A program made the translations under genes and the position numbers. A DNA stretch of 64,000 nt, from NCBI RefSeq assembly GCF_000020785.1, contig NC_011126.1:682001-746000 (forward strand). The letters run 5' to 3'. Positions 1 to 64,000 of this stretch are shown in pieces; the stretch's first letter is position 1; each line of letters starts with the position of its first letter. Origin of the DNA: Hydrogenobaculum sp. Y04AAS1. Its GTDB lineage: Bacteria; Aquificota; Aquificia; Aquificales; Aquificaceae. The notes beneath the pieces are model-generated. The model ran no database searches and had not been told where the DNA came from. It was given only the letters and a program-made list of their open reading frames with translations.

Positions 1-318
1 TACAACGTAGAGTATGGTGGGATGAAGTTTGGTATATTTCCTTTAGCAGAGTGGTATCTTAATGTATTGGCCCTTTGTGCTATAATGGCGGTGCTTTATT
101 TTGGAGGCTGGGCTGGGCCACACATATTTGGTCCTTTCTCTGGCTTTATTTGGTTTTTAGCAAAAACCTTTGGCTTGTTGTTTTTCGTATTATGGGTGCA
201 TTGGACATTACCTAGATATCAAGCAAAAGATGTGGTGGAATTTGCCTGGAAGTACCTTCTACCAATTTCTATAATAAACCTTATAGGAACTGCATTTTTT
301 ATTTACTTCAAAGGATGA
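1..318 (+). CDS. nuoH: NADH-quinone oxidoreductase subunit H (copy 1), 3' part only
   Basis: The reading frame is already open at base 1, so only the last 105 codons of NuoH are present and the start lies left of the window. NuoH is the membrane subunit that joins the quinone cavity of complex I to the proton-pumping arm. The visible part begins with the conserved VEYGGMKFG stretch and carries the last transmembrane segments and the LHWTLPRY-type motif near the end. It aligns clearly but imperfectly with the complete second copy at 8692-9738. nuoI follows after 10 bases in the same direction. Confidence 0.93.
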   Translation, partial: YNVEYGGMKFGIFPLAEWYLNVLALCAIMAVLYFGGWAGPHIFGPFSGFIWFLAKTFGLLFFVLWVHWTLPRYQAKDVVEFAWKYLLPISIINLIGTAFFIYFKG

Positions 319-328
319 GGTTAGTTTT

Positions 329-937
329 ATGATAAAGATTAAGAGACTAAGAAGGGATGACAGTTTAGGACCTTTAGAAAGTGTTTTGTTTTTAGATTTT
401 ATAAAAGGTTTAACTATAACTATGAAAAATCTTTTAAGAAAACCTATTACTACCCAATATCCAAAAGAGAAGATAACTCCGCCAAAAAGGTTTAGAGGTA
501 AGCATGGACATTTTGTTTACGATGGACAAGAACCACCTTCTTTAAAAGCTATAGAAGGATTTATGTCTTTTGAGAAGGGCAAATCAAGATGTGTAGCCTG
601 CTATATGTGTCAGACCGCATGCCCTATGCCTACTCTTTTTAGGATAGAGGCAGTGCAAATGCCAGATGGCACAAAGAAAGTGGTAAGATTTGATATGAAC
701 CTCTTAAACTGCCTATTTTGCGGATTATGCGTGGATGCTTGCCCGGTAGAATGCCTCACGATGTCAGATATCCATGAAATGGCTGTTTATAGAAGATCCC
801 AAGCTGTCATTCATATGGATGATATGGAAAAAATAGGGGCTACAAATGCAACCGTAGTTAGAAACTTGCCGGATAGAATATGGCGAGACGATAAAGAAAG
901 AGAAACTCTTTGGGGTAAGGTGAAATGGAACTTTTAG
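329..937 (+). CDS. nuoI: NADH-quinone oxidoreductase subunit I (copy 1), two [4Fe-4S] clusters
   Basis: A 202-aa ferredoxin-like subunit that passes electrons through two [4Fe-4S] clusters toward the quinone site. The two cluster motifs are plain: Cys88, 91, 94, 98 and Cys128, 131, 134, 138, each CxxCxxCxxxCP. The N-terminal region before residue 60 has a hydrophobic stretch consistent with membrane anchoring at the NuoH interface. The ATG at 329 follows a purine-rich ribosome site (GGATGAGG). The gene overlaps nuoJ by 13 bases, typical of translational coupling. The paralogue at 9743-10369 has its cysteines at the same residue numbers. Confidence 0.95.
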   Translation: MIKIKRLRRDDSLGPLESVLFLDFIKGLTITMKNLLRKPITTQYPKEKITPPKRFRGKHGHFVYDGQEPPSLKAIEGFMSFEKGKSRCVACYMCQTACPMPTLFRIEAVQMPDGTKKVVRFDMNLLNCLFCGLCVDACPVECLTMSDIHEMAVYRRSQAVIHMDDMEKIGATNATVVRNLPDRIWRDDKERETLWGKVKWNF

Positions 938-1422
938 TGTTCGTGGTTATTTCCATTATAGCTATTGTGAGTGCCTTGGGAGCTATTCTTGTTAAAAGCC
1001 CAATACACGTTATGGTATGGTTTCTTGGATTTATCTTATCTGTAGCGGCGTCTTTTTTTGCCCTCAAAGCAGACTTACTCGCTGGCTTGCAGCTTGTCAT
1101 ATACGCAGTAGCTATAGTGGTTTTTTATGTATTAGTCATAACTACTATACCTTGGGAAAAGGTTAAAATGTTTGAAGGCTTTTATAAAAAAGAGTTTGTA
1201 TTTGCATTACCAGCTTTTTTATTTACGATAGGAGCTTCAATTTACCTTGTTATAAGCTCAAGGTTTTCTAATTTAAGACAGCCTTTACCAAAAGACAATG
1301 TAAGCGCTCTTGGAACAGTACTTTTCACAAAGTATATAGCGCCTTTTGAATTGGCATCATTTATTTTGTTAATAGCTATGATAGGTGCTATAATATTTGG
1401 CAAGGAGAAAGCCAATGGATAA
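925..1422 (+). CDS. nuoJ: NADH-quinone oxidoreductase subunit J (copy 1)
   Basis: A 165-aa hydrophobic protein with about five transmembrane helices, the usual size for NuoJ, which lies between NuoH and the antiporter-like subunits. The family signature LQLVIYAVAIVVFYVLVI is visible around residues 55-72; this region includes the pi-bulge helix of the family. The start is inside the end of nuoI and the gene overlaps nuoK by 8 bases, so it belongs to the same operon. Copy 2 (10362-10883) shares the motif but is clearly diverged. Confidence 0.94.
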   Translation: MELLVFVVISIIAIVSALGAILVKSPIHVMVWFLGFILSVAASFFALKADLLAGLQLVIYAVAIVVFYVLVITTIPWEKVKMFEGFYKKEFVFALPAFLFTIGASIYLVISSRFSNLRQPLPKDNVSALGTVLFTKYIAPFELASFILLIAMIGAIIFGKEKANG

Positions 1423-1711
1423 ATACTATTTGCTTCTTGGTATAGTGCTTGTATTCATTGGTATTTTTGGTATCATAATAAGGAAAAACTTAATCACTAT
1501 GTTGGTAGCCACCGAAATTATGCTAAACGGCGTAAACATTTCTTTAGTATCGGTGTCTCATTTTTTAGGAAAAGTCGATGCTCAGGTCATGAGCATAATA
1601 GTTTTGACTGTAGCAGCCTCAGAGGTAGCTATAGGTCTTGGTTTGGTAGTATCTATTTTTAGGTTAAAAGGTTATGAAGCTTCTGAAGAAATAACGGAGT
1701 TGAGGGATTGA
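1415..1711 (+). CDS. nuoK: NADH-quinone oxidoreductase subunit K (copy 1)
   Basis: A 98-aa, three-helix membrane subunit. The two intramembrane glutamates that define NuoK are present at Glu34 (ATEIMLN) and Glu70 (AASEVAIG). A longer frame opens with TTG at 1397, but the ATG at 1415 is preferred because AAGGAG at 1402-1407 sits the right distance upstream and the product then has the usual family length. It overlaps nuoJ by 8 bases and shares one base with the nuoL start. Confidence 0.94.
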   Translation: MDKYYLLLGIVLVFIGIFGIIIRKNLITMLVATEIMLNGVNISLVSVSHFLGKVDAQVMSIIVLTVAASEVAIGLGLVVSIFRLKGYEASEEITELRD

Positions 1712-3403
1712 TGCAATCTCTAATACTTCTTTTCCCACTGTTATCTTTTATAACGATAGGACTATTTGGAAGACGTATAGGTGATTTTGCCTCAGGTGTA
1801 ATAAACGCTGGTGCTGGTGTACTGAGCTTTATAGTGGCTCTTATCACCATGCTTTCTATGAAAGGTCCTGAAGATATAGTATTTTACAAATTCTTACCGA
1901 TATCAAACACATCCGTAGACATAGGCATATATATAGATAAGCTATCTATTACCACTACAGTTACGGTTACTTTTGTAGCCAGTGTTATATTTGTATACGC
2001 AATAGGCTATATGAGGTATCTTTTTGGCAACTGGACGTTTAAATTCTTTGCATACTTTAGCTTATTCTTGTTCTCAATGCTTCTTATACTGTTGGGGGAT
2101 TCTCTTATACTTATGTTCTTTGGGTGGGAAGGCGTTGGTCTTGCGTCTTATCTTTTGATAGGGTACTTTCATGAAGAGAAGTTTGCTACAAAGGCAAGCT
2201 TAGAAGCCTTTGTAATGAATAGAATAGGAGACTGGTCTTTTATTTTAGGCATCATATACACCTTTTGGTTGTTTGGGACGTTGTCGTTGCCAAAACTTTT
2301 TGAGAATGCCAGTTATGTTCCTGGTATTACATTAGCAACGCTTCTTCTTTTTGGTGGTGCTGTAGGCAAATCAGGGCAAATACCTCTTCATACCTGGCTT
2401 CCTAACGCAATGGCCGGTCCAACTCCTGTATCAGCTCTTCTCCACGCTGCTACCATGGTGGCTGCAGGTGTTTATATGGTGGCGAGACTTTATCCAATAT
2501 TTTCTTTATCTCCGACAACGCTTAGCTACATAACAATAACAGGTGTTGTTACAATGCTTTTCGCGGCTTTGGTAGCTACAGTACACGATGATATAAAAAA
2601 GATAATAGCTTTTTCTACCATGAGCCAGTTGGCAATCATGTTTACAGCCCTTGGTATGAGATTTCCAACAGCAGCTATATTTCATCTTACAACACACGCT
2701 TTCTTTAAAGCTCTTTTATTCTTAGCAGCCGGTGCTGTGATAACAGGGCTTCATCATCATACTCAGAATATATTTGAGATGGGCGGTATCAAGAAATACA
2801 TGCCTATTACATTTGGAGCTTTTATGATAGGTGCTTTAGCACTTTCTGGTTTTCCTCCTTTTGCCGGTTATTTCTCAAAAGATGCCATAGTATCTTTAAT
2901 AATGGATAAAAATACACTTGTAGCTACTTTAATACTCATTACATCTTTGCTTACAGCTTATTACATAACCAGAGAAGCTTTTGTGGTGTTCTTAGGAGAA
3001 GGACACTACCATGAAGAACCTCACGAAGTGGAACCTATAATGAGCTTTCCAATGCTTATACTAAGCTTTTTATCGCTTATGGGTGGGTTTTTGCTTTGGA
3101 ACTATTTCTCCTATATGAATAGTCCTATAGAAGCACCTTTTTCTTTCTTAGCACATTCTATTTATGGTATCACAGTGGCTATAGTAGGCATATCTCTTTC
3201 TTATCTTTTGTATGTCAAAAAGTTTGTGGATCCAAATATCCTTTATGAACTATTTAAACCTATACATACTCTTATGAAGTCCCAGTTTTACACAGAATAT
3301 ATCTATCACAACATAATAGCAAAAGGTTACCTTGCTATATCAAGGCTTGTATATAAAGCAGTAGACCGTATAATAATAGACGGGTTTGTAAATGGGGTGG
3401 CAA
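1711..3403 (+). repeat. 1.69-kb near-identical direct repeat, copy A (5' part of nuoL1)
   Basis: This block matches 11211-12903 base for base at a constant offset of 9500, without gaps. By eye I count three differences in 1711-3326 (2253, 2442, 2454, all silent) and eight in the last 77 bases (3327, 3330, 3335, 3336, 3366, 3381, 3384, 3390). Similarity begins sharply at the nuoL ATG and ends at the codons for NGVA. The flanking nuoK and nuoM genes are diverged paralogues. This fits a recent gene-conversion tract, not a mobile element. Confidence 0.95.
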
Positions 3404-3612
3404 AAGTATTTATGATTTTAGTAAGGTTTGTTTGGGAATTTATAGATATAAGGTTTATAGATATAATATTACATAAGATTGTCATATGGACTTTTTCTTT
3501 TGGTAGGAAATTAAAGATAATTCAAAGCGGATATTTAAATCAATATATATTTGTCATTCTCTTAGGAATTGTGATAATATTAGGACTTATCATAAAAGGC
3601 ATGAGGTTGTAG
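1711..3612 (+). CDS. nuoL: NADH-quinone oxidoreductase subunit L (copy 1), antiporter-like
   Basis: A 633-aa antiporter-like subunit at the distal end of the complex I membrane arm. Family motifs are clear: the helix-5 Glu in FFGWEGVGL, LHTWLPNAMAGPTPVSALLHAATMV, and the Lys in GFPPFAGYFSKDA. The C-terminus after about residue 564 forms an amphipathic stretch and a final helix, matching the long lateral helix plus last TM of NuoL. The first 564 codons are almost the same DNA as nuoL copy 2 at 11211, with one amino-acid change (Ala542 here, Val there); the last 69 residues are unrelated to copy 2. A TTG one codon upstream is in frame, but ATG 1711 is chosen because the identity to copy 2 begins there. 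Confidence 0.95.
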   Translation: MQSLILLFPLLSFITIGLFGRRIGDFASGVINAGAGVLSFIVALITMLSMKGPEDIVFYKFLPISNTSVDIGIYIDKLSITTTVTVTFVASVIFVYAIGYMRYLFGNWTFKFFAYFSLFLFSMLLILLGDSLILMFFGWEGVGLASYLLIGYFHEEKFATKASLEAFVMNRIGDWSFILGIIYTFWLFGTLSLPKLFENASYVPGITLATLLLFGGAVGKSGQIPLHTWLPNAMAGPTPVSALLHAATMVAAGVYMVARLYPIFSLSPTTLSYITITGVVTMLFAALVATVHDDIKKIIAFSTMSQLAIMFTALGMRFPTAAIFHLTTHAFFKALLFLAAGAVITGLHHHTQNIFEMGGIKKYMPITFGAFMIGALALSGFPPFAGYFSKDAIVSLIMDKNTLVATLILITSLLTAYYITREAFVVFLGEGHYHEEPHEVEPIMSFPMLILSFLSLMGGFLLWNYFSYMNSPIEAPFSFLAHSIYGITVAIVGISLSYLLYVKKFVDPNILYELFKPIHTLMKSQFYTEYIYHNIIAKGYLAISRLVYKAVDRIIIDGFVNGVAKVFMILVRFVWEFIDIRFIDIILHKIVIWTFSFGRKLKIIQSGYLNQYIFVILLGIVIILGLIIKGMRL

Positions 3613-5118
3613 ATGGAATACATTACCAACGGTTCTGGACTTATAAGTATTTCGATGTTGGTGCCTATAGTAACGACTATCTTAATAATATTTTTTCCTG
3701 AAAAATTTACAAAACCAATAGCTTTTATTGGTTCTTTAGTTACATTTCTTATTTCTTTGTATACTCTTAAGTTTCTTGATTTCTCTCATTTGTCAAATAT
3801 ATATCTATATGAGAATTATCCTATAATAAAAGAGCTTGGCATTTCCTATGTAGTTGGTGTAGATGGTCTATCAGAGGTATTTTACATACTCTCTACATTT
3901 ATATCTTTTTTAGCAATAGCTTGGTCAGTAAAAGATATTCAAATTAAAAGCAGATTAAAAGAGTATTATTCTATGTTTTTGTTGACCACCACGTTCCTAA
4001 TAGGAGTTTTCACAGCTTGGGATTTGATATTATTTTATATATTTTATGAGCTTACACTAGTACCCATGATATTTGTAATAGGGGTTTGGGGCTATAAATT
4101 AAGACTTTATTCTGCTTACAAATTTTTCATATATATTTTTATTTCTAGTTTGTTTTTGTTGTTTGGTATAATGATTTTATCCGCCGATAGCTTTAAGCAA
4201 ACTGGTCATTTCAACGCATTTTATCCAACACTCGTACATTTGCATCTTCCACTCAATGAACAAATCTTTTTATTTTTACTGTTTTTCATAGCTTTTGCAG
4301 TTAAAACACCTCTGGTACCATTTCACACATGGCTTCCAGATGCACACGGCGAGGCTCCTACAGCTGGATCTGTAGTGCTGGCAGCTATACTCTTAAAGAT
4401 GGGTTCTTACGCCTTTTTGAGATTTAATATAGGTCTTTTCCCAGAAGCTGCCAAACACCTTTGGCTTGTGATGGTGTTTATAGGTATTCTAACAATAATC
4501 TACGCCTCTTGGATGACTATAGCCCAAAACAACATAAAGCGCTTTGTGGCTTATTCTTCTGTTAGTCATATGGGTTTTATAGTTGCAGCTATGTTTATGT
4601 TAAACTTTCAAGGTTTTAGAGCTTCTGTGTTGGAGATGGCGGCTCATGGATTTTCTAGCGCATCTTTATTTATGATAGCTGGATTTATATACAATAGACT
4701 GCACTCTTTTAATACAAAAACGATAGCTGGTTCTGTTAGATATATGCCTATCTTTTCAATACTTGTAGCCCTTACTGGTTTTTCTGCAATGGGATTGCCC
4801 GGTGGTTCTTCCTTTTGGGGTAAATTTTTAACCATAGTGTCTGCAAAAGAGCATAGCTTAGATTTAGCTTTGATAGTTATAGTTAGCGCATTCTTTAGCG
4901 CTATATACATGCTTTATTTTCTTAGAAACTTATTCTTGGAAGGCAAAACCGAAGGTTCTTTTCTCATATTTACAGATATAAGAGGTATAAAATTAACAGT
5001 TATGCTCAGCCTTGTGGTGTTAATGTTTACCATAGGCCTTTTCCCATTCTTATTTTTTAACATCTTTGATGCTTCTATATCAAACATGCTTCATATTGTT
5101 GGAATGATTAAGAGGTAG
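3613..5118 (+). CDS. nuoM: NADH-quinone oxidoreductase subunit M (copy 1), antiporter-like, atypical helix-12 residue
   Basis: A 501-aa antiporter-like subunit of the proton-pumping arm. The helix-5 glutamate is Glu146 (FYELTLVPM) and the helix-7/8 core reads FHTWLPDAHGEAPTAGSVVL. In the late helix, where NuoM normally has GLPG..GF..EF, this copy reads GLPGGSSFWGKF, with Lys404 in place of Glu. Copy 2 (13042-14520) keeps the Glu (Glu395). A Lys here is typical of NuoL and NuoN. The start ATG directly follows the nuoL stop. The NuoM identity is firm; the consequence of the Lys is an inference. Confidence 0.94.
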   Translation: MEYITNGSGLISISMLVPIVTTILIIFFPEKFTKPIAFIGSLVTFLISLYTLKFLDFSHLSNIYLYENYPIIKELGISYVVGVDGLSEVFYILSTFISFLAIAWSVKDIQIKSRLKEYYSMFLLTTTFLIGVFTAWDLILFYIFYELTLVPMIFVIGVWGYKLRLYSAYKFFIYIFISSLFLLFGIMILSADSFKQTGHFNAFYPTLVHLHLPLNEQIFLFLLFFIAFAVKTPLVPFHTWLPDAHGEAPTAGSVVLAAILLKMGSYAFLRFNIGLFPEAAKHLWLVMVFIGILTIIYASWMTIAQNNIKRFVAYSSVSHMGFIVAAMFMLNFQGFRASVLEMAAHGFSSASLFMIAGFIYNRLHSFNTKTIAGSVRYMPIFSILVALTGFSAMGLPGGSSFWGKFLTIVSAKEHSLDLALIVIVSAFFSAIYMLYFLRNLFLEGKTEGSFLIFTDIRGIKLTVMLSLVVLMFTIGLFPFLFFNIFDASISNMLHIVGMIKR

Positions 5119-5121
5119 TCT

Positions 5122-6603
5122 ATGGATATAAGGCTTCTATTGGGCTCTACAAACTTATATGAGTTTAAATACTTACTTCCAGAAATAACGGTGTTCATTG
5201 GTGCATTCGTATTATTTTTATTAGATATCGTTATGAAAAACTCAGAAACAAAGAAGAGGATTTTCTTATGGATATCCATTTTGTTTTTGGCTTTATCTAT
5301 GCTTAGTTTTTCATTTAAAAATGCATTTTTCAAAGACGTATTCTCTGGTACTTATACTATAGATACTCTTGGTATGTTTTCTAAAATTTTTGAGATAGTT
5401 CTCACGCTGATGGTATTACCATTTTTACACACTTACATGAACAAAAAAAATACATTTTATTACGAAGTTTATTACATAACTTTTCTTAGTTTGCTAGGCA
5501 TGATGACACTTTCTTCTTCTTACAATCTTATTGTAATATACGTATCACTTGAGATGGTATCCATCAGTTTTTATATAATGACAGCTCTTTTTAGGGGGTC
5601 TTTTATATCAAAAGAAGGTGCTTATAAGTATCTTATAATAGGTGGTATAAGCATAATAATAGCTCTTTATGGTGCAGCCTTCATGTACGGGGCTTCTAAA
5701 TCCTTAGATATAAGAGCCATTATGTTTTCTTACAACGACACCAATTCAGTTTATCTTATAGTAGGTATGATCTTGTTTTTGTTGGCTTTTGCTATAAAAA
5801 TCGGTATAATACCGTTTCACTTTTGGCTTCCGGACGCTTACACCGCAGCCCCTACTCCTATAACAGGTTTCATGGCCTCCGCTGGTAAGCTGGCATTTTT
5901 TATACCTTTATTAAGATTAGTGCCTTATGTAAATCAATATTTATATTCTTCTTGGATGATATCTGTAAGTATATTGGCTGCTATAACCATGATAGTTGGT
6001 AATGCTTTGGCCTTAGTACAAAGCGATTTAAAGAGACTTTTAGCTTACTCTTCAATAGCCCATAGCGGGTACATACTATCTGTACTGTCTTCTAACTCTA
6101 GCATGGGCTTAAAGGCGGCAATATATTTTGTATTTGTCTACAGTATAATGGGACTCGGTGCTTTCTTGGTTTTAAGTGTGTTAGAGCAATCTGATGAATG
6201 GAACAATCAACTTTCTGAAATAGGTGGATTGTATAGAAACACTGGTTTTTTGAGTATAAGTTTTGCAGTATTTATATTTGCATTGCTAGGAATTCCGCCA
6301 ACCATAGGCTTCGTAGGTAAAGCTTTAGTGTTTTTGGGGCTTGCTATTAAAAATATATATTGGCTTGGATTTGTTTTAATATTAGCTACAGCTATATCTA
6401 CTGGTTATTATGTAAGGATTGTGGTGCTCATGTTTATGAAAGATGTAGAGATTCACTTTAAGCCACATTATGATATATTAGAAAATGTATCCATAGGCCT
6501 TTTGGTTTTTCTTACTTTTGCGCTTGGAATGTTACCATTTGTGCTTTGGAACGGTATTAGCAATATTTCAGAATTTTTATTTAAAATAGCAAACTTGAGG
6601 TGA
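5122..6603 (+). CDS. nuoN: NADH-quinone oxidoreductase subunit N (copy 1), antiporter-like
   Basis: A 493-aa polytopic antiporter-like subunit. It shows the NuoN signatures: an intramembrane Glu in [33 protein letters not shown], and [15 protein letters not shown] with the conserved late-helix Lys. The ATG at 5122 lies 3 bases after the nuoM stop. It ends the first H-to-N series, and its stop (6601-6603) lies just upstream of the nuoA start of the second series, so the two sets appear to be transcribed together. Confidence 0.94.
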
Positions 6604-6608
6604 TTTGT

Positions 6609-6980
6609 ATGGCTTATATAGGTCTTTTATCACTTTTGGCGGTTATGCTTGGGTTGAGCGTTATACTTATATCTTTGAATTGGCTTTTAGGACCTAAGAA
6701 AAAAGAGCCTTACAAAACCTATCCATACGAATGCGGTGTTCCTCTTTACGACGATACCGCTCAAACCACATTTCACCAAGGATATTATATATTAGGTCTT
6801 CTTTTGTTACTATTTGATATAGAAGTAGCTTATTTATTTCCTTGGGCTGTTGTTTATAATTACCTTGGTATATTTGGTTTTATAGAAGTGTTTTTGTTTC
6901 TTTTGATTTTAACCTTTGGTTTGGTGTACGCTTGGAAAAAAGAGGCTCTTGATTGGCAGTTTGATTTGGAGAGTTTGTGA
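6609..6980 (+). CDS. nuoA: NADH-quinone oxidoreductase subunit A (second set)
   Basis: A 123-aa, three-helix membrane subunit. The conserved loop between helices 1 and 2 carries the YECGVPLYDD motif with the redox-exposed Cys of this family, close to the quinone site. The frame is open from a GTG at 6600, but ATG 6609 is preferred because GAGGTG at 6597-6602, overlapping the nuoN stop, is a well-placed ribosome site and the product then starts like other NuoA proteins. The stop overlaps the nuoCD start by one base. Confidence 0.93.
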   Translation: MAYIGLLSLLAVMLGLSVILISLNWLLGPKKKEPYKTYPYECGVPLYDDTAQTTFHQGYYILGLLLLLFDIEVAYLFPWAVVYNYLGIFGFIEVFLFLLILTFGLVYAWKKEALDWQFDLESL

Positions 6981-8695
6981 TGCAAGCAAGTGAAAAGACT
7001 CTAAACGAAATAAAAGCTAAGCTGCCTTATGTAGAAGTTAAAAAAGATAAATTATTATCTATAGTTTATGTACAAAAAGAATTACTTATCAATACTTTAA
7101 AAGCTATAAAAGAAGACTTTGGCTTTAAACTTTTCTTAGACCATTCTGTAGTAGATACTTTGGAAGCTCAAAACCGTTTTGAGGCTTTTTATATACTATA
7201 CAATGTTGATACAAAAGAACGTATAGCGGTAAAGACTAGAACTGAGCATTCGTTACCAAGTGCAGAAAAGTTATGGTTTGCAGCTAAATGGGCCGAAAGA
7301 GAATGTTACGATATGTTTGGCATAAACTATGAGGGTCACGAACATCTAGTAAGGGCTTTCATGTGGGACACCTATAACTATCATCCGTTAAGAAAAGATT
7401 TTCCATTACAAGGTTATGAAACAGTAGAGCTACCATCTTTAAACGAAACTGTTTTTGGAGACAATCTTTCTAATACTATGAACTATAGACGCACACACAC
7501 ATATGTACCTACGCTAAAAGACTTGGAATACACAGAAAAAAATAGGATAAAAAAGAAAGCTCAGGTGGTACTAAACTGGGGTCCTCTTCATCCGGGTACT
7601 CACGGTACTATGTGGTTTTTGTTTGACCTTGAAGGAGAACGTATAGTACAAACAGATGTTATACTAGGTCAGCTTCATAGAGGCGTAGAGAAGTTGGCAG
7701 AACACGAACCTTATCAACAATTTTTGGTATATACAGATAGAATGGACTATATATCTGCTCTTTGTAGTAATCAAGCTTGGACAGTGGCGGTAGAAAGGCT
7801 TCTTGGCATAGAAGATATTGTACCAATAAAAGCCAAATACATAAGAACTATGATGTCTGAGTTACAACGTATAAATTCTCACCTTCTTTGGCTTGGAACC
7901 TACGCTCTTGATTTGGGTGCTTTAACTATATTTTTATACGCTTTTAAAGAAAGAGAAAAAATAATGGATATAATAGAAGGCATAACAGGAGCAAGGCTCA
8001 CCATATCTTATACAAGGATAGGTGGCGTGAGAATGGACTTACCAGAAGGAGCTTTGGAGGTTATTGAATCGTTTATTAAATTTTTCCCAAAAGAACTAAA
8101 AGACTGGGAGAAAATACTTAGCAGAAACAGAATATGGGTTAAAAGAAACAAAAATGTAGGGGTTTTAACTAAAGAAGACATATATTTTTATGGGCTTACG
8201 GGCGCTGTAGCAAGAGGTTCTGGTGTATTTTACGATATAAGAAAGTTAGAGCCTTATGATGCTTATGGTATGGTAGAATTTGATGTACCTTTGGGAGAAA
8301 ACGGCGATTGCTACGATAGATATCTTGTCCGTATAGAAGAAATGAAGCAAAGCATAAGAATAATAGAACAATGTGTTCAAAAGCTAAAAACCATGTCACC
8401 AAACGAGCCTTTTATGGCAGAATCTCAAGATCCTAAAAAACTAAGACTTACTTTGGATGGCATAGGCTTGAAAGTGCCAGTTGGGGAGATTTATTCTTCA
8501 GGAGAAAACCCAAGAGGTGAACTTGGATTTTATATAAACTCAAAAGGTGGTTTAAAACCTTACCGAGTAAAGATAAGGCCAGGCTCTTTTTATAATCTTT
8601 GCGTATATCCTCATCTTATGGAAAATAGGTATGTGGCAGATGCCGTTACCATATTGGCAAGTCTTGACCCTGTGGTTGGAGAGGTAGATAGATGA
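6980..8695 (+). CDS. nuoCD: NADH-quinone oxidoreductase fused subunits C and D
   Basis: A 571-aa fusion of the two peripheral-arm subunits. The NuoC part (about residues 1-165) ends with the family motif HPLRKDFPLQGYE. The NuoD part starts near residue 190 and shows NWGPLHPGTHG (around 200-208), which lines the quinone pocket, then RMDY, and the terminal EVDR. A natural C-D fusion is known in other bacteria. The ATG at 6980 overlaps the nuoA stop; a GTG one codon earlier is less likely. No nuoB lies between nuoA and nuoCD, although nuoB encodes the N2-cluster subunit that sits against this protein. Confidence 0.95.
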   Translation: MQASEKTLNEIKAKLPYVEVKKDKLLSIVYVQKELLINTLKAIKEDFGFKLFLDHSVVDTLEAQNRFEAFYILYNVDTKERIAVKTRTEHSLPSAEKLWFAAKWAERECYDMFGINYEGHEHLVRAFMWDTYNYHPLRKDFPLQGYETVELPSLNETVFGDNLSNTMNYRRTHTYVPTLKDLEYTEKNRIKKKAQVVLNWGPLHPGTHGTMWFLFDLEGERIVQTDVILGQLHRGVEKLAEHEPYQQFLVYTDRMDYISALCSNQAWTVAVERLLGIEDIVPIKAKYIRTMMSELQRINSHLLWLGTYALDLGALTIFLYAFKEREKIMDIIEGITGARLTISYTRIGGVRMDLPEGALEVIESFIKFFPKELKDWEKILSRNRIWVKRNKNVGVLTKEDIYFYGLTGAVARGSGVFYDIRKLEPYDAYGMVEFDVPLGENGDCYDRYLVRIEEMKQSIRIIEQCVQKLKTMSPNEPFMAESQDPKKLRLTLDGIGLKVPVGEIYSSGENPRGELGFYINSKGGLKPYRVKIRPGSFYNLCVYPHLMENRYVADAVTILASLDPVVGEVDR

Positions 8696-9738
8696 GCATA
8701 GTAGCTTTAGGTATCATAATAGCTATAAAAGTAGTGGTTATACTAGCGATAATACTTGGTATAGGTGCTTATCTTACACTAGTAGAAAGAAAAGTGGCAG
8801 CTCACATTCAAAGACGCCCAGGCCCAATGGTAGTAGGTTGGCATGGACTTTTACAGCCTCTGGCAGATGGTATTAAGCTTTTAACCAAAGAAGATATATT
8901 ACCCTCTTCTGCAAATCAAGTACTTTATAACCTTGCTATCATTATGGCTTTGGTACCAGCCTCTTTAGTGTTTGCGGTGGTGCCTTTTGGACCAGAAATT
9001 CACGTCTTTGGTTACGATATAAAACCTATACTTACAGATGTAAATATAGGCATAATAATGGCGTTTGCTTTTGGGTCTTTGGCGGTATATGGAGTAGCCC
9101 TTTCTGGGTGGGCTTCAAATAGCAAATACGCTTTAATAGGTGCCCTTAGAAAAGCTGGCATTATCATATCCTATGAAGTGGTAATCACATTTGCAGCATT
9201 AGGACCTATTATGTTGGCAAAGTCTCTTTCTACCTACGATATAGTAATGGCTCAAATCCATCAGAAGGTTTGGTACATTTTCTTACAACCTATATCTTTT
9301 GTAGTATTTGTTTTTGCGCTTTTAGCAGAAACCGGAAGAGTACCTTTTGATATTCAAGAAGCAGAGGCTGAGCTTGTAACTGGCTTTACCGTAGAGTACG
9401 GTGGTATGAAATTTGGGTTATTTCCTCTGGTGGAATGGTATGTAGAAGTGCTTTCTCTATCCTCTATACTAACAGTGCTTTACCTTGGTGGTTGGAGCCC
9501 TGTAAATATACCTTTTATAGGGTTTATAGATCCTCTTTTCTTTTTGGGATCATGGTCTGGTTTTATTTGGTTTATAATAAAAGTTACAATTTTGTTTTTG
9601 CTTGTACTTTGGCTTCATTGGACATTGCCAAGGTATAGAATAGATCAAATAACGACGATAGCGTGGAAGGTAATGCTTCCTTTGGCGCTTTTTAATATAC
9701 TTATAACTGCCTTCATAGCACTTTTGTTGAGAGGTTAG
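8692..9738 (+). CDS. nuoH: NADH-quinone oxidoreductase subunit H (copy 2), complete
   Basis: A 348-aa membrane subunit with about eight helices, the usual NuoH length. Motifs include ERKVAAHIQRRPGP in the first loop, LAETGRVPFDIQEAEAELVTG (the acidic quinone-cavity loop) and VEYGGMKFG. The start overlaps the nuoCD stop in an ATGA arrangement. The truncated copy at the left end of the window is the paralogue; the C-terminal third is conserved between them, with many differences and a length difference in the last loop. Confidence 0.95.
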   Translation: MSIVALGIIIAIKVVVILAIILGIGAYLTLVERKVAAHIQRRPGPMVVGWHGLLQPLADGIKLLTKEDILPSSANQVLYNLAIIMALVPASLVFAVVPFGPEIHVFGYDIKPILTDVNIGIIMAFAFGSLAVYGVALSGWASNSKYALIGALRKAGIIISYEVVITFAALGPIMLAKSLSTYDIVMAQIHQKVWYIFLQPISFVVFVFALLAETGRVPFDIQEAEAELVTGFTVEYGGMKFGLFPLVEWYVEVLSLSSILTVLYLGGWSPVNIPFIGFIDPLFFLGSWSGFIWFIIKVTILFLLVLWLHWTLPRYRIDQITTIAWKVMLPLALFNILITAFIALLLRG

Positions 9739-9742
9739 GATT

Positions 9743-10369
9743 ATGATAAAGAAAGTTTTTGAAAAACCTTTAAACTTTTTAGAAACTATACTTTTTTTGG
9801 ATTTTATAAAAGGTATGTCTGTCACTATCAAACAGGCATTTACAAAGACTATAACTACTCATTATCCTTATGAAAAATTGACACCTCCCAAAAGATTTAG
9901 GGGATTTTTTGGCCACAAAACGGTAAACGGTTTAGAACCTCAGCCGGCTTTCGATGAGTGGGTAGAAAGAATGAAGATAGAGCCTCGTCCAGGCAAGTCA
10001 AGATGTGTTGTATGCTATTTATGTAAAAAAGCTTGTCCAGTACCAGACTTATTTGAGATAGATGGTCAAAAACTTGAAAACGGTAAAAAAGTCGTATCTG
10101 TATTCAACATGAACCTTATGCTTTGCACATTTTGTGGTTTGTGCGTGGATGCTTGCCCAGTAGATTGTTTATTCCAAAGCGATATACACGAAACAGCTTC
10201 TTTTTCAAGAAAAGATTCTATTTTAAACTTAGAAAAGCTTGAAGCTATAGGTAGATCTTGGCAAAACATGAGAGAGCACGAGCTAGACCGTATATGGATA
10301 GACGATGACACTAGACAAGTCCTTTGGAGAGAAAACAAATTAAATCTTAAAAAGGTGGACAATGCTTAA
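9743..10369 (+). CDS. nuoI: NADH-quinone oxidoreductase subunit I (copy 2), two [4Fe-4S] clusters
   Basis: A 208-aa ferredoxin-type subunit. The cluster ligands Cys88, 91, 94, 98 and Cys128, 131, 134, 138 stand exactly where they do in copy 1, with CGLCVDACPVD in the second motif. The N-terminus and the C-terminal 40 residues differ strongly from copy 1, so this is an old duplication. It lies 4 bases after nuoH2 and overlaps nuoJ2 by 8 bases. Confidence 0.95.
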   Translation: MIKKVFEKPLNFLETILFLDFIKGMSVTIKQAFTKTITTHYPYEKLTPPKRFRGFFGHKTVNGLEPQPAFDEWVERMKIEPRPGKSRCVVCYLCKKACPVPDLFEIDGQKLENGKKVVSVFNMNLMLCTFCGLCVDACPVDCLFQSDIHETASFSRKDSILNLEKLEAIGRSWQNMREHELDRIWIDDDTRQVLWRENKLNLKKVDNA

Positions 10370-10883
10370 TCAAATTGCCTTTTATCTATTTGGTGGTATA
10401 AGCATAATATGTGGTTTAGGTGTCGTTAGTGCCTCAAATCCAATATACGTGGTTTTATGGCTTTTAGGAGCTTTAATAGCAATAAGCGGAATATTTTTTA
10501 GCGCTGGTGCTGAACTTTTGGGAGCTCTTCAACTAATGGTTTACGTTGTAGCTATAGCGGTTTTTTACATACTTATCATAACAGCAGTTCCTTGGAGAAA
10601 ACTACATAAAAACGAACAGCACAATAGACTAATAGGCGTTACAGTGCTTCCTTTTATAGCATTACTCTATGTAGAAGCGTTTATAGTAGGAATATCTGGT
10701 GTTTCTATAACTAAAAATAAAATTATAGAAACTATAACAAAAAACTATGGAAATGCTGAGGTAATTGGTATTAAACTATTTAGCACATATTTTTGGGCTT
10801 TTGAGCTCATGTCTGTGCTTTTGCTTATTAGTATGATAGGGGCAATTTTACTTGGTAGAAAAGAGGAGAAAACGTATGATTGA
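10362..10883 (+). CDS. nuoJ: NADH-quinone oxidoreductase subunit J (copy 2)
   Basis: A 173-aa hydrophobic protein with the NuoJ signature LQLMVYVVAIAVFYILII near residues 53-70 and a final helix resembling that of copy 1. It overlaps nuoI2 (8 bases) and nuoK2 (8 bases). Between the fourth and fifth helices the loop is longer than in copy 1 and differs in sequence. Confidence 0.93.
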   Translation: MLNQIAFYLFGGISIICGLGVVSASNPIYVVLWLLGALIAISGIFFSAGAELLGALQLMVYVVAIAVFYILIITAVPWRKLHKNEQHNRLIGVTVLPFIALLYVEAFIVGISGVSITKNKIIETITKNYGNAEVIGIKLFSTYFWAFELMSVLLLISMIGAILLGRKEEKTYD

Positions 10884-11208
10884 AACGATTGCCAGCAAAT
10901 TGTTGGTTCAAAATGTAAGTCAGTATTTTATTTTATCATTTATACTTCTTGGAATAGGACTTTTTGGCATGATGGTTAGAAAAAACCTTATTACCATTCT
11001 AATGTCTTTGGAGTTAGCGTTAAACTCTGTAAATATAGCCTTTGTTGGCATAGATAGGCTAAATCATCTTATAGATGGAGAGATTTTTGCCCTTTTTACA
11101 ATAGCTTTAGCTGCTGCCGAAGCAGCTGTTGGTCTTGGTATTATACTTTCTTTATTTAGATTAAGAAAAGCAGAAAACGTAAACGAAATTATAGATTTGA
11201 AGGGGTAA
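10876..11208 (+). CDS. nuoK: NADH-quinone oxidoreductase subunit K (copy 2)
   Basis: A 110-aa three-helix subunit with the two membrane glutamates at Glu46 (LMSLELALN) and Glu82 (AAAEAAVG). A longer in-frame start exists at 10852, but ATG 10876 has GAGGAG at 10863-10868 in front. Compared with copy 1 it has about 12 extra N-terminal residues. The gap to nuoL2 is two bases, with AAGGGG just before the nuoL2 ATG. Confidence 0.93.
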   Translation: MIETIASKLLVQNVSQYFILSFILLGIGLFGMMVRKNLITILMSLELALNSVNIAFVGIDRLNHLIDGEIFALFTIALAAAEAAVGLGIILSLFRLRKAENVNEIIDLKG

Positions 11209-11210
11209 AG

Positions 11211-12903
11211 ATGCAATCTCTAATACTTCTTTTCCCACTGTTATCTTTTATAACGATAGGACTATTTGGAAGACGTATAGGTGATTTTGCCTCAGGTGTA
11301 ATAAACGCTGGTGCTGGTGTACTGAGCTTTATAGTGGCTCTTATCACCATGCTTTCTATGAAAGGTCCTGAAGATATAGTATTTTACAAATTCTTACCGA
11401 TATCAAACACATCCGTAGACATAGGCATATATATAGATAAGCTATCTATTACCACTACAGTTACGGTTACTTTTGTAGCCAGTGTTATATTTGTATACGC
11501 AATAGGCTATATGAGGTATCTTTTTGGCAACTGGACGTTTAAATTCTTTGCATACTTTAGCTTATTCTTGTTCTCAATGCTTCTTATACTGTTGGGGGAT
11601 TCTCTTATACTTATGTTCTTTGGGTGGGAAGGCGTTGGTCTTGCGTCTTATCTTTTGATAGGGTACTTTCATGAAGAGAAGTTTGCTACAAAGGCAAGCT
11701 TAGAAGCCTTTGTAATGAATAGAATAGGAGACTGGTCTTTTATTTTAGGCATTATATACACCTTTTGGTTGTTTGGGACGTTGTCGTTGCCAAAACTTTT
11801 TGAGAATGCCAGTTATGTTCCTGGTATTACATTAGCAACGCTTCTTCTTTTTGGTGGTGCTGTAGGCAAATCAGGGCAAATACCTCTTCATACCTGGCTT
11901 CCTAACGCAATGGCCGGTCCAACTCCTGTATCAGCTCTTCTACACGCTGCTACAATGGTGGCTGCAGGTGTTTATATGGTGGCGAGACTTTATCCAATAT
12001 TTTCTTTATCTCCGACAACGCTTAGCTACATAACAATAACAGGTGTTGTTACAATGCTTTTCGCGGCTTTGGTAGCTACAGTACACGATGATATAAAAAA
12101 GATAATAGCTTTTTCTACCATGAGCCAGTTGGCAATCATGTTTACAGCCCTTGGTATGAGATTTCCAACAGCAGCTATATTTCATCTTACAACACACGCT
12201 TTCTTTAAAGCTCTTTTATTCTTAGCAGCCGGTGCTGTGATAACAGGGCTTCATCATCATACTCAGAATATATTTGAGATGGGCGGTATCAAGAAATACA
12301 TGCCTATTACATTTGGAGCTTTTATGATAGGTGCTTTAGCACTTTCTGGTTTTCCTCCTTTTGCCGGTTATTTCTCAAAAGATGCCATAGTATCTTTAAT
12401 AATGGATAAAAATACACTTGTAGCTACTTTAATACTCATTACATCTTTGCTTACAGCTTATTACATAACCAGAGAAGCTTTTGTGGTGTTCTTAGGAGAA
12501 GGACACTACCATGAAGAACCTCACGAAGTGGAACCTATAATGAGCTTTCCAATGCTTATACTAAGCTTTTTATCGCTTATGGGTGGGTTTTTGCTTTGGA
12601 ACTATTTCTCCTATATGAATAGTCCTATAGAAGCACCTTTTTCTTTCTTAGCACATTCTATTTATGGTATCACAGTGGCTATAGTAGGCATATCTCTTTC
12701 TTATCTTTTGTATGTCAAAAAGTTTGTGGATCCAAATATCCTTTATGAACTATTTAAACCTATACATACTCTTATGAAGTCCCAGTTTTACACAGAATAT
12801 ATCTATCACAACATAATAGCAAAAGGCTATCTTGTCATATCAAGGCTTGTATATAAAGCAGTAGATCGTATAATAATAGATGGATTTGTGAATGGGGTGG
12901 CAA
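11211..12903 (+). repeat. 1.69-kb near-identical direct repeat, copy B (5' part of nuoL2)
   Basis: Partner of 1711-3403 at an offset of exactly 9500 bases. The region upstream of the ATG and the region after codon 564 show no comparable identity. Recombination between the two copies would delete or duplicate a 9.5-kb unit (nuoL1 through nuoK2). Confidence 0.95.
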
Positions 12904-13049
12904 GTGCTACGTCAAATTACGGTAAACCCATTAGTAGGCTTCAGAATGGTAAGTTAAATTACTACGCTTTGTATATGCTTTATGGTGTTCTTGGTGTATT
13001 TTTGCTTTTAATCTTAGTAATCTTAAAAGGGGGTATACTGAATGGCTAG
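11211..13049 (+). CDS. nuoL: NADH-quinone oxidoreductase subunit L (copy 2), antiporter-like
   Basis: A 612-aa antiporter-like subunit. Residues 1-564 are identical to NuoL1 except Val542 for Ala542. The C-terminus is different: 48 residues with RLQNGKLNYYALYML and one final hydrophobic helix, against 69 residues in copy 1. The RLQNGKLNYYA-type ending is common in NuoL, so this copy may carry the native tail. It overlaps nuoM2 by 8 bases. Key residues (Glu in GWEGVGL, Lys in YFSKDA) are intact. Confidence 0.95.
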   Translation: MQSLILLFPLLSFITIGLFGRRIGDFASGVINAGAGVLSFIVALITMLSMKGPEDIVFYKFLPISNTSVDIGIYIDKLSITTTVTVTFVASVIFVYAIGYMRYLFGNWTFKFFAYFSLFLFSMLLILLGDSLILMFFGWEGVGLASYLLIGYFHEEKFATKASLEAFVMNRIGDWSFILGIIYTFWLFGTLSLPKLFENASYVPGITLATLLLFGGAVGKSGQIPLHTWLPNAMAGPTPVSALLHAATMVAAGVYMVARLYPIFSLSPTTLSYITITGVVTMLFAALVATVHDDIKKIIAFSTMSQLAIMFTALGMRFPTAAIFHLTTHAFFKALLFLAAGAVITGLHHHTQNIFEMGGIKKYMPITFGAFMIGALALSGFPPFAGYFSKDAIVSLIMDKNTLVATLILITSLLTAYYITREAFVVFLGEGHYHEEPHEVEPIMSFPMLILSFLSLMGGFLLWNYFSYMNSPIEAPFSFLAHSIYGITVAIVGISLSYLLYVKKFVDPNILYELFKPIHTLMKSQFYTEYIYHNIIAKGYLVISRLVYKAVDRIIIDGFVNGVASATSNYGKPISRLQNGKLNYYALYMLYGVLGVFLLLILVILKGGILNG

Positions 13050-14520
13050 TCTTCTCAACATCGCTATATTTTTACCTTTGGTGGGCGCTTTTATAGTGTC
13101 TCTTTTCAGAAATGAGTGGCTTACTAAGGTAGTGTCTATAGCAATATCAGGGGTCGTTTTTGCTTTAAGCGTTATACTACTTGTTAACTTTAATCCAAAT
13201 ACTCACCATTTTCTTTATAGGACCACTGTACCATGGATATCATCCCTTGGTATAAATTACGATGTTGGCTTAGATGGGCTTGGCGTATCTTTGTTTACTC
13301 TCACCGCTCTTATATTTTTTACAGTTTTTATATGGGCTATAAAAGTAAAGGAAAAACCGAATCTCTTTTACGCATTGTTTCTAATACTCGAAACCACTTG
13401 TCTTGGCACGTTCTCTGCCCTTGATCTATTCTTGTTTTACCTTTTTTGGGAAGGAATGCTAGTTCCTATGTACTTCATAATAGGTTTTTGGGGACATGAT
13501 AGAAAAATCTACGCTGCCAACAAATTCTTTATATACACATTTTTCGGTAGCTTATTTTTACTGCTTGGTTTAGCCACAATGATAGTTTATGGTTATTTCA
13601 TAAGCGGTCATATATCTTTTGAATATGATTTTCACAGACACATAGCTTATCCTCTCTGGCTTCAAATAATACTTTTTGTGCTTTTTGGTATAGGTTTTGC
13701 AGTGAAAGTACCTATGTGGCCTGTCCACACATGGCTTCCAGATGCTCACGTAGAAGCTCCTACGGCTGGTTCAGTAGTTTTAGCGGGTGTTTTGCTAAAA
13801 ATGGGTACTTTTGGCTTTGTAAGATACTCTCTTCCACTTTTCCCACAAGCTTCCAAAATATTTATTCCTGTAATGTTTGTGCTTAGTATAATAGCCATTA
13901 TTTACGCTGCTATGATGGCTATATCTCAAACAAACATAAAGAAGTTAATAGCCTATTCTTCAATCAGCCACATGGGAATGGTGACTCTTGGAACATTTGC
14001 CCTTTCCGTAAGCGCTATAAACGGGGCTTCTTATATGATGATAGCTCACGGACTTAGCTCCGCAGCCCTATTTTATGCAGCCGGTTTTATATACGATAGA
14101 TTTCACTCTTACGAGATGTCGGATTTAGGCGGTATAGCCAAATATCTTCCAAACTTTGCTATTTTATTTATGATAAGTGGTTTGGCGTCTATAGGGCTTC
14201 CTGGTTTCTCTGGCTTTGTTTCTGAGTTTTTAATACTACTTGGCACTTTCAAATATTTCCCAATGTGGGCTATTGTTGCTGGTGTAGGAATGGTGCTTGG
14301 CGCAGCATATTTCTTGTATATGTATAAGAATGTAATGCTTGAATCTGCCTCTTTACCAGAATCTAAAATCCAAAAACTTCAACATACAATGGACTTGGAG
14401 CTTCACCACATAATACCTTTTGTTCTAATACTTTTTGGGGCTTTTATTATGGGAATTATGCCATATAACTTTGTTAACATAGTCTCTCAAACATCAAAGC
14501 TTATTTTAGGGAGATTTTAA
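13042..14520 (+). CDS. nuoM: NADH-quinone oxidoreductase subunit M (copy 2), antiporter-like
   Basis: A 492-aa antiporter-like subunit. It carries the helix-5 Glu137 (FWEGMLVPMYFIIG), VHTWLPDAHVEAPTAGSVVLAG, and GLPGFSGFVSEF with Glu395, the usual late-helix acidic residue. In contrast, copy 1 has Lys at that place. It overlaps nuoL2 by 8 bases and shares one base with nuoN2. This copy looks like a standard NuoM. Confidence 0.95.
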   Translation: MASLLNIAIFLPLVGAFIVSLFRNEWLTKVVSIAISGVVFALSVILLVNFNPNTHHFLYRTTVPWISSLGINYDVGLDGLGVSLFTLTALIFFTVFIWAIKVKEKPNLFYALFLILETTCLGTFSALDLFLFYLFWEGMLVPMYFIIGFWGHDRKIYAANKFFIYTFFGSLFLLLGLATMIVYGYFISGHISFEYDFHRHIAYPLWLQIILFVLFGIGFAVKVPMWPVHTWLPDAHVEAPTAGSVVLAGVLLKMGTFGFVRYSLPLFPQASKIFIPVMFVLSIIAIIYAAMMAISQTNIKKLIAYSSISHMGMVTLGTFALSVSAINGASYMMIAHGLSSAALFYAAGFIYDRFHSYEMSDLGGIAKYLPNFAILFMISGLASIGLPGFSGFVSEFLILLGTFKYFPMWAIVAGVGMVLGAAYFLYMYKNVMLESASLPESKIQKLQHTMDLELHHIIPFVLILFGAFIMGIMPYNFVNIVSQTSKLILGRF

Positions 14521-15914
14521 TGAAGGCATTGTATCCTGACATCATCACAACCGTAGGCATAATATTTTTGATAATTTTAGAACTATTCTTACCAAGCTTT
14601 GACCTTATAGGTTTTCTCGGGTTTTTAATAAGCTTTATAAGCGGCGTGCTGGCTATTAAATACTCGTTGGCAGGATATCGTTTCAATGAATGGCTGCTTG
14701 ATATAAATGCTTTCTCTTTACTTTTAAAAGGTGTAATGTATATATTAACATCTTTTGTGATATTTAGTTCTGTAAGTTTTTTCAAAAGCAAAAAAACTTT
14801 CGTAGAAAATGTATATACGTTTCTTCTTATTTCTTTAGGTCTTTCGATAATGGTATCTTCTAAAAATCTGGCAGTAATATTGGCTGGACTAGAGCTTGCA
14901 TCTATATCCATGTATATATCCGTTGGTATGTTAAGGGATGACTACATATCCAAAGAAGCATCTTTTAAATATCTTGTGCTTGGGAGCATGACTACCGCAT
15001 TCTTTGGTATTGGAAGCGCCTTTTATATAGGGGCTACTTCTCATCTTGATATTATAAGTGTATCCGTTAACCATAACACCGCTTTTGCTTTGGCATCTTT
15101 GTTTTTGTTTGTAGCTTTTGCTTTAAAAGTATCAGCCGCGCCCTTTCATTTCTGGACGCCTGACGCTTACGAAGGAGCTCCTACTTCTAACACAGCCTTT
15201 ATATCTACAGTTCCAAAAATAGGATTTTATGCGGTTTTATTTTTGTTGGCAAGTTATATATTCCCTGTAACCAACAATTTTAGCTATATAGTAGGTATTG
15301 TAGGTGTTATATCAATGTTTTGGGGAAACTTGGTAGCTTACGCTCAAAATTCTGCCAAAAGGATGTTGGCTTATTCTTCAATAGGTCATGCCGGTTATTT
15401 CCTTATAGGTTTTTCAAGATATAATCCGCTATCAGTAAGCTCCACAATATTTTATGTGATAGTTTACGCTTTTGCTACAGCAGGTGCTTTTTTGGTGCTT
15501 TCTATACTTGAAAAAAACCAATCGTGGACCCATGACATGAGCAACTACAGAGCCCTTTATAAAAGAAGTCCCTTTTTGGCAACCGCTTTAGCCTTATTTT
15601 TGTTTGCATTAATAGGTATACCACCTTTTGCTACTTTTGTAGGTAAGTTAGGTATTTTTTTAGGTCTTGTAAATTCCAACGCTTGGTTTTTTGCTATTTT
15701 GTTTGTTATAGGTAGTATTATAGCTGCCGGTTATTATTTAAAATTAATCGTTTATATGTTTTTTAAAGAACCTGCTACGAAGGACAACATGTCGTTGTCG
15801 CTTAACTTATTTGATACAATAGGAATTAGCGCTTTTCTTATAATTGTTTTTTTCTTTGGAATTTTCCCAAACATATTGTTTGATATAATATTAAAAGATA
15901 TGTTTCATGGGTAA
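14520..15914 (+). CDS. nuoN: NADH-quinone oxidoreductase subunit N (copy 2), antiporter-like
   Basis: A 464-aa antiporter-like subunit, the last nuo gene here. Visible motifs are AGLELASISMYI (helix-5 Glu), PFHFWTPDAYEGAPTSNTAF and GIPPFATFVGKLGIF with the late-helix Lys. The ATG overlaps the nuoM2 stop by one base. The gene overlaps gmk by 8 bases, so the housekeeping genes downstream appear to be read from the nuo transcript. Confidence 0.94.
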   Translation: MKALYPDIITTVGIIFLIILELFLPSFDLIGFLGFLISFISGVLAIKYSLAGYRFNEWLLDINAFSLLLKGVMYILTSFVIFSSVSFFKSKKTFVENVYTFLLISLGLSIMVSSKNLAVILAGLELASISMYISVGMLRDDYISKEASFKYLVLGSMTTAFFGIGSAFYIGATSHLDIISVSVNHNTAFALASLFLFVAFALKVSAAPFHFWTPDAYEGAPTSNTAFISTVPKIGFYAVLFLLASYIFPVTNNFSYIVGIVGVISMFWGNLVAYAQNSAKRMLAYSSIGHAGYFLIGFSRYNPLSVSSTIFYVIVYAFATAGAFLVLSILEKNQSWTHDMSNYRALYKRSPFLATALALFLFALIGIPPFATFVGKLGIFLGLVNSNAWFFAILFVIGSIIAAGYYLKLIVYMFFKEPATKDNMSLSLNLFDTIGISAFLIIVFFFGIFPNILFDIILKDMFHG

Positions 15915-16557
15915 CATTGTAGTATTGTCTGCACCATCTGGAGCTGGTAAAACCACCATAGCCTATAAACTTTTAGAAGAGCTTAAAACGCTTAAAAGGG
16001 TAATTACTGCAACCACAAGACCAAAAAGGGCCAACGAAAAAGACGGTATAGATTATATCTTTTTATCTGAGCAAGAGTTTAAAAGTATGATAGAAAACAA
16101 CGAATTTGTTGAATATGCGAACGTTTACGGTTATTACTATGGAACTCCTATAAAAAGCATTAAAAATCTTATAGAAAAAGGATACGATGCTTTACTCGTA
16201 ATAGATGTACAAGGCGCTAAAAATATAAAAAAACTTTTCCCTTCTTCTCTTTTGATATTTTTAATGCCTCCCTCTTTGGAAGAGCTTTATGCAAGATTTA
16301 AAAATAGAGGCTTTGAAGATCAAAACGCTTTAAATAGAATTGAAGCCGCAAAAAGCGAGATATCTTGTGCCAAGTATTTTGATTTTATTGTAGTAAATAG
16401 ATACGTGGATGAGACTGTAAATATGATTAAATCTATTATTTATTGCAACAAATCAAGAAGAGAATACTTTTTAGAGCACAAAGACCACATAGGAAATGAT
16501 ATAATAAATATTTTAGAAGGAGGTAAGTGTAATGTCTTCGAGACCAAAGATTTATGA
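15907..16557 (+). CDS. gmk: Guanylate kinase
   Basis: A 216-aa kinase that converts GMP to GDP with ATP. The P-loop APSGAGKTT (residues 8-16), the GMP-binding TTRPKRANEKDGIDYIF segment and the VIDVQGAKNIK segment are all present. The length is normal for bacterial Gmk. The start lies inside the nuoN2 end and the 3' end overlaps rpoZ by 26 bases. The gmk-rpoZ pairing is common in bacteria. Confidence 0.95.
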   Translation: MGNIVVLSAPSGAGKTTIAYKLLEELKTLKRVITATTRPKRANEKDGIDYIFLSEQEFKSMIENNEFVEYANVYGYYYGTPIKSIKNLIEKGYDALLVIDVQGAKNIKKLFPSSLLIFLMPPSLEELYARFKNRGFEDQNALNRIEAAKSEISCAKYFDFIVVNRYVDETVNMIKSIIYCNKSRREYFLEHKDHIGNDIINILEGGKCNVFETKDL

Positions 16558-16759
16558 AGCCCTTAAAAAAGTTAACAACAAATACGAGCTTGTACATGCA
16601 GCTGTTAAATATACAGAAAAATTAATGCAAGAAGACGATAGCTCTTTTATAAGAGGAAAAAGAGAGCTTATCAAAAAAACATTCTTTGCTATAAACAGGC
16701 TTGCAGATAGCGACATGGAAATAAAAATAACAGAAGAAAATGAAGAAATACATAGCTGA
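16532..16759 (+). CDS. rpoZ: RNA polymerase omega subunit
   Basis: A 75-aa protein. The NKYELVHAAVKYTEKL stretch matches the N-terminal helix of omega (the N.(F/Y)ELV..A..RA type motif), and the following acidic C-terminus is usual. Omega helps fold and assemble the beta' subunit. The assignment rests on this short motif plus position behind gmk. The start is preceded by GGAGGTAAGTGTA at about 16519-16531. The last 20 bases overlap the next gene. Confidence 0.82.
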   Translation: MSSRPKIYEALKKVNNKYELVHAAVKYTEKLMQEDDSSFIRGKRELIKKTFFAINRLADSDMEIKITEENEEIHS

Positions 16760-17987
16760 TATAATCCATGAACAATTAAAAAACGGTGCGAAAGTATATA
16801 TAAGGAAAAGACCCGATGTAGAATCCGTTTCCATCCAGGTTTGGTTTAGTGTGGGTTCGTCTTATGAGGATTACAAAGAAAAAGGCATGGCTCACTTCCT
16901 TGAACACATGCTTTTCAATGGTTCAGAAAAGTATGAATATGGAGAATTGGACGTTTTAGTAGAAGGGTTGGGAGGCCAAATAAACGCTGCCACTTCAAAA
17001 GATTTTACATATTATTATATAAACATATCATCTAACTACCTTAAACAGGCCGTAGATATATTAGAAAGTCTCACTTTAAGGGCTAAATTAGAAGAAGATA
17101 TGATTGAAAAGGAAAAACCCATCGTAATAGAAGAGCTAAAAAGAGGAATGGATAGCCCAATAAATAGATTTTTTGAACGTTTTGATAGGCTTTTTTATAA
17201 AGTATCAAACTATATGTATCCAATTATTGGTTATGAAGAGACTATAAAAAACTTTAACAAAGATATGCTTCTTGATTTTTACAACTCATATTACCAACCT
17301 TTAAATATGACACTAAGCGTTTCTGGTAATCTTTCAGATCAAGATATAAGTTTTATATACGAACTATTTTCTCAAAAGCCCAAAAACAATACTAGACCTT
17401 CTATATATGTACCTGAACCGCCAAAGAAGTTTCCAAGAAAAGAAGTTTTAGAAGATCCTATGATAGATAGAACCTATTACGCTATAGGCTGGGATACTCC
17501 AGCTATAGGTGAAAAAATATATTATCCCTTTGTGGTATTTGATCAGATACTATCTGGTGGTAAAACTTCACTTATGCATAACGAGATAAAAGAAAAGGGT
17601 ATAGTTTATTCTTTTTCCTGTCAGGACGGTGCTCACAAGCAAGATAACAACTACACAATTTTTGCAATAACTGACTATAATAAAGTAGATACTTTTAAAA
17701 ATAAAGTGTTTGAGCTTTTAGAAAAAATATCTCATCTAAAAGATGAAGACATACAAAAAGCTAAAAATAAAATATTAAACCAAGAAGATTTTGTATTGGA
17801 AAATCCTGAATCTGAAGCGGATTTAATGGGATTTTCTTCTGCGGTAGTAAAGGATATAAGCTATTTTAAATATTTCAAAAGCAACATAGATAACGTAGAT
17901 AAAAATGATATATTAAGGCTTTTAGATAGGTATTTCAAAGACGATATTTACGTTGAACTTATTATGCATCCTAAGGAGAGTTTATGA
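16740..17987 (+). CDS. M16-family zinc peptidase
   Basis: A 415-aa protein of the insulinase/processing-peptidase family. The inverted zinc motif HFLEH gives His52, Glu55 and His56, and the distal Glu lies in the EKPIVIEELKRG region. One active half plus the inactive C-terminal half (about residues 160-400, with the GGKTSLMHNEIKEKG segment) is the standard single-chain length. The substrate cannot be read from sequence; bacterial members degrade peptides or process secreted proteins. No signal peptide is evident. It overlaps rpoZ by 20 bases and the next gene by 4. Confidence 0.9.
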   Translation: MKKYIADIIHEQLKNGAKVYIRKRPDVESVSIQVWFSVGSSYEDYKEKGMAHFLEHMLFNGSEKYEYGELDVLVEGLGGQINAATSKDFTYYYINISSNYLKQAVDILESLTLRAKLEEDMIEKEKPIVIEELKRGMDSPINRFFERFDRLFYKVSNYMYPIIGYEETIKNFNKDMLLDFYNSYYQPLNMTLSVSGNLSDQDISFIYELFSQKPKNNTRPSIYVPEPPKKFPRKEVLEDPMIDRTYYAIGWDTPAIGEKIYYPFVVFDQILSGGKTSLMHNEIKEKGIVYSFSCQDGAHKQDNNYTIFAITDYNKVDTFKNKVFELLEKISHLKDEDIQKAKNKILNQEDFVLENPESEADLMGFSSAVVKDISYFKYFKSNIDNVDKNDILRLLDRYFKDDIYVELIMHPKESL

Positions 17988-19339
17988 AAGTCATATCTTA
18001 TGGTGCTGCTAAAACGGTAACTGGTAGTGCTCACATGCTTATATTGGATGATGAGAAGATACTTATAGACTGTGGGCTTTTTCAAGGTGTTGACGAAGAA
18101 AAGTCAGAAGAACTTGGTTTTGATCCAAAAGAAGTAGATGCTGTGCTCTTAACACATGCTCACATAGACCATTGTGGTCGTATACCTATGTTGATAAAGA
18201 ATGGATTTAAAGGTAAAATTTACTGTACAAGACCCACTTATGAACTTTCAAGGCTTATGCTGTTAGATACTGCTAAAGTAATGCTTGAAAATTATAAATC
18301 CCATATGAAAAGGTTTCAAAGAGGCACTATAAAAGAAATACCTTTAGAACCTCTTTACGATGAGGATGATGTCTTTGAAGCTCTAGAGCATTTTGAACCT
18401 ACATTTTCTTACGATAAAACCTATGATATACTTGGGGCAAAAGTAACGCCTAAAGATGCTGGACATATATTGGGTTCTTGTTTTTATGAAATAGAGTATA
18501 AAGATAAACGAATCGTTTTTTCTGGAGATCTAGGCAATAAAGGTAAGCCTATAGTTAGAGATTTTAGCCTTCCTTCAAAAGCAAACGTTGTCTATATGGA
18601 AAGTACCTACGGTGATAGGCTTCACAAAAGCTTTGACCAGTCAAAAGAAGAGCTTAAAGAGATTATAAAAAATACTATAACACATGGCAACGTCTTAATA
18701 CCAAGCTACGCCTTAGAAAGAACCCAAGATATACTATATGTATTAAGAGAATTCTACGAAGAAGGTTCTTTGCCAAAATGTAAAATATTTTTAGACTCAC
18801 CATTGGCTATAGGTGTAACAAAGGTATTTTTAAGAAATCCAGAGTATTTTAGAAAAGAAACTTACGATATTATGCAAAAAGAAGACCCCTTTAGCCTTCC
18901 TTATCTTACTATGGTAAGAGATGTAGAAGAATCAAAGCAAATAAACGATATCCAAGAAGGAGCTATTATCATAGCTGGTAGTGGTATGCTAAGCGGTGGT
19001 AGGATACTTCATCACATAAGACACCACGCTTACAAAGAGCAAAACGCTATAGTGTTTGTAGGTTATCAACCGCATGGCACACTGGGAAGAAGGATTTTAG
19101 AAAAACAAAACCCAGTTTTTGTGATGGGAGAACCCATCAACGTTAGAGCTAAAATATACACAGTAAACGGCTTTTCTTCTCATGCAGATCAATCTGAACT
19201 TATAGAATGGGTAAATGCCGCAAACCCCAAAAAAATATGCCTAATACACGGCGAAGAAGATAAAATGCTTGTGTTAAAAGATAAACTCGGCAATAAAAAC
19301 GTTTATATTCCTTCTAGAAAGGAGGTCATAGATGTTTGA
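17984..19339 (+). CDS. Metallo-beta-lactamase/beta-CASP RNase-like protein
   Basis: A 451-aa protein of the beta-CASP group (archaeal CPSF-like and Ysh1-like bacterial proteins). The metal motif THAHIDHCGR places His58, His60, Asp62 and His63. Further ligands are seen in DAGHILGS and FSGDLGNKG, and the beta-CASP part ends with VNGFSSHADQSEL and LIHGE. Family members are RNA endo- or exonucleases, so a role in RNA processing or decay is the likely function; the exact substrate is unknown. It starts inside the M16 gene end (ATGA overlap). Confidence 0.9.
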   Translation: MKVISYGAAKTVTGSAHMLILDDEKILIDCGLFQGVDEEKSEELGFDPKEVDAVLLTHAHIDHCGRIPMLIKNGFKGKIYCTRPTYELSRLMLLDTAKVMLENYKSHMKRFQRGTIKEIPLEPLYDEDDVFEALEHFEPTFSYDKTYDILGAKVTPKDAGHILGSCFYEIEYKDKRIVFSGDLGNKGKPIVRDFSLPSKANVVYMESTYGDRLHKSFDQSKEELKEIIKNTITHGNVLIPSYALERTQDILYVLREFYEEGSLPKCKIFLDSPLAIGVTKVFLRNPEYFRKETYDIMQKEDPFSLPYLTMVRDVEESKQINDIQEGAIIIAGSGMLSGGRILHHIRHHAYKEQNAIVFVGYQPHGTLGRRILEKQNPVFVMGEPINVRAKIYTVNGFSSHADQSELIEWVNAANPKKICLIHGEEDKMLVLKDKLGNKNVYIPSRKEVIDV

Positions 19340-19424
19340 AGAAGATATAGATTTTGAAGATACCGACTGCATACACTGGGAAGAGTCTACGATAGAGTGT
19401 TCTTGCGAAGATAAAGAAGAATAA
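19332..19424 (+). CDS. 30-aa very acidic Cys/His peptide
   Basis: ATG 19332 to TAA 19424, 30 codons, not previously recognised by me. The Shine-Dalgarno AAAGGAGG (19318-19325) is perfect and six bases from the ATG. The frame overlaps the preceding stop by 8 bases and the next ATG follows the stop with no gap, so it fits the operon exactly. The product has 14 acidic residues out of 30 and only one Lys. Cys13, His15, Cys23 and Cys25 form a possible C-x-H...C-x-C metal site. The function is unknown. Alternatively it is only a translational coupler for the glycosyltransferase. Confidence 0.6.
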   Translation: MFEEDIDFEDTDCIHWEESTIECSCEDKEE

Positions 19425-20564
19425 ATGCAGATTTTTGTAGTTTTTATATCTTGGTTCTTTTGGACTTTGATGGTGGCTTGGTTTTCTACCAATCTTTTAA
19501 AACCTCATTACGGAAGACCTTATCCAGTGCATTTTAAGTATGAACCTTCTTTTTTTAATCATTTTATGCACTGGGACGCCGTTTGGTATACACATATAGC
19601 GGTGTACGGTTATAGAAACTCCACAGTGCATATTCCAACCATTGCGTTTTTCCCAGGCTATTCTATCATTATGAAGTTTATACATATATTTGTAGATAAA
19701 GATATATCATTTTTATACATACTGCCAGCTGTTATTTTCCAAGGGGCTTCTATATATATGCTTTATCTTCTTTTAAAAGCCCTAAACAAAAAAGAATCAA
19801 CCATTTATATGACTATACTTTTATTTGCTTTTTACCCATCTTCTTTTTTTGGCATGTCCGCATATCCAGTTTCTGCTCTAAATTTTTTTGCCATAAGCGT
19901 ATTCTATTTTCTTGTAAAACGCCAATATCTATTGGCTAGTGTTTTAGCTGGGCTTGGAACACTTTTTGGTCCTCTAGCAATATTTTTATCTTTTGTTATA
20001 TTTTTTGATATTGTTAAAAGCAAAAAAACTACTGACTATCCAAAGGCTATTTTGTACAGTGTCTTATCTGTCTGGGGCTTTATCGGTTTTGTTTTATATA
20101 GCTTTTACAAATTTAAAGACCCAATAGCTTTTATCCATGCTCAAGATTGGTGGGGTAAGCCTACGTTGTTAAAGCGTATTTCAAATATACTTATGCTAAT
20201 CCCGCACGACATACCATCTCATCCTATCTCAACGCCCCTTGGGATATACGAATTTGATCATTTTATAAATTTACTAATTATGATAGCTTACATACTTATA
20301 ATAGTTTTTGCCATAGATAAATTGCCACTACACTATACGTTATTTGCAACGCTTATACTCCTTGAATATCTATGGGCTTTAGGGGGTATATTTATAAACA
20401 CAAGTGCTTTTGCAAGACTCTCTTATATAAGTGTGCCTATTTTTATCGCCATAAGCTATTTGCTTGAAGATGAACCATGGCTTATAGGTGTACTTGCACC
20501 GCTTTTTTTCTTTGGAAACTTTGTATTAGAGGCCTTGTTTGTTAAAAACTACTGGTCTATATAA
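19425..20564 (+). CDS. Polytopic membrane glycosyltransferase, PIG-V/PMT-like
   Basis: A 379-aa protein with about nine to ten transmembrane helices. Near the N-terminus, after helix 1, the HWDAVWYTHIAVYGY motif followed by FFPGY resembles the luminal acidic motif of GT-C glycosyltransferases, specifically the PIG-V mannosyltransferase type. Such enzymes use polyprenyl-phosphate sugars on the outer face of the membrane. The acceptor is unknown. The start immediately follows the 30-codon ORF. Its last 16 bases overlap the end of a gene on the other strand. Confidence 0.75.
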   Translation: MQIFVVFISWFFWTLMVAWFSTNLLKPHYGRPYPVHFKYEPSFFNHFMHWDAVWYTHIAVYGYRNSTVHIPTIAFFPGYSIIMKFIHIFVDKDISFLYILPAVIFQGASIYMLYLLLKALNKKESTIYMTILLFAFYPSSFFGMSAYPVSALNFFAISVFYFLVKRQYLLASVLAGLGTLFGPLAIFLSFVIFFDIVKSKKTTDYPKAILYSVLSVWGFIGFVLYSFYKFKDPIAFIHAQDWWGKPTLLKRISNILMLIPHDIPSHPISTPLGIYEFDHFINLLIMIAYILIIVFAIDKLPLHYTLFATLILLEYLWALGGIFINTSAFARLSYISVPIFIAISYLLEDEPWLIGVLAPLFFFGNFVLEALFVKNYWSI

Positions 20565-20824
20565 TCGTTTTTTTGGCTTTTAAAAAAATAAAAACTAACT
20601 ATAGATATCTGGGCTATAAAAATACCTATCAAAAAAGATACCATATCAAAAGCTATGTGCTTATTTAAAAATAAAAATACAAAAGAAAATACCCCCAAAG
20701 AGATGATCCATCCTATATAATAAAGATATTTCTTGCCAAAGATAAATCTCGTCCTTAATCTTAATATCATAAGGTAAGAAGCTCCTATCAAAAATCCTAT
20801 TGTTAGGCCTTCAAATATTTTCAT
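20549..20824 (-). CDS. Small membrane protein, unknown function
   Basis: A 91-aa protein with three or four predicted hydrophobic helices separated by short basic loops. I recognise no family. Its 3' end overlaps the end of the convergent glycosyltransferase by 16 bases. It lies 41 bases downstream of sbcC on the same strand; a TATACT box in that gap (around 20855 on the minus strand) could give it its own promoter. Confidence 0.6.
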   Translation of the reverse strand: MKIFEGLTIGFLIGASYLMILRLRTRFIFGKKYLYYIGWIISLGVFSFVFLFLNKHIAFDMVSFLIGIFIAQISIVSFYFFKSQKNDYIDQ

Positions 20825-20865
20825 TTACATAAAACCTTGAAAGGATTTTAAACATCATAGTATAA

Positions 20866-23751
20866 TCATGCAACCTCTATTTTTGAGCTACCATCCTTTG
20901 TTTTTGTTACTATCAACCTATTTGGAAATTTTTCAGCCAAACTCTCAACGTGTGTTATAATACCTACCATCTTATTTATATTTTGGCTCAAAAGCTCCAA
21001 AGCATTACCTACTTTTTCAAGAGTTTCTTTATCAAGCGTACCAAATCCTTCATCTATGAAAAGTGATTTAAGATGTTTAGAACCCACAGCTTCGCTGAGT
21101 GCTAAAGCAAAGCACAAAGACGTTATAAAAGTCTCGCCACCGCTCAAAGATTTTATAGGCCTTGTATTTCCAAAAGCGTCTTCTACTACTATACTATCTT
21201 TTTCACGAGACTTTTCCTCAACTTTAAACAAATATGGAAACTCCATTTTCGAAGCGTATACGTTAGCGTATTTTACCAGTTCTTCTATTATTTTCTGAGA
21301 TATATAGGCTTGCAGTGCATCGCTTTTCAAATCTTGTTCCAGTCTTTCATATATATTATACTTCTTTTCAAGGTCTTTTATAGTTTCTTCAAGCTCTTTT
21401 ATCTGTTTTTCGTTTTCTTTTGCCTGATTTATTTTAGAGCTTATAGAACCTATTTCTTGATTTAGCGTTTTCACATATTCTTCTAAGACTTCCAACATGT
21501 TTTCCAACTCTTGGGGTGGTGCTTCTTCCGTTATGTTTACTATTTCATTTTCTTTTAACTGTATCTGCTCTTTTAAATTGGATAGTTTTACCATATATTC
21601 ATTGTACGTTCTTTCATAATTTTCTAAACGGTTTAACTCTTCTAATACTTTTTCTTTATCTTCTATAGAAGACAATTTTGTCTCAAGCTCATTTAGTTCT
21701 TCGCTTATTGTACTTTTTTTGACGCTCAAAGAAGATACTTGTTCTTTTAAAAGCATGATACTTTTTTCATAAGTATTTATCATTTCTTTGGTATCTTCGT
21801 ATATCTTTCTTTTATTTTGTATTTCGTTTCTTATCTCATCTAACTTATTCTTATATTGGTCTATAGCATTTTTTTTATTTTGCAAATGCCCTTCTTTAAC
21901 ACCGTAAGATAAAAGCTCTTTTTCTAAAGTTTTCAATGATTCTTTTTTGTTGTATAAATCTTTTTCTAAACCTTCTTTTTGTTTGTTTAAAAGCAAAATC
22001 TCATTTTCCAATTTATCCTTTTTGCTTTTTAATTTCTCTAAATTTTTTTGTATATTATCCTGAAATTCTCTTCTTTGCTTTAATTCTTTTAATCTTGATT
22101 GTAAAGTCTCTTTTTCCAACAATTCCTTTTCAAGGCTTTCTATTTCTTCTGAGAGTTTTTCCAACGCTTCTTTTTTTGATTTTAGCCTATCCTCTGACAA
22201 AGCAATTTTGCTTTTAATATCTTCTATATTTTTTATGATATCTTCTTCGACTTCTATATCTAGCATTGTAGTATGTTCTTTTTCGTGATAAACACCACCA
22301 CAAACAGGACAAATATCGTTTTCTTTTAAAAGGGTTTTTAACATGTTGCTATAATATAAAACAATGTTATTCTTGTTGGCGTTTAGTTCTTGATCTAAAT
22401 TTCTTTGTTCTTCTTTGTATTTTAAAAGCTCTTTGTTTATATTGTCTACTTCTTCCATTAGTTTTTTTTGTTCTAAGAGTTTTTTATCTTTTTCTTTTTC
22501 TTTTAACTCCAATTGACTTATAATCGCTGTAAGATTTTCAATATCTTTTTCAATAGCTTCTTTGTTTTCTTCTTTTGAGAGATTTTCATAGTGTTCTATC
22601 TCAGCCAATAATTTTGATTTTTCTTCTTTTTTAGTCTTCAACTGCTGTTCAAGATCCCTTATTCTAGCTTCATCGTTTGTTATATAAGATTCTATCGATA
22701 ATGCATTCTCTAATATCGATATTATTTTATAGCCTCTTTCTACGCGCTCTTCTTGATATTTTGTCTGTTCGTAATCGGCTTTTATTGTTTCAAAATTAAT
22801 CAAAAGTTTATTGTATTCTTGCTCTTTCAAAAAATACTCTTTATTTTTTTTATCAAGCTCAAGCGTTGTTTTCTCTAATTCGTTTTTTAACTTTATATAC
22901 CTTTCTATATCTGATTTTAGGCTAAGTTTTGGTTTTAAAAACTCAATACGCTTTTTGATAAGCTCCATCTTCTCTTTTTGGTTTTCTAAATTTTCATATT
23001 CAATCATCAATTTACTAAGTTCATTTTTCAATTCTTGCTTTTTCTTAGCTTTTTCAAACCTTTCTAACAAAACTTTTTTTTCTGAAGTTTTAACACTAAG
23101 CTCTTGCTCCAAAGAATCTAGTTTCTTTTGAAGCTCTTCTACATTTTCTTGGTTAGATTTTAAGTTATCTATCGTCAGCGATATCGAATCTATTTCATTT
23201 TTTAAATCTTTTTTTTGAGAAGCTGCAAGCTCTCTCATTTTATCTATTTTATCTAAATTGCTTAATCTCATTATTATTTCTCTTCTTTCTTGGGGGCTTT
23301 CTGGTTTAATAAACTTTGCAAATTCTCCTTGGGGCAAAACTATCACTTTTGTAAAAGTATCGTAATCCATGTTCAATATTTCTTTTATTCGTTCTTCCCT
23401 TAGCTTATTTTTTTCTTCTGTAATTATTTCTTTTCCATTTTCTTTTAAAGAAACTACGATATTTTTACCGCTCTTTAAATATCTTCCCACGGTGTATGTT
23501 TTATCGTTCAAAGAAAATGTTAAGGATACTCTAAAAAAATCTTTTCCTTTTGATATGTAGTCTTCTTTAGAAGCTCCTTTTTCAAATCTTGGGCATTTAC
23601 CGTAAAGGGCAAATGTGATAGCATCTATTATGGTGGTCTTACCAGCTCCGGTCATTCCTGTGATGGCAAACAAAGAAAGATCAGAAAAATCTACAACAGT
23701 TTTTTCCTTGTAAGATAAAAAACCCTCTAACTCCAATACCAAAGGTCTCAT
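20866..23751 (-). CDS. sbcC: SbcC/Rad50-type SMC nuclease ATPase
   Basis: A 961-aa protein: N-terminal Walker A GMTGAGKTT (residues 32-40), long coiled coils, a zinc hook CPVCGG near residue 482, a second coiled coil, then the signature SLSGGETF and Walker B LFIDEGFGTLD. This is the SMC-like ATPase that with the SbcD/Mre11 nuclease processes DNA ends and hairpins. No sbcD is adjacent; the upstream neighbour is a rhodanese with an ATGA overlap. The assignment is firm at the family level. Confidence 0.93.
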   Translation of the reverse strand: MRPLVLELEGFLSYKEKTVVDFSDLSLFAITGMTGAGKTTIIDAITFALYGKCPRFEKGASKEDYISKGKDFFRVSLTFSLNDKTYTVGRYLKSGKNIVVSLKENGKEIITEEKNKLREERIKEILNMDYDTFTKVIVLPQGEFAKFIKPESPQERREIIMRLSNLDKIDKMRELAASQKKDLKNEIDSISLTIDNLKSNQENVEELQKKLDSLEQELSVKTSEKKVLLERFEKAKKKQELKNELSKLMIEYENLENQKEKMELIKKRIEFLKPKLSLKSDIERYIKLKNELEKTTLELDKKNKEYFLKEQEYNKLLINFETIKADYEQTKYQEERVERGYKIISILENALSIESYITNDEARIRDLEQQLKTKKEEKSKLLAEIEHYENLSKEENKEAIEKDIENLTAIISQLELKEKEKDKKLLEQKKLMEEVDNINKELLKYKEEQRNLDQELNANKNNIVLYYSNMLKTLLKENDICPVCGGVYHEKEHTTMLDIEVEEDIIKNIEDIKSKIALSEDRLKSKKEALEKLSEEIESLEKELLEKETLQSRLKELKQRREFQDNIQKNLEKLKSKKDKLENEILLLNKQKEGLEKDLYNKKESLKTLEKELLSYGVKEGHLQNKKNAIDQYKNKLDEIRNEIQNKRKIYEDTKEMINTYEKSIMLLKEQVSSLSVKKSTISEELNELETKLSSIEDKEKVLEELNRLENYERTYNEYMVKLSNLKEQIQLKENEIVNITEEAPPQELENMLEVLEEYVKTLNQEIGSISSKINQAKENEKQIKELEETIKDLEKKYNIYERLEQDLKSDALQAYISQKIIEELVKYANVYASKMEFPYLFKVEEKSREKDSIVVEDAFGNTRPIKSLSGGETFITSLCFALALSEAVGSKHLKSLFIDEGFGTLDKETLEKVGNALELLSQNINKMVGIITHVESLAEKFPNRLIVTKTKDGSSKIEVA

Positions 23752-24101
23752 AAATCATCAAAGCTACCTATTGTTTCATAGGGCCATTCCAACATTCCAC
23801 CTCTTATATTAAAAGCTTCAAAACCAAGTTGCCTTAGTGCATAAGCAGCACAAGCGCTTCTACCACCGCTTAAACATATAATTAGATACTTCTTTGATTT
23901 ATCTAGCTCTTTGTAAGTTTTCATCAAGGTATCAAGAGGATAAAGCTTAGCCCCTTCTATACGCCATTTATTATATTCCATTTTTGTTCTTACATCCAAA
24001 AGCACGTAATCTTCGTTTTTTTCTAGGAGCTTTTTTGCTTCTTCTGCTGAAACGGAAGGTACCTTATCAAAACATATATTTTCTTCAGAAGGTAAAGACA
24101 T
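23748..24101 (-). CDS. Single-domain rhodanese
   Basis: A 117-aa rhodanese domain. The active-site loop is CLSGGRS with Cys76, and the conserved [10 protein letters not shown] segment is at 34-43. Rhodaneses carry persulfide sulfur; in a sulfur-using chemolithotroph this could supply sulfur transfer, which is inference. The start lies within the end of panD (17-base overlap) and the stop overlaps the sbcC start, so panD, this gene and sbcC look like one transcript. Confidence 0.88.
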
Positions 24102-24462
24102 GCTCCATGTCCCTTTTTACTTCCAATATATTGTTTTTATCGTCTACATATACAAGGTAAGGTCTAAAATGATGTAGCTCTTCTTCTTCTACTTCTGCAT
24201 AAGAGGCTATTATTATAATATCACCTGGCATACATAACCTTGCAGCTGCACCGTTTAGGGATATCTCACCGGGCTTTCCTGGTATCACATAGGTAGAAAA
24301 CCTATTTCCGTTGTTTACGTTGTATATATCCACCTTCTCAAACACTACAAACTTTCCAGCCTCTAAAAGCCTTTCATCTATAGATATTGAACCTTCATAA
24401 TTGAGGTTGGCTCCTGTAACAGTGGCTCTATGTATCTTTGCTCTTAAAATATGCCTTTTCAA
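24085..24462 (-). CDS. panD: Aspartate 1-decarboxylase, pyruvoyl enzyme
   Basis: A 125-aa proenzyme that makes beta-alanine for pantothenate and CoA. The self-cleavage site Gly24-Ser25 is seen in NYEGSISID; Ser25 becomes the pyruvoyl group. Other conserved pieces are [12 protein letters not shown] and [12 protein letters not shown]. The start is TTG at 24462, seven bases after AAGGAGG; no ATG fits the family N-terminus. Confidence 0.94.
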
Positions 24463-24486
24463 TGAAATACCTCCTTGTAAAATATT

Positions 24487-24492
24487 ATTATA
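24487..24492 (-). promoter_or_regulatory. -10 box (TATAAT) for panD
   Basis: A perfect TATAAT on the minus strand, 24 bases from the TTG start, with the AAGGAGG ribosome site between them. It would give panD a short leader of about 18 bases. It lies within the 66-base gap after ileS, so panD may be transcribed independently of ileS. Confidence 0.55.
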
Positions 24493-24528
24493 TTAAAATC
24501 TTATAAAAATACAATGAAATATAATATC

Positions 24529-27342
24529 TTAAATATTTTGAGAACATCTTGGACATACGCCATTTATCATAGTTTCTACATAAAGCCAACACCTTGGGCA
24601 TTTTTCACCTTTGGCTTTTTCTACCTTAATACGGAGTTTTGTATACTCACCTTCCTCGCCATCATTTTCTGCTATTTCCACTTGGCTTACGGTAAAAAAC
24701 GAATGAAGATAGTCTTTGTATTTTTCTAAAAGCTTATAAAACTCTTCATTTGGCTTTATAACAACCCTTGCTTCGTAAGGATGTTTTATAATATCATTTT
24801 TACGCTCTATCTCTATAGCTTTTAATACATCTTTTCTAAGAAGTAAAAGTTTTTGGTAGTCTTTTAAAAGCTCTTCATCGGTAAAATCTGAAGCTTTGTA
24901 TTCATTCATAAATATACTTTCTGGGAGATGGTTTTCTATGCTTTTCATATAAGAATAAGTCTCCTCAGCGGTGAAACTAAGCACAGGAGAAAGAAGAATT
25001 GTAAGATTTTTAAGTAAGAAATAAAGCACCGTTTGAGCTGACAACCTTTCAAAAGAACCACTTTTATACATATAAAGTCTATCTTTTAGTACATCAAAAT
25101 ACAAAGCCGACAAATCTATGCTGACAAACTCCATCAACCTATGGTAAAACCTATGATATTGATAATTTTTATAAAAGCTAAAAAGCTCTTCAAAAACCTT
25201 TGAAGCGTAAGCATACATGTATCTATCAAAGTGATGTAGTTTATCTGGTGCTATAGAAAACTCATACTTAAAGTCGTATAAATTTCCAAGGCAATACCTC
25301 AACGTGTTTCTTATTTTCTTATAGTCTTCAGCCAGGCGTTTTAATATAGATTTTCCAAGTTTTATATCCTCAGTATAGTCCTCTGATATAACCCAAAGTC
25401 TTAATATATCTGCCCCATATTCTTTTATAATCTCAAGAGGGGATATGACGTTTCCTTGGGATTTTGACATCTTATGGCCTTTTTCGTCTACGGTAAACCC
25501 ATGGGTAACCACGGATTTAAAGGGGGCTTCTCCGTAAGAAGCAATGGATTCCAACAAAGAAGCTTGAAACCAACCTCTGTGCTGATCTGAACCCTCTAAG
25601 TAAACATCTGCTTTTTCTATACCTCTTGGTCTTAATACCGAAGCATGAGAAGAACCAGAGTCAAACCATACATCTAAAATATCCGTTTCTTTTACAAAGT
25701 CTTTGGAACCACATTTTTTACATACTGTATCTGGTGGCAAAAGCTCTTTTTCGTCTTTTTTAAACCATTCGTCGGCTCCGTAAGGTGAGCTTTCAAATAT
25801 CTTTGCCACATGCTCAAATATATGAGATTCTAAAAGAGGTTCGCCACAGCGCTTACAATAAAATATCGTTATAGGTACTCCCCAAAATCTTTGTCTTGAT
25901 ATACACCAATCAGGTCTATTTTGAAGCATAGAAAGCATACGGTTTTGGCCAGTCTTTGGTACCCATTTTACGTTGTAGGTTTCTTCTATAGCTTTTTCTC
26001 TTATACTTTTATTTTGAAGTTTTTTCACATCAGATGTATCTATTTTTTCATCTTCACAAGAAGCGAAATGCGATGTTATCGCTCTATCAACACCTATAAA
26101 CCACTGAGGAGTAGCTCTATATATTACCGGATTTTTACAGCGCCAGCAATGGGGATAAGAGTGCAAAATCTCCTCTTCCTTTAAAAGAAAGCCTGTTTGT
26201 TTTAAGTGCTCTATAATAACAGTATTCGCTTCAAATACATTTAAACCTCTTATAAACTCAGGAGCTTCTTCTGTAAATCTACCAGATTCATCCACCGGTG
26301 AAAACGGCTCTAAGCCGTATCTTAATCCTACTATATAGTCTTCCATACCATGCCCAGGTGCCATGTGGACAAAGCCTGTACCAGTACCAGCTTCCACAAA
26401 TTCAGAAGGATATATCTTGCCTGTTCTTTCTATAAAAGGATGCTGATATTCTAATCCTGTAAGCTCTTTACCTTTTAAAGAAGCTATAAACTCTTTATTT
26501 TTTACATATTGACTTTGCTTTTCCAACAAAAGAAGATAGTTATCTTCCTCAACAACCACGTACTCTATATCTTCTGAAGACATCACACCTAAGTTTGCAG
26601 GAAGTGTCCAAGGAGTAGTGGTCCAAATTACTATTGAAATAGGTTTATCTGGTAAATCTAGCTTTTGTCTTAAAACATTTTCCGATTGTTTTAAAAGCTC
26701 AAATCTCACGTATATAGATATATCTTTTTTTTCTTTGTATTCTACTTCAGCTTCTGCTTCAGCGGTTTTGTCGTATATACACCAATAAACCGGTTTGTTT
26801 CCTTTGTAAAGCACACCGTTTTGAAGACATCTTCCTATTTCCCTTACCTCTTGAGCTTCGTATTTAGGGTCCATGGTTAGGTATGGATTTTCCCAATCAC
26901 CTAATACACCTAATCTAAGAAATTCCTCTTTTTGAATACTTACAAACTTAGAAGCGTACTCTCTACAGAGTCTTCTAAACTCATCCTTTGGCATGCTTTC
27001 TTTATTTATTTTTTTTGCTTTTAGTTCTTTCTCCACTTGCTGTTCTATTGGAAGGCCATGACAATCCCATCCTGGCTTATAATCTACATCAAAACCCTCT
27101 ATCAAAGCTACCTTACATATTATGTCTTTCAAAATTTTGTTTAAAGCGTGTCCTATATGGATGTTGCCGTTGGCATAAGGTGGTCCATCATGCAATACAA
27201 AAAGTTGTTTTCCCTTTCTTTGTGCTCTTAATTTTTCATACAACCCTTCCCATTTTTTAAGAATCTCCAGCTCTTTTTCCGATAAATTTGCTTTCATTGG
27301 AAAGTCTGTCTTTGGCAAGTTGATAGTGTCTTTGTAATCCAT
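24529..27342 (-). CDS. ileS: Isoleucyl-tRNA synthetase
   Basis: A 937-aa class I synthetase charging tRNA-Ile. The HIGH motif appears as GNIHIGHAL near residue 60, the editing domain lies in the first half ([11 protein letters not shown]), the KMSKS motif is KMSKSQGN near 600, and the C-terminus carries a four-Cys zinc site (CPRCW...CPRC). The length fits the bacterial type. There is no T-box-like leader upstream. A TAAAAT box eight bases before the ATG suggests a very short leader. Confidence 0.96.
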
Positions 27343-27380
27343 AGATGTATATTTTACAATACTTTTTTATTAAAAGCTTG

Positions 27381-27601
27381 AGAAACTAGAGAGACGAAGG
27401 CTCATTTCTGAGCTAAGGAAAGCCAAAGAGCGGAAAACGGCTGATAGCACACTTAGAAACTAGAGAGAGGCAAAGACTCGTTTCAAAACTACGGCAAGCC
27501 GAAAAGTGGAGAACGACTAAAGCACACTTAGAAATAGAGAGATGAAGGCTCATTTCAAAGCTAAGACTATCCAAAGAATGGAGAACGGCTAAAGCACACT
27601 T
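27381..27601. repeat. Three degenerate tandem repeats of 72-75 bp
   Basis: Units at 27381-27454, 27455-27529 and 27530-27601, each starting AGAAA(C)TAGAGAGA and ending GC(A)ACACTT. The best-kept part is the GGAGAACGGCTAAAGCACACTT end. The first unit has 34 G/C out of 74, richer than the surrounding DNA. Unit 1 contains a GCTCA-TTTC-TGAGC hairpin that is not kept in units 2 and 3. Unit lengths are not multiples of three and all frames contain stops, so it is not a coding repeat. The rest of the 27343-27679 gap holds only AT-rich promoter-like sequence. The function is unknown. Confidence 0.85.
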
Positions 27602-27663
27602 TACAAACTTAAAGATCTTATTTTAAGATTTTAACAAGTAAAACTTTATTTATGATTTTAGTT

Positions 27664-27669
27664 TATAAT
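27664..27669 (+). promoter_or_regulatory. -10 box (TATAAT) before the CgeB-like gene
   Basis: TATAAT ends 10 bases before ATG 27680, and no Shine-Dalgarno lies between. Transcription would start within a few bases of the ATG. No clear -35 element is seen. Confidence 0.5.
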
Positions 27670-27679
27670 AGTTTTTACT

Positions 27680-28897
27680 ATGAAAGGAATTTTTGTAAGA
27701 ACACCCGGTCTTAGCTACAACGCTCATTATGTGGAGAGGATGGCTCAAAAACTCAACCAATTTGGCATAGAGCTTATATTTTATGATATTGATTATAACA
27801 ATATAGATGCTTATGTAAACTTTTTGCAAGAGCAAAGGCCATTTTTTGTAATGGATGTAAATGGTTCTGCTTTGGTTTACGGTGAATCCAACGGCGATAG
27901 AGTTTCTTTGTGTGATGCTTTTGGCTTTTTGCATATAAGTGTTTTCACTGAAGATCCGATGCTATATTATCCTGCCCTTTTGAACGGAAGAGAGTCTAGA
28001 AACTTTATACAAATGATAACAGATATGAAACATGCTGATTTCTTAAGAAGTATAGGCTATCAAAATATATACTTCTTAGCTCCTTTCGTATCTGAAGAAC
28101 TACTACAAAGACCGATACCTCAAGAGAAGGAAATAAAAGTTCTTTTCCCAGGGCCTATCGTGGATCCAAATATCATAGTACAAGAAAGTGCAAAAATCTT
28201 CCCAGAAGAGGTAATGCCAGTATTCGTAGAGGTTGGTGAATTCATGCGAAGAAATCCAGAAGTAGATGTTATATTTGCCGTAGAATACATGCTTCCATTT
28301 TTTAACTACGAAATACAAGAAAAATTTTTAAAATGGAGAAACGAATCACCAGAAGCTTATATAAACTTTTTAGTAAACGTCGGACTCTACAATACAGCAA
28401 GAAAAAGACTCTTTGTAATAAACTTTTTGGAAGGCATAGAGATAAAGATTTTAGGAGATTCTCAGGTATCGTTAAAAGAAGGTCAAGAGGTGATAAGCGC
28501 CGAAACACAAGAGGACGTTTTAAATATATATGCAAACTCCATAATAACATTTCTTAGCTTTCCTTCGATAGTACCCTCCGGAATAGGCTTTACACCCATT
28601 GAAGTCATATCTCAAGGTTCTTGTGCTTTTATAGATTATAGGGCATCCCTACCGGGATTTTTTATACCAGATCATGAGATAGTGGCTTATACCCCTCTTG
28701 ATAGGCTTGAAATAGAAGAAAAACTTTTATTTTTCTTAGAAAACGAAGACCAAGCCATGGAGATTGCAAAAAACGGTCGCTCTAAAGTAGAGTCAAGCTT
28801 TACAGAAACCCAAAGAGCTCAGTTTGTAGCAGATATAATAAAGCAAATTTACGAACAATCAATTAGCAACACAATGGATAACCAACAAGAGACTTAA
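27680..28897 (+). CDS. CgeB-like glycosyltransferase family protein
   Basis: A 405-aa soluble protein. The last 110 residues resemble the C-terminal domain of CgeB-type glycosyltransferases: GIGFTPIEVISQG (nucleotide-sugar site Glu), then EIVAYTPLDRLEIEEKL and AKNGRSKVESSFTETQRAQF. The N-terminal half is a Rossmann-like region with no motif I can name. In other bacteria such proteins lie near surface-polysaccharide or flagellin-glycosylation genes; here lpxK follows 25 bases downstream but has its own promoter-like box. The donor and acceptor are unknown. Confidence 0.65.
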   Translation: MKGIFVRTPGLSYNAHYVERMAQKLNQFGIELIFYDIDYNNIDAYVNFLQEQRPFFVMDVNGSALVYGESNGDRVSLCDAFGFLHISVFTEDPMLYYPALLNGRESRNFIQMITDMKHADFLRSIGYQNIYFLAPFVSEELLQRPIPQEKEIKVLFPGPIVDPNIIVQESAKIFPEEVMPVFVEVGEFMRRNPEVDVIFAVEYMLPFFNYEIQEKFLKWRNESPEAYINFLVNVGLYNTARKRLFVINFLEGIEIKILGDSQVSLKEGQEVISAETQEDVLNIYANSIITFLSFPSIVPSGIGFTPIEVISQGSCAFIDYRASLPGFFIPDHEIVAYTPLDRLEIEEKLLFFLENEDQAMEIAKNGRSKVESSFTETQRAQFVADIIKQIYEQSISNTMDNQQET

Positions 28898-28910
28898 AAC
28901 TAAAACTTGA

Positions 28911-28916
28911 TATACT
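28911..28916 (+). promoter_or_regulatory. -10 box (TATACT) for lpxK, leaderless arrangement
   Basis: TATACT ends exactly six bases before ATG 28923, so the first transcribed base would be at or near the A of the ATG. No Shine-Dalgarno is present. Confidence 0.5.
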
Positions 28917-28922
28917 TATTAA

Positions 28923-29870
28923 ATGAACTTCATAAGGGGGCTTTTAGCTCCAGCTTCTTTTCTTTATGGAGCTGGTATATGGCTTAGGAATAAACTTTTT
29001 GATTTTAATATACTAAAAGCCAAACACCCGGGTGTCTTTGTAATATCTATAGGAAATCTAAGTGTAGGCGGAACTGGTAAAACCCAAGTTTCTATATACC
29101 TTGCAAAAGCTTTCAAAGATTTAAATCCCTGTATAGTGTTAAGAGGTTATAAAAGGGCATCAAGCGAAAATCTTATAGTAAGCTCTTTTGATACAAAAAT
29201 CTATGGAGATGAAGCCGTAGAAATATTTTTAAAAACCAGGGCTAATGTTGTAGTAGCTTTTAAGAGAATAGAAGGAGCTGAGATCTGTAAGAAGTTAGGT
29301 TCAAAGATGATAATATTAGACGATGCTTTTTCTCATAGATATATAAAAAGGGATTTAGATATTTTGCTAATGCCAGCAAACCGTATAAAAGACCATCTTC
29401 TTCCTTGGGGAAACCTAAGAGAGCCTTATAGTTCTATAAATAGAGCAGATGCTTTAATTATAACAAGATTAGAGTCTTTTGATATGCCTAATATCAGCAT
29501 AAACAAACCTATCTTTAGGGCAAAAGCTGTTTTTAGAGCCTTTGTTGATAAAAATTTTGAAGATGTTGATATATCTTATGTTAAAGGTAAAAGTTTTAGC
29601 ATAGTTTGTGCCATAGGAGATGAAAAGCCCTTTATAAAGTTCGTTGAAAATCTATCAAAAGATATAGGGTTTATTATAGAAGATATAAAAGTTTTTCCAG
29701 ATCATTACTTTTTTAAAAAAGAAGATTTAAAGCAAGGTAAAAATTATATCTGCACCACAAAAGACCTTGTAAAACTTAGAAATTTTGATCAATTTATTTT
29801 GGGTGTTGATACTACGTTAGATATTCCTGGTTTTATGGATTTTGTAAAAAGTAAATATGAGAAGACATAA
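28923..29870 (+). CDS. lpxK: Tetraacyldisaccharide 4'-kinase (lipid A synthesis)
   Basis: A 315-aa inner-membrane-associated kinase that phosphorylates the lipid A precursor disaccharide at the 4' position. The P-loop GNLSVGGTGKT is at 44-54, preceded by a hydrophobic N-terminal helix (about 1-22), and the family segment ILDDAFSHRYIKRDLDILL follows; the Gln usual in DDGFQ..L is replaced by SHRYI, a small variation. It shows that the cell makes lipid A. The end overlaps the TonB-like gene by 14 bases. Confidence 0.9.
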   Translation: MNFIRGLLAPASFLYGAGIWLRNKLFDFNILKAKHPGVFVISIGNLSVGGTGKTQVSIYLAKAFKDLNPCIVLRGYKRASSENLIVSSFDTKIYGDEAVEIFLKTRANVVVAFKRIEGAEICKKLGSKMIILDDAFSHRYIKRDLDILLMPANRIKDHLLPWGNLREPYSSINRADALIITRLESFDMPNISINKPIFRAKAVFRAFVDKNFEDVDISYVKGKSFSIVCAIGDEKPFIKFVENLSKDIGFIIEDIKVFPDHYFFKKEDLKQGKNYICTTKDLVKLRNFDQFILGVDTTLDIPGFMDFVKSKYEKT

Positions 29871-30606
29871 GTTTTTTATATATGGCTTTTTATTGTCAAT
29901 CTTCATACATCTATCTTTTTTTCTTTTTTTTATAAAAATAAATATACCCTTTAAAAAACCAAATAAACTAATTTACATAAGCACCATAAAACAAGAAAAC
30001 AACGAAAAAACCCCTAAAAAGATCTCAAACACTCACAAAAACGAAAAAAAGCATACTAAAAATCAAAAAACTATAAAAAAACCTATACCAAAGGCCAAAA
30101 ACATTAAAAAAACAAGCCTCTACACACCAAACTACAATTTTACAATACCAACAACCAAAGAAGCTACATTAACACCAAAACAAGAAACATCTACCACAAA
30201 AACACATTCTATTGTAAATACCAAAACATCTTCTAAAGAAGGCTCTTCTAAAAAAAGTGAAAACCAAAAAAAAGATCAATCCAAAACAAAAAAACCTTCT
30301 AACACTCCTTCAAACATCAAACCCTCAAAGGAAAAAGCCAAAAGCCTCCCACAAATGAAGCCTAAAAACATAAGCACGCTGGGTTCTTATTTTGACTTTC
30401 TTAGCTATTTAGAAAATGTATTTCACTATATACATCAAAACTGTAAGGGAGAAGGAGTGCTGATGTTTGAGCTTTACAAAGACGGAAGTTTAAAGCTTTT
30501 AGGAACTCAAAAAGGATCAGCCACCTGTGAAAAGAATTTACAAGCCCCACCTATGCCATCAAGTGTCATGGAAAATAAAATCCAATTTCTCATAAATATA
30601 CCCTAA
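29857..30606 (+). CDS. TonB/TolA-like envelope protein, Lys/Thr/Ser-rich
   Basis: A 249-aa protein: a short basic N-terminus, one transmembrane helix (about residues 8-27), a long Lys-, Thr-, Ser- and Asn-rich linker (about 30-165), then a compact C-terminal domain with MFELYKDGSLKL and APPMPSS...IQFLINIP. That pattern matches TonB-type energy transducers, whose C-terminus ends with a PP.P...I.F strand. No exbB/exbD is nearby. It may act in the envelope together with the lpxK product, which is inference. A TolA-type protein is the alternative. Confidence 0.65.
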   Translation: MRRHKFFIYGFLLSIFIHLSFFLFFIKINIPFKKPNKLIYISTIKQENNEKTPKKISNTHKNEKKHTKNQKTIKKPIPKAKNIKKTSLYTPNYNFTIPTTKEATLTPKQETSTTKTHSIVNTKTSSKEGSSKKSENQKKDQSKTKKPSNTPSNIKPSKEKAKSLPQMKPKNISTLGSYFDFLSYLENVFHYIHQNCKGEGVLMFELYKDGSLKLLGTQKGSATCEKNLQAPPMPSSVMENKIQFLINIP

Positions 30607-30614
30607 AAATTTTA

Positions 30615-30620
30615 TATAAT
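30615..30620 (+). promoter_or_regulatory. -10 box (TATAAT) for the biotin carboxylase gene, leaderless arrangement
   Basis: A perfect TATAAT ends six bases before ATG 30627, with no Shine-Dalgarno. It lies in the 20-base gap after the TonB-like gene and would start the biotin carboxylase-proC-recN transcript at the ATG. Confidence 0.55.
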
Positions 30621-30626
30621 TAAAGT

Positions 30627-32054
30627 ATGATTAAAAAAGTACTTATAGCAAACAGAGGAGAAGTAGCTGTACGTATCATAAGAGCCTGCAAAGAGCTTGA
30701 CATAAAAACGGTGGCTATATATTCTGAAGCTGATATAAATTCTTTACATATAAAAAAGGCTGATGAGGCATATCTTATTCCCATGGATCCTATAAAAGCT
30801 TACCTTGATTACAACAAGATAATAAACATAGCAAAACAATCAGGTGCTGACGCTATACATCCAGGTTATGGATTTTTATCTGAAAATCATGAATTTGCCC
30901 AAGCCTGTATAGACGCCGGTTTTATCTTTATAGGTCCTACACCAGAACAGATAGAAACCTTTGGGGATAAGGTAAAAGCAAAAAAAGTTATGAAAAACTT
31001 AGGTATACCTGTAGTCCCCGGAAGCGATGAACCCATTACAAAATTAGAGGATGCTTACGATATAGCTGAATGTATAGGATATCCCATCATATTAAAAGCT
31101 GCATACGGTGGTGGCGGTAGGGGAATGAGGGTTGTTTATAAAAAAGAAGATCTAAAACAAAACTTTGAATCAGCTCAAAAAGAGTCTTTGGCTTTTTTCG
31201 GAAAAGGAGATATTTTTATAGAAAAGTATATTCAAAGGCCAAAGCACATAGAGGTCCAAATTTTAGCAGACAAGTATGGAAACGTTGTGCATCTTGGTGA
31301 AAGGGATTGTTCTATACAAAGACGTCATCAAAAAATAATAGAGATAACACCATCTCCAAAACTTGATAAAAACGTAAGAAACAAGATGCTTGGTATGTCG
31401 GTAAGAGCTATGATGAAATATGGATACGAAAGCGCTGGCACCATAGAGTTTATACTAGATCAAACCACCAATGAGTTTTATTTTATAGAGATGAATACTA
31501 GACTTCAAGTAGAACACACCATAACGGAGATGATAACAGGTATAGACATTGTAGAGCAGATGATAAGGATTGCAAATGGAGAACCGCTTAGCTTTGTACA
31601 AAATGATATCTCTTTTAGGGGCTGCACTATACAGTTTAGGATAAACGCCGAGGATCCAAAAAGGAACTTTGCGCCATCCCCAGGGCGGGTTACCGCCTAT
31701 CACTCACCTGGTGGCATAGGAGTAAGAATGGACTCTGCTATTTACAAAGATTATATAATACCGCCTTACTACGATTCTTTGGTAAGCAAGCTCTGCGTAT
31801 GGGCTCTTGATTGGGAAAGAGCTGTGGCAAGAGCTAAAAGAGCGTTAGACGAATTTATTATAAGAGGTATACCTACAAATTTACAGCTTCATAGAGAAAT
31901 AATAAGAGATGAAGATTTTATAAGAGGTGATTTTGATACAAGCTTCCTTGATAATAGGTTAAGTCAATACGATTATAAAATAGAAGGCGAAAAGCCAAAA
32001 GATGTATTGGCTTTAGCTATATCAGCAGCATTGGCGAGTTATTACGGCTTATGA
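30627..32054 (+). CDS. Biotin carboxylase subunit (AccC / PycA / CfiB type)
   Basis: A 475-aa ATP-grasp enzyme that carboxylates biotin on a carrier protein. Motifs: ANRGEVAVRIIRACKEL at the N-terminus, HPGYGFLSEN, the glycine-rich ATP loop AYGGGGRGMR, ERDCSIQRRHQK and the catalytic EMNTRLQVEHTITE. It is slightly longer than AccC and ends ISAALASYYGL, an ending I recall from the biotin carboxylase subunits of pyruvate or 2-oxoglutarate carboxylases of Aquificales. It could serve acetyl-CoA carboxylase or the reductive TCA cycle. No carboxyltransferase or carrier gene is adjacent. Confidence 0.88.
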   Translation: MIKKVLIANRGEVAVRIIRACKELDIKTVAIYSEADINSLHIKKADEAYLIPMDPIKAYLDYNKIINIAKQSGADAIHPGYGFLSENHEFAQACIDAGFIFIGPTPEQIETFGDKVKAKKVMKNLGIPVVPGSDEPITKLEDAYDIAECIGYPIILKAAYGGGGRGMRVVYKKEDLKQNFESAQKESLAFFGKGDIFIEKYIQRPKHIEVQILADKYGNVVHLGERDCSIQRRHQKIIEITPSPKLDKNVRNKMLGMSVRAMMKYGYESAGTIEFILDQTTNEFYFIEMNTRLQVEHTITEMITGIDIVEQMIRIANGEPLSFVQNDISFRGCTIQFRINAEDPKRNFAPSPGRVTAYHSPGGIGVRMDSAIYKDYIIPPYYDSLVSKLCVWALDWERAVARAKRALDEFIIRGIPTNLQLHREIIRDEDFIRGDFDTSFLDNRLSQYDYKIEGEKPKDVLALAISAALASYYGL

Positions 32055-32794
32055 GAATAGGTATCATAGGATACGGAAATATGGGTAGAGCATTTGCCCT
32101 TGGTTTAAAAGACCATTACGATGTTATAGCCTTTGATAAAGACACATCAAAAAAAGACTTTTCAATAAAAGACGGAGTCGGTTTTGCAAGTTCTATTGAG
32201 TTTTTGTTAGACAGTGCAGATTTAATTATCTTATCTATAAAACCCCAAGACTTAACATCTTTGAAAGGGCTAAATTTTAACGAGAAATCTTTGGTAAGCA
32301 TGCTTGCTGGTATAAGCGTTTCAAGATTGAAAGAACATATAAAAGATGCTTATATCACAAGGATTATGCCAAATTTAGCTGTTATTTACAAAAAAGGTGT
32401 AATAGGTTTTTATAGTGAAGATGCTAAAAAAGATGTTATAAAAAGCATATTACAACATCTTGGAAAAGTTTATGAACTTGATGAAAAACACTTTGATGCT
32501 TTTACCGCTATTGGTGGTTCGGGACCTGCTTTTATAGCAAGTGTTGTAGAAGCCATGAGACTTTCTGGTATCTATATGGGATTAAACAAAGACATATCCT
32601 ACGACCTAGCTATAGCTACCATAGAAGGGACTTTAGAGATTTTAAAAGCTTACAACGAAGAAGAACTCGTTTTAAAGGTTAGCTCGCCGGCCGGTACTAC
32701 GATAGAGGGGATATACAATATAGAAAAAACAGGACTTAAAGGTATATTGATGGAAACTTTTATAAAAGCTTATCAAAAGTCCAAAAGCTTATGA
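32051..32794 (+). CDS. proC: Pyrroline-5-carboxylate reductase
   Basis: A 247-aa enzyme for the last step of proline synthesis. It starts with the NAD(P)-binding GIIGYGNMGRAF, has the LLSIKPQDL-like and TRIMPNLAV segments, and the family signature around AIGGSGPAFIASVVEAM with later SSPAGTTIEGI. It is slightly shorter than most ProC (about 260-275). It overlaps the genes on both sides by four bases. Confidence 0.9.
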   Translation: MRIGIIGYGNMGRAFALGLKDHYDVIAFDKDTSKKDFSIKDGVGFASSIEFLLDSADLIILSIKPQDLTSLKGLNFNEKSLVSMLAGISVSRLKEHIKDAYITRIMPNLAVIYKKGVIGFYSEDAKKDVIKSILQHLGKVYELDEKHFDAFTAIGGSGPAFIASVVEAMRLSGIYMGLNKDISYDLAIATIEGTLEILKAYNEEELVLKVSSPAGTTIEGIYNIEKTGLKGILMETFIKAYQKSKSL

Positions 32795-34335
32795 TTAAGA
32801 GTATCAAGATAGAATCTTACCTTCTTTTAAAATCCCAATACATAGAGTTTAAAGAAGGTCTAAACGTTATCACCGGTGAGTCTGGGGCTGGTAAATCAAT
32901 GCTTATGGATGCTATCAAGTTTTGTCTTGGGCTTTTAGCATCGTCTTCTGATAATGCCTCTGTAGAAATAGAAATAAACGAGGATATAGTAAGAAGAGAA
33001 ACAAAGGCAGGAAAATCTAAGTTTTACATAAACGGAATGACATCAAACCAAAGAACAGTCTTAGAAACCTTTGGACAAAGTGTTATGTTTCAAGCTCAAT
33101 CTTCTCAATCAAAGATTTTTAAAAAACATCATCAGTTAGAGATACTAGACAAGGATAAAGACATTCAAAGGAAAAAGAAAGAGTTTGTAGAATATTTTGA
33201 TGCTTTAAAACAAAAAGAAGAGCTCTTAAAAGATTTACTTTTCCAAAAAGAATCTTTGGAAAAAGAGATAGAGAAAAACAAAGAACTTATAGAGTCATTA
33301 GAAGCCTTAAACTTAGAAAAGGATACTTACAACGATATAAAGTTAAAAGCAGAAGAGTTACAGCATGCAGAAAAGATAAATACCTATATTCAAAATGTGT
33401 TGAATGCCTTAGAATACAGTGACCATAGTGCAATCTCTAAGATAAACTACTCAATATCCCAAATAAACCAAGCTCTTTCTTATAAAGAAGACTTACAAAA
33501 GGCTATAGATAAGCTAAATGCTTTGAAAGATCAACTCTTAGAAACAGTGTCTTTTATAGCTTCTTACAAAGTATACGTTGATGTGGAGTTAATAGATAAG
33601 TTAAACGAAACTATATTCAACGTACAATCCTTAGAGAGAAAATACAAAATGCCTTTTGAAAAAATGTTTGAGGTAAAAAAATCTTACAAGGAAAATATGT
33701 CGGCTCTAAAAGCCTTAAAAGAAAACATAGAACATATGTTTAAAGAAATAGATTATCTTAAAAAAGAAGCATTAGAAAAAGCCAATGAGCTATCTAATTT
33801 AAGAAAAGCAAAGGCTAAAGAGATAAGCACTTTAGTAAACAACATTTTAAAGCTTTTAAACTTAAAAGAAGCTTATTTTGATATAGATATAAAACCAAAG
33901 GAGTTATCAAGAAATGGCATAGACGATATAACGTTTTTATTTTCTTCTTATTCAAAAGAACACATGAAAGAACTAGCTGAAATAGCCTCTTGGGGAGAGA
34001 CATCAAGGATAGTTTTAGCTATATCATCAGTACTTGGGGATTATGAAACTTACGTATATGACGAAATAGACGCTGGCACCAGCGGTGAGGCTTCTATATC
34101 TATTGCAAAACTTCTTAAAGACATATCAAAAAACGCTCAAATAATTTGCATAAGCCATACTCCAGCCCTAGCCGCCGCTTCTTCTAATCACATATTGGTA
34201 AAAAGGCAATCAAACGATATACAAATAAAAAGTCTCACCAAAGAAGAAAGAATAGAAGAGCTTTCAAGGCTTATGGGTATTGTAAACGAAGACACAAAAA
34301 AAGGTGCAAAAAAGCTAATAGAACAGTTTCCTTAG
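32791..34335 (+). CDS. recN: DNA repair ATPase RecN
   Basis: A 514-aa SMC-like protein. Walker A is GESGAGKS (residues 29-36), two coiled-coil stretches fill about 120-330, and the C-terminal lobe has SWGETSRIVLAI (signature-like), YDEIDAGTSGEASISIAKLL (Walker B) and ICISHTPALAAASSNH. This order matches RecN, which acts at double-strand breaks. It is shorter than typical (about 550 aa) and the signature is degenerate. It ends the biotin carboxylase-proC-recN operon. Confidence 0.85.
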   Translation: MIKSIKIESYLLLKSQYIEFKEGLNVITGESGAGKSMLMDAIKFCLGLLASSSDNASVEIEINEDIVRRETKAGKSKFYINGMTSNQRTVLETFGQSVMFQAQSSQSKIFKKHHQLEILDKDKDIQRKKKEFVEYFDALKQKEELLKDLLFQKESLEKEIEKNKELIESLEALNLEKDTYNDIKLKAEELQHAEKINTYIQNVLNALEYSDHSAISKINYSISQINQALSYKEDLQKAIDKLNALKDQLLETVSFIASYKVYVDVELIDKLNETIFNVQSLERKYKMPFEKMFEVKKSYKENMSALKALKENIEHMFKEIDYLKKEALEKANELSNLRKAKAKEISTLVNNILKLLNLKEAYFDIDIKPKELSRNGIDDITFLFSSYSKEHMKELAEIASWGETSRIVLAISSVLGDYETYVYDEIDAGTSGEASISIAKLLKDISKNAQIICISHTPALAAASSNHILVKRQSNDIQIKSLTKEERIEELSRLMGIVNEDTKKGAKKLIEQFP

Positions 34336-34368
34336 TTTTTCACTAATATATCATAGACATCTGATATC

Positions 34369-35373
34369 ATGCTATCCATGAAATTTTACGTTTTTGGGCT
34401 TTTAGTATTGATGTTGTCTTTATTTTCTTGCGAAAAGCCAAAAACTAAAGAAATAAGCAAAGGGATAAAATCACCAAATATAGCTTTATGCAAAGTAGTT
34501 TACGGAGCTTACCAAGTAAAAACACCAATATACGGAGAAGTACAAAACCAAGCTGCCACTTATGTGAGTTCACCCATTGGAGGGATATTAAAATCTGTTT
34601 ACGTTAAAAATGGAGACTTTGTAAAAAAAGGACAGGTTATAGCAAAGCTCGATACAAAAGTTTTTCAAGATAAAGCCCTATCAATAGCCCAAGACATAGA
34701 GGCTTCTAAGAAAAAACTAAAATATTACATGTCTCGCTACGAGAGGGCGAAAAAACTATATAAGCTTGGTTCTATGTCATATCAAGAGTATTCTCAAATA
34801 AAAACGGATTTGGCTTTGGCTAAAGGAGAGCTTGATAAAAACATATATCTTAAAAAATCTTTAGAAGATGAAGCATCTTATGGTATTATAAAAGCTCCTT
34901 TTGACGGAATTGTTTCAAATGTAGTCCCAAGCGGTAGCAATGTAAATCCAGGATCTCCGATCGCTTTTATAAGCGCCAAAAAGCTTTATGGGGAGTTTTT
35001 TATACCTTTTAATATGAAAATCTCACATACAGATAAGATTTTGTTTGAGAACAAACTGTATCCTATAAACGCCTTTCAAGATGATAAATCGAGGTTAGCC
35101 GTAATATTACCCATATCTTCTTATGAAAATCCAGGAAGCAGTTTAAAAGCTTTTATTGTAAAAACAATACAAGGTCAAAGAATACCTTCAAAAGCTTTAG
35201 TACTTTATAACAACAGGCCAAGCGTTTTTATAGAGCAAGGTGATAAAGTAAAAAATATACCTGTAAAAATATTAGGCAATATGGGGCAATACTATGTGGT
35301 TTCTGGAGTAATAGGGGATAGTGTAGTTTGTAAAGGTGCTAAGCTTCTAAAAGATGGCGAAAAGGTTAAATGA
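34369..35373 (+). CDS. RND efflux periplasmic adaptor, lipoprotein (pump 1)
   Basis: A 334-aa membrane fusion protein that would link an inner-membrane RND pump to an outer-membrane channel. The N-terminus is a lipoprotein signal ending LFSC (Cys21). Then come the lipoyl halves (SSPIGGILKSVYVKNGDFVKKGQVIAKLD and IKAPFDGIVSNVVPSGSNV) around a helical hairpin. ATG 34369 and ATG 34378 are both possible; a TATCAT at 34365-34370 lies seven bases before the second, which would make that one leaderless. It overlaps the RND gene by four bases. Confidence 0.85.
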   Translation: MLSMKFYVFGLLVLMLSLFSCEKPKTKEISKGIKSPNIALCKVVYGAYQVKTPIYGEVQNQAATYVSSPIGGILKSVYVKNGDFVKKGQVIAKLDTKVFQDKALSIAQDIEASKKKLKYYMSRYERAKKLYKLGSMSYQEYSQIKTDLALAKGELDKNIYLKKSLEDEASYGIIKAPFDGIVSNVVPSGSNVNPGSPIAFISAKKLYGEFFIPFNMKISHTDKILFENKLYPINAFQDDKSRLAVILPISSYENPGSSLKAFIVKTIQGQRIPSKALVLYNNRPSVFIEQGDKVKNIPVKILGNMGQYYVVSGVIGDSVVCKGAKLLKDGEKVK

Positions 35374-38300
35374 GATCCTTTGTAAGCTTTGCTATAAAAA
35401 ATAGATACGCATTTTTTATAATCTTTGGCGTATTATCTGTACTTGGTTATATGCTATCTTTCAAACTACCAGAAGATATATTTCCAAACGTCGTATATCC
35501 AAGGGTAGTTATTACAGTAAATGCCAACTATGAACCTATCCAAAAAACCCTCTCAAATATCACCATACCAATGGAACAAGGGATAAAATCTGTAGAAGGT
35601 GTGACAGACGTAAGATCAAGAACTGGACCAGGTCTTGTTATGCTAAACGTATATTTTAGTCCAAATACAAACCCTTATAGAGCTTATCAAATGATTATGT
35701 CAAAAATATCAGAACTTCAAATGGATATGGGAGTAAAGGCGAGTTTTGATGTAAGACTTATGGGACCTAGCGCCTATTCTATAGCAGGTTATGCTTTAGT
35801 ATCAAGAGAACTACCTATAAACAAACTTAGCAACATAGTAAGGTATACAATAAAACCAGCCCTTTTGTCTATACCGGGCGTTTATGAAGTGGATATGGTC
35901 GGTGGAACTTATAGCACTATGGACGTAGTTTTAAATCCTTCTGTTATACAGAAATTAAATATACCTATAAGCGTAATCTTAAACGATATAAGAAGCTATA
36001 CACAAAATCACTTTATAGGTGAATACAATCAGAAAAACTTTTCTATTTTAGTGTTTGGTATTCAAACCCCAAAAGATGAACAAGATATATTGAACATTCC
36101 AATATACTACAACAACCAGACTATAACCCTTGGAGATGTTGCCTATGTGGTAAAAGGTCATTATCCTATGCTCTCTTACGTTAACGTAGACGGGTATCCT
36201 TCCACAGTTATATTTAACATACACAGGACCAACAATGCCAATGCTATAAAAATTGTAAATGAAGTGGATAAAACCCTCAAAAGCTTGAAACTCCCACCCC
36301 ATGCTCATATTGTAAAATGGTTTGATGTCACAGATTTTATAAGCTCTTCTATAAGAAGCGTTATAGATGCCATCATAATAGGATCATTGATCACACTTGT
36401 GGTCATAGCTATTTTTCTAAACAACGTTAGGCTTTCTCTTCTAACAGCTATAGTTATACCAGTAAGCATCTTATGTGCATTACTTTTTATGTATATACTA
36501 CATGGAAGCTTAAATCTCATGAGTCTTGGTGGTTTGGCGGCATCTATAGGAGCTCTAGTAGATCATGCTATTGTGGTAATGGAAAACATAGAGAAAAATA
36601 TAAACAAACCAAGACCAAAGCTTGAATCTGTAATAGATGCATCTTCTGAAATCCTAAAACCCATGACACTTGCAACGCTTACATCTGTTAGTGTATTTGC
36701 TCCTCTTTTTTTCTTATCTGGTATCATTGGTACATTCTTTAAAGAGCTAGCTTTGGCTGTTATTTTGGCGCTCTTAATATCTCAGTTTGTTTCTATGACA
36801 ATAACCCCTTCTATAGCTTACATAGCTATACCAAAAGTTGTAAAACCAGAACCTAATTGGCTTTTAAAACTTACAAATATCTATAAAAAACTTTTTCTTA
36901 GTTTTTACAAAAGAAAAAATTTAAGTATTTTAATAGTAGCTTTGTTGCTTTTAACATCGTTTGGTCTTTATAAAAGCATGAAAACCGGGTTTTTACCAGA
37001 ATGGGATGAGGGTATGTTTGTGCTTGATTTCACAGGACCCTCCGGTGCATCTTCTCAAAACACATACCAGATAGTAAAACACATAGAAAAGATAGTGGCG
37101 TCTATACCAGAGGTAAAGCACTATTCGGTAAGAATAGGTGCATCTTTAGGCCAACCAAGAAACCCCACCAACAAGGGAGATATGCTTATTACCTTAAAAG
37201 ACCACAGGACAAAATCTATTTTTGAAGTAATGAGAGAAATAAGACAAAAAGTAGATGCAAAAATACATGTTTTGAAAGAGTTTGATATGGCCCAAGTTTT
37301 AAGAGACAGACTTGGCGATATCACAGGCCAGCATGCTCCTTTTTCTGTAGTAATACATGGCTCTGATCCAGAAACCCTTGTAAAACTTGGAGAAGAAATA
37401 AGAGATAAAATAGCCAAAGAACCTATCTTCAAAGAGGTAAATTTAAAAACGCTATTTTACGGGCCTTATTATTATATTTCCTTGAAAAAAGACGCTTACT
37501 CCAACTATGGCATAACTTACGACGACGTGGTAAATACATTAAAGCTTCATCTTTGGGGCATAACACTTACAAACTATCTAAAAGGTCAAGAAAGGATATT
37601 TATAAGAGCTTACGAACCTTTTGATCCAAACGAAGAAACCATAAAAGATATAAACATCTACTCTTCCAAAAAACACATGTATATACCAATTTCTTTGGTA
37701 GCAAATATAAGATTTGAAAAAAATGTACCGGGTATTACAAGAAGAAACCTTCAGAATGTATCTGTGGTGAGAGTGAAAATGCACCATGAAGATTTGGCTC
37801 TTGGAATAAGAGTTTTAAAAAAAGTGCTTAATAATATTGTTATGCCACAAGGATATTATTACACCATAGAAGGTTTTTACAAAGAACAGCAACAATCTTT
37901 TAAAGAGATGTTTATAGTGATAGGCTTTTCTGTACTGATAGTTTTGGCGCTTTTAATATTTCAATTTGGCTCACTCCTACAAGCTTTATCGGTTATTTTT
38001 GTGCTATCGTTGTCTGTGGTGGGGGTTTTTTTAGCCCTGATGATAACCAATAAGCCCTTAGACGTTACATCGTTTATGGGTATGCTTTTGGTTTTAAGCG
38101 TTGTTGTAAACAACGGTATCTTGATATTTGATTATTACAACAAAGAGTTAGAAGAAAATGTATCCCATAAAGAAGCCATGCTAAACGCTTGTAAAAAACG
38201 CTTTAGACCTATACTTATGACAATGGTAGCAGATGTACTTGGGTTTTTGCCTATAGCTTTGGCTATTGGAAGAGGAACAGAAGTAATACAAAATATGGCA

Positions 38301-38417
38301 ATATCTGTTATGGGTGGTCTTTTTATAGGTATATTTCTTTCACTTCTTGCTCTTCCAATCTTTTACACCACGCTAAGGGGTATATTCCTTAAGCTTAGAC
38401 TTTCAAAAAATCTATGA
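35370..38417 (+). CDS. RND-family efflux transporter (pump 1)
   Basis: A 1015-aa inner-membrane transporter with 12 TM helices and two large periplasmic loops. The helix-4 region reads GGLAASIGALVDHAIVVMENI, with one Asp and the VMENIE motif, closer to the multidrug/hydrophobic group than to the metal (DFG..D...E) type seen in pump 2. The substrate is unknown. It pairs with the lipoprotein adaptor upstream. No outer-membrane factor gene is adjacent, so it may share the TolC-like protein at 46007. Confidence 0.88.
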   Translation: MRSFVSFAIKNRYAFFIIFGVLSVLGYMLSFKLPEDIFPNVVYPRVVITVNANYEPIQKTLSNITIPMEQGIKSVEGVTDVRSRTGPGLVMLNVYFSPNTNPYRAYQMIMSKISELQMDMGVKASFDVRLMGPSAYSIAGYALVSRELPINKLSNIVRYTIKPALLSIPGVYEVDMVGGTYSTMDVVLNPSVIQKLNIPISVILNDIRSYTQNHFIGEYNQKNFSILVFGIQTPKDEQDILNIPIYYNNQTITLGDVAYVVKGHYPMLSYVNVDGYPSTVIFNIHRTNNANAIKIVNEVDKTLKSLKLPPHAHIVKWFDVTDFISSSIRSVIDAIIIGSLITLVVIAIFLNNVRLSLLTAIVIPVSILCALLFMYILHGSLNLMSLGGLAASIGALVDHAIVVMENIEKNINKPRPKLESVIDASSEILKPMTLATLTSVSVFAPLFFLSGIIGTFFKELALAVILALLISQFVSMTITPSIAYIAIPKVVKPEPNWLLKLTNIYKKLFLSFYKRKNLSILIVALLLLTSFGLYKSMKTGFLPEWDEGMFVLDFTGPSGASSQNTYQIVKHIEKIVASIPEVKHYSVRIGASLGQPRNPTNKGDMLITLKDHRTKSIFEVMREIRQKVDAKIHVLKEFDMAQVLRDRLGDITGQHAPFSVVIHGSDPETLVKLGEEIRDKIAKEPIFKEVNLKTLFYGPYYYISLKKDAYSNYGITYDDVVNTLKLHLWGITLTNYLKGQERIFIRAYEPFDPNEETIKDINIYSSKKHMYIPISLVANIRFEKNVPGITRRNLQNVSVVRVKMHHEDLALGIRVLKKVLNNIVMPQGYYYTIEGFYKEQQQSFKEMFIVIGFSVLIVLALLIFQFGSLLQALSVIFVLSLSVVGVFLALMITNKPLDVTSFMGMLLVLSVVVNNGILIFDYYNKELEENVSHKEAMLNACKKRFRPILMTMVADVLGFLPIALAIGRGTEVIQNMAISVMGGLFIGIFLSLLALPIFYTTLRGIFLKLRLSKNL

Positions 38418-38455
38418 TACTTTTAGAAGTTTAAAATTTGAACATCATTTTTATT

Positions 38456-38461
38456 TATAAT
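38456..38461 (+). promoter_or_regulatory. -10 box (TATAAT) for prmA, leaderless arrangement
   Basis: A perfect TATAAT ends six bases before ATG 38468 and there is no Shine-Dalgarno, so transcription should start at the ATG. The box also argues against the longer frame from 38438, whose start would lie upstream of the transcript. Confidence 0.55.
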
Positions 38462-38467
38462 GTTTAT

Positions 38468-39331
38468 ATGGAATATCAAATTTTTATATACGAAATAGAC
38501 AAAGAGCTTTTAGAGGATTCGCTTATAGAAGAGGCTTTTGGTTTTGAGATTTTAGAAAAGAAAGAAAATCTATGGAAAATATCAACAGACAAAAAGATAG
38601 ATGGCATAGAACCAATAGAGATAAAAAAGATAAACTACGATGAATTTGAATTTGGTGAGATAGAACCTATAAAAGAAGATATTTTTGTGATAGTGCCCTC
38701 TTACGCTATACCAATAAAGATTAAAAAAGGTATGGCCTTTGGCACAGGTCTTCACGAGAGCACAAAGCTCATGCTATCTTTGATGAAAGATTTTATAGGA
38801 GCTTACGACAGTGTGTTGGATGTAGGATGTGGAAGCGGTATACTTACAATTGCCAGCAAATATCTTAGCAAAAGCTATGTAAAAGGTATAGATATAGATC
38901 CAATAGCTATCCAGGAGGCTATAGAAAATGCAAAAAACAACCGTATTGAAGATATACACTTTGAAGTGGCATCTCCAGAAGATATTCTTATAAGAAGATT
39001 TGAATATAGCTCTAAAAAATTAAAACATATAAAAGATGAGTTTTTCTACGATTATTTTATTGGAGTTTATGATGTAGTTTTAGCCAACTTAGAAATGCAT
39101 ATTTTCGAAAAAGAGCTTCCAAACATCGCAAAGCTATTTAAAAAATATCTTACAATATCAGGCATATACAAAGATGAGGATAAACTTATTAAAGATATGA
39201 TTAACAATCTACATCTTAAAATCCTAAAACAAACCACAAAAAACGATTGGCATGGATTTGTAGTAAAACACGTTGAAATGGAAAATAATAGCAACCTGGA
39301 TACTAAAATAGATTTTACTAGGAAGTGTTAA
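38468..39331 (+). CDS. prmA: Ribosomal protein L11 methyltransferase
   Basis: A 287-aa SAM-dependent methyltransferase. The SAM motif LDVGCGSGILTIAS and the preceding MAFGTGLHESTKLML (the PrmA hallmark GTG.H.TT-like) are clear, and VLANLEMHIF stands where PrmA has the NI.... catalytic segment. The N-terminal substrate domain (about 1-80) is short and divergent. An upstream ATG at 38438 is in frame but is rejected on promoter position. The gene is followed directly by the acyl-activating fusion protein. Confidence 0.85.
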   Translation: MEYQIFIYEIDKELLEDSLIEEAFGFEILEKKENLWKISTDKKIDGIEPIEIKKINYDEFEFGEIEPIKEDIFVIVPSYAIPIKIKKGMAFGTGLHESTKLMLSLMKDFIGAYDSVLDVGCGSGILTIASKYLSKSYVKGIDIDPIAIQEAIENAKNNRIEDIHFEVASPEDILIRRFEYSSKKLKHIKDEFFYDYFIGVYDVVLANLEMHIFEKELPNIAKLFKKYLTISGIYKDEDKLIKDMINNLHLKILKQTTKNDWHGFVVKHVEMENNSNLDTKIDFTRKC

Positions 39332-41806
39332 ATGTTTTTGAGATTTTATGACAAAACAGCTTTTATATACAAAGGTAAAAACATATCTTACAAAGAGTTA
39401 ATAGACAAAGCAGAATTTTACAGCGTAGCCATAGATATAATACCGGGGGATAGGGTTGTAATATTCTCAGAAAATAAACCAGAATGGGTTTATGCTCTTT
39501 TTGGTATATGGAGAAGGGGAGGTATAGCAGTACCTATAGACCATATGGCTTCCGAAGATGAAGTGGCGTTTATTATTCAAGATGCAAGACCAACTTATGC
39601 TTTTGTGTCAAGCGATCTAAAAGATACTTTTGCAAAAGCCGTAAAAAGGCATAGATATAAGGTAGAGGTTATAGATATAGAAGATTTTATACCTTTCCAA
39701 GACCCTAAAGAGCCCATCACAAACATTTCTGAAGATATAGCTCTCATTCTTTATACCTCTGGTACCACTGGACAACCTAAAGGTGTCATGCTTACGTTTG
39801 GAAACCTTCAATCTAACACAGAGGCTATAGCTAAAGAAAATATAGCTTCCTCAAAAGACATCACCATAGCTCTTCTTCCATTTCACCATGCTTATCCTCT
39901 CATGGTATCTTTATTGGTACCAATTTATCTTGGCGCTACAATTATATTTAGCGAAAACCTTTCTTCTAGTTCGTTGATAAATTTAATCATTGCAAACAAA
40001 GTAACTGCTCTCATTGGGGTACCAAAGCTTTACAAAATATTACACGACAAAATATTTGGAGAGATAAAAGATATTCCTGTAGCAAAAAAGATGTTTTCCT
40101 TTGTAGATTTTGTTGGTAGTCCCAAGCTTGGTAAGATTATTTTTAAAAAAGTTCACAAAAGCTTTGGCGGTAATCTCAAATATTTTATAAGTGGCGGGGC
40201 TAAATTAGATCCAAATATAGCACACGATCTTTATATGCTTGGATTTGATGTATTGGAAGGGTATGGTCTTACTGAGACATCACCTATAGTAAGCTTTAAC
40301 GTACCCGGTAGTATAAAAATAGGTTCTGTTGGAAAACCTATTCCTGGGGTAGAAGTGAAAATAGCAGAAGATGGCGAGGTTTTGGTAAAAGGAAAAAATG
40401 TTATGAAAGGTTATTGGCAAAGACCTGACCTTACAAATGAAGCTATAAAAGATGGTTGGTTCTATACTGGTGATATAGGTTATCTAGATGAAGATGGTTA
40501 TCTTTACATAATAGGTAGGAAAAAAGAGCTTATAGTGCTTGAAAACGGCAAAAAAGTAATACCAGAAGAAATTGAAAACCTTATTCTTTCCAAAAGCGAT
40601 ATAGTAAAAGAAGTGGCTGTTATAGAACAAAATGGACATCTACATGCCATAATAGTACCAAATTTTGAGTTGGTAAAAGAAAAAGGTATATTAAATCTAA
40701 GAGAATATATTACTTGGGAAGTTATCGATAAGGTAAACCGTGAGTTGCCTTCTTACAAAAATATAACTGATTTTAGCATAAGAGAAGAAGAACTGCCAAA
40801 GACAAGACTTGGAAAAATAAAAAGGTTTTTGTTAAAAGCCCAAGACAACGTACCATTAAAAGCTAAAGAGCAAACTTATAAAGAAGAAGAAAAAAAACTT
40901 ATTGGTATATTGACAGAACAAGAAGGAATATTGCTTGATTATCTCAGGAGATACAAAAGTGATATATCTCCTAAAGATCACATAGAGATAGACCTTGGTT
41001 TGGATTCTTTGGATAAGGTGGAACTTTTAAGCTTTTTAGATAGAACCTTTGGTATACAAATATCAGAAAAAGAACTTTCTAAATATTTATCTGTAGAGCA
41101 ATTAATGAACTTGGTACTAGACAAAGAAGCTAAGCAAACAAAAGAAGTAAACTGGCACGACATACTAAGCGAAACCGCTCCTGCTGAAACATTAGAATAC
41201 AAAGACGAAGTTTTAGTATACGGTTCTTATTTGTTAAAACAAAGTTTTAGAGTTTACTTTAAGTTCCAAGTAGAGGGCTTACCAAATCTACCAAAAGAAA
41301 ATCCATTTATAATAGCACCAAATCACGCTAGTTATTTAGATGGATTTTTAATAGCGGCTTCCTTGCCAAAAGAACTTATAAAAGATACATATTTTGTAGG
41401 AGCAAAAGAATACTTTGAAGGCAAAGTTGGAACTATTGTTGCTAAATATTTTCATGTTATAACAGTAGATACCCAATCCAGCGTTAAAGAAACACTCATA
41501 AAATCTGCAGCTGTTTTAAAAAGCAAAAAAAATTTAGTTATATTTCCAGAAGGAGCTAGAACTAGAAACGGTAAACTACTTCCATTTAAAAAAGGCGTGG
41601 CTATATTGAGCAAAGAACTTAAAGTACCTATTGTCCCAACGGCTATAAAAGGGTCTTACGATTCAATGAAGATAGGTGATATATTTCCAAAACCTAAAAA
41701 GATCGTTGTAAGGTATGGATGGCCTCTTTTAGATTACGAGTTTTCTTACGATGAAATCATAGGAAGGTTGGAAGAAGCGGTGCAATCCCTTCTTAATTTA
41801 TCTTAA
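39332..41806 (+). CDS. Fusion: AMP-forming acyl ligase, acyl carrier protein and PlsC-type acyltransferase
   Basis: An 824-aa three-part protein. Residues 1-510 are an acyl-adenylating ligase (YTSGTTGQPKG at 141-151, EGYGLTETSP, and GWFYTGDIGYLDEDGYLYIIGRKKEL). Around Ser559 is an acyl carrier domain with the phosphopantetheine site GLDSLDKVEL. From about 640 on is a 1-acyl-glycerophosphate-type acyltransferase with NHASYLD (Asn664, His665, Asp670) and FPEGARTRNG. The likely path is activation of a free fatty acid, loading on the built-in ACP and transfer to a lysophospholipid. E. coli Aas has the opposite domain order and no ACP. The lipid substrate is inferred. Confidence 0.88.
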   Translation: MFLRFYDKTAFIYKGKNISYKELIDKAEFYSVAIDIIPGDRVVIFSENKPEWVYALFGIWRRGGIAVPIDHMASEDEVAFIIQDARPTYAFVSSDLKDTFAKAVKRHRYKVEVIDIEDFIPFQDPKEPITNISEDIALILYTSGTTGQPKGVMLTFGNLQSNTEAIAKENIASSKDITIALLPFHHAYPLMVSLLVPIYLGATIIFSENLSSSSLINLIIANKVTALIGVPKLYKILHDKIFGEIKDIPVAKKMFSFVDFVGSPKLGKIIFKKVHKSFGGNLKYFISGGAKLDPNIAHDLYMLGFDVLEGYGLTETSPIVSFNVPGSIKIGSVGKPIPGVEVKIAEDGEVLVKGKNVMKGYWQRPDLTNEAIKDGWFYTGDIGYLDEDGYLYIIGRKKELIVLENGKKVIPEEIENLILSKSDIVKEVAVIEQNGHLHAIIVPNFELVKEKGILNLREYITWEVIDKVNRELPSYKNITDFSIREEELPKTRLGKIKRFLLKAQDNVPLKAKEQTYKEEEKKLIGILTEQEGILLDYLRRYKSDISPKDHIEIDLGLDSLDKVELLSFLDRTFGIQISEKELSKYLSVEQLMNLVLDKEAKQTKEVNWHDILSETAPAETLEYKDEVLVYGSYLLKQSFRVYFKFQVEGLPNLPKENPFIIAPNHASYLDGFLIAASLPKELIKDTYFVGAKEYFEGKVGTIVAKYFHVITVDTQSSVKETLIKSAAVLKSKKNLVIFPEGARTRNGKLLPFKKGVAILSKELKVPIVPTAIKGSYDSMKIGDIFPKPKKIVVRYGWPLLDYEFSYDEIIGRLEEAVQSLLNLS

Positions 41807-41852
41807 TTATGTAGTTTTTGGCTTTTAGCAAAGGCTTAGCTTATTTATGTGC

Positions 41853-41858
41853 TATAAT
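41853..41858 (+). promoter_or_regulatory. -10 box (TATAAT) and ribosome site for serA
   Basis: TATAAT 31 bases before the serA ATG, followed by GGAGG at 41880-41884. Unlike several other first genes here, serA would have a normal leader of about 25 bases. No convincing -35 is seen. Confidence 0.5.
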
Positions 41859-41889
41859 ATATATTCTAACTAATGTTGCGGAGGTTTTT

Positions 41890-43473
41890 ATGAAAGTTTT
41901 AATCACCGACCCAATATCCCCAAAAGGCGTAGAGATTCTTAAAAAAGAATTTGAAGTTGATTATTATCCAGAAATCAAGTTTGAAGAGCTCTTAGAAATA
42001 GTGGGAAATTACGATGCAATAGTCACAAGAAGTAGGACCCCCATCACCACAGAGCTCTTAGAAAGGGCGAAGAATCTAAAAGTTATAGGAAGGGCAGGGG
42101 TAGGCGTAGACAACGTAGATATAGAAACAGCTTCTAAAAAGGGTATTTTGGTATGTAATACACCCGGAGCAAATACGATAGGCGCCACAGAGCTCACCAT
42201 AGGACATATGATAAATATCATCAGAACTATACACAAAACCCACAACACCATAATGGATTATAGATGGGAAAGACATAGTTTTATGGGTATTGAGCTTTTT
42301 GGAAAAACATTAGGTATAATAGGTTTAGGAAACATAGGCTCTCAAGTGGCCATAAGGGCAAAAGCCTTTGGAATGAAGGTCATTGCCTATGATCCTTATA
42401 TACCAAGAGAAAAAGGTGATAGATTGGGAGTAAAACTATACGATGATTTGGATGAAATGTTGGGGATCTCGGATGTTATCACCGTTCATACACCACTAAC
42501 CCACGAAACGAAAGGAATGATCAACAAAGAACGCATCGCTAAGATGAAAGATGGTGCTATTGTTATAAACTGCGCTAGGGGTGGTATCATAGTAGAATGG
42601 GATCTTATAGAAGCTCTTAAAAGCGGGAAACTATACGGAGCTGGTATAGATGTTTTTAGTAAAGAACCACCACCAAAAGAGCTCGTTGATGCTTTTAGAG
42701 AATGTAAAAATGTATCTTTGAGCGCTCACATAGGAGCAAATACCTATGAATCTCAAGAAAATGTTGGTATCATAATAGCTCAGCAAGTAACCAAAGCCCT
42801 TAAGGGTCAGCCCGTAGATTACGTAGTAAATGCACCTTTCCCAGATATATCTGTGATAACACTTATAAAACCGCACTTAGATTTGGCTGAAAATATGGGA
42901 AGTCTTGTAGCTCAGCTTAGCACAGACGGTATAAAAAAGATAAAAATAGAAGTTATAGGAGACTTGGCTCAAAACTCAAAACCTGTAGTAGCTGCTGTGT
43001 TAAAAGGTGTTTTAAAAAGTATAACAGATTATCCAGTAAATATAATAAATGCTACATATCTTGCAAAAGATTACGGCATAGAAGTAGAGGAAATAGCAAA
43101 TGAGGAGTCTCAAGACTTTAAACATTATATAAAAATAACCGCTTACGGAGACGTACAAGAAAAAGTTGTAGGTGGTAGTCTAATAGAAAATCAAATACCT
43201 CGCATCTTGCAAATAGATAGATTCTATGTGGACGTTGAGCCAGAAGGTGTTATGCTTGTATTTGAAAATAAAGACGCACCTGGGGTAATAGGTACCATAG
43301 GGTCTATCTTAGGTCAAGCCAATGTCAATATAGCTGGCTTTAGATTAGGGAGAGAGAAAAAAGGCGGATTAGCATTAGGAGTATTGAACCTAGATTCTAA
43401 AGTAAGCGATGAGGTGTTGGAAAAACTAAAGAGAATACCACAAATTATCTCTATGAAGCAGGTAATCTTATGA
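41890..43473 (+). CDS. serA: D-3-phosphoglycerate dehydrogenase
   Basis: A 527-aa enzyme starting the serine pathway. The NAD-binding motif [10 protein letters not shown], the catalytic [11 protein letters not shown] region with a later [10 protein letters not shown] and an intervening substrate domain (about 330-450) precede a C-terminal ACT domain ([17 protein letters not shown]), the four-domain long form. The frame is open from 41818, but ATG 41890 has GGAGG five bases upstream and the usual N-terminus [10 protein letters not shown]. It overlaps lysC by four bases. Confidence 0.94.
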
Positions 43474-44684
43474 TACTGGTACAAAAGTTTGGTGGTACAT
43501 CCGTTGGGTCTATAGAGCGCATAGAAAATGCCGCCAACAAAGTTATAAACGCTATAAAAAGAGGCTACAAGCCTGTGGTGGTGTCCTCAGCGATGTCCGG
43601 TGAGACCGAAAGACTTATAAAGCTAGCAAAAACCATAGAAGAGCATCCAAATTACAGAGAGTTAGACCAGCTTATATCCACCGGTGAGCAACAAGCTATA
43701 GCCCTTTTTGCTCTTATGCTTATAAAAAAAGGATATGACGCTGTTAGTTTGTGTGGTTGGCAAATGCCTATAGAGACAGACGGTGTGCATTTTAAAGCCA
43801 ACATTAAAAATATAAACACAAAAAAGGTTTTTGAGCTTTTAGGAAAAAATATAATACCAATAGTGGCTGGTTTTCAAGGCATAGACGAGCATGGAGATAT
43901 AACCACCTTAGGAAGAGGCGGTTCTGACACTACCGCTGTAGCTTTAGCTGGATATCTAAAAGCAGATTGTGAGATATACACAGACGTTAACGGCGTTTAT
44001 ACCACAGATCCGCGCATAGTAAAGCATGCTAAGAAGATAGATTACATATCCTACGAAGAGATGCTTGAGATGGCGTCGTTGGGTGCTAAGGTAATGCAGA
44101 TAAAAAGCGTTGAGTTTGCTGCAAAATTTGGCTCTCGCATACACGTTAGATCTTCTTTTGAAGAGGCAGAAGGCACTTGGATAGTACCGGAGGAAGAAAT
44201 TATGGAGAAAAAAGCCGTAAGAGCTATAACTGCCGATGTTAACGAATCAAGGATTACAATAACTCACATACCAGATAAACCTGGTATAGCTGCTGAGATT
44301 TTTAAGAGCTTAGGGGAGTCTCACATAGTAGTAGATATGATTGTGCAAAATGTATCTGTGGATGGATATACAGATATGTCTTTTACAGTAAACAAAAACG
44401 ACGCTCACAAAGCAGAAGAAATTACCAAAAAAGTAGCTAAGCAATTAAACGCAAGAGATGTACTAAGAGATGATGATGTAGCTAAGATATCTGTAGTAGG
44501 CATAGGTATGAAAAGCGCTTACGGTATAGCTGGACGTATGTTTGAAGTGCTTGCCGCAAACAACATAAATATAAAAGCCATATCCACTTCCGAGATAAAG
44601 ATATCTTGTCTTATAGATGAAAAATATACAGAGTTAGCCGTTAGAGCACTACACGAAGAGTTTATAGAAAAAGATGAGTCTTGA
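43470..44684 (+). CDS. lysC: Aspartate kinase
   Basis: A 404-aa kinase that opens the lysine/threonine/methionine pathway. It starts with [11 protein letters not shown], has [14 protein letters not shown] and [12 protein letters not shown], and two C-terminal ACT domains ([15 protein letters not shown] and [19 protein letters not shown]) typical of feedback-controlled forms. It is translationally coupled to serA and overlaps hldA by 11 bases. Confidence 0.95.
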
Positions 44685-45600
44685 TAAAAAAAGAGCTTCT
44701 GAAATTTTAGATGCTTTTAAAAACTTAAAAATTGCCGTAATAGGCGATGTAATGCTTGATCATTATCTTTTTGGAAACGTTGAAAGAATATCCCCAGAAG
44801 CGCCGGTGCCAGTGGTAGAAGTTCTTTCAGAAGAATACAGATTAGGTGGGGCTGCAAACGTGGCCTCCAACTTATCACACTTGGGAGTAAACACATACCT
44901 ATGCGGTGTGGTGGGCAACGACAACGCAAATATAATAATGTCAAAAAAATTAAAAGAACTAAACATAGAAAACCTAAACATAGTCTCAGATAAACCTACC
45001 ACCCAAAAAACCCGCATAATAGCCTCTCATCAACAGCTTATAAGGATAGATTGGGAAGACAAATCTCCTTTTTTAGATTTTAAGCAAATTTTAGATAAGC
45101 TTCCAAAAGATATAGACGGTATAATAGTATCTGATTATGCTAAAGGACTTATCACAAAAGAGCTTGTAAAGTCTTTAATAAAAAACTACCCTTTTGTAGC
45201 AGCAGATCCAAAACCCTCCCACAAACAATTTTACCACAATGTAACCTTGCTAACTCCAAACGAAAAAGAAGCCAAAACGATGTTCAATGAAGAGGATATA
45301 ATAACTCTTGGTAAAAGCCTAAAAACTGAGCTAAACCTAACATATTTAGCTATAACCCTTGGACCTAAAGGTGTAGCTTTTTTTGAAGATGATGCTATTC
45401 ATACTTACAGCGCAAAAGCCAAAGAAGTTTATGATGTTACTGGTGCTGGTGATACTTTTATAGCGGTTTTAACGGCATCGCTTCTTGCTGGTGCTAAAAC
45501 CAACGAAGCTTGCGAGATAGCAAACACAGCAGCTGGTATAGTAGTATCAAAAATAGGAGCTGCTTCTACCACAAAAGAAGAAATATTGGAAAATCTTTAG
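44674..45600 (+). CDS. hldA: D-glycero-beta-D-manno-heptose-7-phosphate kinase
   Basis: A 308-aa PfkB-fold kinase that makes the bisphosphate precursor of ADP-heptose for the LPS core. Family features are [27 protein letters not shown] and the anion-hole motif DVTGAGDTF with the catalytic Asp. It ends after the kinase domain, so the nucleotidyltransferase half of the E. coli HldE (RfaE) fusion must be separate. Its stop lies one base before the end of a convergent gene. Confidence 0.9.
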
Positions 45601-45902
45601 AACAAACCACCAAACCCCCAATAGTTTGATATCTCTTCCAAAAACTCCAAAAGCTCAGATATATTTTTACACATACCTTTATAGCAGCAAGCTTTATCAC
45701 CATCTTTAAAATTTATATCTATGCTACCATCTTTTCTTACTATCAGTTCCGCATCAACACCCTTAGCTTCATATATACCAAGAAATCCATAATCCATAGG
45801 AAACCATATAAATATGTCTAATCTAAGTATATTTTCCAAATCTTTATAAAAGTAGGTAATAGCATTTGTTTTAAATTCATACAAAACACTTTCACAAGCC
45901 AT
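45597..45902 (-). CDS. Hypothetical 101-aa protein
   Basis: An unknown small protein, Cys-containing, with an N-terminal alpha/beta-looking stretch and the segment KACCYKGMCKNISELLEFLEE, which could hold a metal or a disulfide. No family is recognised. It is convergent with hldA, sharing the last bases of that gene, and divergent from the efflux operon at 46007 across a 104-base AT-rich gap. Confidence 0.55.
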   Translation of the reverse strand: MACESVLYEFKTNAITYFYKDLENILRLDIFIWFPMDYGFLGIYEAKGVDAELIVRKDGSIDINFKDGDKACCYKGMCKNISELLEFLEEISNYWGFGGLF

Positions 45903-46006
45903 AAGATAAAAGTAATAAATAGAAACTTAAGAATATCTAATTTATATCATTTATAAAGATATATAGATTTCATAAAAAATTAACAATCTTATGGCACAAT
46001 ATATGT

Positions 46007-47278
46007 ATGAGATTAGATAAAATAAAAGGCGTTGTTTTTGGTTTCTTGGTATATGGGCTTTTAATATCAAAAACTTCATTCTCAGAAGAAAAACCATTAG
46101 AGCTAACACCGGCTCAAGCAGTTTCTATCTTTATACACAACAACTACAACGTTTTAATAGATAAATACAACATAGATAAAGCTTACGCAAACTATCTTGA
46201 ATCAAAAGCCCATACAAATCCAAGTATATACATGTCAAGCGTACAGCACGAAATAAGAAATGGAGAGTTAAGAAGTAGAGATTCCACATCAAACATAGGT
46301 ATAGCTAAGCTTTTCAGAATGGGTGGCAAAAGAAGCCTAAATATGAAGTTAAACTATGCTCTTTACAAATCTTCTATTTTTACCCACGATGACAATGTAA
46401 GAAATCTTCTCATTGGATTTATGAGTCTATATTATCAAGTGATAATAGACAAAATAGCTTTAAGACAAGCTAAAGATGACCTTGATAATTATGAAAAAGT
46501 TTTAAAGATTGCAAAATATCAAAGAGATTACGGTTTTATATCAAATCTTGATTATTTTAAATTGTCTGTTTACAAAGTAAACCTTCAAAGTGCTGTATAT
46601 CAAGCCCAGTCTCAATATAAAAATGATTTAAAACAGTTAAAAACCCTAATGAGAATAAAAAAACCTATACGATTAAAAGCTGGTTATCCAGTGGCATTTT
46701 TACTAAATCAAAAACCTAACTTGAAAAAATATGAAGAGCTTGCTTTGAATAGATTTGACATAAAAGCTGCAAGATATCAACTTCAATCAGATCTTTACAA
46801 TTTAAAATTCCAAAAAGCCCAAAATATACCAGATTTAACCTTTAACTTTGAAATAGATACGGTGGGAATAGACTCGGAAGGTAGAAGATATCCTTTTATG
46901 ATAGGTGCTGGGCTTACTTTTCCACTTCCTATATTTGATAGAAACGTAGGTGGTATACTAAACGCAGCTTACAGTATAAAACAAGATAAACTGATGCTAA
47001 AAAACTTAGAAAATACAGCTAAAACACAAACTTATCAAGCTTATCAAAACTTTTTGAGCGCACAAAAAACCTTTAGAGCTTACGTGGAGAAAAAGAAAGA
47101 AATTGAAAAAATCTTAGATATATCTCAAAAATCTTTTGCTTTAAGAGGTATATCCGTACTAGATTTGTTAGATGCAGAGAGAACTTATAAAGATTTTATG
47201 GCAAGTTACAGAAGTGCTTTGTATCAACTTATGTTAAGTAGAACACTTTTAGATTTTTATAGTAGGGGCAGCTTATGA
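46007..47278 (+). CDS. TolC-family outer membrane efflux channel (pump 2)
   Basis: A 423-aa protein with an N-terminal signal peptide (cleavage near SFS-EEK) and the two repeated coiled-coil halves of the outer membrane efflux family (LTPAQAVSIF..NNYNVLIDKYNIDKAYANYLE in the first, AARYQLQSDLYNLKFQKAQNIPDLTF in the second). The GISVLDLLDAERTY segment near the end is a family hallmark. It is the first gene of a complete tripartite set and overlaps the adaptor gene by four bases. Confidence 0.88.
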   Translation: MRLDKIKGVVFGFLVYGLLISKTSFSEEKPLELTPAQAVSIFIHNNYNVLIDKYNIDKAYANYLESKAHTNPSIYMSSVQHEIRNGELRSRDSTSNIGIAKLFRMGGKRSLNMKLNYALYKSSIFTHDDNVRNLLIGFMSLYYQVIIDKIALRQAKDDLDNYEKVLKIAKYQRDYGFISNLDYFKLSVYKVNLQSAVYQAQSQYKNDLKQLKTLMRIKKPIRLKAGYPVAFLLNQKPNLKKYEELALNRFDIKAARYQLQSDLYNLKFQKAQNIPDLTFNFEIDTVGIDSEGRRYPFMIGAGLTFPLPIFDRNVGGILNAAYSIKQDKLMLKNLENTAKTQTYQAYQNFLSAQKTFRAYVEKKKEIEKILDISQKSFALRGISVLDLLDAERTYKDFMASYRSALYQLMLSRTLLDFYSRGSL

Positions 47279-48396
47279 AGACTAAGATTTTCAAAGGTAT
47301 TTTTAGAGGTGCTTTTTTATCAGGTTTGGTTTGCATGGCTTTTACTAGTACTAGTTGCAACAACTCTAAAGCCTCAAACAACACTACCAATCAAAATGAA
47401 GTGAAATCCCCAGAGACAAACAATATAAAAATAGTAAAAGTAAAAGTTTCCACCTTTACTAAAAGCCTAAAACTCCCAGGCACTGTAAAATCTTCTCCAA
47501 ATGGGGTTGTAAACGTTACTTCATCTGTGAACGGTGTTATAGAAAGAGTGCTTGTAAACATAGGCCAAAATGTCCACATAGGACAACCTCTTTTCTTGGT
47601 AAAATCTGCCGATGTGGCTAACCTATATTCAAATTATCTTCAAGCAAAAGCCCAATACGAGCTTGCTAAAAAAACTTACGAGCTTACAAAAAAGCTTTAC
47701 ACTATTGGTTCTATGTCAAAGTTTGATCTTGATAACGCTATAGCAAATCTAAAATCTTCCAAAGCCCTCATGGATGGATACTATGCCCAAATGCGTATAA
47801 TAGGTTTAAGAGGTGGTGGTTCTTACGTAATGACAAAATATATTACAAGTCCAGCCGATGGTGTAGTAGCAAAATTAAACATACACCCTGGTGAAAAGAT
47901 CATTGTAGATCCTTATACACCACTTGCTACGATAGTAGATACATCCCATGTGATGGTAGAAGCAGATGCTTTTAGCAAAGATATAAGGTTCATAAAACCT
48001 GGTCAAGAAGTGGATATCACAACATCTTCTTATCCAGGAGTTGATTTTAAAGGTAAGGTATTTTATGTAGGAGATATAGTAGATCCAAACACAAGGACTT
48101 ACAAGGTTTATATAAATGTTCAAAACATACAAAACTTCCTAAAACCAAATATGTTTGTAAACGTAAAGATCATGCCAAATTCTGTAAATGCAATAGCAAT
48201 ACCTCAAAGCGCTTTAATATTTGACAACAATAAATTTTATGTTTTAAAGTATGAAAATGGAAAGTATAAAAAAACAGAAGTAAAAGTATATCAAGTAAAA
48301 GACGGCACAGCGTATATAAAGAGCGGCCTTAACGAAGGTGATAGCATAGTGGCCTCCGGAAGTCTTTTGATAAAGGGTTCTATAGGAGGAGAGTAA
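47275..48396 (+). CDS. RND efflux periplasmic adaptor, CzcB-like (pump 2)
   Basis: A 373-aa membrane fusion protein. The N-terminal hydrophobic stretch ends in a lipobox-like TSTSC. Lipoyl halves (VNVTSSVNGVIERVLVNIGQNVHIGQPLF and ITSPADGVVAKLNIHPGEKI) flank a helical hairpin, and a beta-barrel domain follows (VEADAFSKDIRFIKPGQEVDI). This is the layout of CzcB/CusB-type adaptors. No His-rich metal domain is seen, so the metal is not indicated. Confidence 0.86.
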   Translation: MKTKIFKGIFRGAFLSGLVCMAFTSTSCNNSKASNNTTNQNEVKSPETNNIKIVKVKVSTFTKSLKLPGTVKSSPNGVVNVTSSVNGVIERVLVNIGQNVHIGQPLFLVKSADVANLYSNYLQAKAQYELAKKTYELTKKLYTIGSMSKFDLDNAIANLKSSKALMDGYYAQMRIIGLRGGGSYVMTKYITSPADGVVAKLNIHPGEKIIVDPYTPLATIVDTSHVMVEADAFSKDIRFIKPGQEVDITTSSYPGVDFKGKVFYVGDIVDPNTRTYKVYINVQNIQNFLKPNMFVNVKIMPNSVNAIAIPQSALIFDNNKFYVLKYENGKYKKTEVKVYQVKDGTAYIKSGLNEGDSIVASGSLLIKGSIGGE

Positions 48397-48400
48397 ACCT

Positions 48401-51400
48401 ATGAGGTCATTTATAAATTTTGTTTTACAAAATAAAATAGTGTTTATATTTATAACTGTTCTGCTTTTTATATTTTCTATATTTGGCCTTAAAAAGCTTG
48501 ATGTAGAACCATTCCCTGATTACTCTCCGGTAGTAGTAGAAATTACCGCTATATACGCTGGACACTCCGCAAAAGAAGTAGAAAAGCAAGTGACTATACC
48601 TCTTGAAAGTGCTCTTTCGGCAATACCTTACGCCACTAAGATAAACACACTTTCTTTGTACGGACTTTCTGATGTGAAAGTTACATTTAGCTACGATATA
48701 AGCTATGATGCCGCTAAACAGCACGTTATAAATAGGCTTACCCAAGTTAATCTTCCACCAGGTGTACAACCAGTTATCCAATCAAACCCGGTGGGCGAGG
48801 TAATGAGATTTCAAGTAAGGGGCTTAAAACACCAATCTCTTATGTACTTAAGAACCTTAGCAGATTGGCCTATATGTAGGCAAATTAAAACTGTACCAGG
48901 TATAGAAGATTGCAATCCTATTGGTGGTTTTGAAAAGCAATATCAGGTAATAGTAGACCCTCAAAAGCTTGTAAAGTATAACCTTACACTATCTCAAGTA
49001 CAAAACGCCATAGCAAACGCCAATATAAACGTAGGTGGCAATTACACAGAAATAGGAGAGCAAACATACACAATCCGTGGTATTGGGCTTATAAAAAATT
49101 TAAATGATATAAAAAATATAGTTTTAACAAACTACAACGGTACGCCTATCACCGTGGCAGATATCGGTAAAGTAAGAATAGGACATGCACCAGTCCAAGG
49201 TTACATGGGGCTTAGTATAAGAGAACCAAACGGAAAATGGTATTCAAGAAATCAAGTGGTAGTGGTAACGGCTGTTATGAGAAAAGACGCCCAGTCTGTA
49301 CCTACTTTGAGAGCTTTAAACAAAAAAATTAAAGAATTAAACGAACAATACAAATCTCAAGGGGTGGAGTTGGTACCATATTACACAAGACAAACCCTTC
49401 TAAACGCTGTTATACATAAGATTAAAGAAAACGCCACAATAGGTATTATCTTGATACTTGCCATGGTGATTTTCTTCTTGGGAGATGTGCCAGTGGCTCT
49501 TATTGTTGCATCTGTAGTACCGGTTGCACTCATATCCACACTAGCTCTTATGGCTATAAGAGGTGAAGAAGCAAATCTCATATCTTTAGGAGCTGTAGAT
49601 TTTGGTATTATCATAGATAGTGCTATACTTTTAGCAGAAAATATCTTTAGAATATCAGAAGAAAAAGATAATCATAACGCAGATTACGTTATAGCTTACG
49701 CTACAATGGATATAGGAAAACCAGTGTTATTTTCTATACTTATCATAATAGCTTCTTTTATACCACTTTTCATGATGAGCGGAGCCCAAGGGGTTTTGTT
49801 TAGCCCTATGGCAAGAACCTATGTATACGCTTTAGCTATAGCTATAATCCTTACTTTTACTTTTGTACCATCTGCTATAGGTCTTGTCAAAAAACAAATA
49901 GATAAAAAAGAACCAAAACTTCCCTTGTTGCTAACAAATTTTTATATTAAAATCCTAAAACAAATATTAAAAATAGCAAAACCTTTTGCGATAGTTAGTT
50001 TCATTGTAATAGCTATTATGCTGATAAGTTTCAAGTTTTTAGGAACAGAGTTTATACCAACCTTAGATGAAGGTAATATATACCTAAGAATTACATTTCC
50101 ATACAGCATAGCTCTTTCTACATCCCATAAATATGCCAATGAAGTAAGACAGTATATGATGACATTTCCAGAAGTAATCTCAGCAGATAGTAGAGCCGGA
50201 AGACCTGAAGATGGTACCGATGACGTTGGCCCTTATGATACAGAATATTCTATCCAGCTTTTACCATATTCCAAATGGCCCTCTGGAATGACTAAGAAAA
50301 AGCTTGAAAATATAATGAGAAAGCATCTGGAAAAAATGTTTCCTGGTGGTGATGTAAACTTTTCTCAATATATCCAAGACAACTTTGACGAGGTGCTTTC
50401 TGGGGTGAAGGGTGAAAACTCTTTAAAAATATATGGACCAAATTTAAAAGAATTAGATAAATTAGGAAGAGAGATAACCCCAATACTAGAACATGTAAAA
50501 GGTATGGCAGATGTAGGAATGTATAAAGAATTAGGACAACCTGAGATAGATGTAAGGGTAGATAGAGAAAAAGCTGCAAGATATGGTTTAAATACTGGAG
50601 ATGTTTTAAATATAATACAAGCTGCAATAGGAAGTTCTCCAGTGACAGAAGTACTAAAGGGTGATGAGCAATTTGATTTGGTTATAAGATTTCCCAAAGA
50701 TTATAGGAAAACTGCTAAAGATATAGCTTCTATACCAATATTAACCCCCACTGGACAGCTTATTAAACTTGGTGATGTAGCAAATGTACAATATCATATA
50801 GGAGCTTTCTTTATATATAGAGAAAATTATCAAAGATTCTTACCTATAAAATTTAGCATAACCACATCAAACGTAGGGGGCGTTATCAAAAGCGCCAAAG
50901 AAGCTATAGCAAAATCTGTAAAGCTACCACCAGGCTATCATCTTGAATGGAGTGGCGAATACAAACAGATGATACAAGCTCAGCACCAAATGGCTATCAT
51001 AATACCAGTGGCTGTTTTCATAGCTTTGGCTATTTTGTATCTTTACTTCAAATCTTTAAGATATACTTTTGTAGCTTTTTCAAGTGCGATAGTGGCTATA
51101 GGCACTGCTATAGTAACGCTCCTTGTCCTTAAAATGGCTTTTAGCGTTTCCTCTGCCATAGGATTTATATCTATAATGGGTGTTTCTATTATGAATGGTT
51201 CTGTCATAGTGACCCAGTTTATTAGACTTTATGAAAGTGGGTTATCAGTTTACGATGCTGTCATAGAAACTATGAAAGATAAGTTTAGACCTGTATTGAT
51301 GACAGGTTTAGTGGCAGCTTTAGGACTATTACCTGCAGCTGTAAGAACAGGTATAGGCACACAAGTGCAAAAACCTTTGGCTGTAGTGGTAGTAAGTGGT

Positions 51401-51484
51401 ATGAGCATAGGTACTATTGCTACCTTACTTTTAATACCAGTGCTTCTTTATATAATACCGCCAAAAGATTATGCTAAGTTTTAA
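48401..51484 (+). CDS. CzcA/CusA-type RND efflux transporter (pump 2)
   Basis: A 1027-aa inner-membrane pump. Helix 4 reads AVDFGIIIDSAILLAENI, with the Asp, Asp and Glu arranged as in heavy-metal RND pumps (DFG...D.....EN), around residues 398-413. The family start RSFINFVLQNKIVFIF and DVEPFPDYSPVVVEI are also typical. Metal export is the likely function; Cu/Ag versus Co/Zn/Cd cannot be decided from what I see. It closes the OMF-MFP-RND operon. Confidence 0.9.
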   Translation: MRSFINFVLQNKIVFIFITVLLFIFSIFGLKKLDVEPFPDYSPVVVEITAIYAGHSAKEVEKQVTIPLESALSAIPYATKINTLSLYGLSDVKVTFSYDISYDAAKQHVINRLTQVNLPPGVQPVIQSNPVGEVMRFQVRGLKHQSLMYLRTLADWPICRQIKTVPGIEDCNPIGGFEKQYQVIVDPQKLVKYNLTLSQVQNAIANANINVGGNYTEIGEQTYTIRGIGLIKNLNDIKNIVLTNYNGTPITVADIGKVRIGHAPVQGYMGLSIREPNGKWYSRNQVVVVTAVMRKDAQSVPTLRALNKKIKELNEQYKSQGVELVPYYTRQTLLNAVIHKIKENATIGIILILAMVIFFLGDVPVALIVASVVPVALISTLALMAIRGEEANLISLGAVDFGIIIDSAILLAENIFRISEEKDNHNADYVIAYATMDIGKPVLFSILIIIASFIPLFMMSGAQGVLFSPMARTYVYALAIAIILTFTFVPSAIGLVKKQIDKKEPKLPLLLTNFYIKILKQILKIAKPFAIVSFIVIAIMLISFKFLGTEFIPTLDEGNIYLRITFPYSIALSTSHKYANEVRQYMMTFPEVISADSRAGRPEDGTDDVGPYDTEYSIQLLPYSKWPSGMTKKKLENIMRKHLEKMFPGGDVNFSQYIQDNFDEVLSGVKGENSLKIYGPNLKELDKLGREITPILEHVKGMADVGMYKELGQPEIDVRVDREKAARYGLNTGDVLNIIQAAIGSSPVTEVLKGDEQFDLVIRFPKDYRKTAKDIASIPILTPTGQLIKLGDVANVQYHIGAFFIYRENYQRFLPIKFSITTSNVGGVIKSAKEAIAKSVKLPPGYHLEWSGEYKQMIQAQHQMAIIIPVAVFIALAILYLYFKSLRYTFVAFSSAIVAIGTAIVTLLVLKMAFSVSSAIGFISIMGVSIMNGSVIVTQFIRLYESGLSVYDAVIETMKDKFRPVLMTGLVAALGLLPAAVRTGIGTQVQKPLAVVVVSGMSIGTIATLLLIPVLLYIIPPKDYAKF

Positions 51485-51518
51485 TCCCTCCCTCATACCT
51501 CACCTATGCTAATACTTT

Positions 51519-51629
51519 TTAACGGCTTAGTATCTGATAAAATTTGTAAAATAAAAGCCCCAACATAAAAAGCACATAAATTCTTAGAAATATCAAAGAA
51601 AACTTCACCCAAAAATTATACTTGCTCAT
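51519..51629 (-). CDS. 36-aa single-helix membrane peptide behind the Nramp gene
   Basis: ATG at 51629 (minus strand) to stop at 51519. The longer frame to 51725 lies inside the Nramp gene and is not likely to be the true start. AAGGAGG, which includes the last codons of the Nramp gene, sits nine bases from the ATG, a strong ribosome site. The peptide has a basic start (MSKYNFWVK), one hydrophobic helix (about residues 9-28) and a basic end. No family is known to me. Position suggests a small partner or regulator of the transporter. Confidence 0.6.
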   Translation of the reverse strand: MSKYNFWVKFSLIFLRIYVLFMLGLLFYKFYQILSR

Positions 51630-51634
51630 AATCC

Positions 51635-52903
51635 TTAACCTCCTTGAAATAACGTCTGAAAAGCATACACTACAGAAAGCACCATAACAAACACTATTAT
51701 CAAAGCCACAAACACGTTTGACCATAGATTGTTTGTATAGTTTCCCATAAGCTCTTTATCGTTTAAAAGCAAAAGTAAAAACAACAAGGCTGGTGGTAAT
51801 AAAAACGTATTCATAACCTGTACAAGCAAGTTTATAACAATCAAAGGAGCATGTGGTATAAGAACTATACTACCAGCTACACTTACGCTAAGTATATAAA
51901 TTGTATAAAACCATTTTGCCCTTTGAAAAGGTAAATTAAGGCTATGCTCCCAACCAAACACTTCTCCAAAAGCCCAAGAAGTAGAAAGAGCCAGTGTTAC
52001 AGCAGCCACAGCACCAGCAGAAAAAAGCCCTATTGCAAATATAGTCCCAGCGTACTTACCTAAAAATGGTACAAGAGCTCTTGCTGCTTCCGAAGCATCT
52101 TGTATGTTGTTGTAAGGTGGATGTCCGTATAAAGTAGCGCCGGTGGTTATTATGATTGAAGCAGCTACTATAGCAGTACCAAGGCTACCTATAAACGTAT
52201 CTATTCTTCCTATTTTTATATCATTTATACCCATCTTTCTATCCACCACAGCGCTTTGTTGGAAGAAAAGCATCCAAGGGGCTATAGTGGTACCTATGTT
52301 TGCTATAAAAAGTGTTAGAAAGGTAGGTGAAAATATATCTATACCTTGAAATGTAAAAGATTTCAACACCTCATTTATATCTGGATGGGCTTTTATAGCC
52401 GCTGGTATGAAAACTAGCTGCAAAAGGGCAAAAGCTATTAGAGATTTTTCTACAAACATGTATCCACCGCTTAAAACAAGTAGTATCATAGCTCCAACAG
52501 CTATTGGAATAGTCACTTCGTAAGGAAATCCAAACACCATTTTGACAGCGGCACCCACACCTATAAACTCGGTAACGAGCGTAAAAGTGTTTGCAATAAA
52601 AAGGTCTGCCAAAGAAAACATACCCCAAAACTTACCAAATTTCTTGTATATAAGTTCAGCATGTCCTTCTTTTGTAACAGCTCCGAGTCTTACAGTCATC
52701 TCTTGAACCACAAAAGCAAGAAGTGACATTATAACTACAGCTCCTACCAACGTATATTTTGTTTGAGCTCCTGTAACGGCATACGTAGTAATGCCACCAG
52801 CATCGTTATCTGCCATCATCACTAAGAAGCCAGGCCCAAGCATCCAAATAAACCAATATAGTTTGTTTAACCACTTTAGTTTTTTTGCTTGCACTCTCAT
52901 CAT
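51635..52903 (-). CDS. Nramp-family divalent metal transporter, divergent metal site
   Basis: A 422-aa protein with 11 predicted helices. The fold is clearly Nramp (LGPGFL...; QEMTVRLGAVT), but the two metal-site motifs differ: helix 1 reads DAGG (Asp34-Gly37) where Nramp has DPGN, and helix 6 reads APW (Ala208-Trp210) where Nramp has MPH. The Asp is kept; the Asn and the soft Met ligand are lost. From what I recall, loss of the Met is a mark of Nramp-related magnesium transporters. ATG 52903 and 52900 both follow AGGAGG. It lies 18 bases after oprB. Confidence 0.85.
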   Translation of the reverse strand: MMRVQAKKLKWLNKLYWFIWMLGPGFLVMMADNDAGGITTYAVTGAQTKYTLVGAVVIMSLLAFVVQEMTVRLGAVTKEGHAELIYKKFGKFWGMFSLADLFIANTFTLVTEFIGVGAAVKMVFGFPYEVTIPIAVGAMILLVLSGGYMFVEKSLIAFALLQLVFIPAAIKAHPDINEVLKSFTFQGIDIFSPTFLTLFIANIGTTIAPWMLFFQQSAVVDRKMGINDIKIGRIDTFIGSLGTAIVAASIIITTGATLYGHPPYNNIQDASEAARALVPFLGKYAGTIFAIGLFSAGAVAAVTLALSTSWAFGEVFGWEHSLNLPFQRAKWFYTIYILSVSVAGSIVLIPHAPLIVINLLVQVMNTFLLPPALLFLLLLLNDKELMGNYTNNLWSNVFVALIIVFVMVLSVVYAFQTLFQGG

Positions 52904-52921
52904 TTTACCTCCTAGGTTTAT

Positions 52922-54343
52922 TTAAAACTGTGCATTAACTCTAAGCCCATAAACCCATAAAGGACCTCTGTTTTTATCATACCCTGGATGTCTTATGTAT
53001 TGAGCATCTGGAGATATGGATATATATTTGTTTAGCTGATATTTGTAGTAAGCTTCCATTATTTCTTCATAGCCATAGTTAAATTGTCCGTCTTGACCTG
53101 AGCCTACAAAGAATGAAGATGATGGTTCGTTGATGGTGCCTGATTCCAAATATCTTTTGTGGGTGTTTGAAAGACCGTTTATTCCAAGCCCTATGCCAAG
53201 TTGGTCTTTTGGTCTTTTCCAATGAACGCCGTTTATAGAAATACCACCTGCTATGTCTCTATCTACATCGGTATAGGCAAGATCTTCTGTTTGTCCGTTG
53301 TTAAAACCAGCTCTTAAAAAGAGTCCTGTTTTATCATCATCTGCTATAGGTTGTTCTAAGTTTAGGAAAAATCCCCATTTGTATCTTTTGTGATCTTTTG
53401 ACTCTGTGCATATAACAGGGTAATCATACCCTGCCAAAGCTCCATTTGGCCCAAATTCTGTGTAATAACAAGGGCTATTTGGAGAATAATAATAGCTAAA
53501 ATTATCCATAGCCTCAGTATAGCTTCCCATCCTACCGTAGTTTAACATGCCAAGAAGCCTTATCACAGTTCCTATGTCGTTTGGTCTTAGTGAAAGTTGT
53601 GTATTTAGACTGTAAGCTCCAGACTCATCGTAGGTGTTACCGTTTGCCATGGTAGGTTCTGCTCCTAAAGCTATTTTAAAAGAGTAGTGTTTTTTAACAA
53701 CACCTGATTCTATACCTACTGTGTATCCTCTTGTATCTGCTCCGTAATCCCAAGCTACGTTGTAGTTAAAATCATAGTTTAAAAACTGAGTTCTTGGAGA
53801 GTTAGCATATCGGTTATTATCAAAATCATCTGATATGGAAAACTTTCCTATCTTTACATAAAAATATTCTTTTGGATAGTACCCTGGAAGCTGATCTGGA
53901 GCTCTTCCTTCATATTCCAAAGATTGAGATAGGGCTTTTGTGTATATAATATAAGCTCTTGCTATATATGGGTTTTTGCCAAGGTTAGATGACCCTGCTC
54001 TTATGTAAAGGGAGTTTGGATAACCACCTATTCCTTGACCACCACCTATGCCGTTTCCTTTAAAAAGCTGTATATCAAGATAAGCTTGGATATCTTTTGT
54101 AATCTGTGCCCCTGTGTATAAACCGTAAGACTGGGTTAGTTCTTCTGATCTTCCACCACCGTTGTTTTTATATGGATTGCCAAAGGTCATAGGTCCTTCA
54201 TAAGGGGAGTTGAAGTTTGTAGAGTATTGACCCACAAATGTTGCCTTCATACCTAAGAATTGAGGAAACCAAGGGGGAAGGTTTTGTGCTGTTGCAATTT
54301 CACAAAAAATAGACCCTACCAATAACATTTTGAAAATTTTCAT
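52922..54343 (-). CDS. OprB-type outer membrane porin
   Basis: A 473-aa beta-barrel protein with a signal peptide (cleavage near ATA-QN). The OprB features are YVKIGKFSISDDFDNN...FLNYDF, and the C-terminal strands ISPDAQYIRHPGYDKNRGPLWVYGLRVNAQF ending in Phe. OprB porins pass sugars in Pseudomonas, but relatives in autotrophs may serve other solutes; the position before the Nramp-like gene hints at metal or ion entry, which is inference. The ribosome site CCTCCTT (54350-54356, minus strand) is six bases from the ATG. Confidence 0.82.
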   Translation of the reverse strand: MKIFKMLLVGSIFCEIATAQNLPPWFPQFLGMKATFVGQYSTNFNSPYEGPMTFGNPYKNNGGGRSEELTQSYGLYTGAQITKDIQAYLDIQLFKGNGIGGGQGIGGYPNSLYIRAGSSNLGKNPYIARAYIIYTKALSQSLEYEGRAPDQLPGYYPKEYFYVKIGKFSISDDFDNNRYANSPRTQFLNYDFNYNVAWDYGADTRGYTVGIESGVVKKHYSFKIALGAEPTMANGNTYDESGAYSLNTQLSLRPNDIGTVIRLLGMLNYGRMGSYTEAMDNFSYYYSPNSPCYYTEFGPNGALAGYDYPVICTESKDHKRYKWGFFLNLEQPIADDDKTGLFLRAGFNNGQTEDLAYTDVDRDIAGGISINGVHWKRPKDQLGIGLGINGLSNTHKRYLESGTINEPSSSFFVGSGQDGQFNYGYEEIMEAYYKYQLNKYISISPDAQYIRHPGYDKNRGPLWVYGLRVNAQF

Positions 54344-54559
54344 AATAAACCTCCTTATAGAGCTCTAAAACAGAGTAATTTTTTAACCCTAAAAATTAGT
54401 TTAACAGCGAATTTTTAAGGTATTGTTAAAAAAGTAAAAAATTTAGATTTTACTGGGAGGTTTATAAGAAGAGATCCTAAAGATTTCCTTTATGATTTCG
54501 AAAGCACACCATAGCCTATTTATGGTATCACAAACTTATCTATTTGACAATGATATATA
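54344..54559. other. Intergenic region with a palindrome and a dyad
   Basis: 216 bases between the MFS gene and oprB, both minus strand. It holds the oprB ribosome site, a perfect 8-base palindrome AGAGCTCT at 54359-54366, and a 6-bp inverted repeat ACCATA/TATGGT at 54508-54526 with a 7-base loop. The palindrome lies just upstream of the oprB ribosome site, where an operator could be. No U-tract follows the dyad, so it is a poor terminator. No gene is seen. Confidence 0.4.
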
Positions 54560-56059
54560 TTAGATTTTCATCATTTTGCTTTTCTTACTTTCTATATAGA
54601 AAAATAAAATGATAGTAATAATTACAGAAAACGAAACAGCATAAAAGGAAAATCTAAACACTTCTGTCACACCGTAAGCTTCTGATATTAGCATTTGAAA
54701 TTTATATAAAATAGCTTTTGCCAATATTTTTGAATCAAATTTTTCTTCAAAAAGCCTAAAACCAACACCGTTAAAAGTCCTTGAATCATTTATGTAATCA
54801 AAGTTTTTTGCACTATAAGAGGTTATTATGTTGGTAGCTATAGAAGTACCAAGTGAAGCTCCTATGAGCCTCATATACCCGTAAATGGCTGTAGATAATC
54901 CCATAAGCTCTGGTTTTACAGAGTTAAAAGCTATTTTTAAAATCGGTGCAAAGAAAAGTCCCATACCAATACCAACAAGAAGCATATATAAAGTAATGTC
55001 ATGTTTTGGAGTATAATAGTCTATGTTAGATAAGAAGAAAAACAACGTTATCATCAAAATTGCCTCTGAAGAAAATATCAGTATAGCTGGATTTATTTTA
55101 TCCGCCAGCTTACCACCTATGAGAGAGAAAACCCCTATTCCTATAGCGTAAGGGAATATATGAAGTCCCGTTTGAAAAGTGCTGAGGTCTCTAATCCTTT
55201 CAAAATATATGGGTATTGTATATACTGTTTGAAAAAATGTAAGCCCTTGCACTAAAACAAACACGCTTACTGCCAACGTAAATTCCAAATTTTTGAAAAT
55301 TTCAATACCCACAAGCTTATTCTCAAATATTGTTTCTAAAAGCAAGAAAATCAAAAAAGATAATACAGAGATTGTTAGAAAATATATAGATTTTATGTTT
55401 GAAAACCATCCCCATTTTTCACCTTTTGATAAAAGTATAATTGATGATATACTAAAACAAGAAAGCGCCAAAAAACTCCATATATTAAACATGGTTTTTT
55501 GGCTTTTAACATGATAAGAAGGTAAAAACGATACACCCAAGGCTAAAAGCAAAATGGATATTGGAACGTTTATATAAAAAATAGCGCGCCAGGATATGTA
55601 TTCTACCAAATATCCCCCTATTGTTGGTCCAAGCCCAGGCGCAAAAGACATACCAAGGGCGTATATACCCATAGCCCTCCCTCTTTCTTCTTTGGAAAAA
55701 CTCATTTGTATTATAGCTTGACCAGAAGGTATAATAAGCCCTTCTCCTATACCTTGAGCGCTTCTAAAAAGTATCATTTCAAACAACGAATGAGACTGAC
55801 CTGCTAGCACGCTACCAAGCGTATAAAATATAAGCCCTGATATGTATACTTTTTTAAAACCGTGCATTCCTGATATTGTATTGAAAGCCAACATAGTTAT
55901 AGCTGTAGATATTAAATAGCTTATAGAAACCCACTCTATACCAAACAAATCTGTATGAAGAGGCGCTATCATCCTTGGCATTGCTACGTTGACGCTTGTG
56001 GTACCAAGCACCACCATAAACACACCTAAAGACACTATACCTACATAAAACCATTTCAT
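54560..56059 (-). CDS. MFS drug exporter, DHA2 (EmrB) type, 14 helices
   Basis: A 499-aa transporter. Motifs are MPRMIAPLHTDLFGIEWVSISYLI, RAMGIYALGMSFAPGLGPTIGGYLVEYISWRAIFYINVPI (the motif A/C region of DHA2), and about 14 hydrophobic stretches. These exporters use proton-driven antiport of drugs or lipophilic anions. No EmrA adaptor is next to it. A TATGAT box lies nine bases before the ATG, and the divergent gene at 56124 starts 64 bases away. Confidence 0.87.
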   Translation of the reverse strand: MKWFYVGIVSLGVFMVVLGTTSVNVAMPRMIAPLHTDLFGIEWVSISYLISTAITMLAFNTISGMHGFKKVYISGLIFYTLGSVLAGQSHSLFEMILFRSAQGIGEGLIIPSGQAIIQMSFSKEERGRAMGIYALGMSFAPGLGPTIGGYLVEYISWRAIFYINVPISILLLALGVSFLPSYHVKSQKTMFNIWSFLALSCFSISSIILLSKGEKWGWFSNIKSIYFLTISVLSFLIFLLLETIFENKLVGIEIFKNLEFTLAVSVFVLVQGLTFFQTVYTIPIYFERIRDLSTFQTGLHIFPYAIGIGVFSLIGGKLADKINPAILIFSSEAILMITLFFFLSNIDYYTPKHDITLYMLLVGIGMGLFFAPILKIAFNSVKPELMGLSTAIYGYMRLIGASLGTSIATNIITSYSAKNFDYINDSRTFNGVGFRLFEEKFDSKILAKAILYKFQMLISEAYGVTEVFRFSFYAVSFSVIITIILFFYIESKKSKMMKI

Positions 56060-56110
56060 GACTGACCAATCATATTATTATATCAAATACTCTATATCAA
56101 AACAATGGTG

Positions 56111-56116
56111 TATAAT
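56111..56116 (+). promoter_or_regulatory. -10 box (TATAAT) for the carbinolamine dehydratase gene, leaderless arrangement
   Basis: TATAAT ends seven bases before ATG 56124, with no ribosome site. The longer frame open from 56058 would need a start upstream of this promoter and is rejected. Confidence 0.52.
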
Positions 56117-56123
56117 ATGTTTT

Positions 56124-56390
56124 ATGGAAAAACTTGAAAACGGATGGACCAAAAACGGCAAAAGTATAACAAAGACATACTTTTTAGAAAACTGGGATAA
56201 TATTACAGAATTTCTTATCTTCATTACAAATATTATAAAAGAGCTTGACCATCACCCTGATATTCTTTTTCATACAGCCAGCAAAAGCATCACAATATTT
56301 TTAACTACGCATAGTTCAAGCGGTATTTCTGAAAAAGATTTTGAATTTGCAAAAAGACTCGATGATTGGATGATAGAACATACCCAATAA
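56124..56390 (+). CDS. Pterin-4a-carbinolamine dehydratase
   Basis: An 88-aa protein of the PCD/DCoH family. The three-residue His signature DHHPD with a downstream H and the L.TH..GGIS-like TTHSSSGISEKDFEFA are seen. PCD recycles tetrahydropterin; in bacteria without phenylalanine hydroxylase its role may be in molybdopterin or folate metabolism. It lies five bases before the membrane glycosyltransferase. Confidence 0.85.
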   Translation: MEKLENGWTKNGKSITKTYFLENWDNITEFLIFITNIIKELDHHPDILFHTASKSITIFLTTHSSSGISEKDFEFAKRLDDWMIEHTQ

Positions 56391-56394
56391 GCTA

Positions 56395-57666
56395 ATGTCT
56401 AAAAAAGAATTATTTACTTATACGCTGCTTTCTTTTTATTTTTTCTTTCTTGGCAACAACATACTTTCAATCACCTCTCCAGATGAAGGAAGAAACCTAT
56501 ACGCCGCTTCTTACATGCTTCAGACTGGACATTTTCTAACGCCTATGTTTAACTGTCATTTTAGGTTTGAAAAGCCCCCTATGCTATACTGGGTTAGTGA
56601 TTTGTTGTTTTTAATATTTGGAGTTCATGATTGGCTTGCAAGAGCTGTTTCTGGTATTAGCGCTTTTATAGTAGGTATTTTTACATATAAAATAGCAAAG
56701 GATATATATAAGCTTGAAAATCCTTTTTACGCATCTTTGGTGCTTTTTAGCATTACACATCTTTGGATAGAATCAAGAGCCTATGTCCCAGAGATGCTTC
56801 TTACGGCTTTTGAAATAATAGCCATATACTATTTTCTAAAAGATAAAATAAGCTTAGGTTATCTTTTTATGGGTCTTGCTACACTCACAAAAGGACCAGT
56901 TGGTACCGCTGTAGTGCTTATGGTGATTATTACTCTAAAAAGAGATATTAAGTATTTTAAAAAGCTCTTAGATCTAAAAAGCATACTACTTTATATCTTG
57001 GTGGGCTGGAGTTGGTATTTTTATATGGTTTATAAATATGGATTTTACTACATATATAAATTTTTTATAAGAAACAATATAGATGTCTATACAGGGCAAA
57101 AAAATATACACCTTTACCCGTTTTATTATTATGTAGTTGTGCTTCTTATAGCCCTAATCCTATGGGTCCCTTGGTTTTATAGCTTTTTTAAAAAATATAT
57201 AAAAGATAAATCAAAAACTGCCACAGATATGCTATTATGGTCTTTGGTGGTACTCTTATTTTTTACTCTGTCCAAAAACAAACTACATCATTACATAATA
57301 AGTATATATGTCCCTATCTCGATATTTATATCTATTTATGCACCAAAAAAGCTAATAAAGTTTAACGTGTTTTTATCAAGCATCTTGCTTTTCATACTTT
57401 TTATACTTGCTTATCGCTATGAACAAGAACGCTTTGTCCCAAAAGCTGTATCTATACTAAAAGCCCAGAAACTACCAGTTTATTACGACAACGCTCATCT
57501 ATCAGCTATGGTATACTATCTAAACACCTGCATAGACTCTTTACCAAAATACACACCAAAACACTACTTTGTAATATCAAAAAACCCCCCAGATAAAATG
57601 CCATCTTTTAAGCTTTTAACAAAAGGCATAGAGTTTGACGGCAAGTATTATCTTTACGAGAGATAA
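56395..57666 (+). CDS. ArnT/PMT-like membrane glycosyltransferase
   Basis: A 423-aa polytopic protein. The first luminal loop carries SPDEGRNLYAASYML and, later, FEKPPMLYW, the DE(G/A)R...KPP..YW pattern of ArnT-type GT-C enzymes that move a sugar from undecaprenyl phosphate to lipid A or other targets. About ten hydrophobic segments follow, then a short soluble tail. Given lpxK and hldA elsewhere in the window, lipid A or LPS decoration is plausible but not shown. Confidence 0.78.
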   Translation: MSKKELFTYTLLSFYFFFLGNNILSITSPDEGRNLYAASYMLQTGHFLTPMFNCHFRFEKPPMLYWVSDLLFLIFGVHDWLARAVSGISAFIVGIFTYKIAKDIYKLENPFYASLVLFSITHLWIESRAYVPEMLLTAFEIIAIYYFLKDKISLGYLFMGLATLTKGPVGTAVVLMVIITLKRDIKYFKKLLDLKSILLYILVGWSWYFYMVYKYGFYYIYKFFIRNNIDVYTGQKNIHLYPFYYYVVVLLIALILWVPWFYSFFKKYIKDKSKTATDMLLWSLVVLLFFTLSKNKLHHYIISIYVPISIFISIYAPKKLIKFNVFLSSILLFILFILAYRYEQERFVPKAVSILKAQKLPVYYDNAHLSAMVYYLNTCIDSLPKYTPKHYFVISKNPPDKMPSFKLLTKGIEFDGKYYLYER

Positions 57667-57669
57667 TTC

Positions 57670-57698
57670 TTGACAAAATATCAAATCTTAATTATAAT
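57670..57698 (+). promoter_or_regulatory. Consensus sigma-70 promoter (TTGACA-17-TATAAT)
   Basis: TTGACA at 57670-57675 and TATAAT at 57693-57698 with a 17-base spacer, the exact consensus. The start would be near 57705, followed by AGGAGGAG at 57716-57723 and the ATG at 57728. It is the strongest-looking promoter in the window. Confidence 0.85.
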
Positions 57699-57727
57699 AG
57701 AAGCCAGAAAATTTTAGGAGGAGATGT

Positions 57728-58498
57728 ATGTTTAAAAGAAAACTCAGCATAACAAAATTAGTAATTGGCTCGGTTTTTGCTTTGTATACTTGTGCTTCCT
57801 TTGGTTCTGAGTCGGGCGGTCTATTTCATACTAAAGCAGCAAGTAAAACTAGCGCAAGTGGGCTTTCTGCAGGTAATGTTAAGGTTTTTACCAGAATGAG
57901 TTCTAGTATTTTCTTACAACCAGTACCACCAAGTGAAAAAGTTATCTATGTGCTTGTAAGAAATACTTCAACAGCTAGTAACATAAATTTTACTAAAGAT
58001 TTAGTAAGCGTTTTAAAAAAAGAAGGTTATACCGTTACAGACAATCCACAAAAAGCTTATTTTATATTGATGGCAAACGTATTATATATAGGTAAAGAAA
58101 CAAAAGATCACACCGTAGCTGGAGCCTTAGCTGGAGGTTTTGGAGGAGCCGTGGTGGGAAATGCTGTTAGCTCCGACGGTGAAGGCTCCTTAGTAGGCGG
58201 ATTAGTTGGTTCCTTAGTGGGTGGATTAGTAGGACATATGATTCAAAAAGATTCATATATGATGGTTGTAGATGTACAATTGGAAGAGAGAGCTCCAGGA
58301 ACATACACAACGACATCTACTCTAGCTAGCCAAGGTACAAATACAACTATATCAACACATAATGCTGCTATTAAAGGATGGCAAATATACAGAGACAGGG
58401 TAGTTTCTGGAGCTCAGGCTACTAACTTAGAATTTGCTTCTGCTGAACCAGTTCTAAAAAAACAAATGGCTCATTCTATAGGTAACTTATTACCATAA
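57728..58498 (+). CDS. TraT-family outer membrane protein
   Basis: A 256-aa exported protein. The N-terminus has a basic start and a hydrophobic stretch ending ALYTCAS, possibly a weak lipobox with Cys22. The middle (VLVRNTSTASNINFTKDLVSVLKKEGYTV) and the end (RVVSGAQATNLEFASAEPVLKKQMAHSIGNLL) match TraT, the plasmid surface-exclusion and serum-resistance lipoprotein. Between them lies a Gly-rich zipper (VAGALAGGFGGAVVG...). In TraT the lipobox is plain; here it is not. With no conjugation genes around, it is a chromosomal homologue of unknown role. Confidence 0.8.
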   Translation: MFKRKLSITKLVIGSVFALYTCASFGSESGGLFHTKAASKTSASGLSAGNVKVFTRMSSSIFLQPVPPSEKVIYVLVRNTSTASNINFTKDLVSVLKKEGYTVTDNPQKAYFILMANVLYIGKETKDHTVAGALAGGFGGAVVGNAVSSDGEGSLVGGLVGSLVGGLVGHMIQKDSYMMVVDVQLEERAPGTYTTTSTLASQGTNTTISTHNAAIKGWQIYRDRVVSGAQATNLEFASAEPVLKKQMAHSIGNLLP

Positions 58499-58515
58499 AA
58501 ACAATTTTTTATAAA

Positions 58516-58587
58516 GCGGTAATAGCTCAATGGTAGAGCGGCTGCTTCCCAAGCAGCAGGTTGCGGGTTCGAATCCCGTTTACCGCT
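58516..58587 (+). tRNA. tRNA-Gly (anticodon CCC)
   Basis: A complete cloverleaf: acceptor GCGGTAA/TTACCGC, D-arm GCTC...GAGC, anticodon arm GCTGC-TTCCCAA-GCAGC with anticodon CCC, T-arm GCGGG-TTCGAAT-CCCGT. The 3' CCA is not encoded. It starts 17 bases after the TraT-like gene and ends two bases before the end of the convergent hisA. It may be cut out of the transcript from the strong promoter at 57670. Confidence 0.95.
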
Positions 58588-58588
58588 T

Positions 58589-59293
58589 TTATAAATTATA
58601 AATATCTATCTTGTTTTCGTATATAGCCTTTCCTACCACTACCCCGTTTACTACAGTTTTTAACTTTATTACATCTTCTAAAGAAGCTACACCACCAGAA
58701 GCTATTATAGGCTTTGTGGTACATTTTTTAAAATCCTTATAAGGGTTTATGTCTACTCCGGTTAGTGTGCCATCTATATTTATATTGGTATAAAGATAGG
58801 ATTCTATAGGGTAATTATCGTATATTCTTGCCATATCGCAAGGACTTATACTACTTTCCTCTTCCCATCCTCCTATAGCTACTTTGCCATTTTTAGCATC
58901 TACGCTTAAAATTATTCTATCTTTGTATAATTCTAAAAGCCTTATAAACTCTTCTTTATCTTTAACCGCCAGCGTCCCTACTATGATATAATCAGCACCT
59001 ATTTCAAAAAGGGCTTTGGCAGTTTCTAAGCTCCTGATACCTCCACCTATTTCTACCTTGGCATCGTTTTTTTGTTTTAGCATATCTTCTAAAAGTTTTA
59101 GGTTTTTAGGAATACCAACTTTAGCCCCGTCTAAATCCACTATATGAATACGTGTAAATCCAAGATCTACAAAAAGCTTAAACTGATCTATAGGATTTTG
59201 CCTATACACTTTTACATTTTCAAATTTTCCTTCTTTTAACCTTACTACAGCCCCGTCTTTTATGTCTATAGCTGGTATTATAAAATCTTTCAT
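58589..59293 (-). CDS. hisA: HisA, phosphoribosylformimino-AICAR-phosphate isomerase
   Basis: A 234-aa TIM-barrel isomerase of histidine synthesis. It starts with FIIPAIDIKDGAVVRL (catalytic Asp), then VDLDGAKVG and EIGGGIRS, with NINIDGTLTGVD and the second phosphate site ASGGVAS. The frame is open further upstream to 59371, inside hemL, but ATG 59293 gives the family N-terminus; it overlaps the hemL stop by four bases. Confidence 0.93.
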   Translation of the reverse strand: MKDFIIPAIDIKDGAVVRLKEGKFENVKVYRQNPIDQFKLFVDLGFTRIHIVDLDGAKVGIPKNLKLLEDMLKQKNDAKVEIGGGIRSLETAKALFEIGADYIIVGTLAVKDKEEFIRLLELYKDRIILSVDAKNGKVAIGGWEEESSISPCDMARIYDNYPIESYLYTNINIDGTLTGVDINPYKDFKKCTTKPIIASGGVASLEDVIKLKTVVNGVVVGKAIYENKIDIYNL

Positions 59294-60567
59294 AGCAAAT
59301 CTATGGCTTTTTTTAGTTTTTCCAAGGTTGTATCTACAACGTCTTTTGTATGAGCGGTTGATAAAAACCATGCTTCAAACTGAGAGGGTGGCATCAAGAC
59401 ACCTTCTTTTAAAGCGTTTCTAAAAAACTTACCAAAAAGCGCTGTATCTGAGGTTTTTGCGCTTTTAAAATCTATGACATCTTTATCTGTAAAAAATATA
59501 GTAAACATAGAAGCAATTTCATTTATTCTATGAGGTATGCCTTTTTCTGAAAGCATTTTTGAAAGTGTATAAGTAAGATAAGCCCTTAATTCTGATAGTC
59601 TATCGTATATGGCAATATCTTTAATCAAGGTTTTTAAAATAGCAAGCCCAGAAGCTACAGATATAGGATTTCCAGAAAGAGTGCCGGCTTGATAGATTGG
59701 GCCTTCTGGAGCCACTCTTTCCATAATATGGTTTTTAGCCCCATATGCACCTATTGGCATTCCACCACCTATTATTTTGCCATAGCATACGATATCTGGC
59801 TCTATACCAAAGTATTCAGCAGCTCCTCCTAAAGCCAGTCTAAACCCTGTTATCACCTCGTCAAATATTAAAAGAGCATCGTTTTCTTTTGTTATATCTC
59901 TTAATTTTTTAAGCCAAGATTCTTTTGGAAGCACAACGCCCATATTACCAGCTACAGGCTCTACCAATACAGCCGCTATTTGATTTTTATATTTTATAAA
60001 AGCTTCTTCTAAAGCGTTTTCATCATTGTAATCAAGCACAATTGTAAGGGCTGCAAACTCTTTTGGTATACCTGGAGTCCCAGGTATTCCAAGGGTAGCA
60101 ACACCAGAACCAGCTCCCACCAAAACACTATCGCTAAACCCATGATAACATCCATCAAACTTTATTATATATGGCTTGTTGGTAATACCCCTTGCAAGCC
60201 TAATAGCAGACATCACAGCTTCGGTGCCACTTGATACAAATCTCACCTTATCTATAACTTTTGAGGCTTTTATTATAAGCTCTGATAGTTCTATCTCATA
60301 CATGTTTGTGATACCAAAAGAGTTTCCCTTATCAAGGGCCTCCATTATCTTTGATACCACTATTTCGCTTCTATGTCCAAGTATGAGGGGTCCAAATGAA
60401 AGCATGTAGTCTATGTACTTCTTACCTTCTATATCTTCTACAAAAGCTCCAAAACCCCTATTTACAACTATAGGCTCAGCCCCTACAGATTTGAAAGCTC
60501 TTACCGGAGACGATACGCCTCCAGGCATATACTTTTTTGCCAATTCAAAAGCTTCTTTGTTAGTCAT
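59290..60567 (-). CDS. hemL: Glutamate-1-semialdehyde 2,1-aminomutase
   Basis: A 425-aa PLP enzyme making 5-aminolevulinate for heme. The start region MTNKEAFELAKKYMPGGVSSPVRAF is the family N-terminus, and the PLP lysine is in CYGKIIGGGMPIGAYG. The frame extends to 60585, but ATG 60567 is chosen by homology and promoter position. It heads a two-gene hemL-hisA unit. Confidence 0.95.
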   Translation of the reverse strand: MTNKEAFELAKKYMPGGVSSPVRAFKSVGAEPIVVNRGFGAFVEDIEGKKYIDYMLSFGPLILGHRSEIVVSKIMEALDKGNSFGITNMYEIELSELIIKASKVIDKVRFVSSGTEAVMSAIRLARGITNKPYIIKFDGCYHGFSDSVLVGAGSGVATLGIPGTPGIPKEFAALTIVLDYNDENALEEAFIKYKNQIAAVLVEPVAGNMGVVLPKESWLKKLRDITKENDALLIFDEVITGFRLALGGAAEYFGIEPDIVCYGKIIGGGMPIGAYGAKNHIMERVAPEGPIYQAGTLSGNPISVASGLAILKTLIKDIAIYDRLSELRAYLTYTLSKMLSEKGIPHRINEIASMFTIFFTDKDVIDFKSAKTSDTALFGKFFRNALKEGVLMPPSQFEAWFLSTAHTKDVVDTTLEKLKKAIDLL

Positions 60568-60573
60568 ACAAAT

Positions 60574-60579
60574 ATTATA
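60574..60579 (-). promoter_or_regulatory. -10 box (TATAAT) for hemL, leaderless arrangement
   Basis: TATAAT on the minus strand ends six bases before ATG 60567 without a ribosome site. It overlaps the region just after the stop of the outer membrane protein gene. Confidence 0.52.
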
Positions 60580-60591
60580 TAGCAATCTAAT

Positions 60592-61362
60592 CTAGAATTC
60601 TCTTTCTATCATAACCCAAGTGGAATACTCTGTCTTTGAGCTATATTCTTGAAGACTGGCTTGTTCTCCTATACCAAGCATCCATCCAGAAATATGGTAC
60701 TCTACTTGCGGCATCAAAAAACCCTCTAAAGCATGTTTATCGTTATATAAATATTGATTGTCAGCTTCTGCTTCCAATTGCACAGCAAAAGACGATGTTA
60801 TATCTCTACCCAAGGATATATTTACAAAATATCCATTCGTTGCTTTGTTTGACAATTTTTCCGTATAACCAAACTCCCCTGTAGAAAAATATGGATACGA
60901 CAATACTCCATACTCTATCTGTTCTGCTAAACTGTTACCAGTTGAAGCTATGCTGTTTGGTATCGGTGAATAACTAAATTCTGTTTCAAAGGTGAGTAGA
61001 TAAGCCTTACCTTCCTGAAAATCACATTTTCTTAAAAGCAGTACCTTTGGTCCTATAGTAAACGTTCCTATTCCGCTGTTGCCTTTCCCTATGGGATAAT
61101 CGCTTACATAAGACGGTAGGTCTATCTCCGCTCCTAATCTATTTGAGAACTTAGCCTCTACTTCTGGATAAAAGCTAAACTGACCATTCTTGTTGTTGCT
61201 AAATTGTGCAAAACCATAAACGGCATTTTCTATCCAAGGTTCTTCTATGCCAATAGCTTTTATTATGTAGTCATCTACATCACATTGTTCAACATAAGAA
61301 TCAGCATTTGCCATATTAATTAAAATTACGATCATCAGCATTGCCATAAACACTTTGCTCAT
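60592..61362 (-). CDS. Outer membrane beta-barrel-like protein, unknown function
   Basis: A 256-aa protein with a signal peptide (cleavage near NADS), then alternating hydrophobic beta strands and a C-terminal Phe (VMIEREF), typical of outer membrane barrels. Two Cys near the N-terminus (one in VEQCDVDDY) and one in LRKCDFQEG could form a disulfide. I recognise no named family. ATG 61362 is chosen because AGGAGG (61369-61374) lies six bases away; an upstream ATG at 61380 has no ribosome site. Confidence 0.65.
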   Translation of the reverse strand: MSKVFMAMLMIVILINMANADSYVEQCDVDDYIIKAIGIEEPWIENAVYGFAQFSNNKNGQFSFYPEVEAKFSNRLGAEIDLPSYVSDYPIGKGNSGIGTFTIGPKVLLLRKCDFQEGKAYLLTFETEFSYSPIPNSIASTGNSLAEQIEYGVLSYPYFSTGEFGYTEKLSNKATNGYFVNISLGRDITSSFAVQLEAEADNQYLYNDKHALEGFLMPQVEYHISGWMLGIGEQASLQEYSSKTEYSTWVMIEREF

Positions 61363-61448
61363 AAACAACCTCCTATACATTTAAAATTAAATGATAATAA
61401 TATACAATCTCAATATTAAATTTGTATGATTTTATTCTCTGTGTGTTA

Positions 61449-61477
61449 TTGTTTTTTAAAGGCTTGTAATATATAAT
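61449..61477 (+). promoter_or_regulatory. Promoter for the GH57 gene (TTGTTT-17-TATAAT)
   Basis: TTGTTT at 61449-61454 and TATAAT at 61472-61477 with a 17-base spacer. The start would be near 61484, giving a leader of about 50 bases with GGAGGG at 61524-61529 before ATG 61535. Confidence 0.6.
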
Positions 61478-61534
61478 ATATGTAATGATAAGGCTAAAAT
61501 ATTTTATTTTGCCATATGTAAGAGGAGGGTAAGT

Positions 61535-63301
61535 ATGCTTGTATTTGGAATTCATTGTCATCAACCTATAGGAAACTTTGATTACGTATTTGAGGAAGCC
61601 TATGAAAAGGCTTATAGACCTTTTATAGATTTTTTTTACAAGCACGAAGATTTTAAGCTTTCAGCACATTTTAGTGGAATTCTTTTTGAATGGTTTTTAA
61701 AAAATAAAAAAGATTTTATGGAAAAATTGGCAGATATGGTCCAAAGAAATCAGCTGGAGATAATAGGCGGTGGTTATTACGAACCTATACTTGCATCCAT
61801 ATCAAAAGAAGATAGAATTCTTCAGATAAAAAAACTAAACAACTTTTGCAAAAATACACTTGGTAAAAGCCCAAAAGGTATATGGTTAACAGAACGTATA
61901 TGGGATACTTCGGTTTTACAAACCATAATAGAGCTTTCTATGGATTATATCATCATAGATGATTATCACATAGTTTCTGCTGGTTATCCTTTTGAAGAAG
62001 GCTTTTATTTTACAGAAGATGAGGACAAAAAAGTAAACCTTGTACCCATAGACAAAAGGCTTAGATATAAAATTCCTTTCGATGAACCAAAAAATGCAGT
62101 AGATTTTATCAAAAGCCAAAAAACCTCAATTATAATAGACGATGGTGAAAAATTTGGCATATGGCCATACACATATAAAACAGTATACGAAGAAAGATGG
62201 TTAGACAGGTTTTATGAGCTTTTAAAACAAGAAAATATAGAGACCAAAACTATATCTGAAGCCCTAAAGGACGCTCATAAAAGGTTGGTTTATCCAGCAT
62301 CAGTTTCTTATGAAGAGATGGGACATTGGGCGCTAAATTGCGAAGATGCTATAGCTTACCAAGAGGCCAAAGAGCAGTGTAAAAGGTTTGAAACGTTTAT
62401 AAAAGGTGGTATTTGGAAAAACTTTTTCACAAAATATCAAGAATCAAACTACATGCACAAAAGAATGCTTGAGGTTTCAAAAAAATCTTCTAAAAAAAGA
62501 AAATCTTCTAAAAAAGATTACATATTAAAAGCCCAGTGCAACGATGCTTATTGGCATGGAATATTTGGCGGCATATATTTTCCTCATTTAAGAAGAGAGG
62601 TTTGGAACAACATAATAAAAGCTGATTTTGAAAACAGTTCTCATGAGATTGTTAAAGAGGACATAGATTTTGATTGGGAGCTTGAGGTAAAATTAAAAGA
62701 TAAGGATTTTATAGTGGTGGTATCGGAAAAAGGCATCATCAAGGAGCTTTCCAAAAAAGAGGTAGGCAACCTAAACGTATGTCTATCAAGGTATAAAGAA
62801 TTTTATCATTTTATAAGTGAAAACCAAGAAAAAGAAGAGGGAAAAACCATCCATGAACTCAAAAAAGATATATCAAAATACAAAGACCTGATAGCTTACG
62901 ATGATAAACCAAGATTTTTTAGCTACGACAGCATAGACTGGAATCTTATAGATGTAAAAGAAAACACTATAACATTTCAAAAAGAAAACAACAAAAAGAT
63001 TATAAGGATTGAAGAAGGAGAATTTATATTAGAATATAACTTAAAAGATGAACTAAACGTAGATATAAACTTAGGCATTCATAGTATAAACTTAGACCCC
63101 TACGAGATAGATTCTAATCATATATCTTTTGAAGCTTTTGAAATAGATAAAATTAACATAGATTTTTCTAAAAACCAAAAACTAAAAGTATACCCTATAA
63201 AGACGGTGTCTCAATCCGAAAAAGATTTCGATGTTATAACTCAAGGCATATGCATTAGCTTTTTAGCTGGAGGTGAATTATCCGTAGAGATATCATGTTA
63301 G
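61535..63301 (+). CDS. GH57 family glycoside hydrolase (alpha-amylase / glucanotransferase-like)
   Basis: A 588-aa cytoplasmic enzyme acting on alpha-glucans. GH57 motifs: HCHQP (residues 7-11), GGGYYEP (78-84), WLTERIWD with the expected nucleophile Glu120, and IDDGEKFGIW around Asp202-Asp203 as the likely acid/base region, then MGHWALN. The C-terminal domain (about 330-588) looks like the beta-sandwich extension seen in alpha-amylases and 4-alpha-glucanotransferases of thermophiles. It has no signal peptide. Its end overlaps a lipoprotein gene by seven bases. Confidence 0.88.
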   Translation: MLVFGIHCHQPIGNFDYVFEEAYEKAYRPFIDFFYKHEDFKLSAHFSGILFEWFLKNKKDFMEKLADMVQRNQLEIIGGGYYEPILASISKEDRILQIKKLNNFCKNTLGKSPKGIWLTERIWDTSVLQTIIELSMDYIIIDDYHIVSAGYPFEEGFYFTEDEDKKVNLVPIDKRLRYKIPFDEPKNAVDFIKSQKTSIIIDDGEKFGIWPYTYKTVYEERWLDRFYELLKQENIETKTISEALKDAHKRLVYPASVSYEEMGHWALNCEDAIAYQEAKEQCKRFETFIKGGIWKNFFTKYQESNYMHKRMLEVSKKSSKKRKSSKKDYILKAQCNDAYWHGIFGGIYFPHLRREVWNNIIKADFENSSHEIVKEDIDFDWELEVKLKDKDFIVVVSEKGIIKELSKKEVGNLNVCLSRYKEFYHFISENQEKEEGKTIHELKKDISKYKDLIAYDDKPRFFSYDSIDWNLIDVKENTITFQKENNKKIIRIEEGEFILEYNLKDELNVDINLGIHSINLDPYEIDSNHISFEAFEIDKINIDFSKNQKLKVYPIKTVSQSEKDFDVITQGICISFLAGGELSVEISC

Positions 63302-64000
63302 GAATTGTGGTGGCTTTTTCTCTTAGCGCCTGTGGTATAAAAGCCCCACCAAAACCCCCAGAACCACCTCAAGTTTTGGTAAAACGTATTGGAAACTACG
63401 TTTACATAAAACCTGTTGGAAATGAAAAGTTAAAAGTAAAAGGCTTTTCTTATGAAAACGGTATTTTTTTTAAAAAAGATAAATCTTCAGCTTGCTTTGA
63501 AATAAAAGGCGCCGAATCATCCTCTTTATACTGTGTACCACCAGCTATAGAGAAAAGACCTATCGTATTAAAAGCATACAGAAAGCTTAGAATACATCTT
63601 GAGTTAAGTGGTTTTAAACGCTTTAGACTTTACAAACATATTCCCGGCAAACCCTTTAATCCGTTTCAAGAAAGCACTGTGGTAGGCAAAAAGGCCATGC
63701 TACCAATAGATTTTTCCGCTTTTTGCTATGCTATTACAGGACTTGAAAATGGCATAGAATCACTTCCAGAAGAAGTATGCTTTAGGCAACAAAAACCCCC
63801 TACACCAAAAACACCACAAAACGTCAACTTCATGGTCTACAAAAACAAAATTTATATATATTGGGAGCCAAACGAAGACAGTGGCTATACTATCGGTTAT
63901 CTTGTTTATAAAAACGGTAAGCTTTTAACCAAAAAACCAATTCATTCAAATGTATTTGTAGACAAGCTTCCAAAAGGTTTTACAGTATACGATATACAGG
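63295..64000 (+). CDS. Lipoprotein with fibronectin-like repeats, truncated by the window end
   Basis: The frame is open from ATG 63295 to the window end (235 codons, no stop). The start has a signal helix and a lipobox LSAC, followed by GIKAPPKPPEPP, a Pro-rich linker. Later a Pro-rich hinge (PPTPKTPQNVNF) leads into a segment (YIYWEPNEDSGYTIGYLVYKNGK) that resembles a fibronectin type III repeat. The product is probably a secreted or envelope-anchored protein; the function is unknown. Confidence 0.7.
   Translation, partial: MLGIVVAFSLSACGIKAPPKPPEPPQVLVKRIGNYVYIKPVGNEKLKVKGFSYENGIFFKKDKSSACFEIKGAESSSLYCVPPAIEKRPIVLKAYRKLRIHLELSGFKRFRLYKHIPGKPFNPFQESTVVGKKAMLPIDFSAFCYAITGLENGIESLPEEVCFRQQKPPTPKTPQNVNFMVYKNKIYIYWEPNEDSGYTIGYLVYKNGKLLTKKPIHSNVFVDKLPKGFTVYDIQ

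Follow-up and report, generated by a model that had tools for sequence, protein, structure and literature searches.

Three degenerate tandem repeats occupy the gap between ileS and a glycosyltransferase-like gene in the 64,000-nt stretch of the Hydrogenobaculum sp. Y04AAS1 genome analysed here (the window; contig NC_011126.1, positions 682,001 to 746,000), and the question is what kind of sequence they represent. The initial annotation had left three options, a protein-binding array, a small RNA family or the remnant of a dispersed element. The locus consists of the following features, with positions counted from the first letter of the window:

24529-27342, minus strand: ileS (NCBIfam TIGR00392, 907.8 bits), the only copy found in its genome; it adjoins the array and itself hosts one insertion.
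27381-27387, plus strand: AGAAACT, left flank and spacer repeat seen in the sequence and the repeat search, a candidate target duplication.
27388-27453, plus strand: array unit 1, 66 nt, from the repeat search; a decayed copy of a 78-bp element, aligned to intact copies.
27464-27528, plus strand: array unit 2, 65 nt, from the repeat search.
27536-27600, plus strand: array unit 3, 65 nt, from the repeat search.
27680-28897, plus strand: glycosyltransferase-like gene of 405 aa (Glyco_trans_1_2, PF13524, E = 3.4e-13), to the right of the array.

The repeats are real and had been described accurately. Tandem Repeats Finder reports them at 27381-27609 with a period of 72, 3.1 copies and a score of 275, which exceeds all others in the window by far. 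The repeat search and the family model place three cores of 65-66 nt each, 72-76 bp apart, on the plus strand between 27388 and 27600. They lie, as had been stated, between divergent gene starts, within a 337-bp gap that separates ileS (27342, minus strand) from the Glyco_trans_1_2 gene (27680, plus strand). The reported G/C-richness is equally evident from a G+C content of 0.43 in the array compared to 0.18 and 0.15 in the remaining gap and 0.34 in the window. The spacers between the units read (T)AGAAACT or TAGAAAT and are similar to the flanks of the array; AGAAACT recurs at 27455-27461 and is altered at 27529-27534 and, as ACAAACT, beyond the right end of the array.

A BLAST search of the array against its own genome returned only the array itself, and no match was obtained to phages and plasmids. 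These results are compatible with local repeats that have no relatives, arose by replication slippage and are now decaying. Nevertheless, we consider this explanation to have practically no chance of being correct, since a model search uncovered a large family to which the units align. Faint matches of the array in two genomes led to intact relatives, and a covariance model (R1) was built from 31 aligned rows, 28 of them intact units and 3 the units of the window. In a set of 41 genomes, R1 gave 81 matches in the genome of the window (G000; Hydrogenobaculum, 1,559,514 bp) and 55 in a sister species (G003), and at most one marginal match in each of the remaining genomes including the congeners G001, G002 and G004. 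Among 136 Aquificota genomes from 30 genera, surveyed with stricter filters, only G000 and G003 appeared among the candidates listed per genome. The proposed search of the genome and its relatives thus produced more than 130 copies in two genomes instead of the lack of other copies that had also been considered, and the remnant of a dispersed element was the right option. A description of the 78-bp family was not found in the open-access literature searched.

The three units match R1 with E-values of 3.7e-12, 2.6e-10 and 2.1e-12, which are partly given by construction because the units contribute three of the 31 model rows. They align to the intact copies over most of their length, with about 12 nt missing from the middle; judged by their sequence, they are worn copies of one subfamily. 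Tandem arrays are common in the family, and growth from one to three units at the window site may have occurred by slippage or unequal recombination. Two further groups of copies were recorded. The copies at loci L093, L116, L118 and L119 share the left flank AAGAATC-TAAAC/GCAGC/TCAGC, as if carried inside a larger repeat such as an IS, and those at L098, L106, L115, L123 and L130 form a divergent subfamily (AGAGTGGTTTACCAC...) with a different middle (…TCTTCTTAAAAGACACTTATC…) and the common left flank TATGAAC. A pattern scan of viral contigs hit 23 contigs with one exact 14-mer each, which was treated as chance.

The 78-bp consensus, AGAGCGATATCATCGCATTTCGAATCTAAGGAACAGGCAAAGCCACTCAATAGCTCAGAGAAATGCTTATAGCACACT, corresponds to 26 codons and has the ends TAGAGCG and GCACACTA. 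The GGAGAACGGCTAAAGCACAC end, singled out earlier as the best-kept part of the array, is well preserved throughout the family, its GCACACT terminus being among the most conserved parts. On opposite strands the two ends are alike (TAGAGCG..GCATTTC and TAGTGTGC..GCATTTC) and thus form an imperfect inverted repeat. The element comprises hairpin 1 (GCGAT-NNN-ATCGC), stem 2 (ATTTC/GAAAT) and a hairpin 3, for which 90% of the cells are paired across 126 distinct copies in pair counts made on a model-fitted alignment that leans towards the model. The covariation check suggested for aligned copies yielded 123 doubly changed cells compared to 40 in shuffles. RNAalifold alone recovers only hairpin 1, and stem 2 and hairpin 3 rest on the pair counts. 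For the copy in tmRNA a single long hairpin is predicted (-29.5 kcal/mol, z -3.9), whereas folding is weaker in other copies. As a rule, an intact 78-mer has three open frames out of six, S0 and S2 in sense and A2 in antisense.

In the units of the window hairpin 1 is largely kept, with a C-G pair replaced by A-U, and this feature together with the location between divergent gene starts would suit a regulatory element of ileS or the glycosyltransferase gene, acting as protein-binding sites or as a structured leader or small RNA. Yet stem 2 is partly lost, the window copies fold no better than shuffled sequence, and the Rfam covariance models gave no match to the array up to E = 5. Moreover, the number of units at the orthologous position varies from three in G000 to one in G003 and none in G001 and G004, both of which keep the two flanking genes; the empty site in G001 reads CAGAAACTTAAAG. 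As zero to three copies stand beside unchanged neighbours, the window array gives no sign of function. A regulatory role is therefore very improbable, and neither the protein-binding nor the small-RNA option of the initial annotation finds support. The array between ileS and the glycosyltransferase gene is itself most likely neutral and is best read as an old, decayed, tandemly amplified intergenic subfamily. In the single copy of G003 the 5' part is similar to unit 2 and the 3' part to unit 1, as would result from recombination inside an array.

Beyond the earlier description, the family inserts in frame into protein genes, including the neighbouring ileS, and into tmRNA. In-frame positions within long open reading frames (at least 150 aa, considered without annotation) are taken by about 27 copies, and according to profile matches the hosts are conserved proteins. 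They include IleS (one copy), the ribonucleotide reductase NrdA (four copies per genome in G000 and G003, at partly different sites), TrmFO, topoisomerase III (TopB), a DinG-like helicase (two copies), two EAL proteins, a CDP-alcohol phosphatidyltransferase, an rve-type transposase (two copies) and TnpB. Relative to the host frame, the gene-internal copies stand in sense phase 0 (RAMQSHF...QHT) or 2 (ERYQRIS...) or in antisense, and a single one stands in sense phase 1; nearly all fall in the open frames S0, S2 and A2. Lengths divisible by three were found for 23 of 24 full-length coding copies compared to 39 of 89 non-coding ones (p 1.6e-6), a bias partly expected because a frame-shifting copy would break the reading frame by which coding is defined. 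The sole exception, a 79-bp copy, corresponds to a net gain of 81. The insertion in ileS is located as follows:

26011-26085, minus strand: family copy in frame within ileS, from ortholog alignment and a match to R1 (E = 6.2e-7), its 3' half decayed.

It adds a net 17 codons relative to three congeners, was also compared precisely with G003, and falls between the residues aligned to positions 415 and 416 of the solved IleRS sequence 8c9e. As a separate observation, a TnpB-like gene of G000 (OrfB_IS605; L104:2188-3858, minus strand) carries an antisense family copy, yet a Y1 transposase was not found in this genome.

The tmRNA of G000 measures 426 nt compared to 348-349 nt in four congeners, and the difference is an exact 78-nt insertion of one family copy. 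A hairpin-like insertion of 78 nt in pk4 of the Hydrogenobaculum tmRNA has been noted and called not reported before (Lechner et al. 2014, PMC4227106); we identify this insertion as a member of the 78-bp family. The text consulted draws no connection to a dispersed repeat family. Rfam matches within the copy-bearing loci were confined to tmRNA, tRNAs and a CRISPR repeat. The latter belongs to a CRISPR-DR43 array of G003 (L118:5287-5644, minus strand; six repeats listed) about 0.9 kb from a family copy.

How the copies reached these positions was approached by comparing the stretches around them with their orthologues. The flanks of G000 copies map onto G003 with a gap of exactly 0 in tmRNA, TrmFO, the DinG-like helicase, one ribonucleotide reductase site and two sites within one glycosyltransferase-like gene. 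Conversely, G003 has insertions missing from G000, such as two tandem units in its ribonucleotide reductase. The outer junctions are preferentially T on the left (52 of 78) and A on the right (49 of 73), with p ~5e-9 each against base composition for copies that are not all independent. Duplication of TA is unambiguous at two sites in NrdA, in the DinG-like gene and in rlmB, for which the empty site in G001 reads GATGT-TA-TGCAAA. Based on these data, we consider it probable that the array is an outpost of a mobile element, non-autonomous and about 78 bp long, which was active until recently and moved in the manner of a MITE. In this scenario, a 76-bp core (GAGCG...GCACAC) would enter TA sites and duplicate the TA, such that core and duplication add a net 78 bp and hence keep the frame of a host gene. 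The insert would read through in three of six placements, purifying selection would then retain only frame-preserving copies in genes, and intergenic copies would be free to drift in length and to amplify in tandem. Neither G000 nor G003 encodes a transposase of the Y1 (PF01797), IS630 (DDE_3) or DDE_Tnp_1 type; other transposases are present, and we therefore infer that the element is probably mobilised in trans by an enzyme. An IS630-type or DDE_Tnp_1 source was rejected for want of such genes. Counted against the MITE-like scenario are the missing transposases of the three families searched, junctions without a clean TA (tmRNA with T on the right, TrmFO, and the window array with its AGAAACT spacers), the imperfect terminal inverted repeats and the definition-linked part of the frame bias.

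The same observations bear on a process that requires no enzyme of its own, namely template switching or gene conversion that is guided by homology and starts from tandem arrays, by which a strand paired at a short boundary match copies one whole unit and returns. In its favour are the frequency of tandem arrays, the mosaic appearance of the G003 copy at the window locus and the lack of a candidate among the Y1, IS630-type and DDE_Tnp_1 transposases. A further point is that, directly behind the insertion in TrmFO, 11 nt (AGACCAATAAC) agree with the start of the element itself (AGAGCGATAAC) at 9 of 11 positions. However, at most clean sites the identity to the element boundary is limited to about 2-6 bases, a simple duplication of TA is seen at several of them, and the insertions occur in both orientations and in unrelated genes, which requires no homology. 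We thus regard template switching as rather unlikely and favour MITE-like movement of the element.

Some copies may have become part of gene starts. At rlmB (L190, L191; G003 269923-270161) the element lies between a Shine-Dalgarno-like sequence and the ATG. In G003 the native ATG has changed to ACG, and the reading frame starts from an element-internal ATG behind AGGAG; the element thus appears to supply the start codon of this gene, the use of element-internal starts being deduced from sequence. A glycosyltransferase-like ORF of both genomes (from L122:2640 and L096:2717 on) starts with MLKHT... inside the final unit of an array, again behind AGGAG. The G000 version of the latter appears truncated (307 compared to 368 aa). 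It was also considered that tandem units might encode a short conserved peptide (ATGCTAAAGCACACT... behind AGGAG). As a general function this was dismissed, since the arrays differ in unit length and frame; such a peptide is relevant only where the downstream gene uses its ATG.

A second, shorter repeat was observed alongside the family. It measures 18 bp (ACAAGTMTRCCACGG plus 3 nt, equivalent to 6 codons), is present in about 109 copies in G000 and 86 in G003, with about 30 in G001 and G002, is often tandem at 18-bp spacing and is nested in those copies of the 78-bp element that measure 96 bp. It occurs in frame in proteins, as NRGILVNRGILVNRGILV in an HDOD-domain protein and as an extra QVYHDS in the NrdA of G000; loci that carry it include L126:1882-3864 (minus strand) of G003, NrdA in L101 and an array in L064. 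None lies within the window. As a tentative and rather speculative extension, the 78-bp element might represent a class of protein-invading repeats that dispenses with a transposase. Unit-length copies would be templated from arrays, by strand switching or via an RNA or single-stranded DNA hairpin intermediate, into T|A sites; the 78-bp length and the three open frames would have been selected for harmless passage through genes, and the 18-bp repeat would spread likewise.

Most known cases of 'selfish' palindromes that sit in frame within protein genes come from Rickettsia and Wolbachia, which are obligate intracellular bacteria. The present family was active recently, its host is apparently a free-living bacterium of hot springs, and sister species have empty sites. 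The way these elements move thus becomes testable, as does the tolerance of enzymes such as IleRS and ribonucleotide reductase for inserts of 17-26 residues. In addition, the family accounts for the tmRNA extension of 78 nt reported in 2014, and the element is apparently seen donating a start codon to a gene.

Among known systems, the Rickettsia palindromic elements (RPE) are short palindromic repeats found in frame in conserved protein genes and also in rickettsial tmRNA (PMC2229807; PMC10969869). Like these and their Wolbachia counterparts (WPE), the present element is short, palindromic, present in many copies (81 and 55), forms covarying hairpins and is inserted in frame relative to uninserted orthologues, in several frames (IleS, NrdA, TrmFO, DinG-like helicase, glycosyltransferase); a copy also resides in tmRNA (+78 nt here). 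Unlike RPE of about 100-150 bp, it measures 78 bp, frequently forms tandem arrays, has T|A junctions and resides in an apparently free-living thermophilic member of the Aquificota. Bacterial MITEs (ERIC, Correia and RUP types) are non-autonomous, shorter than 200 bp, have TA ends and contain open frames that fuse to genes (PMC2229807). The element resembles them in these properties, with a TA duplication clear at some sites and deviating junctions at others such as tmRNA and TrmFO. It differs in that hairpins interrupt its terminal inverted repeats, which are imperfect, and in that gene-internal copies are unusually many. The REP/RAYT system likewise consists of short, dispersed, hairpin-bearing and sometimes clustered repeats, from which the element differs by its insertion inside genes; this assignment was rejected as the Y1/RAYT transposase (PF01797) is absent from G000 and G003. 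The nested 18-bp repeat, likewise located in frame in proteins, is reminiscent of the small dispersed repeats (SDR) of cyanobacteria. We refrain from assigning the family to a named RPE, WPE or MITE family, because its length of 78 bp differs and the search of both genomes for DDE_3 and DDE_Tnp_1 genes revealed no parental IS. By analogy, and with no homology to RPE implied, the element works like an RPE and looks like a TA-directed MITE.

Follow-up and report, generated by a model that had tools for sequence, protein, structure and literature searches.

The window analysed here, a 64,000-nucleotide stretch of the Hydrogenobaculum sp. Y04AAS1 genome, contains a gene that raises the question of what an acyl ligase, an acyl carrier protein (ACP) and a PlsC-type acyltransferase would do together in a single chain. 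All Pfam domains of the 824-aa protein scored above their gathering scores (Table 1), which confirmed the three domain identities proposed in an earlier note made from the DNA letters; its residue numbers for Ser559, His665 and Asp670 were also exact in the translation of the open reading frame (ORF). The best solved-structure matches of the ligase were acyl-CoA ligases (E 5e-46), whereas 3kxw, which we take to be a fatty acyl-AMP ligase (FAAL), matched at a far lower level (E 2e-23). The best matches of known structure for the ACP domain were acyl carrier proteins, many of them mitochondrial (best E 7e-08), and the acyltransferase domain matched one solved structure, PlsC 5kym (E 5e-14), presumably the Thermotoga enzyme. 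A structure model of the C-terminal part, built from three input rows of which the other two were 80 and 92% identical to the window protein, had a mean pLDDT of 50 and was too poor for use.

Table 1. The three-domain gene, its predicted functional sites and its two flanking genes (positions in the window).
Feature	Positions	Strand	Evidence or remark
Upstream neighbour, PrmA-type methyltransferase	38438..39331	+	Stop codon abuts the ATG of the fusion gene
Three-domain gene: acyl ligase - ACP - PlsC-type acyltransferase	39332..41806	+	ATG start; 824 aa; ORF list, Pfam, orthologue alignment
AMP-binding (ligase) domain, residues 5-362	39344..40417	+	Pfam PF00501, E 7e-73
Ligase phosphate-binding loop YTSGTTGQPKG, residues 141-151	39752..39784	+	Lys150 kept in 34/34
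Ligase C-terminal domain, residues 399-498	40526..40825	+	Pfam PF23562/PF13193 (AMP-binding_C_3)
Lys495, predicted catalytic lysine, ligase C-terminal domain	40814..40816	+	Invariant in 34/34
ACP (PP-binding) domain, residues 535-594	40934..41113	+	Pfam PF00550, E 3e-06
Ser559, predicted 4'-phosphopantetheine attachment site, in LGLDSLDKVEL	41006..41008	+	Kept in 34/34
PlsC-type acyltransferase domain, residues 645-773	41264..41650	+	Pfam PF01553, E 8e-26; solved PlsC 5kym, E 5e-14
Predicted catalytic HX4D motif, Asn664-Asp670 (His665, Asp670, in NHASYLDG)	41321..41341	+	Sequence, 34/34 conservation, motif alignment
Residue 691 (Ala), at the alignment position of the motif II Lys in stand-alone PlsCs	41402..41404	+	Motif alignment
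Acyltransferase motif III FPEGARTR, residues 738-745	41543..41566	+	Arg743 in 34/34
Downstream neighbour, phosphoglycerate dehydrogenase (serA)	41818..43473	+	Pfam, NCBIfam

Nineteen Aquificota orthologues aligned with the protein over its full length (46-97% identity) and had the same three-domain chain. Residue conservation was counted in 34 fused proteins, comprising the window protein and 33 others, from which duplicates and near-duplicates had been removed (16 loci were dropped before the count). Lys150, Lys495 (which we take to be the catalytic lysine of the ligase C-terminal domain), Arg498, Ser559, Asn664, His665, Asp670, Glu740 and Arg743 were invariant in all 34. Since the active residues are invariant, each of the domains looks catalytically intact. 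Judged from the full-length alignment of orthologues together with these invariant residues, the three-domain chain is not a product of chance.

The distribution of the fusion was studied with a profile built from 20 proteins, which was searched against 121 sampled Aquificota genomes at a threshold of E 1e-60. Matches at this level or better were found in 100 genomes. The domain search across genomes that the earlier note had proposed thus recovered the full-length fusion in 71 of the 121 (counted from rows), and also in Fusobacteriota, Rubrobacter and two further phyla. One of the 71 copies, from a genome of the same family (G069, C4:425-2872), has an in-frame TAG and is possibly a broken gene or an assembly error. 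Seven further Aquificota genomes matched only in part, in several cases at contig ends or across two contigs. Another 22 had ligase-only matches, one in genome G011 and 21 in families f4 and f5, where the match ended at position 508-537. Beyond Aquificota, full-length copies were present in at least 7 of 296 genomes of the phylum that includes an Ignavibacteriaceae genome, a family which we assume to be Bacteroidota in GTDB, and in at least 1 of 349 genomes of the phylum of a gammaproteobacterium; both counts are lower bounds, with three and two candidates scored per genome, respectively.

Among 72,556 plasmid records, four had one place covering ≥80% of the query, and they came from Ilyobacter polytropus, Fusobacterium vincentii, F. 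animalis and Rubrobacter radiotolerans. On the Ilyobacter plasmid pILYOP01, two full-length copies that differ from each other lie in tandem (4995-7478 and 7703-10162). All three domains were identified by Pfam in the Rubrobacter protein and in each of these two copies. In the F. animalis copy, PP-binding was not detected by Pfam at E 0.001, although the serine of the DSL motif is retained. The sources of F. animalis and I. polytropus were a colorectal tumour and marine mud, respectively. Several Aquificota genomes that are 94-100% complete had no match to the fused-protein profile, suggesting that its role is dispensable there; judging from their phylum, these genomes should belong to thermophiles. 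The suggestion in the earlier note that the enzyme is suited to hot or acidic habitats is therefore not supported, because bacteria from a tumour and from marine mud own the gene, as does R. radiotolerans, and several near-complete Aquificota do not.

Quick phylogenetic trees grouped the fused proteins of ~820 aa into one clade, with SH-aLRT supports of 94 for the ligase and 99 for the acyltransferase. These trees excluded 18 duplicate or near-duplicate loci, locus L066, and ligase or acyltransferase matches below 100 or 40 bits; the window protein was represented by its 97% relative (L002). A more careful acyltransferase tree, in which the divergent PlsC-like sequence L038 was omitted and the E. 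coli Aas row was trimmed, recovered the same clade (95/99). A single fusion event followed by spread would be the simplest account of this compact group. The Rubrobacter and proteobacterial proteins formed a second pair with longer chains, whose long branches meet. In the ligase tree, the closest enzymes outside the fusion were the lone f4/f5 ligases, which were 42-48% identical to the ligase domain in the nine loci fetched and were considered as a split ('Rosetta') version of the fusion. At the one of these nine loci whose neighbours were searched with Pfam (L044), the neighbours included an S4 domain protein, DAP epimerase, uracil-DNA glycosylase and similar proteins, and ACP and PlsC were absent among them. 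The f4/f5 enzyme thus looks like a related lone ligase and not a split fusion.

We next compared the fusion with known systems. E. coli Aas has both catalytic domain families in one chain and the NHxSxxDG acyltransferase motif, as does the fusion, and the window protein matched it by BLAST in the ligase (E 4e-32) and the acyltransferase (E 3e-10). However, Aas has its acyltransferase at the N-terminus, its synthetase at the C-terminus and no ACP domain, whereas the fusion runs ligase-ACP-acyltransferase. Checked directly by Pfam, the K-12 protein had the acyltransferase first (15-137) and AMP-binding second (233-568), and no PP-binding domain was found, which agrees with the earlier note that the order is opposite to that of Aas with its external ACP. 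The fusion scored below the cut-offs of the NCBIfam Aas-type models (PRK08633, 245.8 bits vs 1221; PRK08043, 157.5 vs 886), and none of the NCBIfam models among the matches listed reached its cut-off. Judged by its domain order and these scores, the fusion is not an Aas.

A review describes Myxococcus xanthus ElbD as a single chain of FAR, ACS, ACP and AGPAT-like domains, for which ACS and ACP activity was confirmed in vitro and acyltransferase activity was not detected (PMC9131029). It also mentions ElbD-like homologues without FAR, found in extremophiles as well as in other bacteria, and states that outside myxobacteria nearly all homologues lack this domain (PMC9131029). Compared by domain description, ElbD and the fusion share the ACS, ACP and AGPAT-like parts, and ElbD differs by an additional N-terminal FAR-like reductase (PMC9131029), a domain that Pfam did not find in the 824-aa chain. 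With ElbD and FAR-less ElbD-like homologues on record, the architecture of the fusion is already known (PMC9131029). Because these proteins have been described, we file the fusion under known multidomain lipid enzymes; it is probably Aas-like in action and is not a proven ElbD. No dedicated study of a three-domain protein without FAR was found in the literature searched. In Caulobacter, AasR and AcpR follow a similar logic, in which a ligase works with a specialised ACP to supply a single lipid enzyme, but they are separate proteins and the user is serine palmitoyltransferase (SPT), not a PlsC-type enzyme (PMC9386255). Two other proteins, L137 and L138, were considered as LplT-Aas type proteins and rejected, as an acyltransferase match was present in neither. 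L138 of Planctomycetota (1756-5169, minus strand) is a 1137-aa ORF that combines a ligase, an ACP with a GGDSL-type serine and an aminotransferase-like half, the latter presumably of the alpha-oxoamine synthase type.

The fused acyltransferase shares its Pfam family, the HX4D motif and motifs III and IV with PlsC, the lysophosphatidic acid (LPA) acyltransferase. However, stand-alone PlsCs are unfused, and those of Aquificota have other motifs I and II. All 16 of them had NHRSxxDP as motif I and a Lys after F-x-A in motif II; the 17th, the very divergent lone ORF L038 of the Hydrogenobaculum genome, does not fit the PlsC motif pattern. The fused domains mostly had NHxSxxDG (Gly in 27/34), and the segment separating motif I from motif II was longer in them than in the 16 stand-alone PlsCs. 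The aligned motif II Lys was missing in 22/22 Aquificota fused rows (Ala in the window protein; Glu, Asp or Ala in the others), and it was present in six of the seven fused copies from the Bacteroidota phylum and in one Ilyobacter copy. The window protein has a Lys one residue after the aligned position. E. coli Aas has the DG form of motif I, a longer motif I-II segment and no aligned motif II Lys, a likeness to the fused domains based on a single Aas sequence. With L038 left out, the 16 stand-alone Aquificota PlsCs formed one clade (99/98) that excluded the fused domains; the placement of E. coli Aas and PlsC was not used, as their long branches meet. With few yardsticks at hand, the motif comparison points to a lysophospholipid more than to LPA as the acceptor.

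The genome of the host, presumably an autotroph, encodes two PF00501 proteins, the fusion and one with an acetyl-CoA synthetase N-terminal domain; the fusion is thus the only candidate for a long-chain fatty-acid-activating enzyme in this search. PF00441 acyl-CoA dehydrogenase was not found in any of 31 genomes (that of the window and 30 relatives), in a search that was positive for 9 of 14 control genomes. With a single long-chain ligase candidate and no acyl-CoA dehydrogenase found, long fatty acids, once activated, most likely enter lipid assembly. PlsX and PlsY were each found once, and two separate PlsC-like ORFs are present besides the fusion, so the fusion is not the sole route to phospholipid and de novo phospholipid synthesis need not depend on it. 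E. coli LplT had a match in 0/31 genomes, in a search run without a positive control.

Taken together, we favour, with somewhat better than even confidence, a single-chain, Aas-like acyl-ACP synthetase/acyltransferase that uses its own ACP and re-esterifies free fatty acids to lysolipids. In favour of this Aas-like reading are the conserved residues of all three domains, the ACP matches, the genome content described above, the clade apart from stand-alone PlsCs, and the NHxSxxDG form, longer motif I-II segment and lack of the aligned motif II Lys that the fused acyltransferase shares with Aas. Points against it are the motif II Lys in six Bacteroidota-phylum copies and one Ilyobacter copy, the nearby Lys in the window protein, the different gene neighbours in other genera, the near-complete Aquificota with no match and the NCBIfam scores below cut-off. 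Based on its motif, Ser559 would first be modified by a phosphopantetheinyl transferase. The ligase, with its apparently intact motifs, would then convert free fatty acid and ATP to acyl-AMP, and its C-terminal domain would swing so that the acyl group is loaded on the tethered arm. The arm may then dock on the PlsC-type domain, where His665 and Asp670 would esterify a lysolipid, most likely a lysophospholipid, at the inner membrane face. In this way, the enzyme could reuse fatty acids liberated from endogenous lipids, in parallel with the standard PlsX/PlsY/PlsC pathway, and the salvage or repair role suggested by the earlier note stands as the best reading; the note's idea of a self-contained machine is a hypothesis. 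Precedents for parts of this scheme have been described: Aas re-acylates lysolipids via acyl-ACP with holo-ACP as substrate (PMC11416262), and a dedicated synthetase loads a dedicated ACP for one enzyme of sphingolipid synthesis in the AasR/AcpR/SPT system (PMC9386255). The fusion would unite both principles in a single polypeptide. Such a fusion would explain how a cell with no detectable acyl-CoA dehydrogenase handles free fatty acids. Its tethered carrier would free salvage from the ACP pool and would offer a compact tool for the synthesis or repair of lipids in vitro. The fusion is also relevant to the function of FAR-less ElbD-like proteins.

Three other functions were weighed against lysolipid salvage. 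The fusion might be an additional LPA acyltransferase that serves de novo synthesis, is joined to a salvage ligase and produces phosphatidic acid. The PlsC Arg is kept in motif III EGARTR in all 34 proteins and the only solved structure matched was a PlsC, in line with this idea. However, the genome has separate PlsC-like ORFs, the fused domain forms a clade apart from the 16 stand-alone PlsCs, and the Aquificota fused domains have neither the aligned motif II Lys nor NHRSxxDP, which makes this function unlikely. We consider improbable, too, that the protein is dedicated to a special acyl lipid (an amino-, glyco- or other lipid) instead of phospholipid repair: the genes around it in the window form no special-lipid cluster (at other loci, neighbours were compared only with those of the window), against which stand the AasR-AcpR-SPT system, where a ligase and a dedicated ACP serve one acyl-using enzyme (PMC9386255), and the planctomycete protein L138, which fuses a ligase, an ACP and an aminotransferase-like part.

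A FAR-less, ElbD-like ether-lipid enzyme would activate and carry a chain and acylate an alkyl (or pre-alkyl) glycerol intermediate, with the reductase as a separate protein. This is kept as a reading, albeit a quite unlikely one, because Aquificales contain alkyl ethers, with mono- and diethers reported in cultures (PMC3917532, PMC4339782). The domains shared with ElbD and the reported occurrence of FAR-less homologues in extremophiles (PMC9131029) also count in its favour. DUF2229 was matched in 0/5 genomes of the genus Hydrogenobaculum, though in 10 of the 31 genomes overall, which is a further point for it. DUF2229, presumably the Ger/PlsA type, is however unspecific for makers of ether lipids, as Lactococcus lactis was positive. 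The chain lacks the reductase domain by Pfam, and elbD homologues occur in Pontiella, in isolates of which ether lipids were reportedly not detected (PMC11868695). The FAR domain PF07993 had matches in 31/31 genomes and in 14/14 controls, so this test was uninformative. That the Hydrogenobaculum fusion is the key ether-lipid enzyme, placing the chain from its own ACP, with a separate reductase, onto a glycerol intermediate, seems very unlikely; if true, it would add another way in which bacteria make alkyl glycerol lipids, here in a thermophile lineage that branches early. In an Aquificaceae-family genome (G007), two adjacent ORFs at 1117-3296 of locus L113, one DUF2229 and one activator-like, were observed; we take the pair to be a possible split Ger/PlsA-type enzyme.

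Nearby genes in the window encode efflux proteins, PrmA, SerA, LysC and a heptose-kinase-like protein. A PrmA-type gene also lies upstream of the fusion in two other loci of the genus Hydrogenobaculum (L013 and L060). An operon partner was sought among the neighbours and rejected, as these two were the only ones among the loci compared to have the window neighbours next to the gene; at the loci of other genera examined, they were not kept beside it.

The window also contains several other gene groups. ORFs for proton-pumping subunits, both with Proton_antipo_M, are located at 1708-3609 and 11211-13046, and a fusion of the 30-kDa and 49-kDa complex I subunits at 6977-8692; the region 1708-14520 thus resembles a tandem of two complex I gene sets. 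Two RND efflux gene sets lie within 17 kb, at 34369-38417 (adaptor and pump) and 46007-51484, the second consisting of a pump (48401-51484) and a putative outer-membrane factor and adaptor (46007-48396). A glycosyl hydrolase of family 57 with alpha-amylase/4-alpha-glucanotransferase domains is encoded at 61535-63301 and perhaps serves glycogen-type storage.
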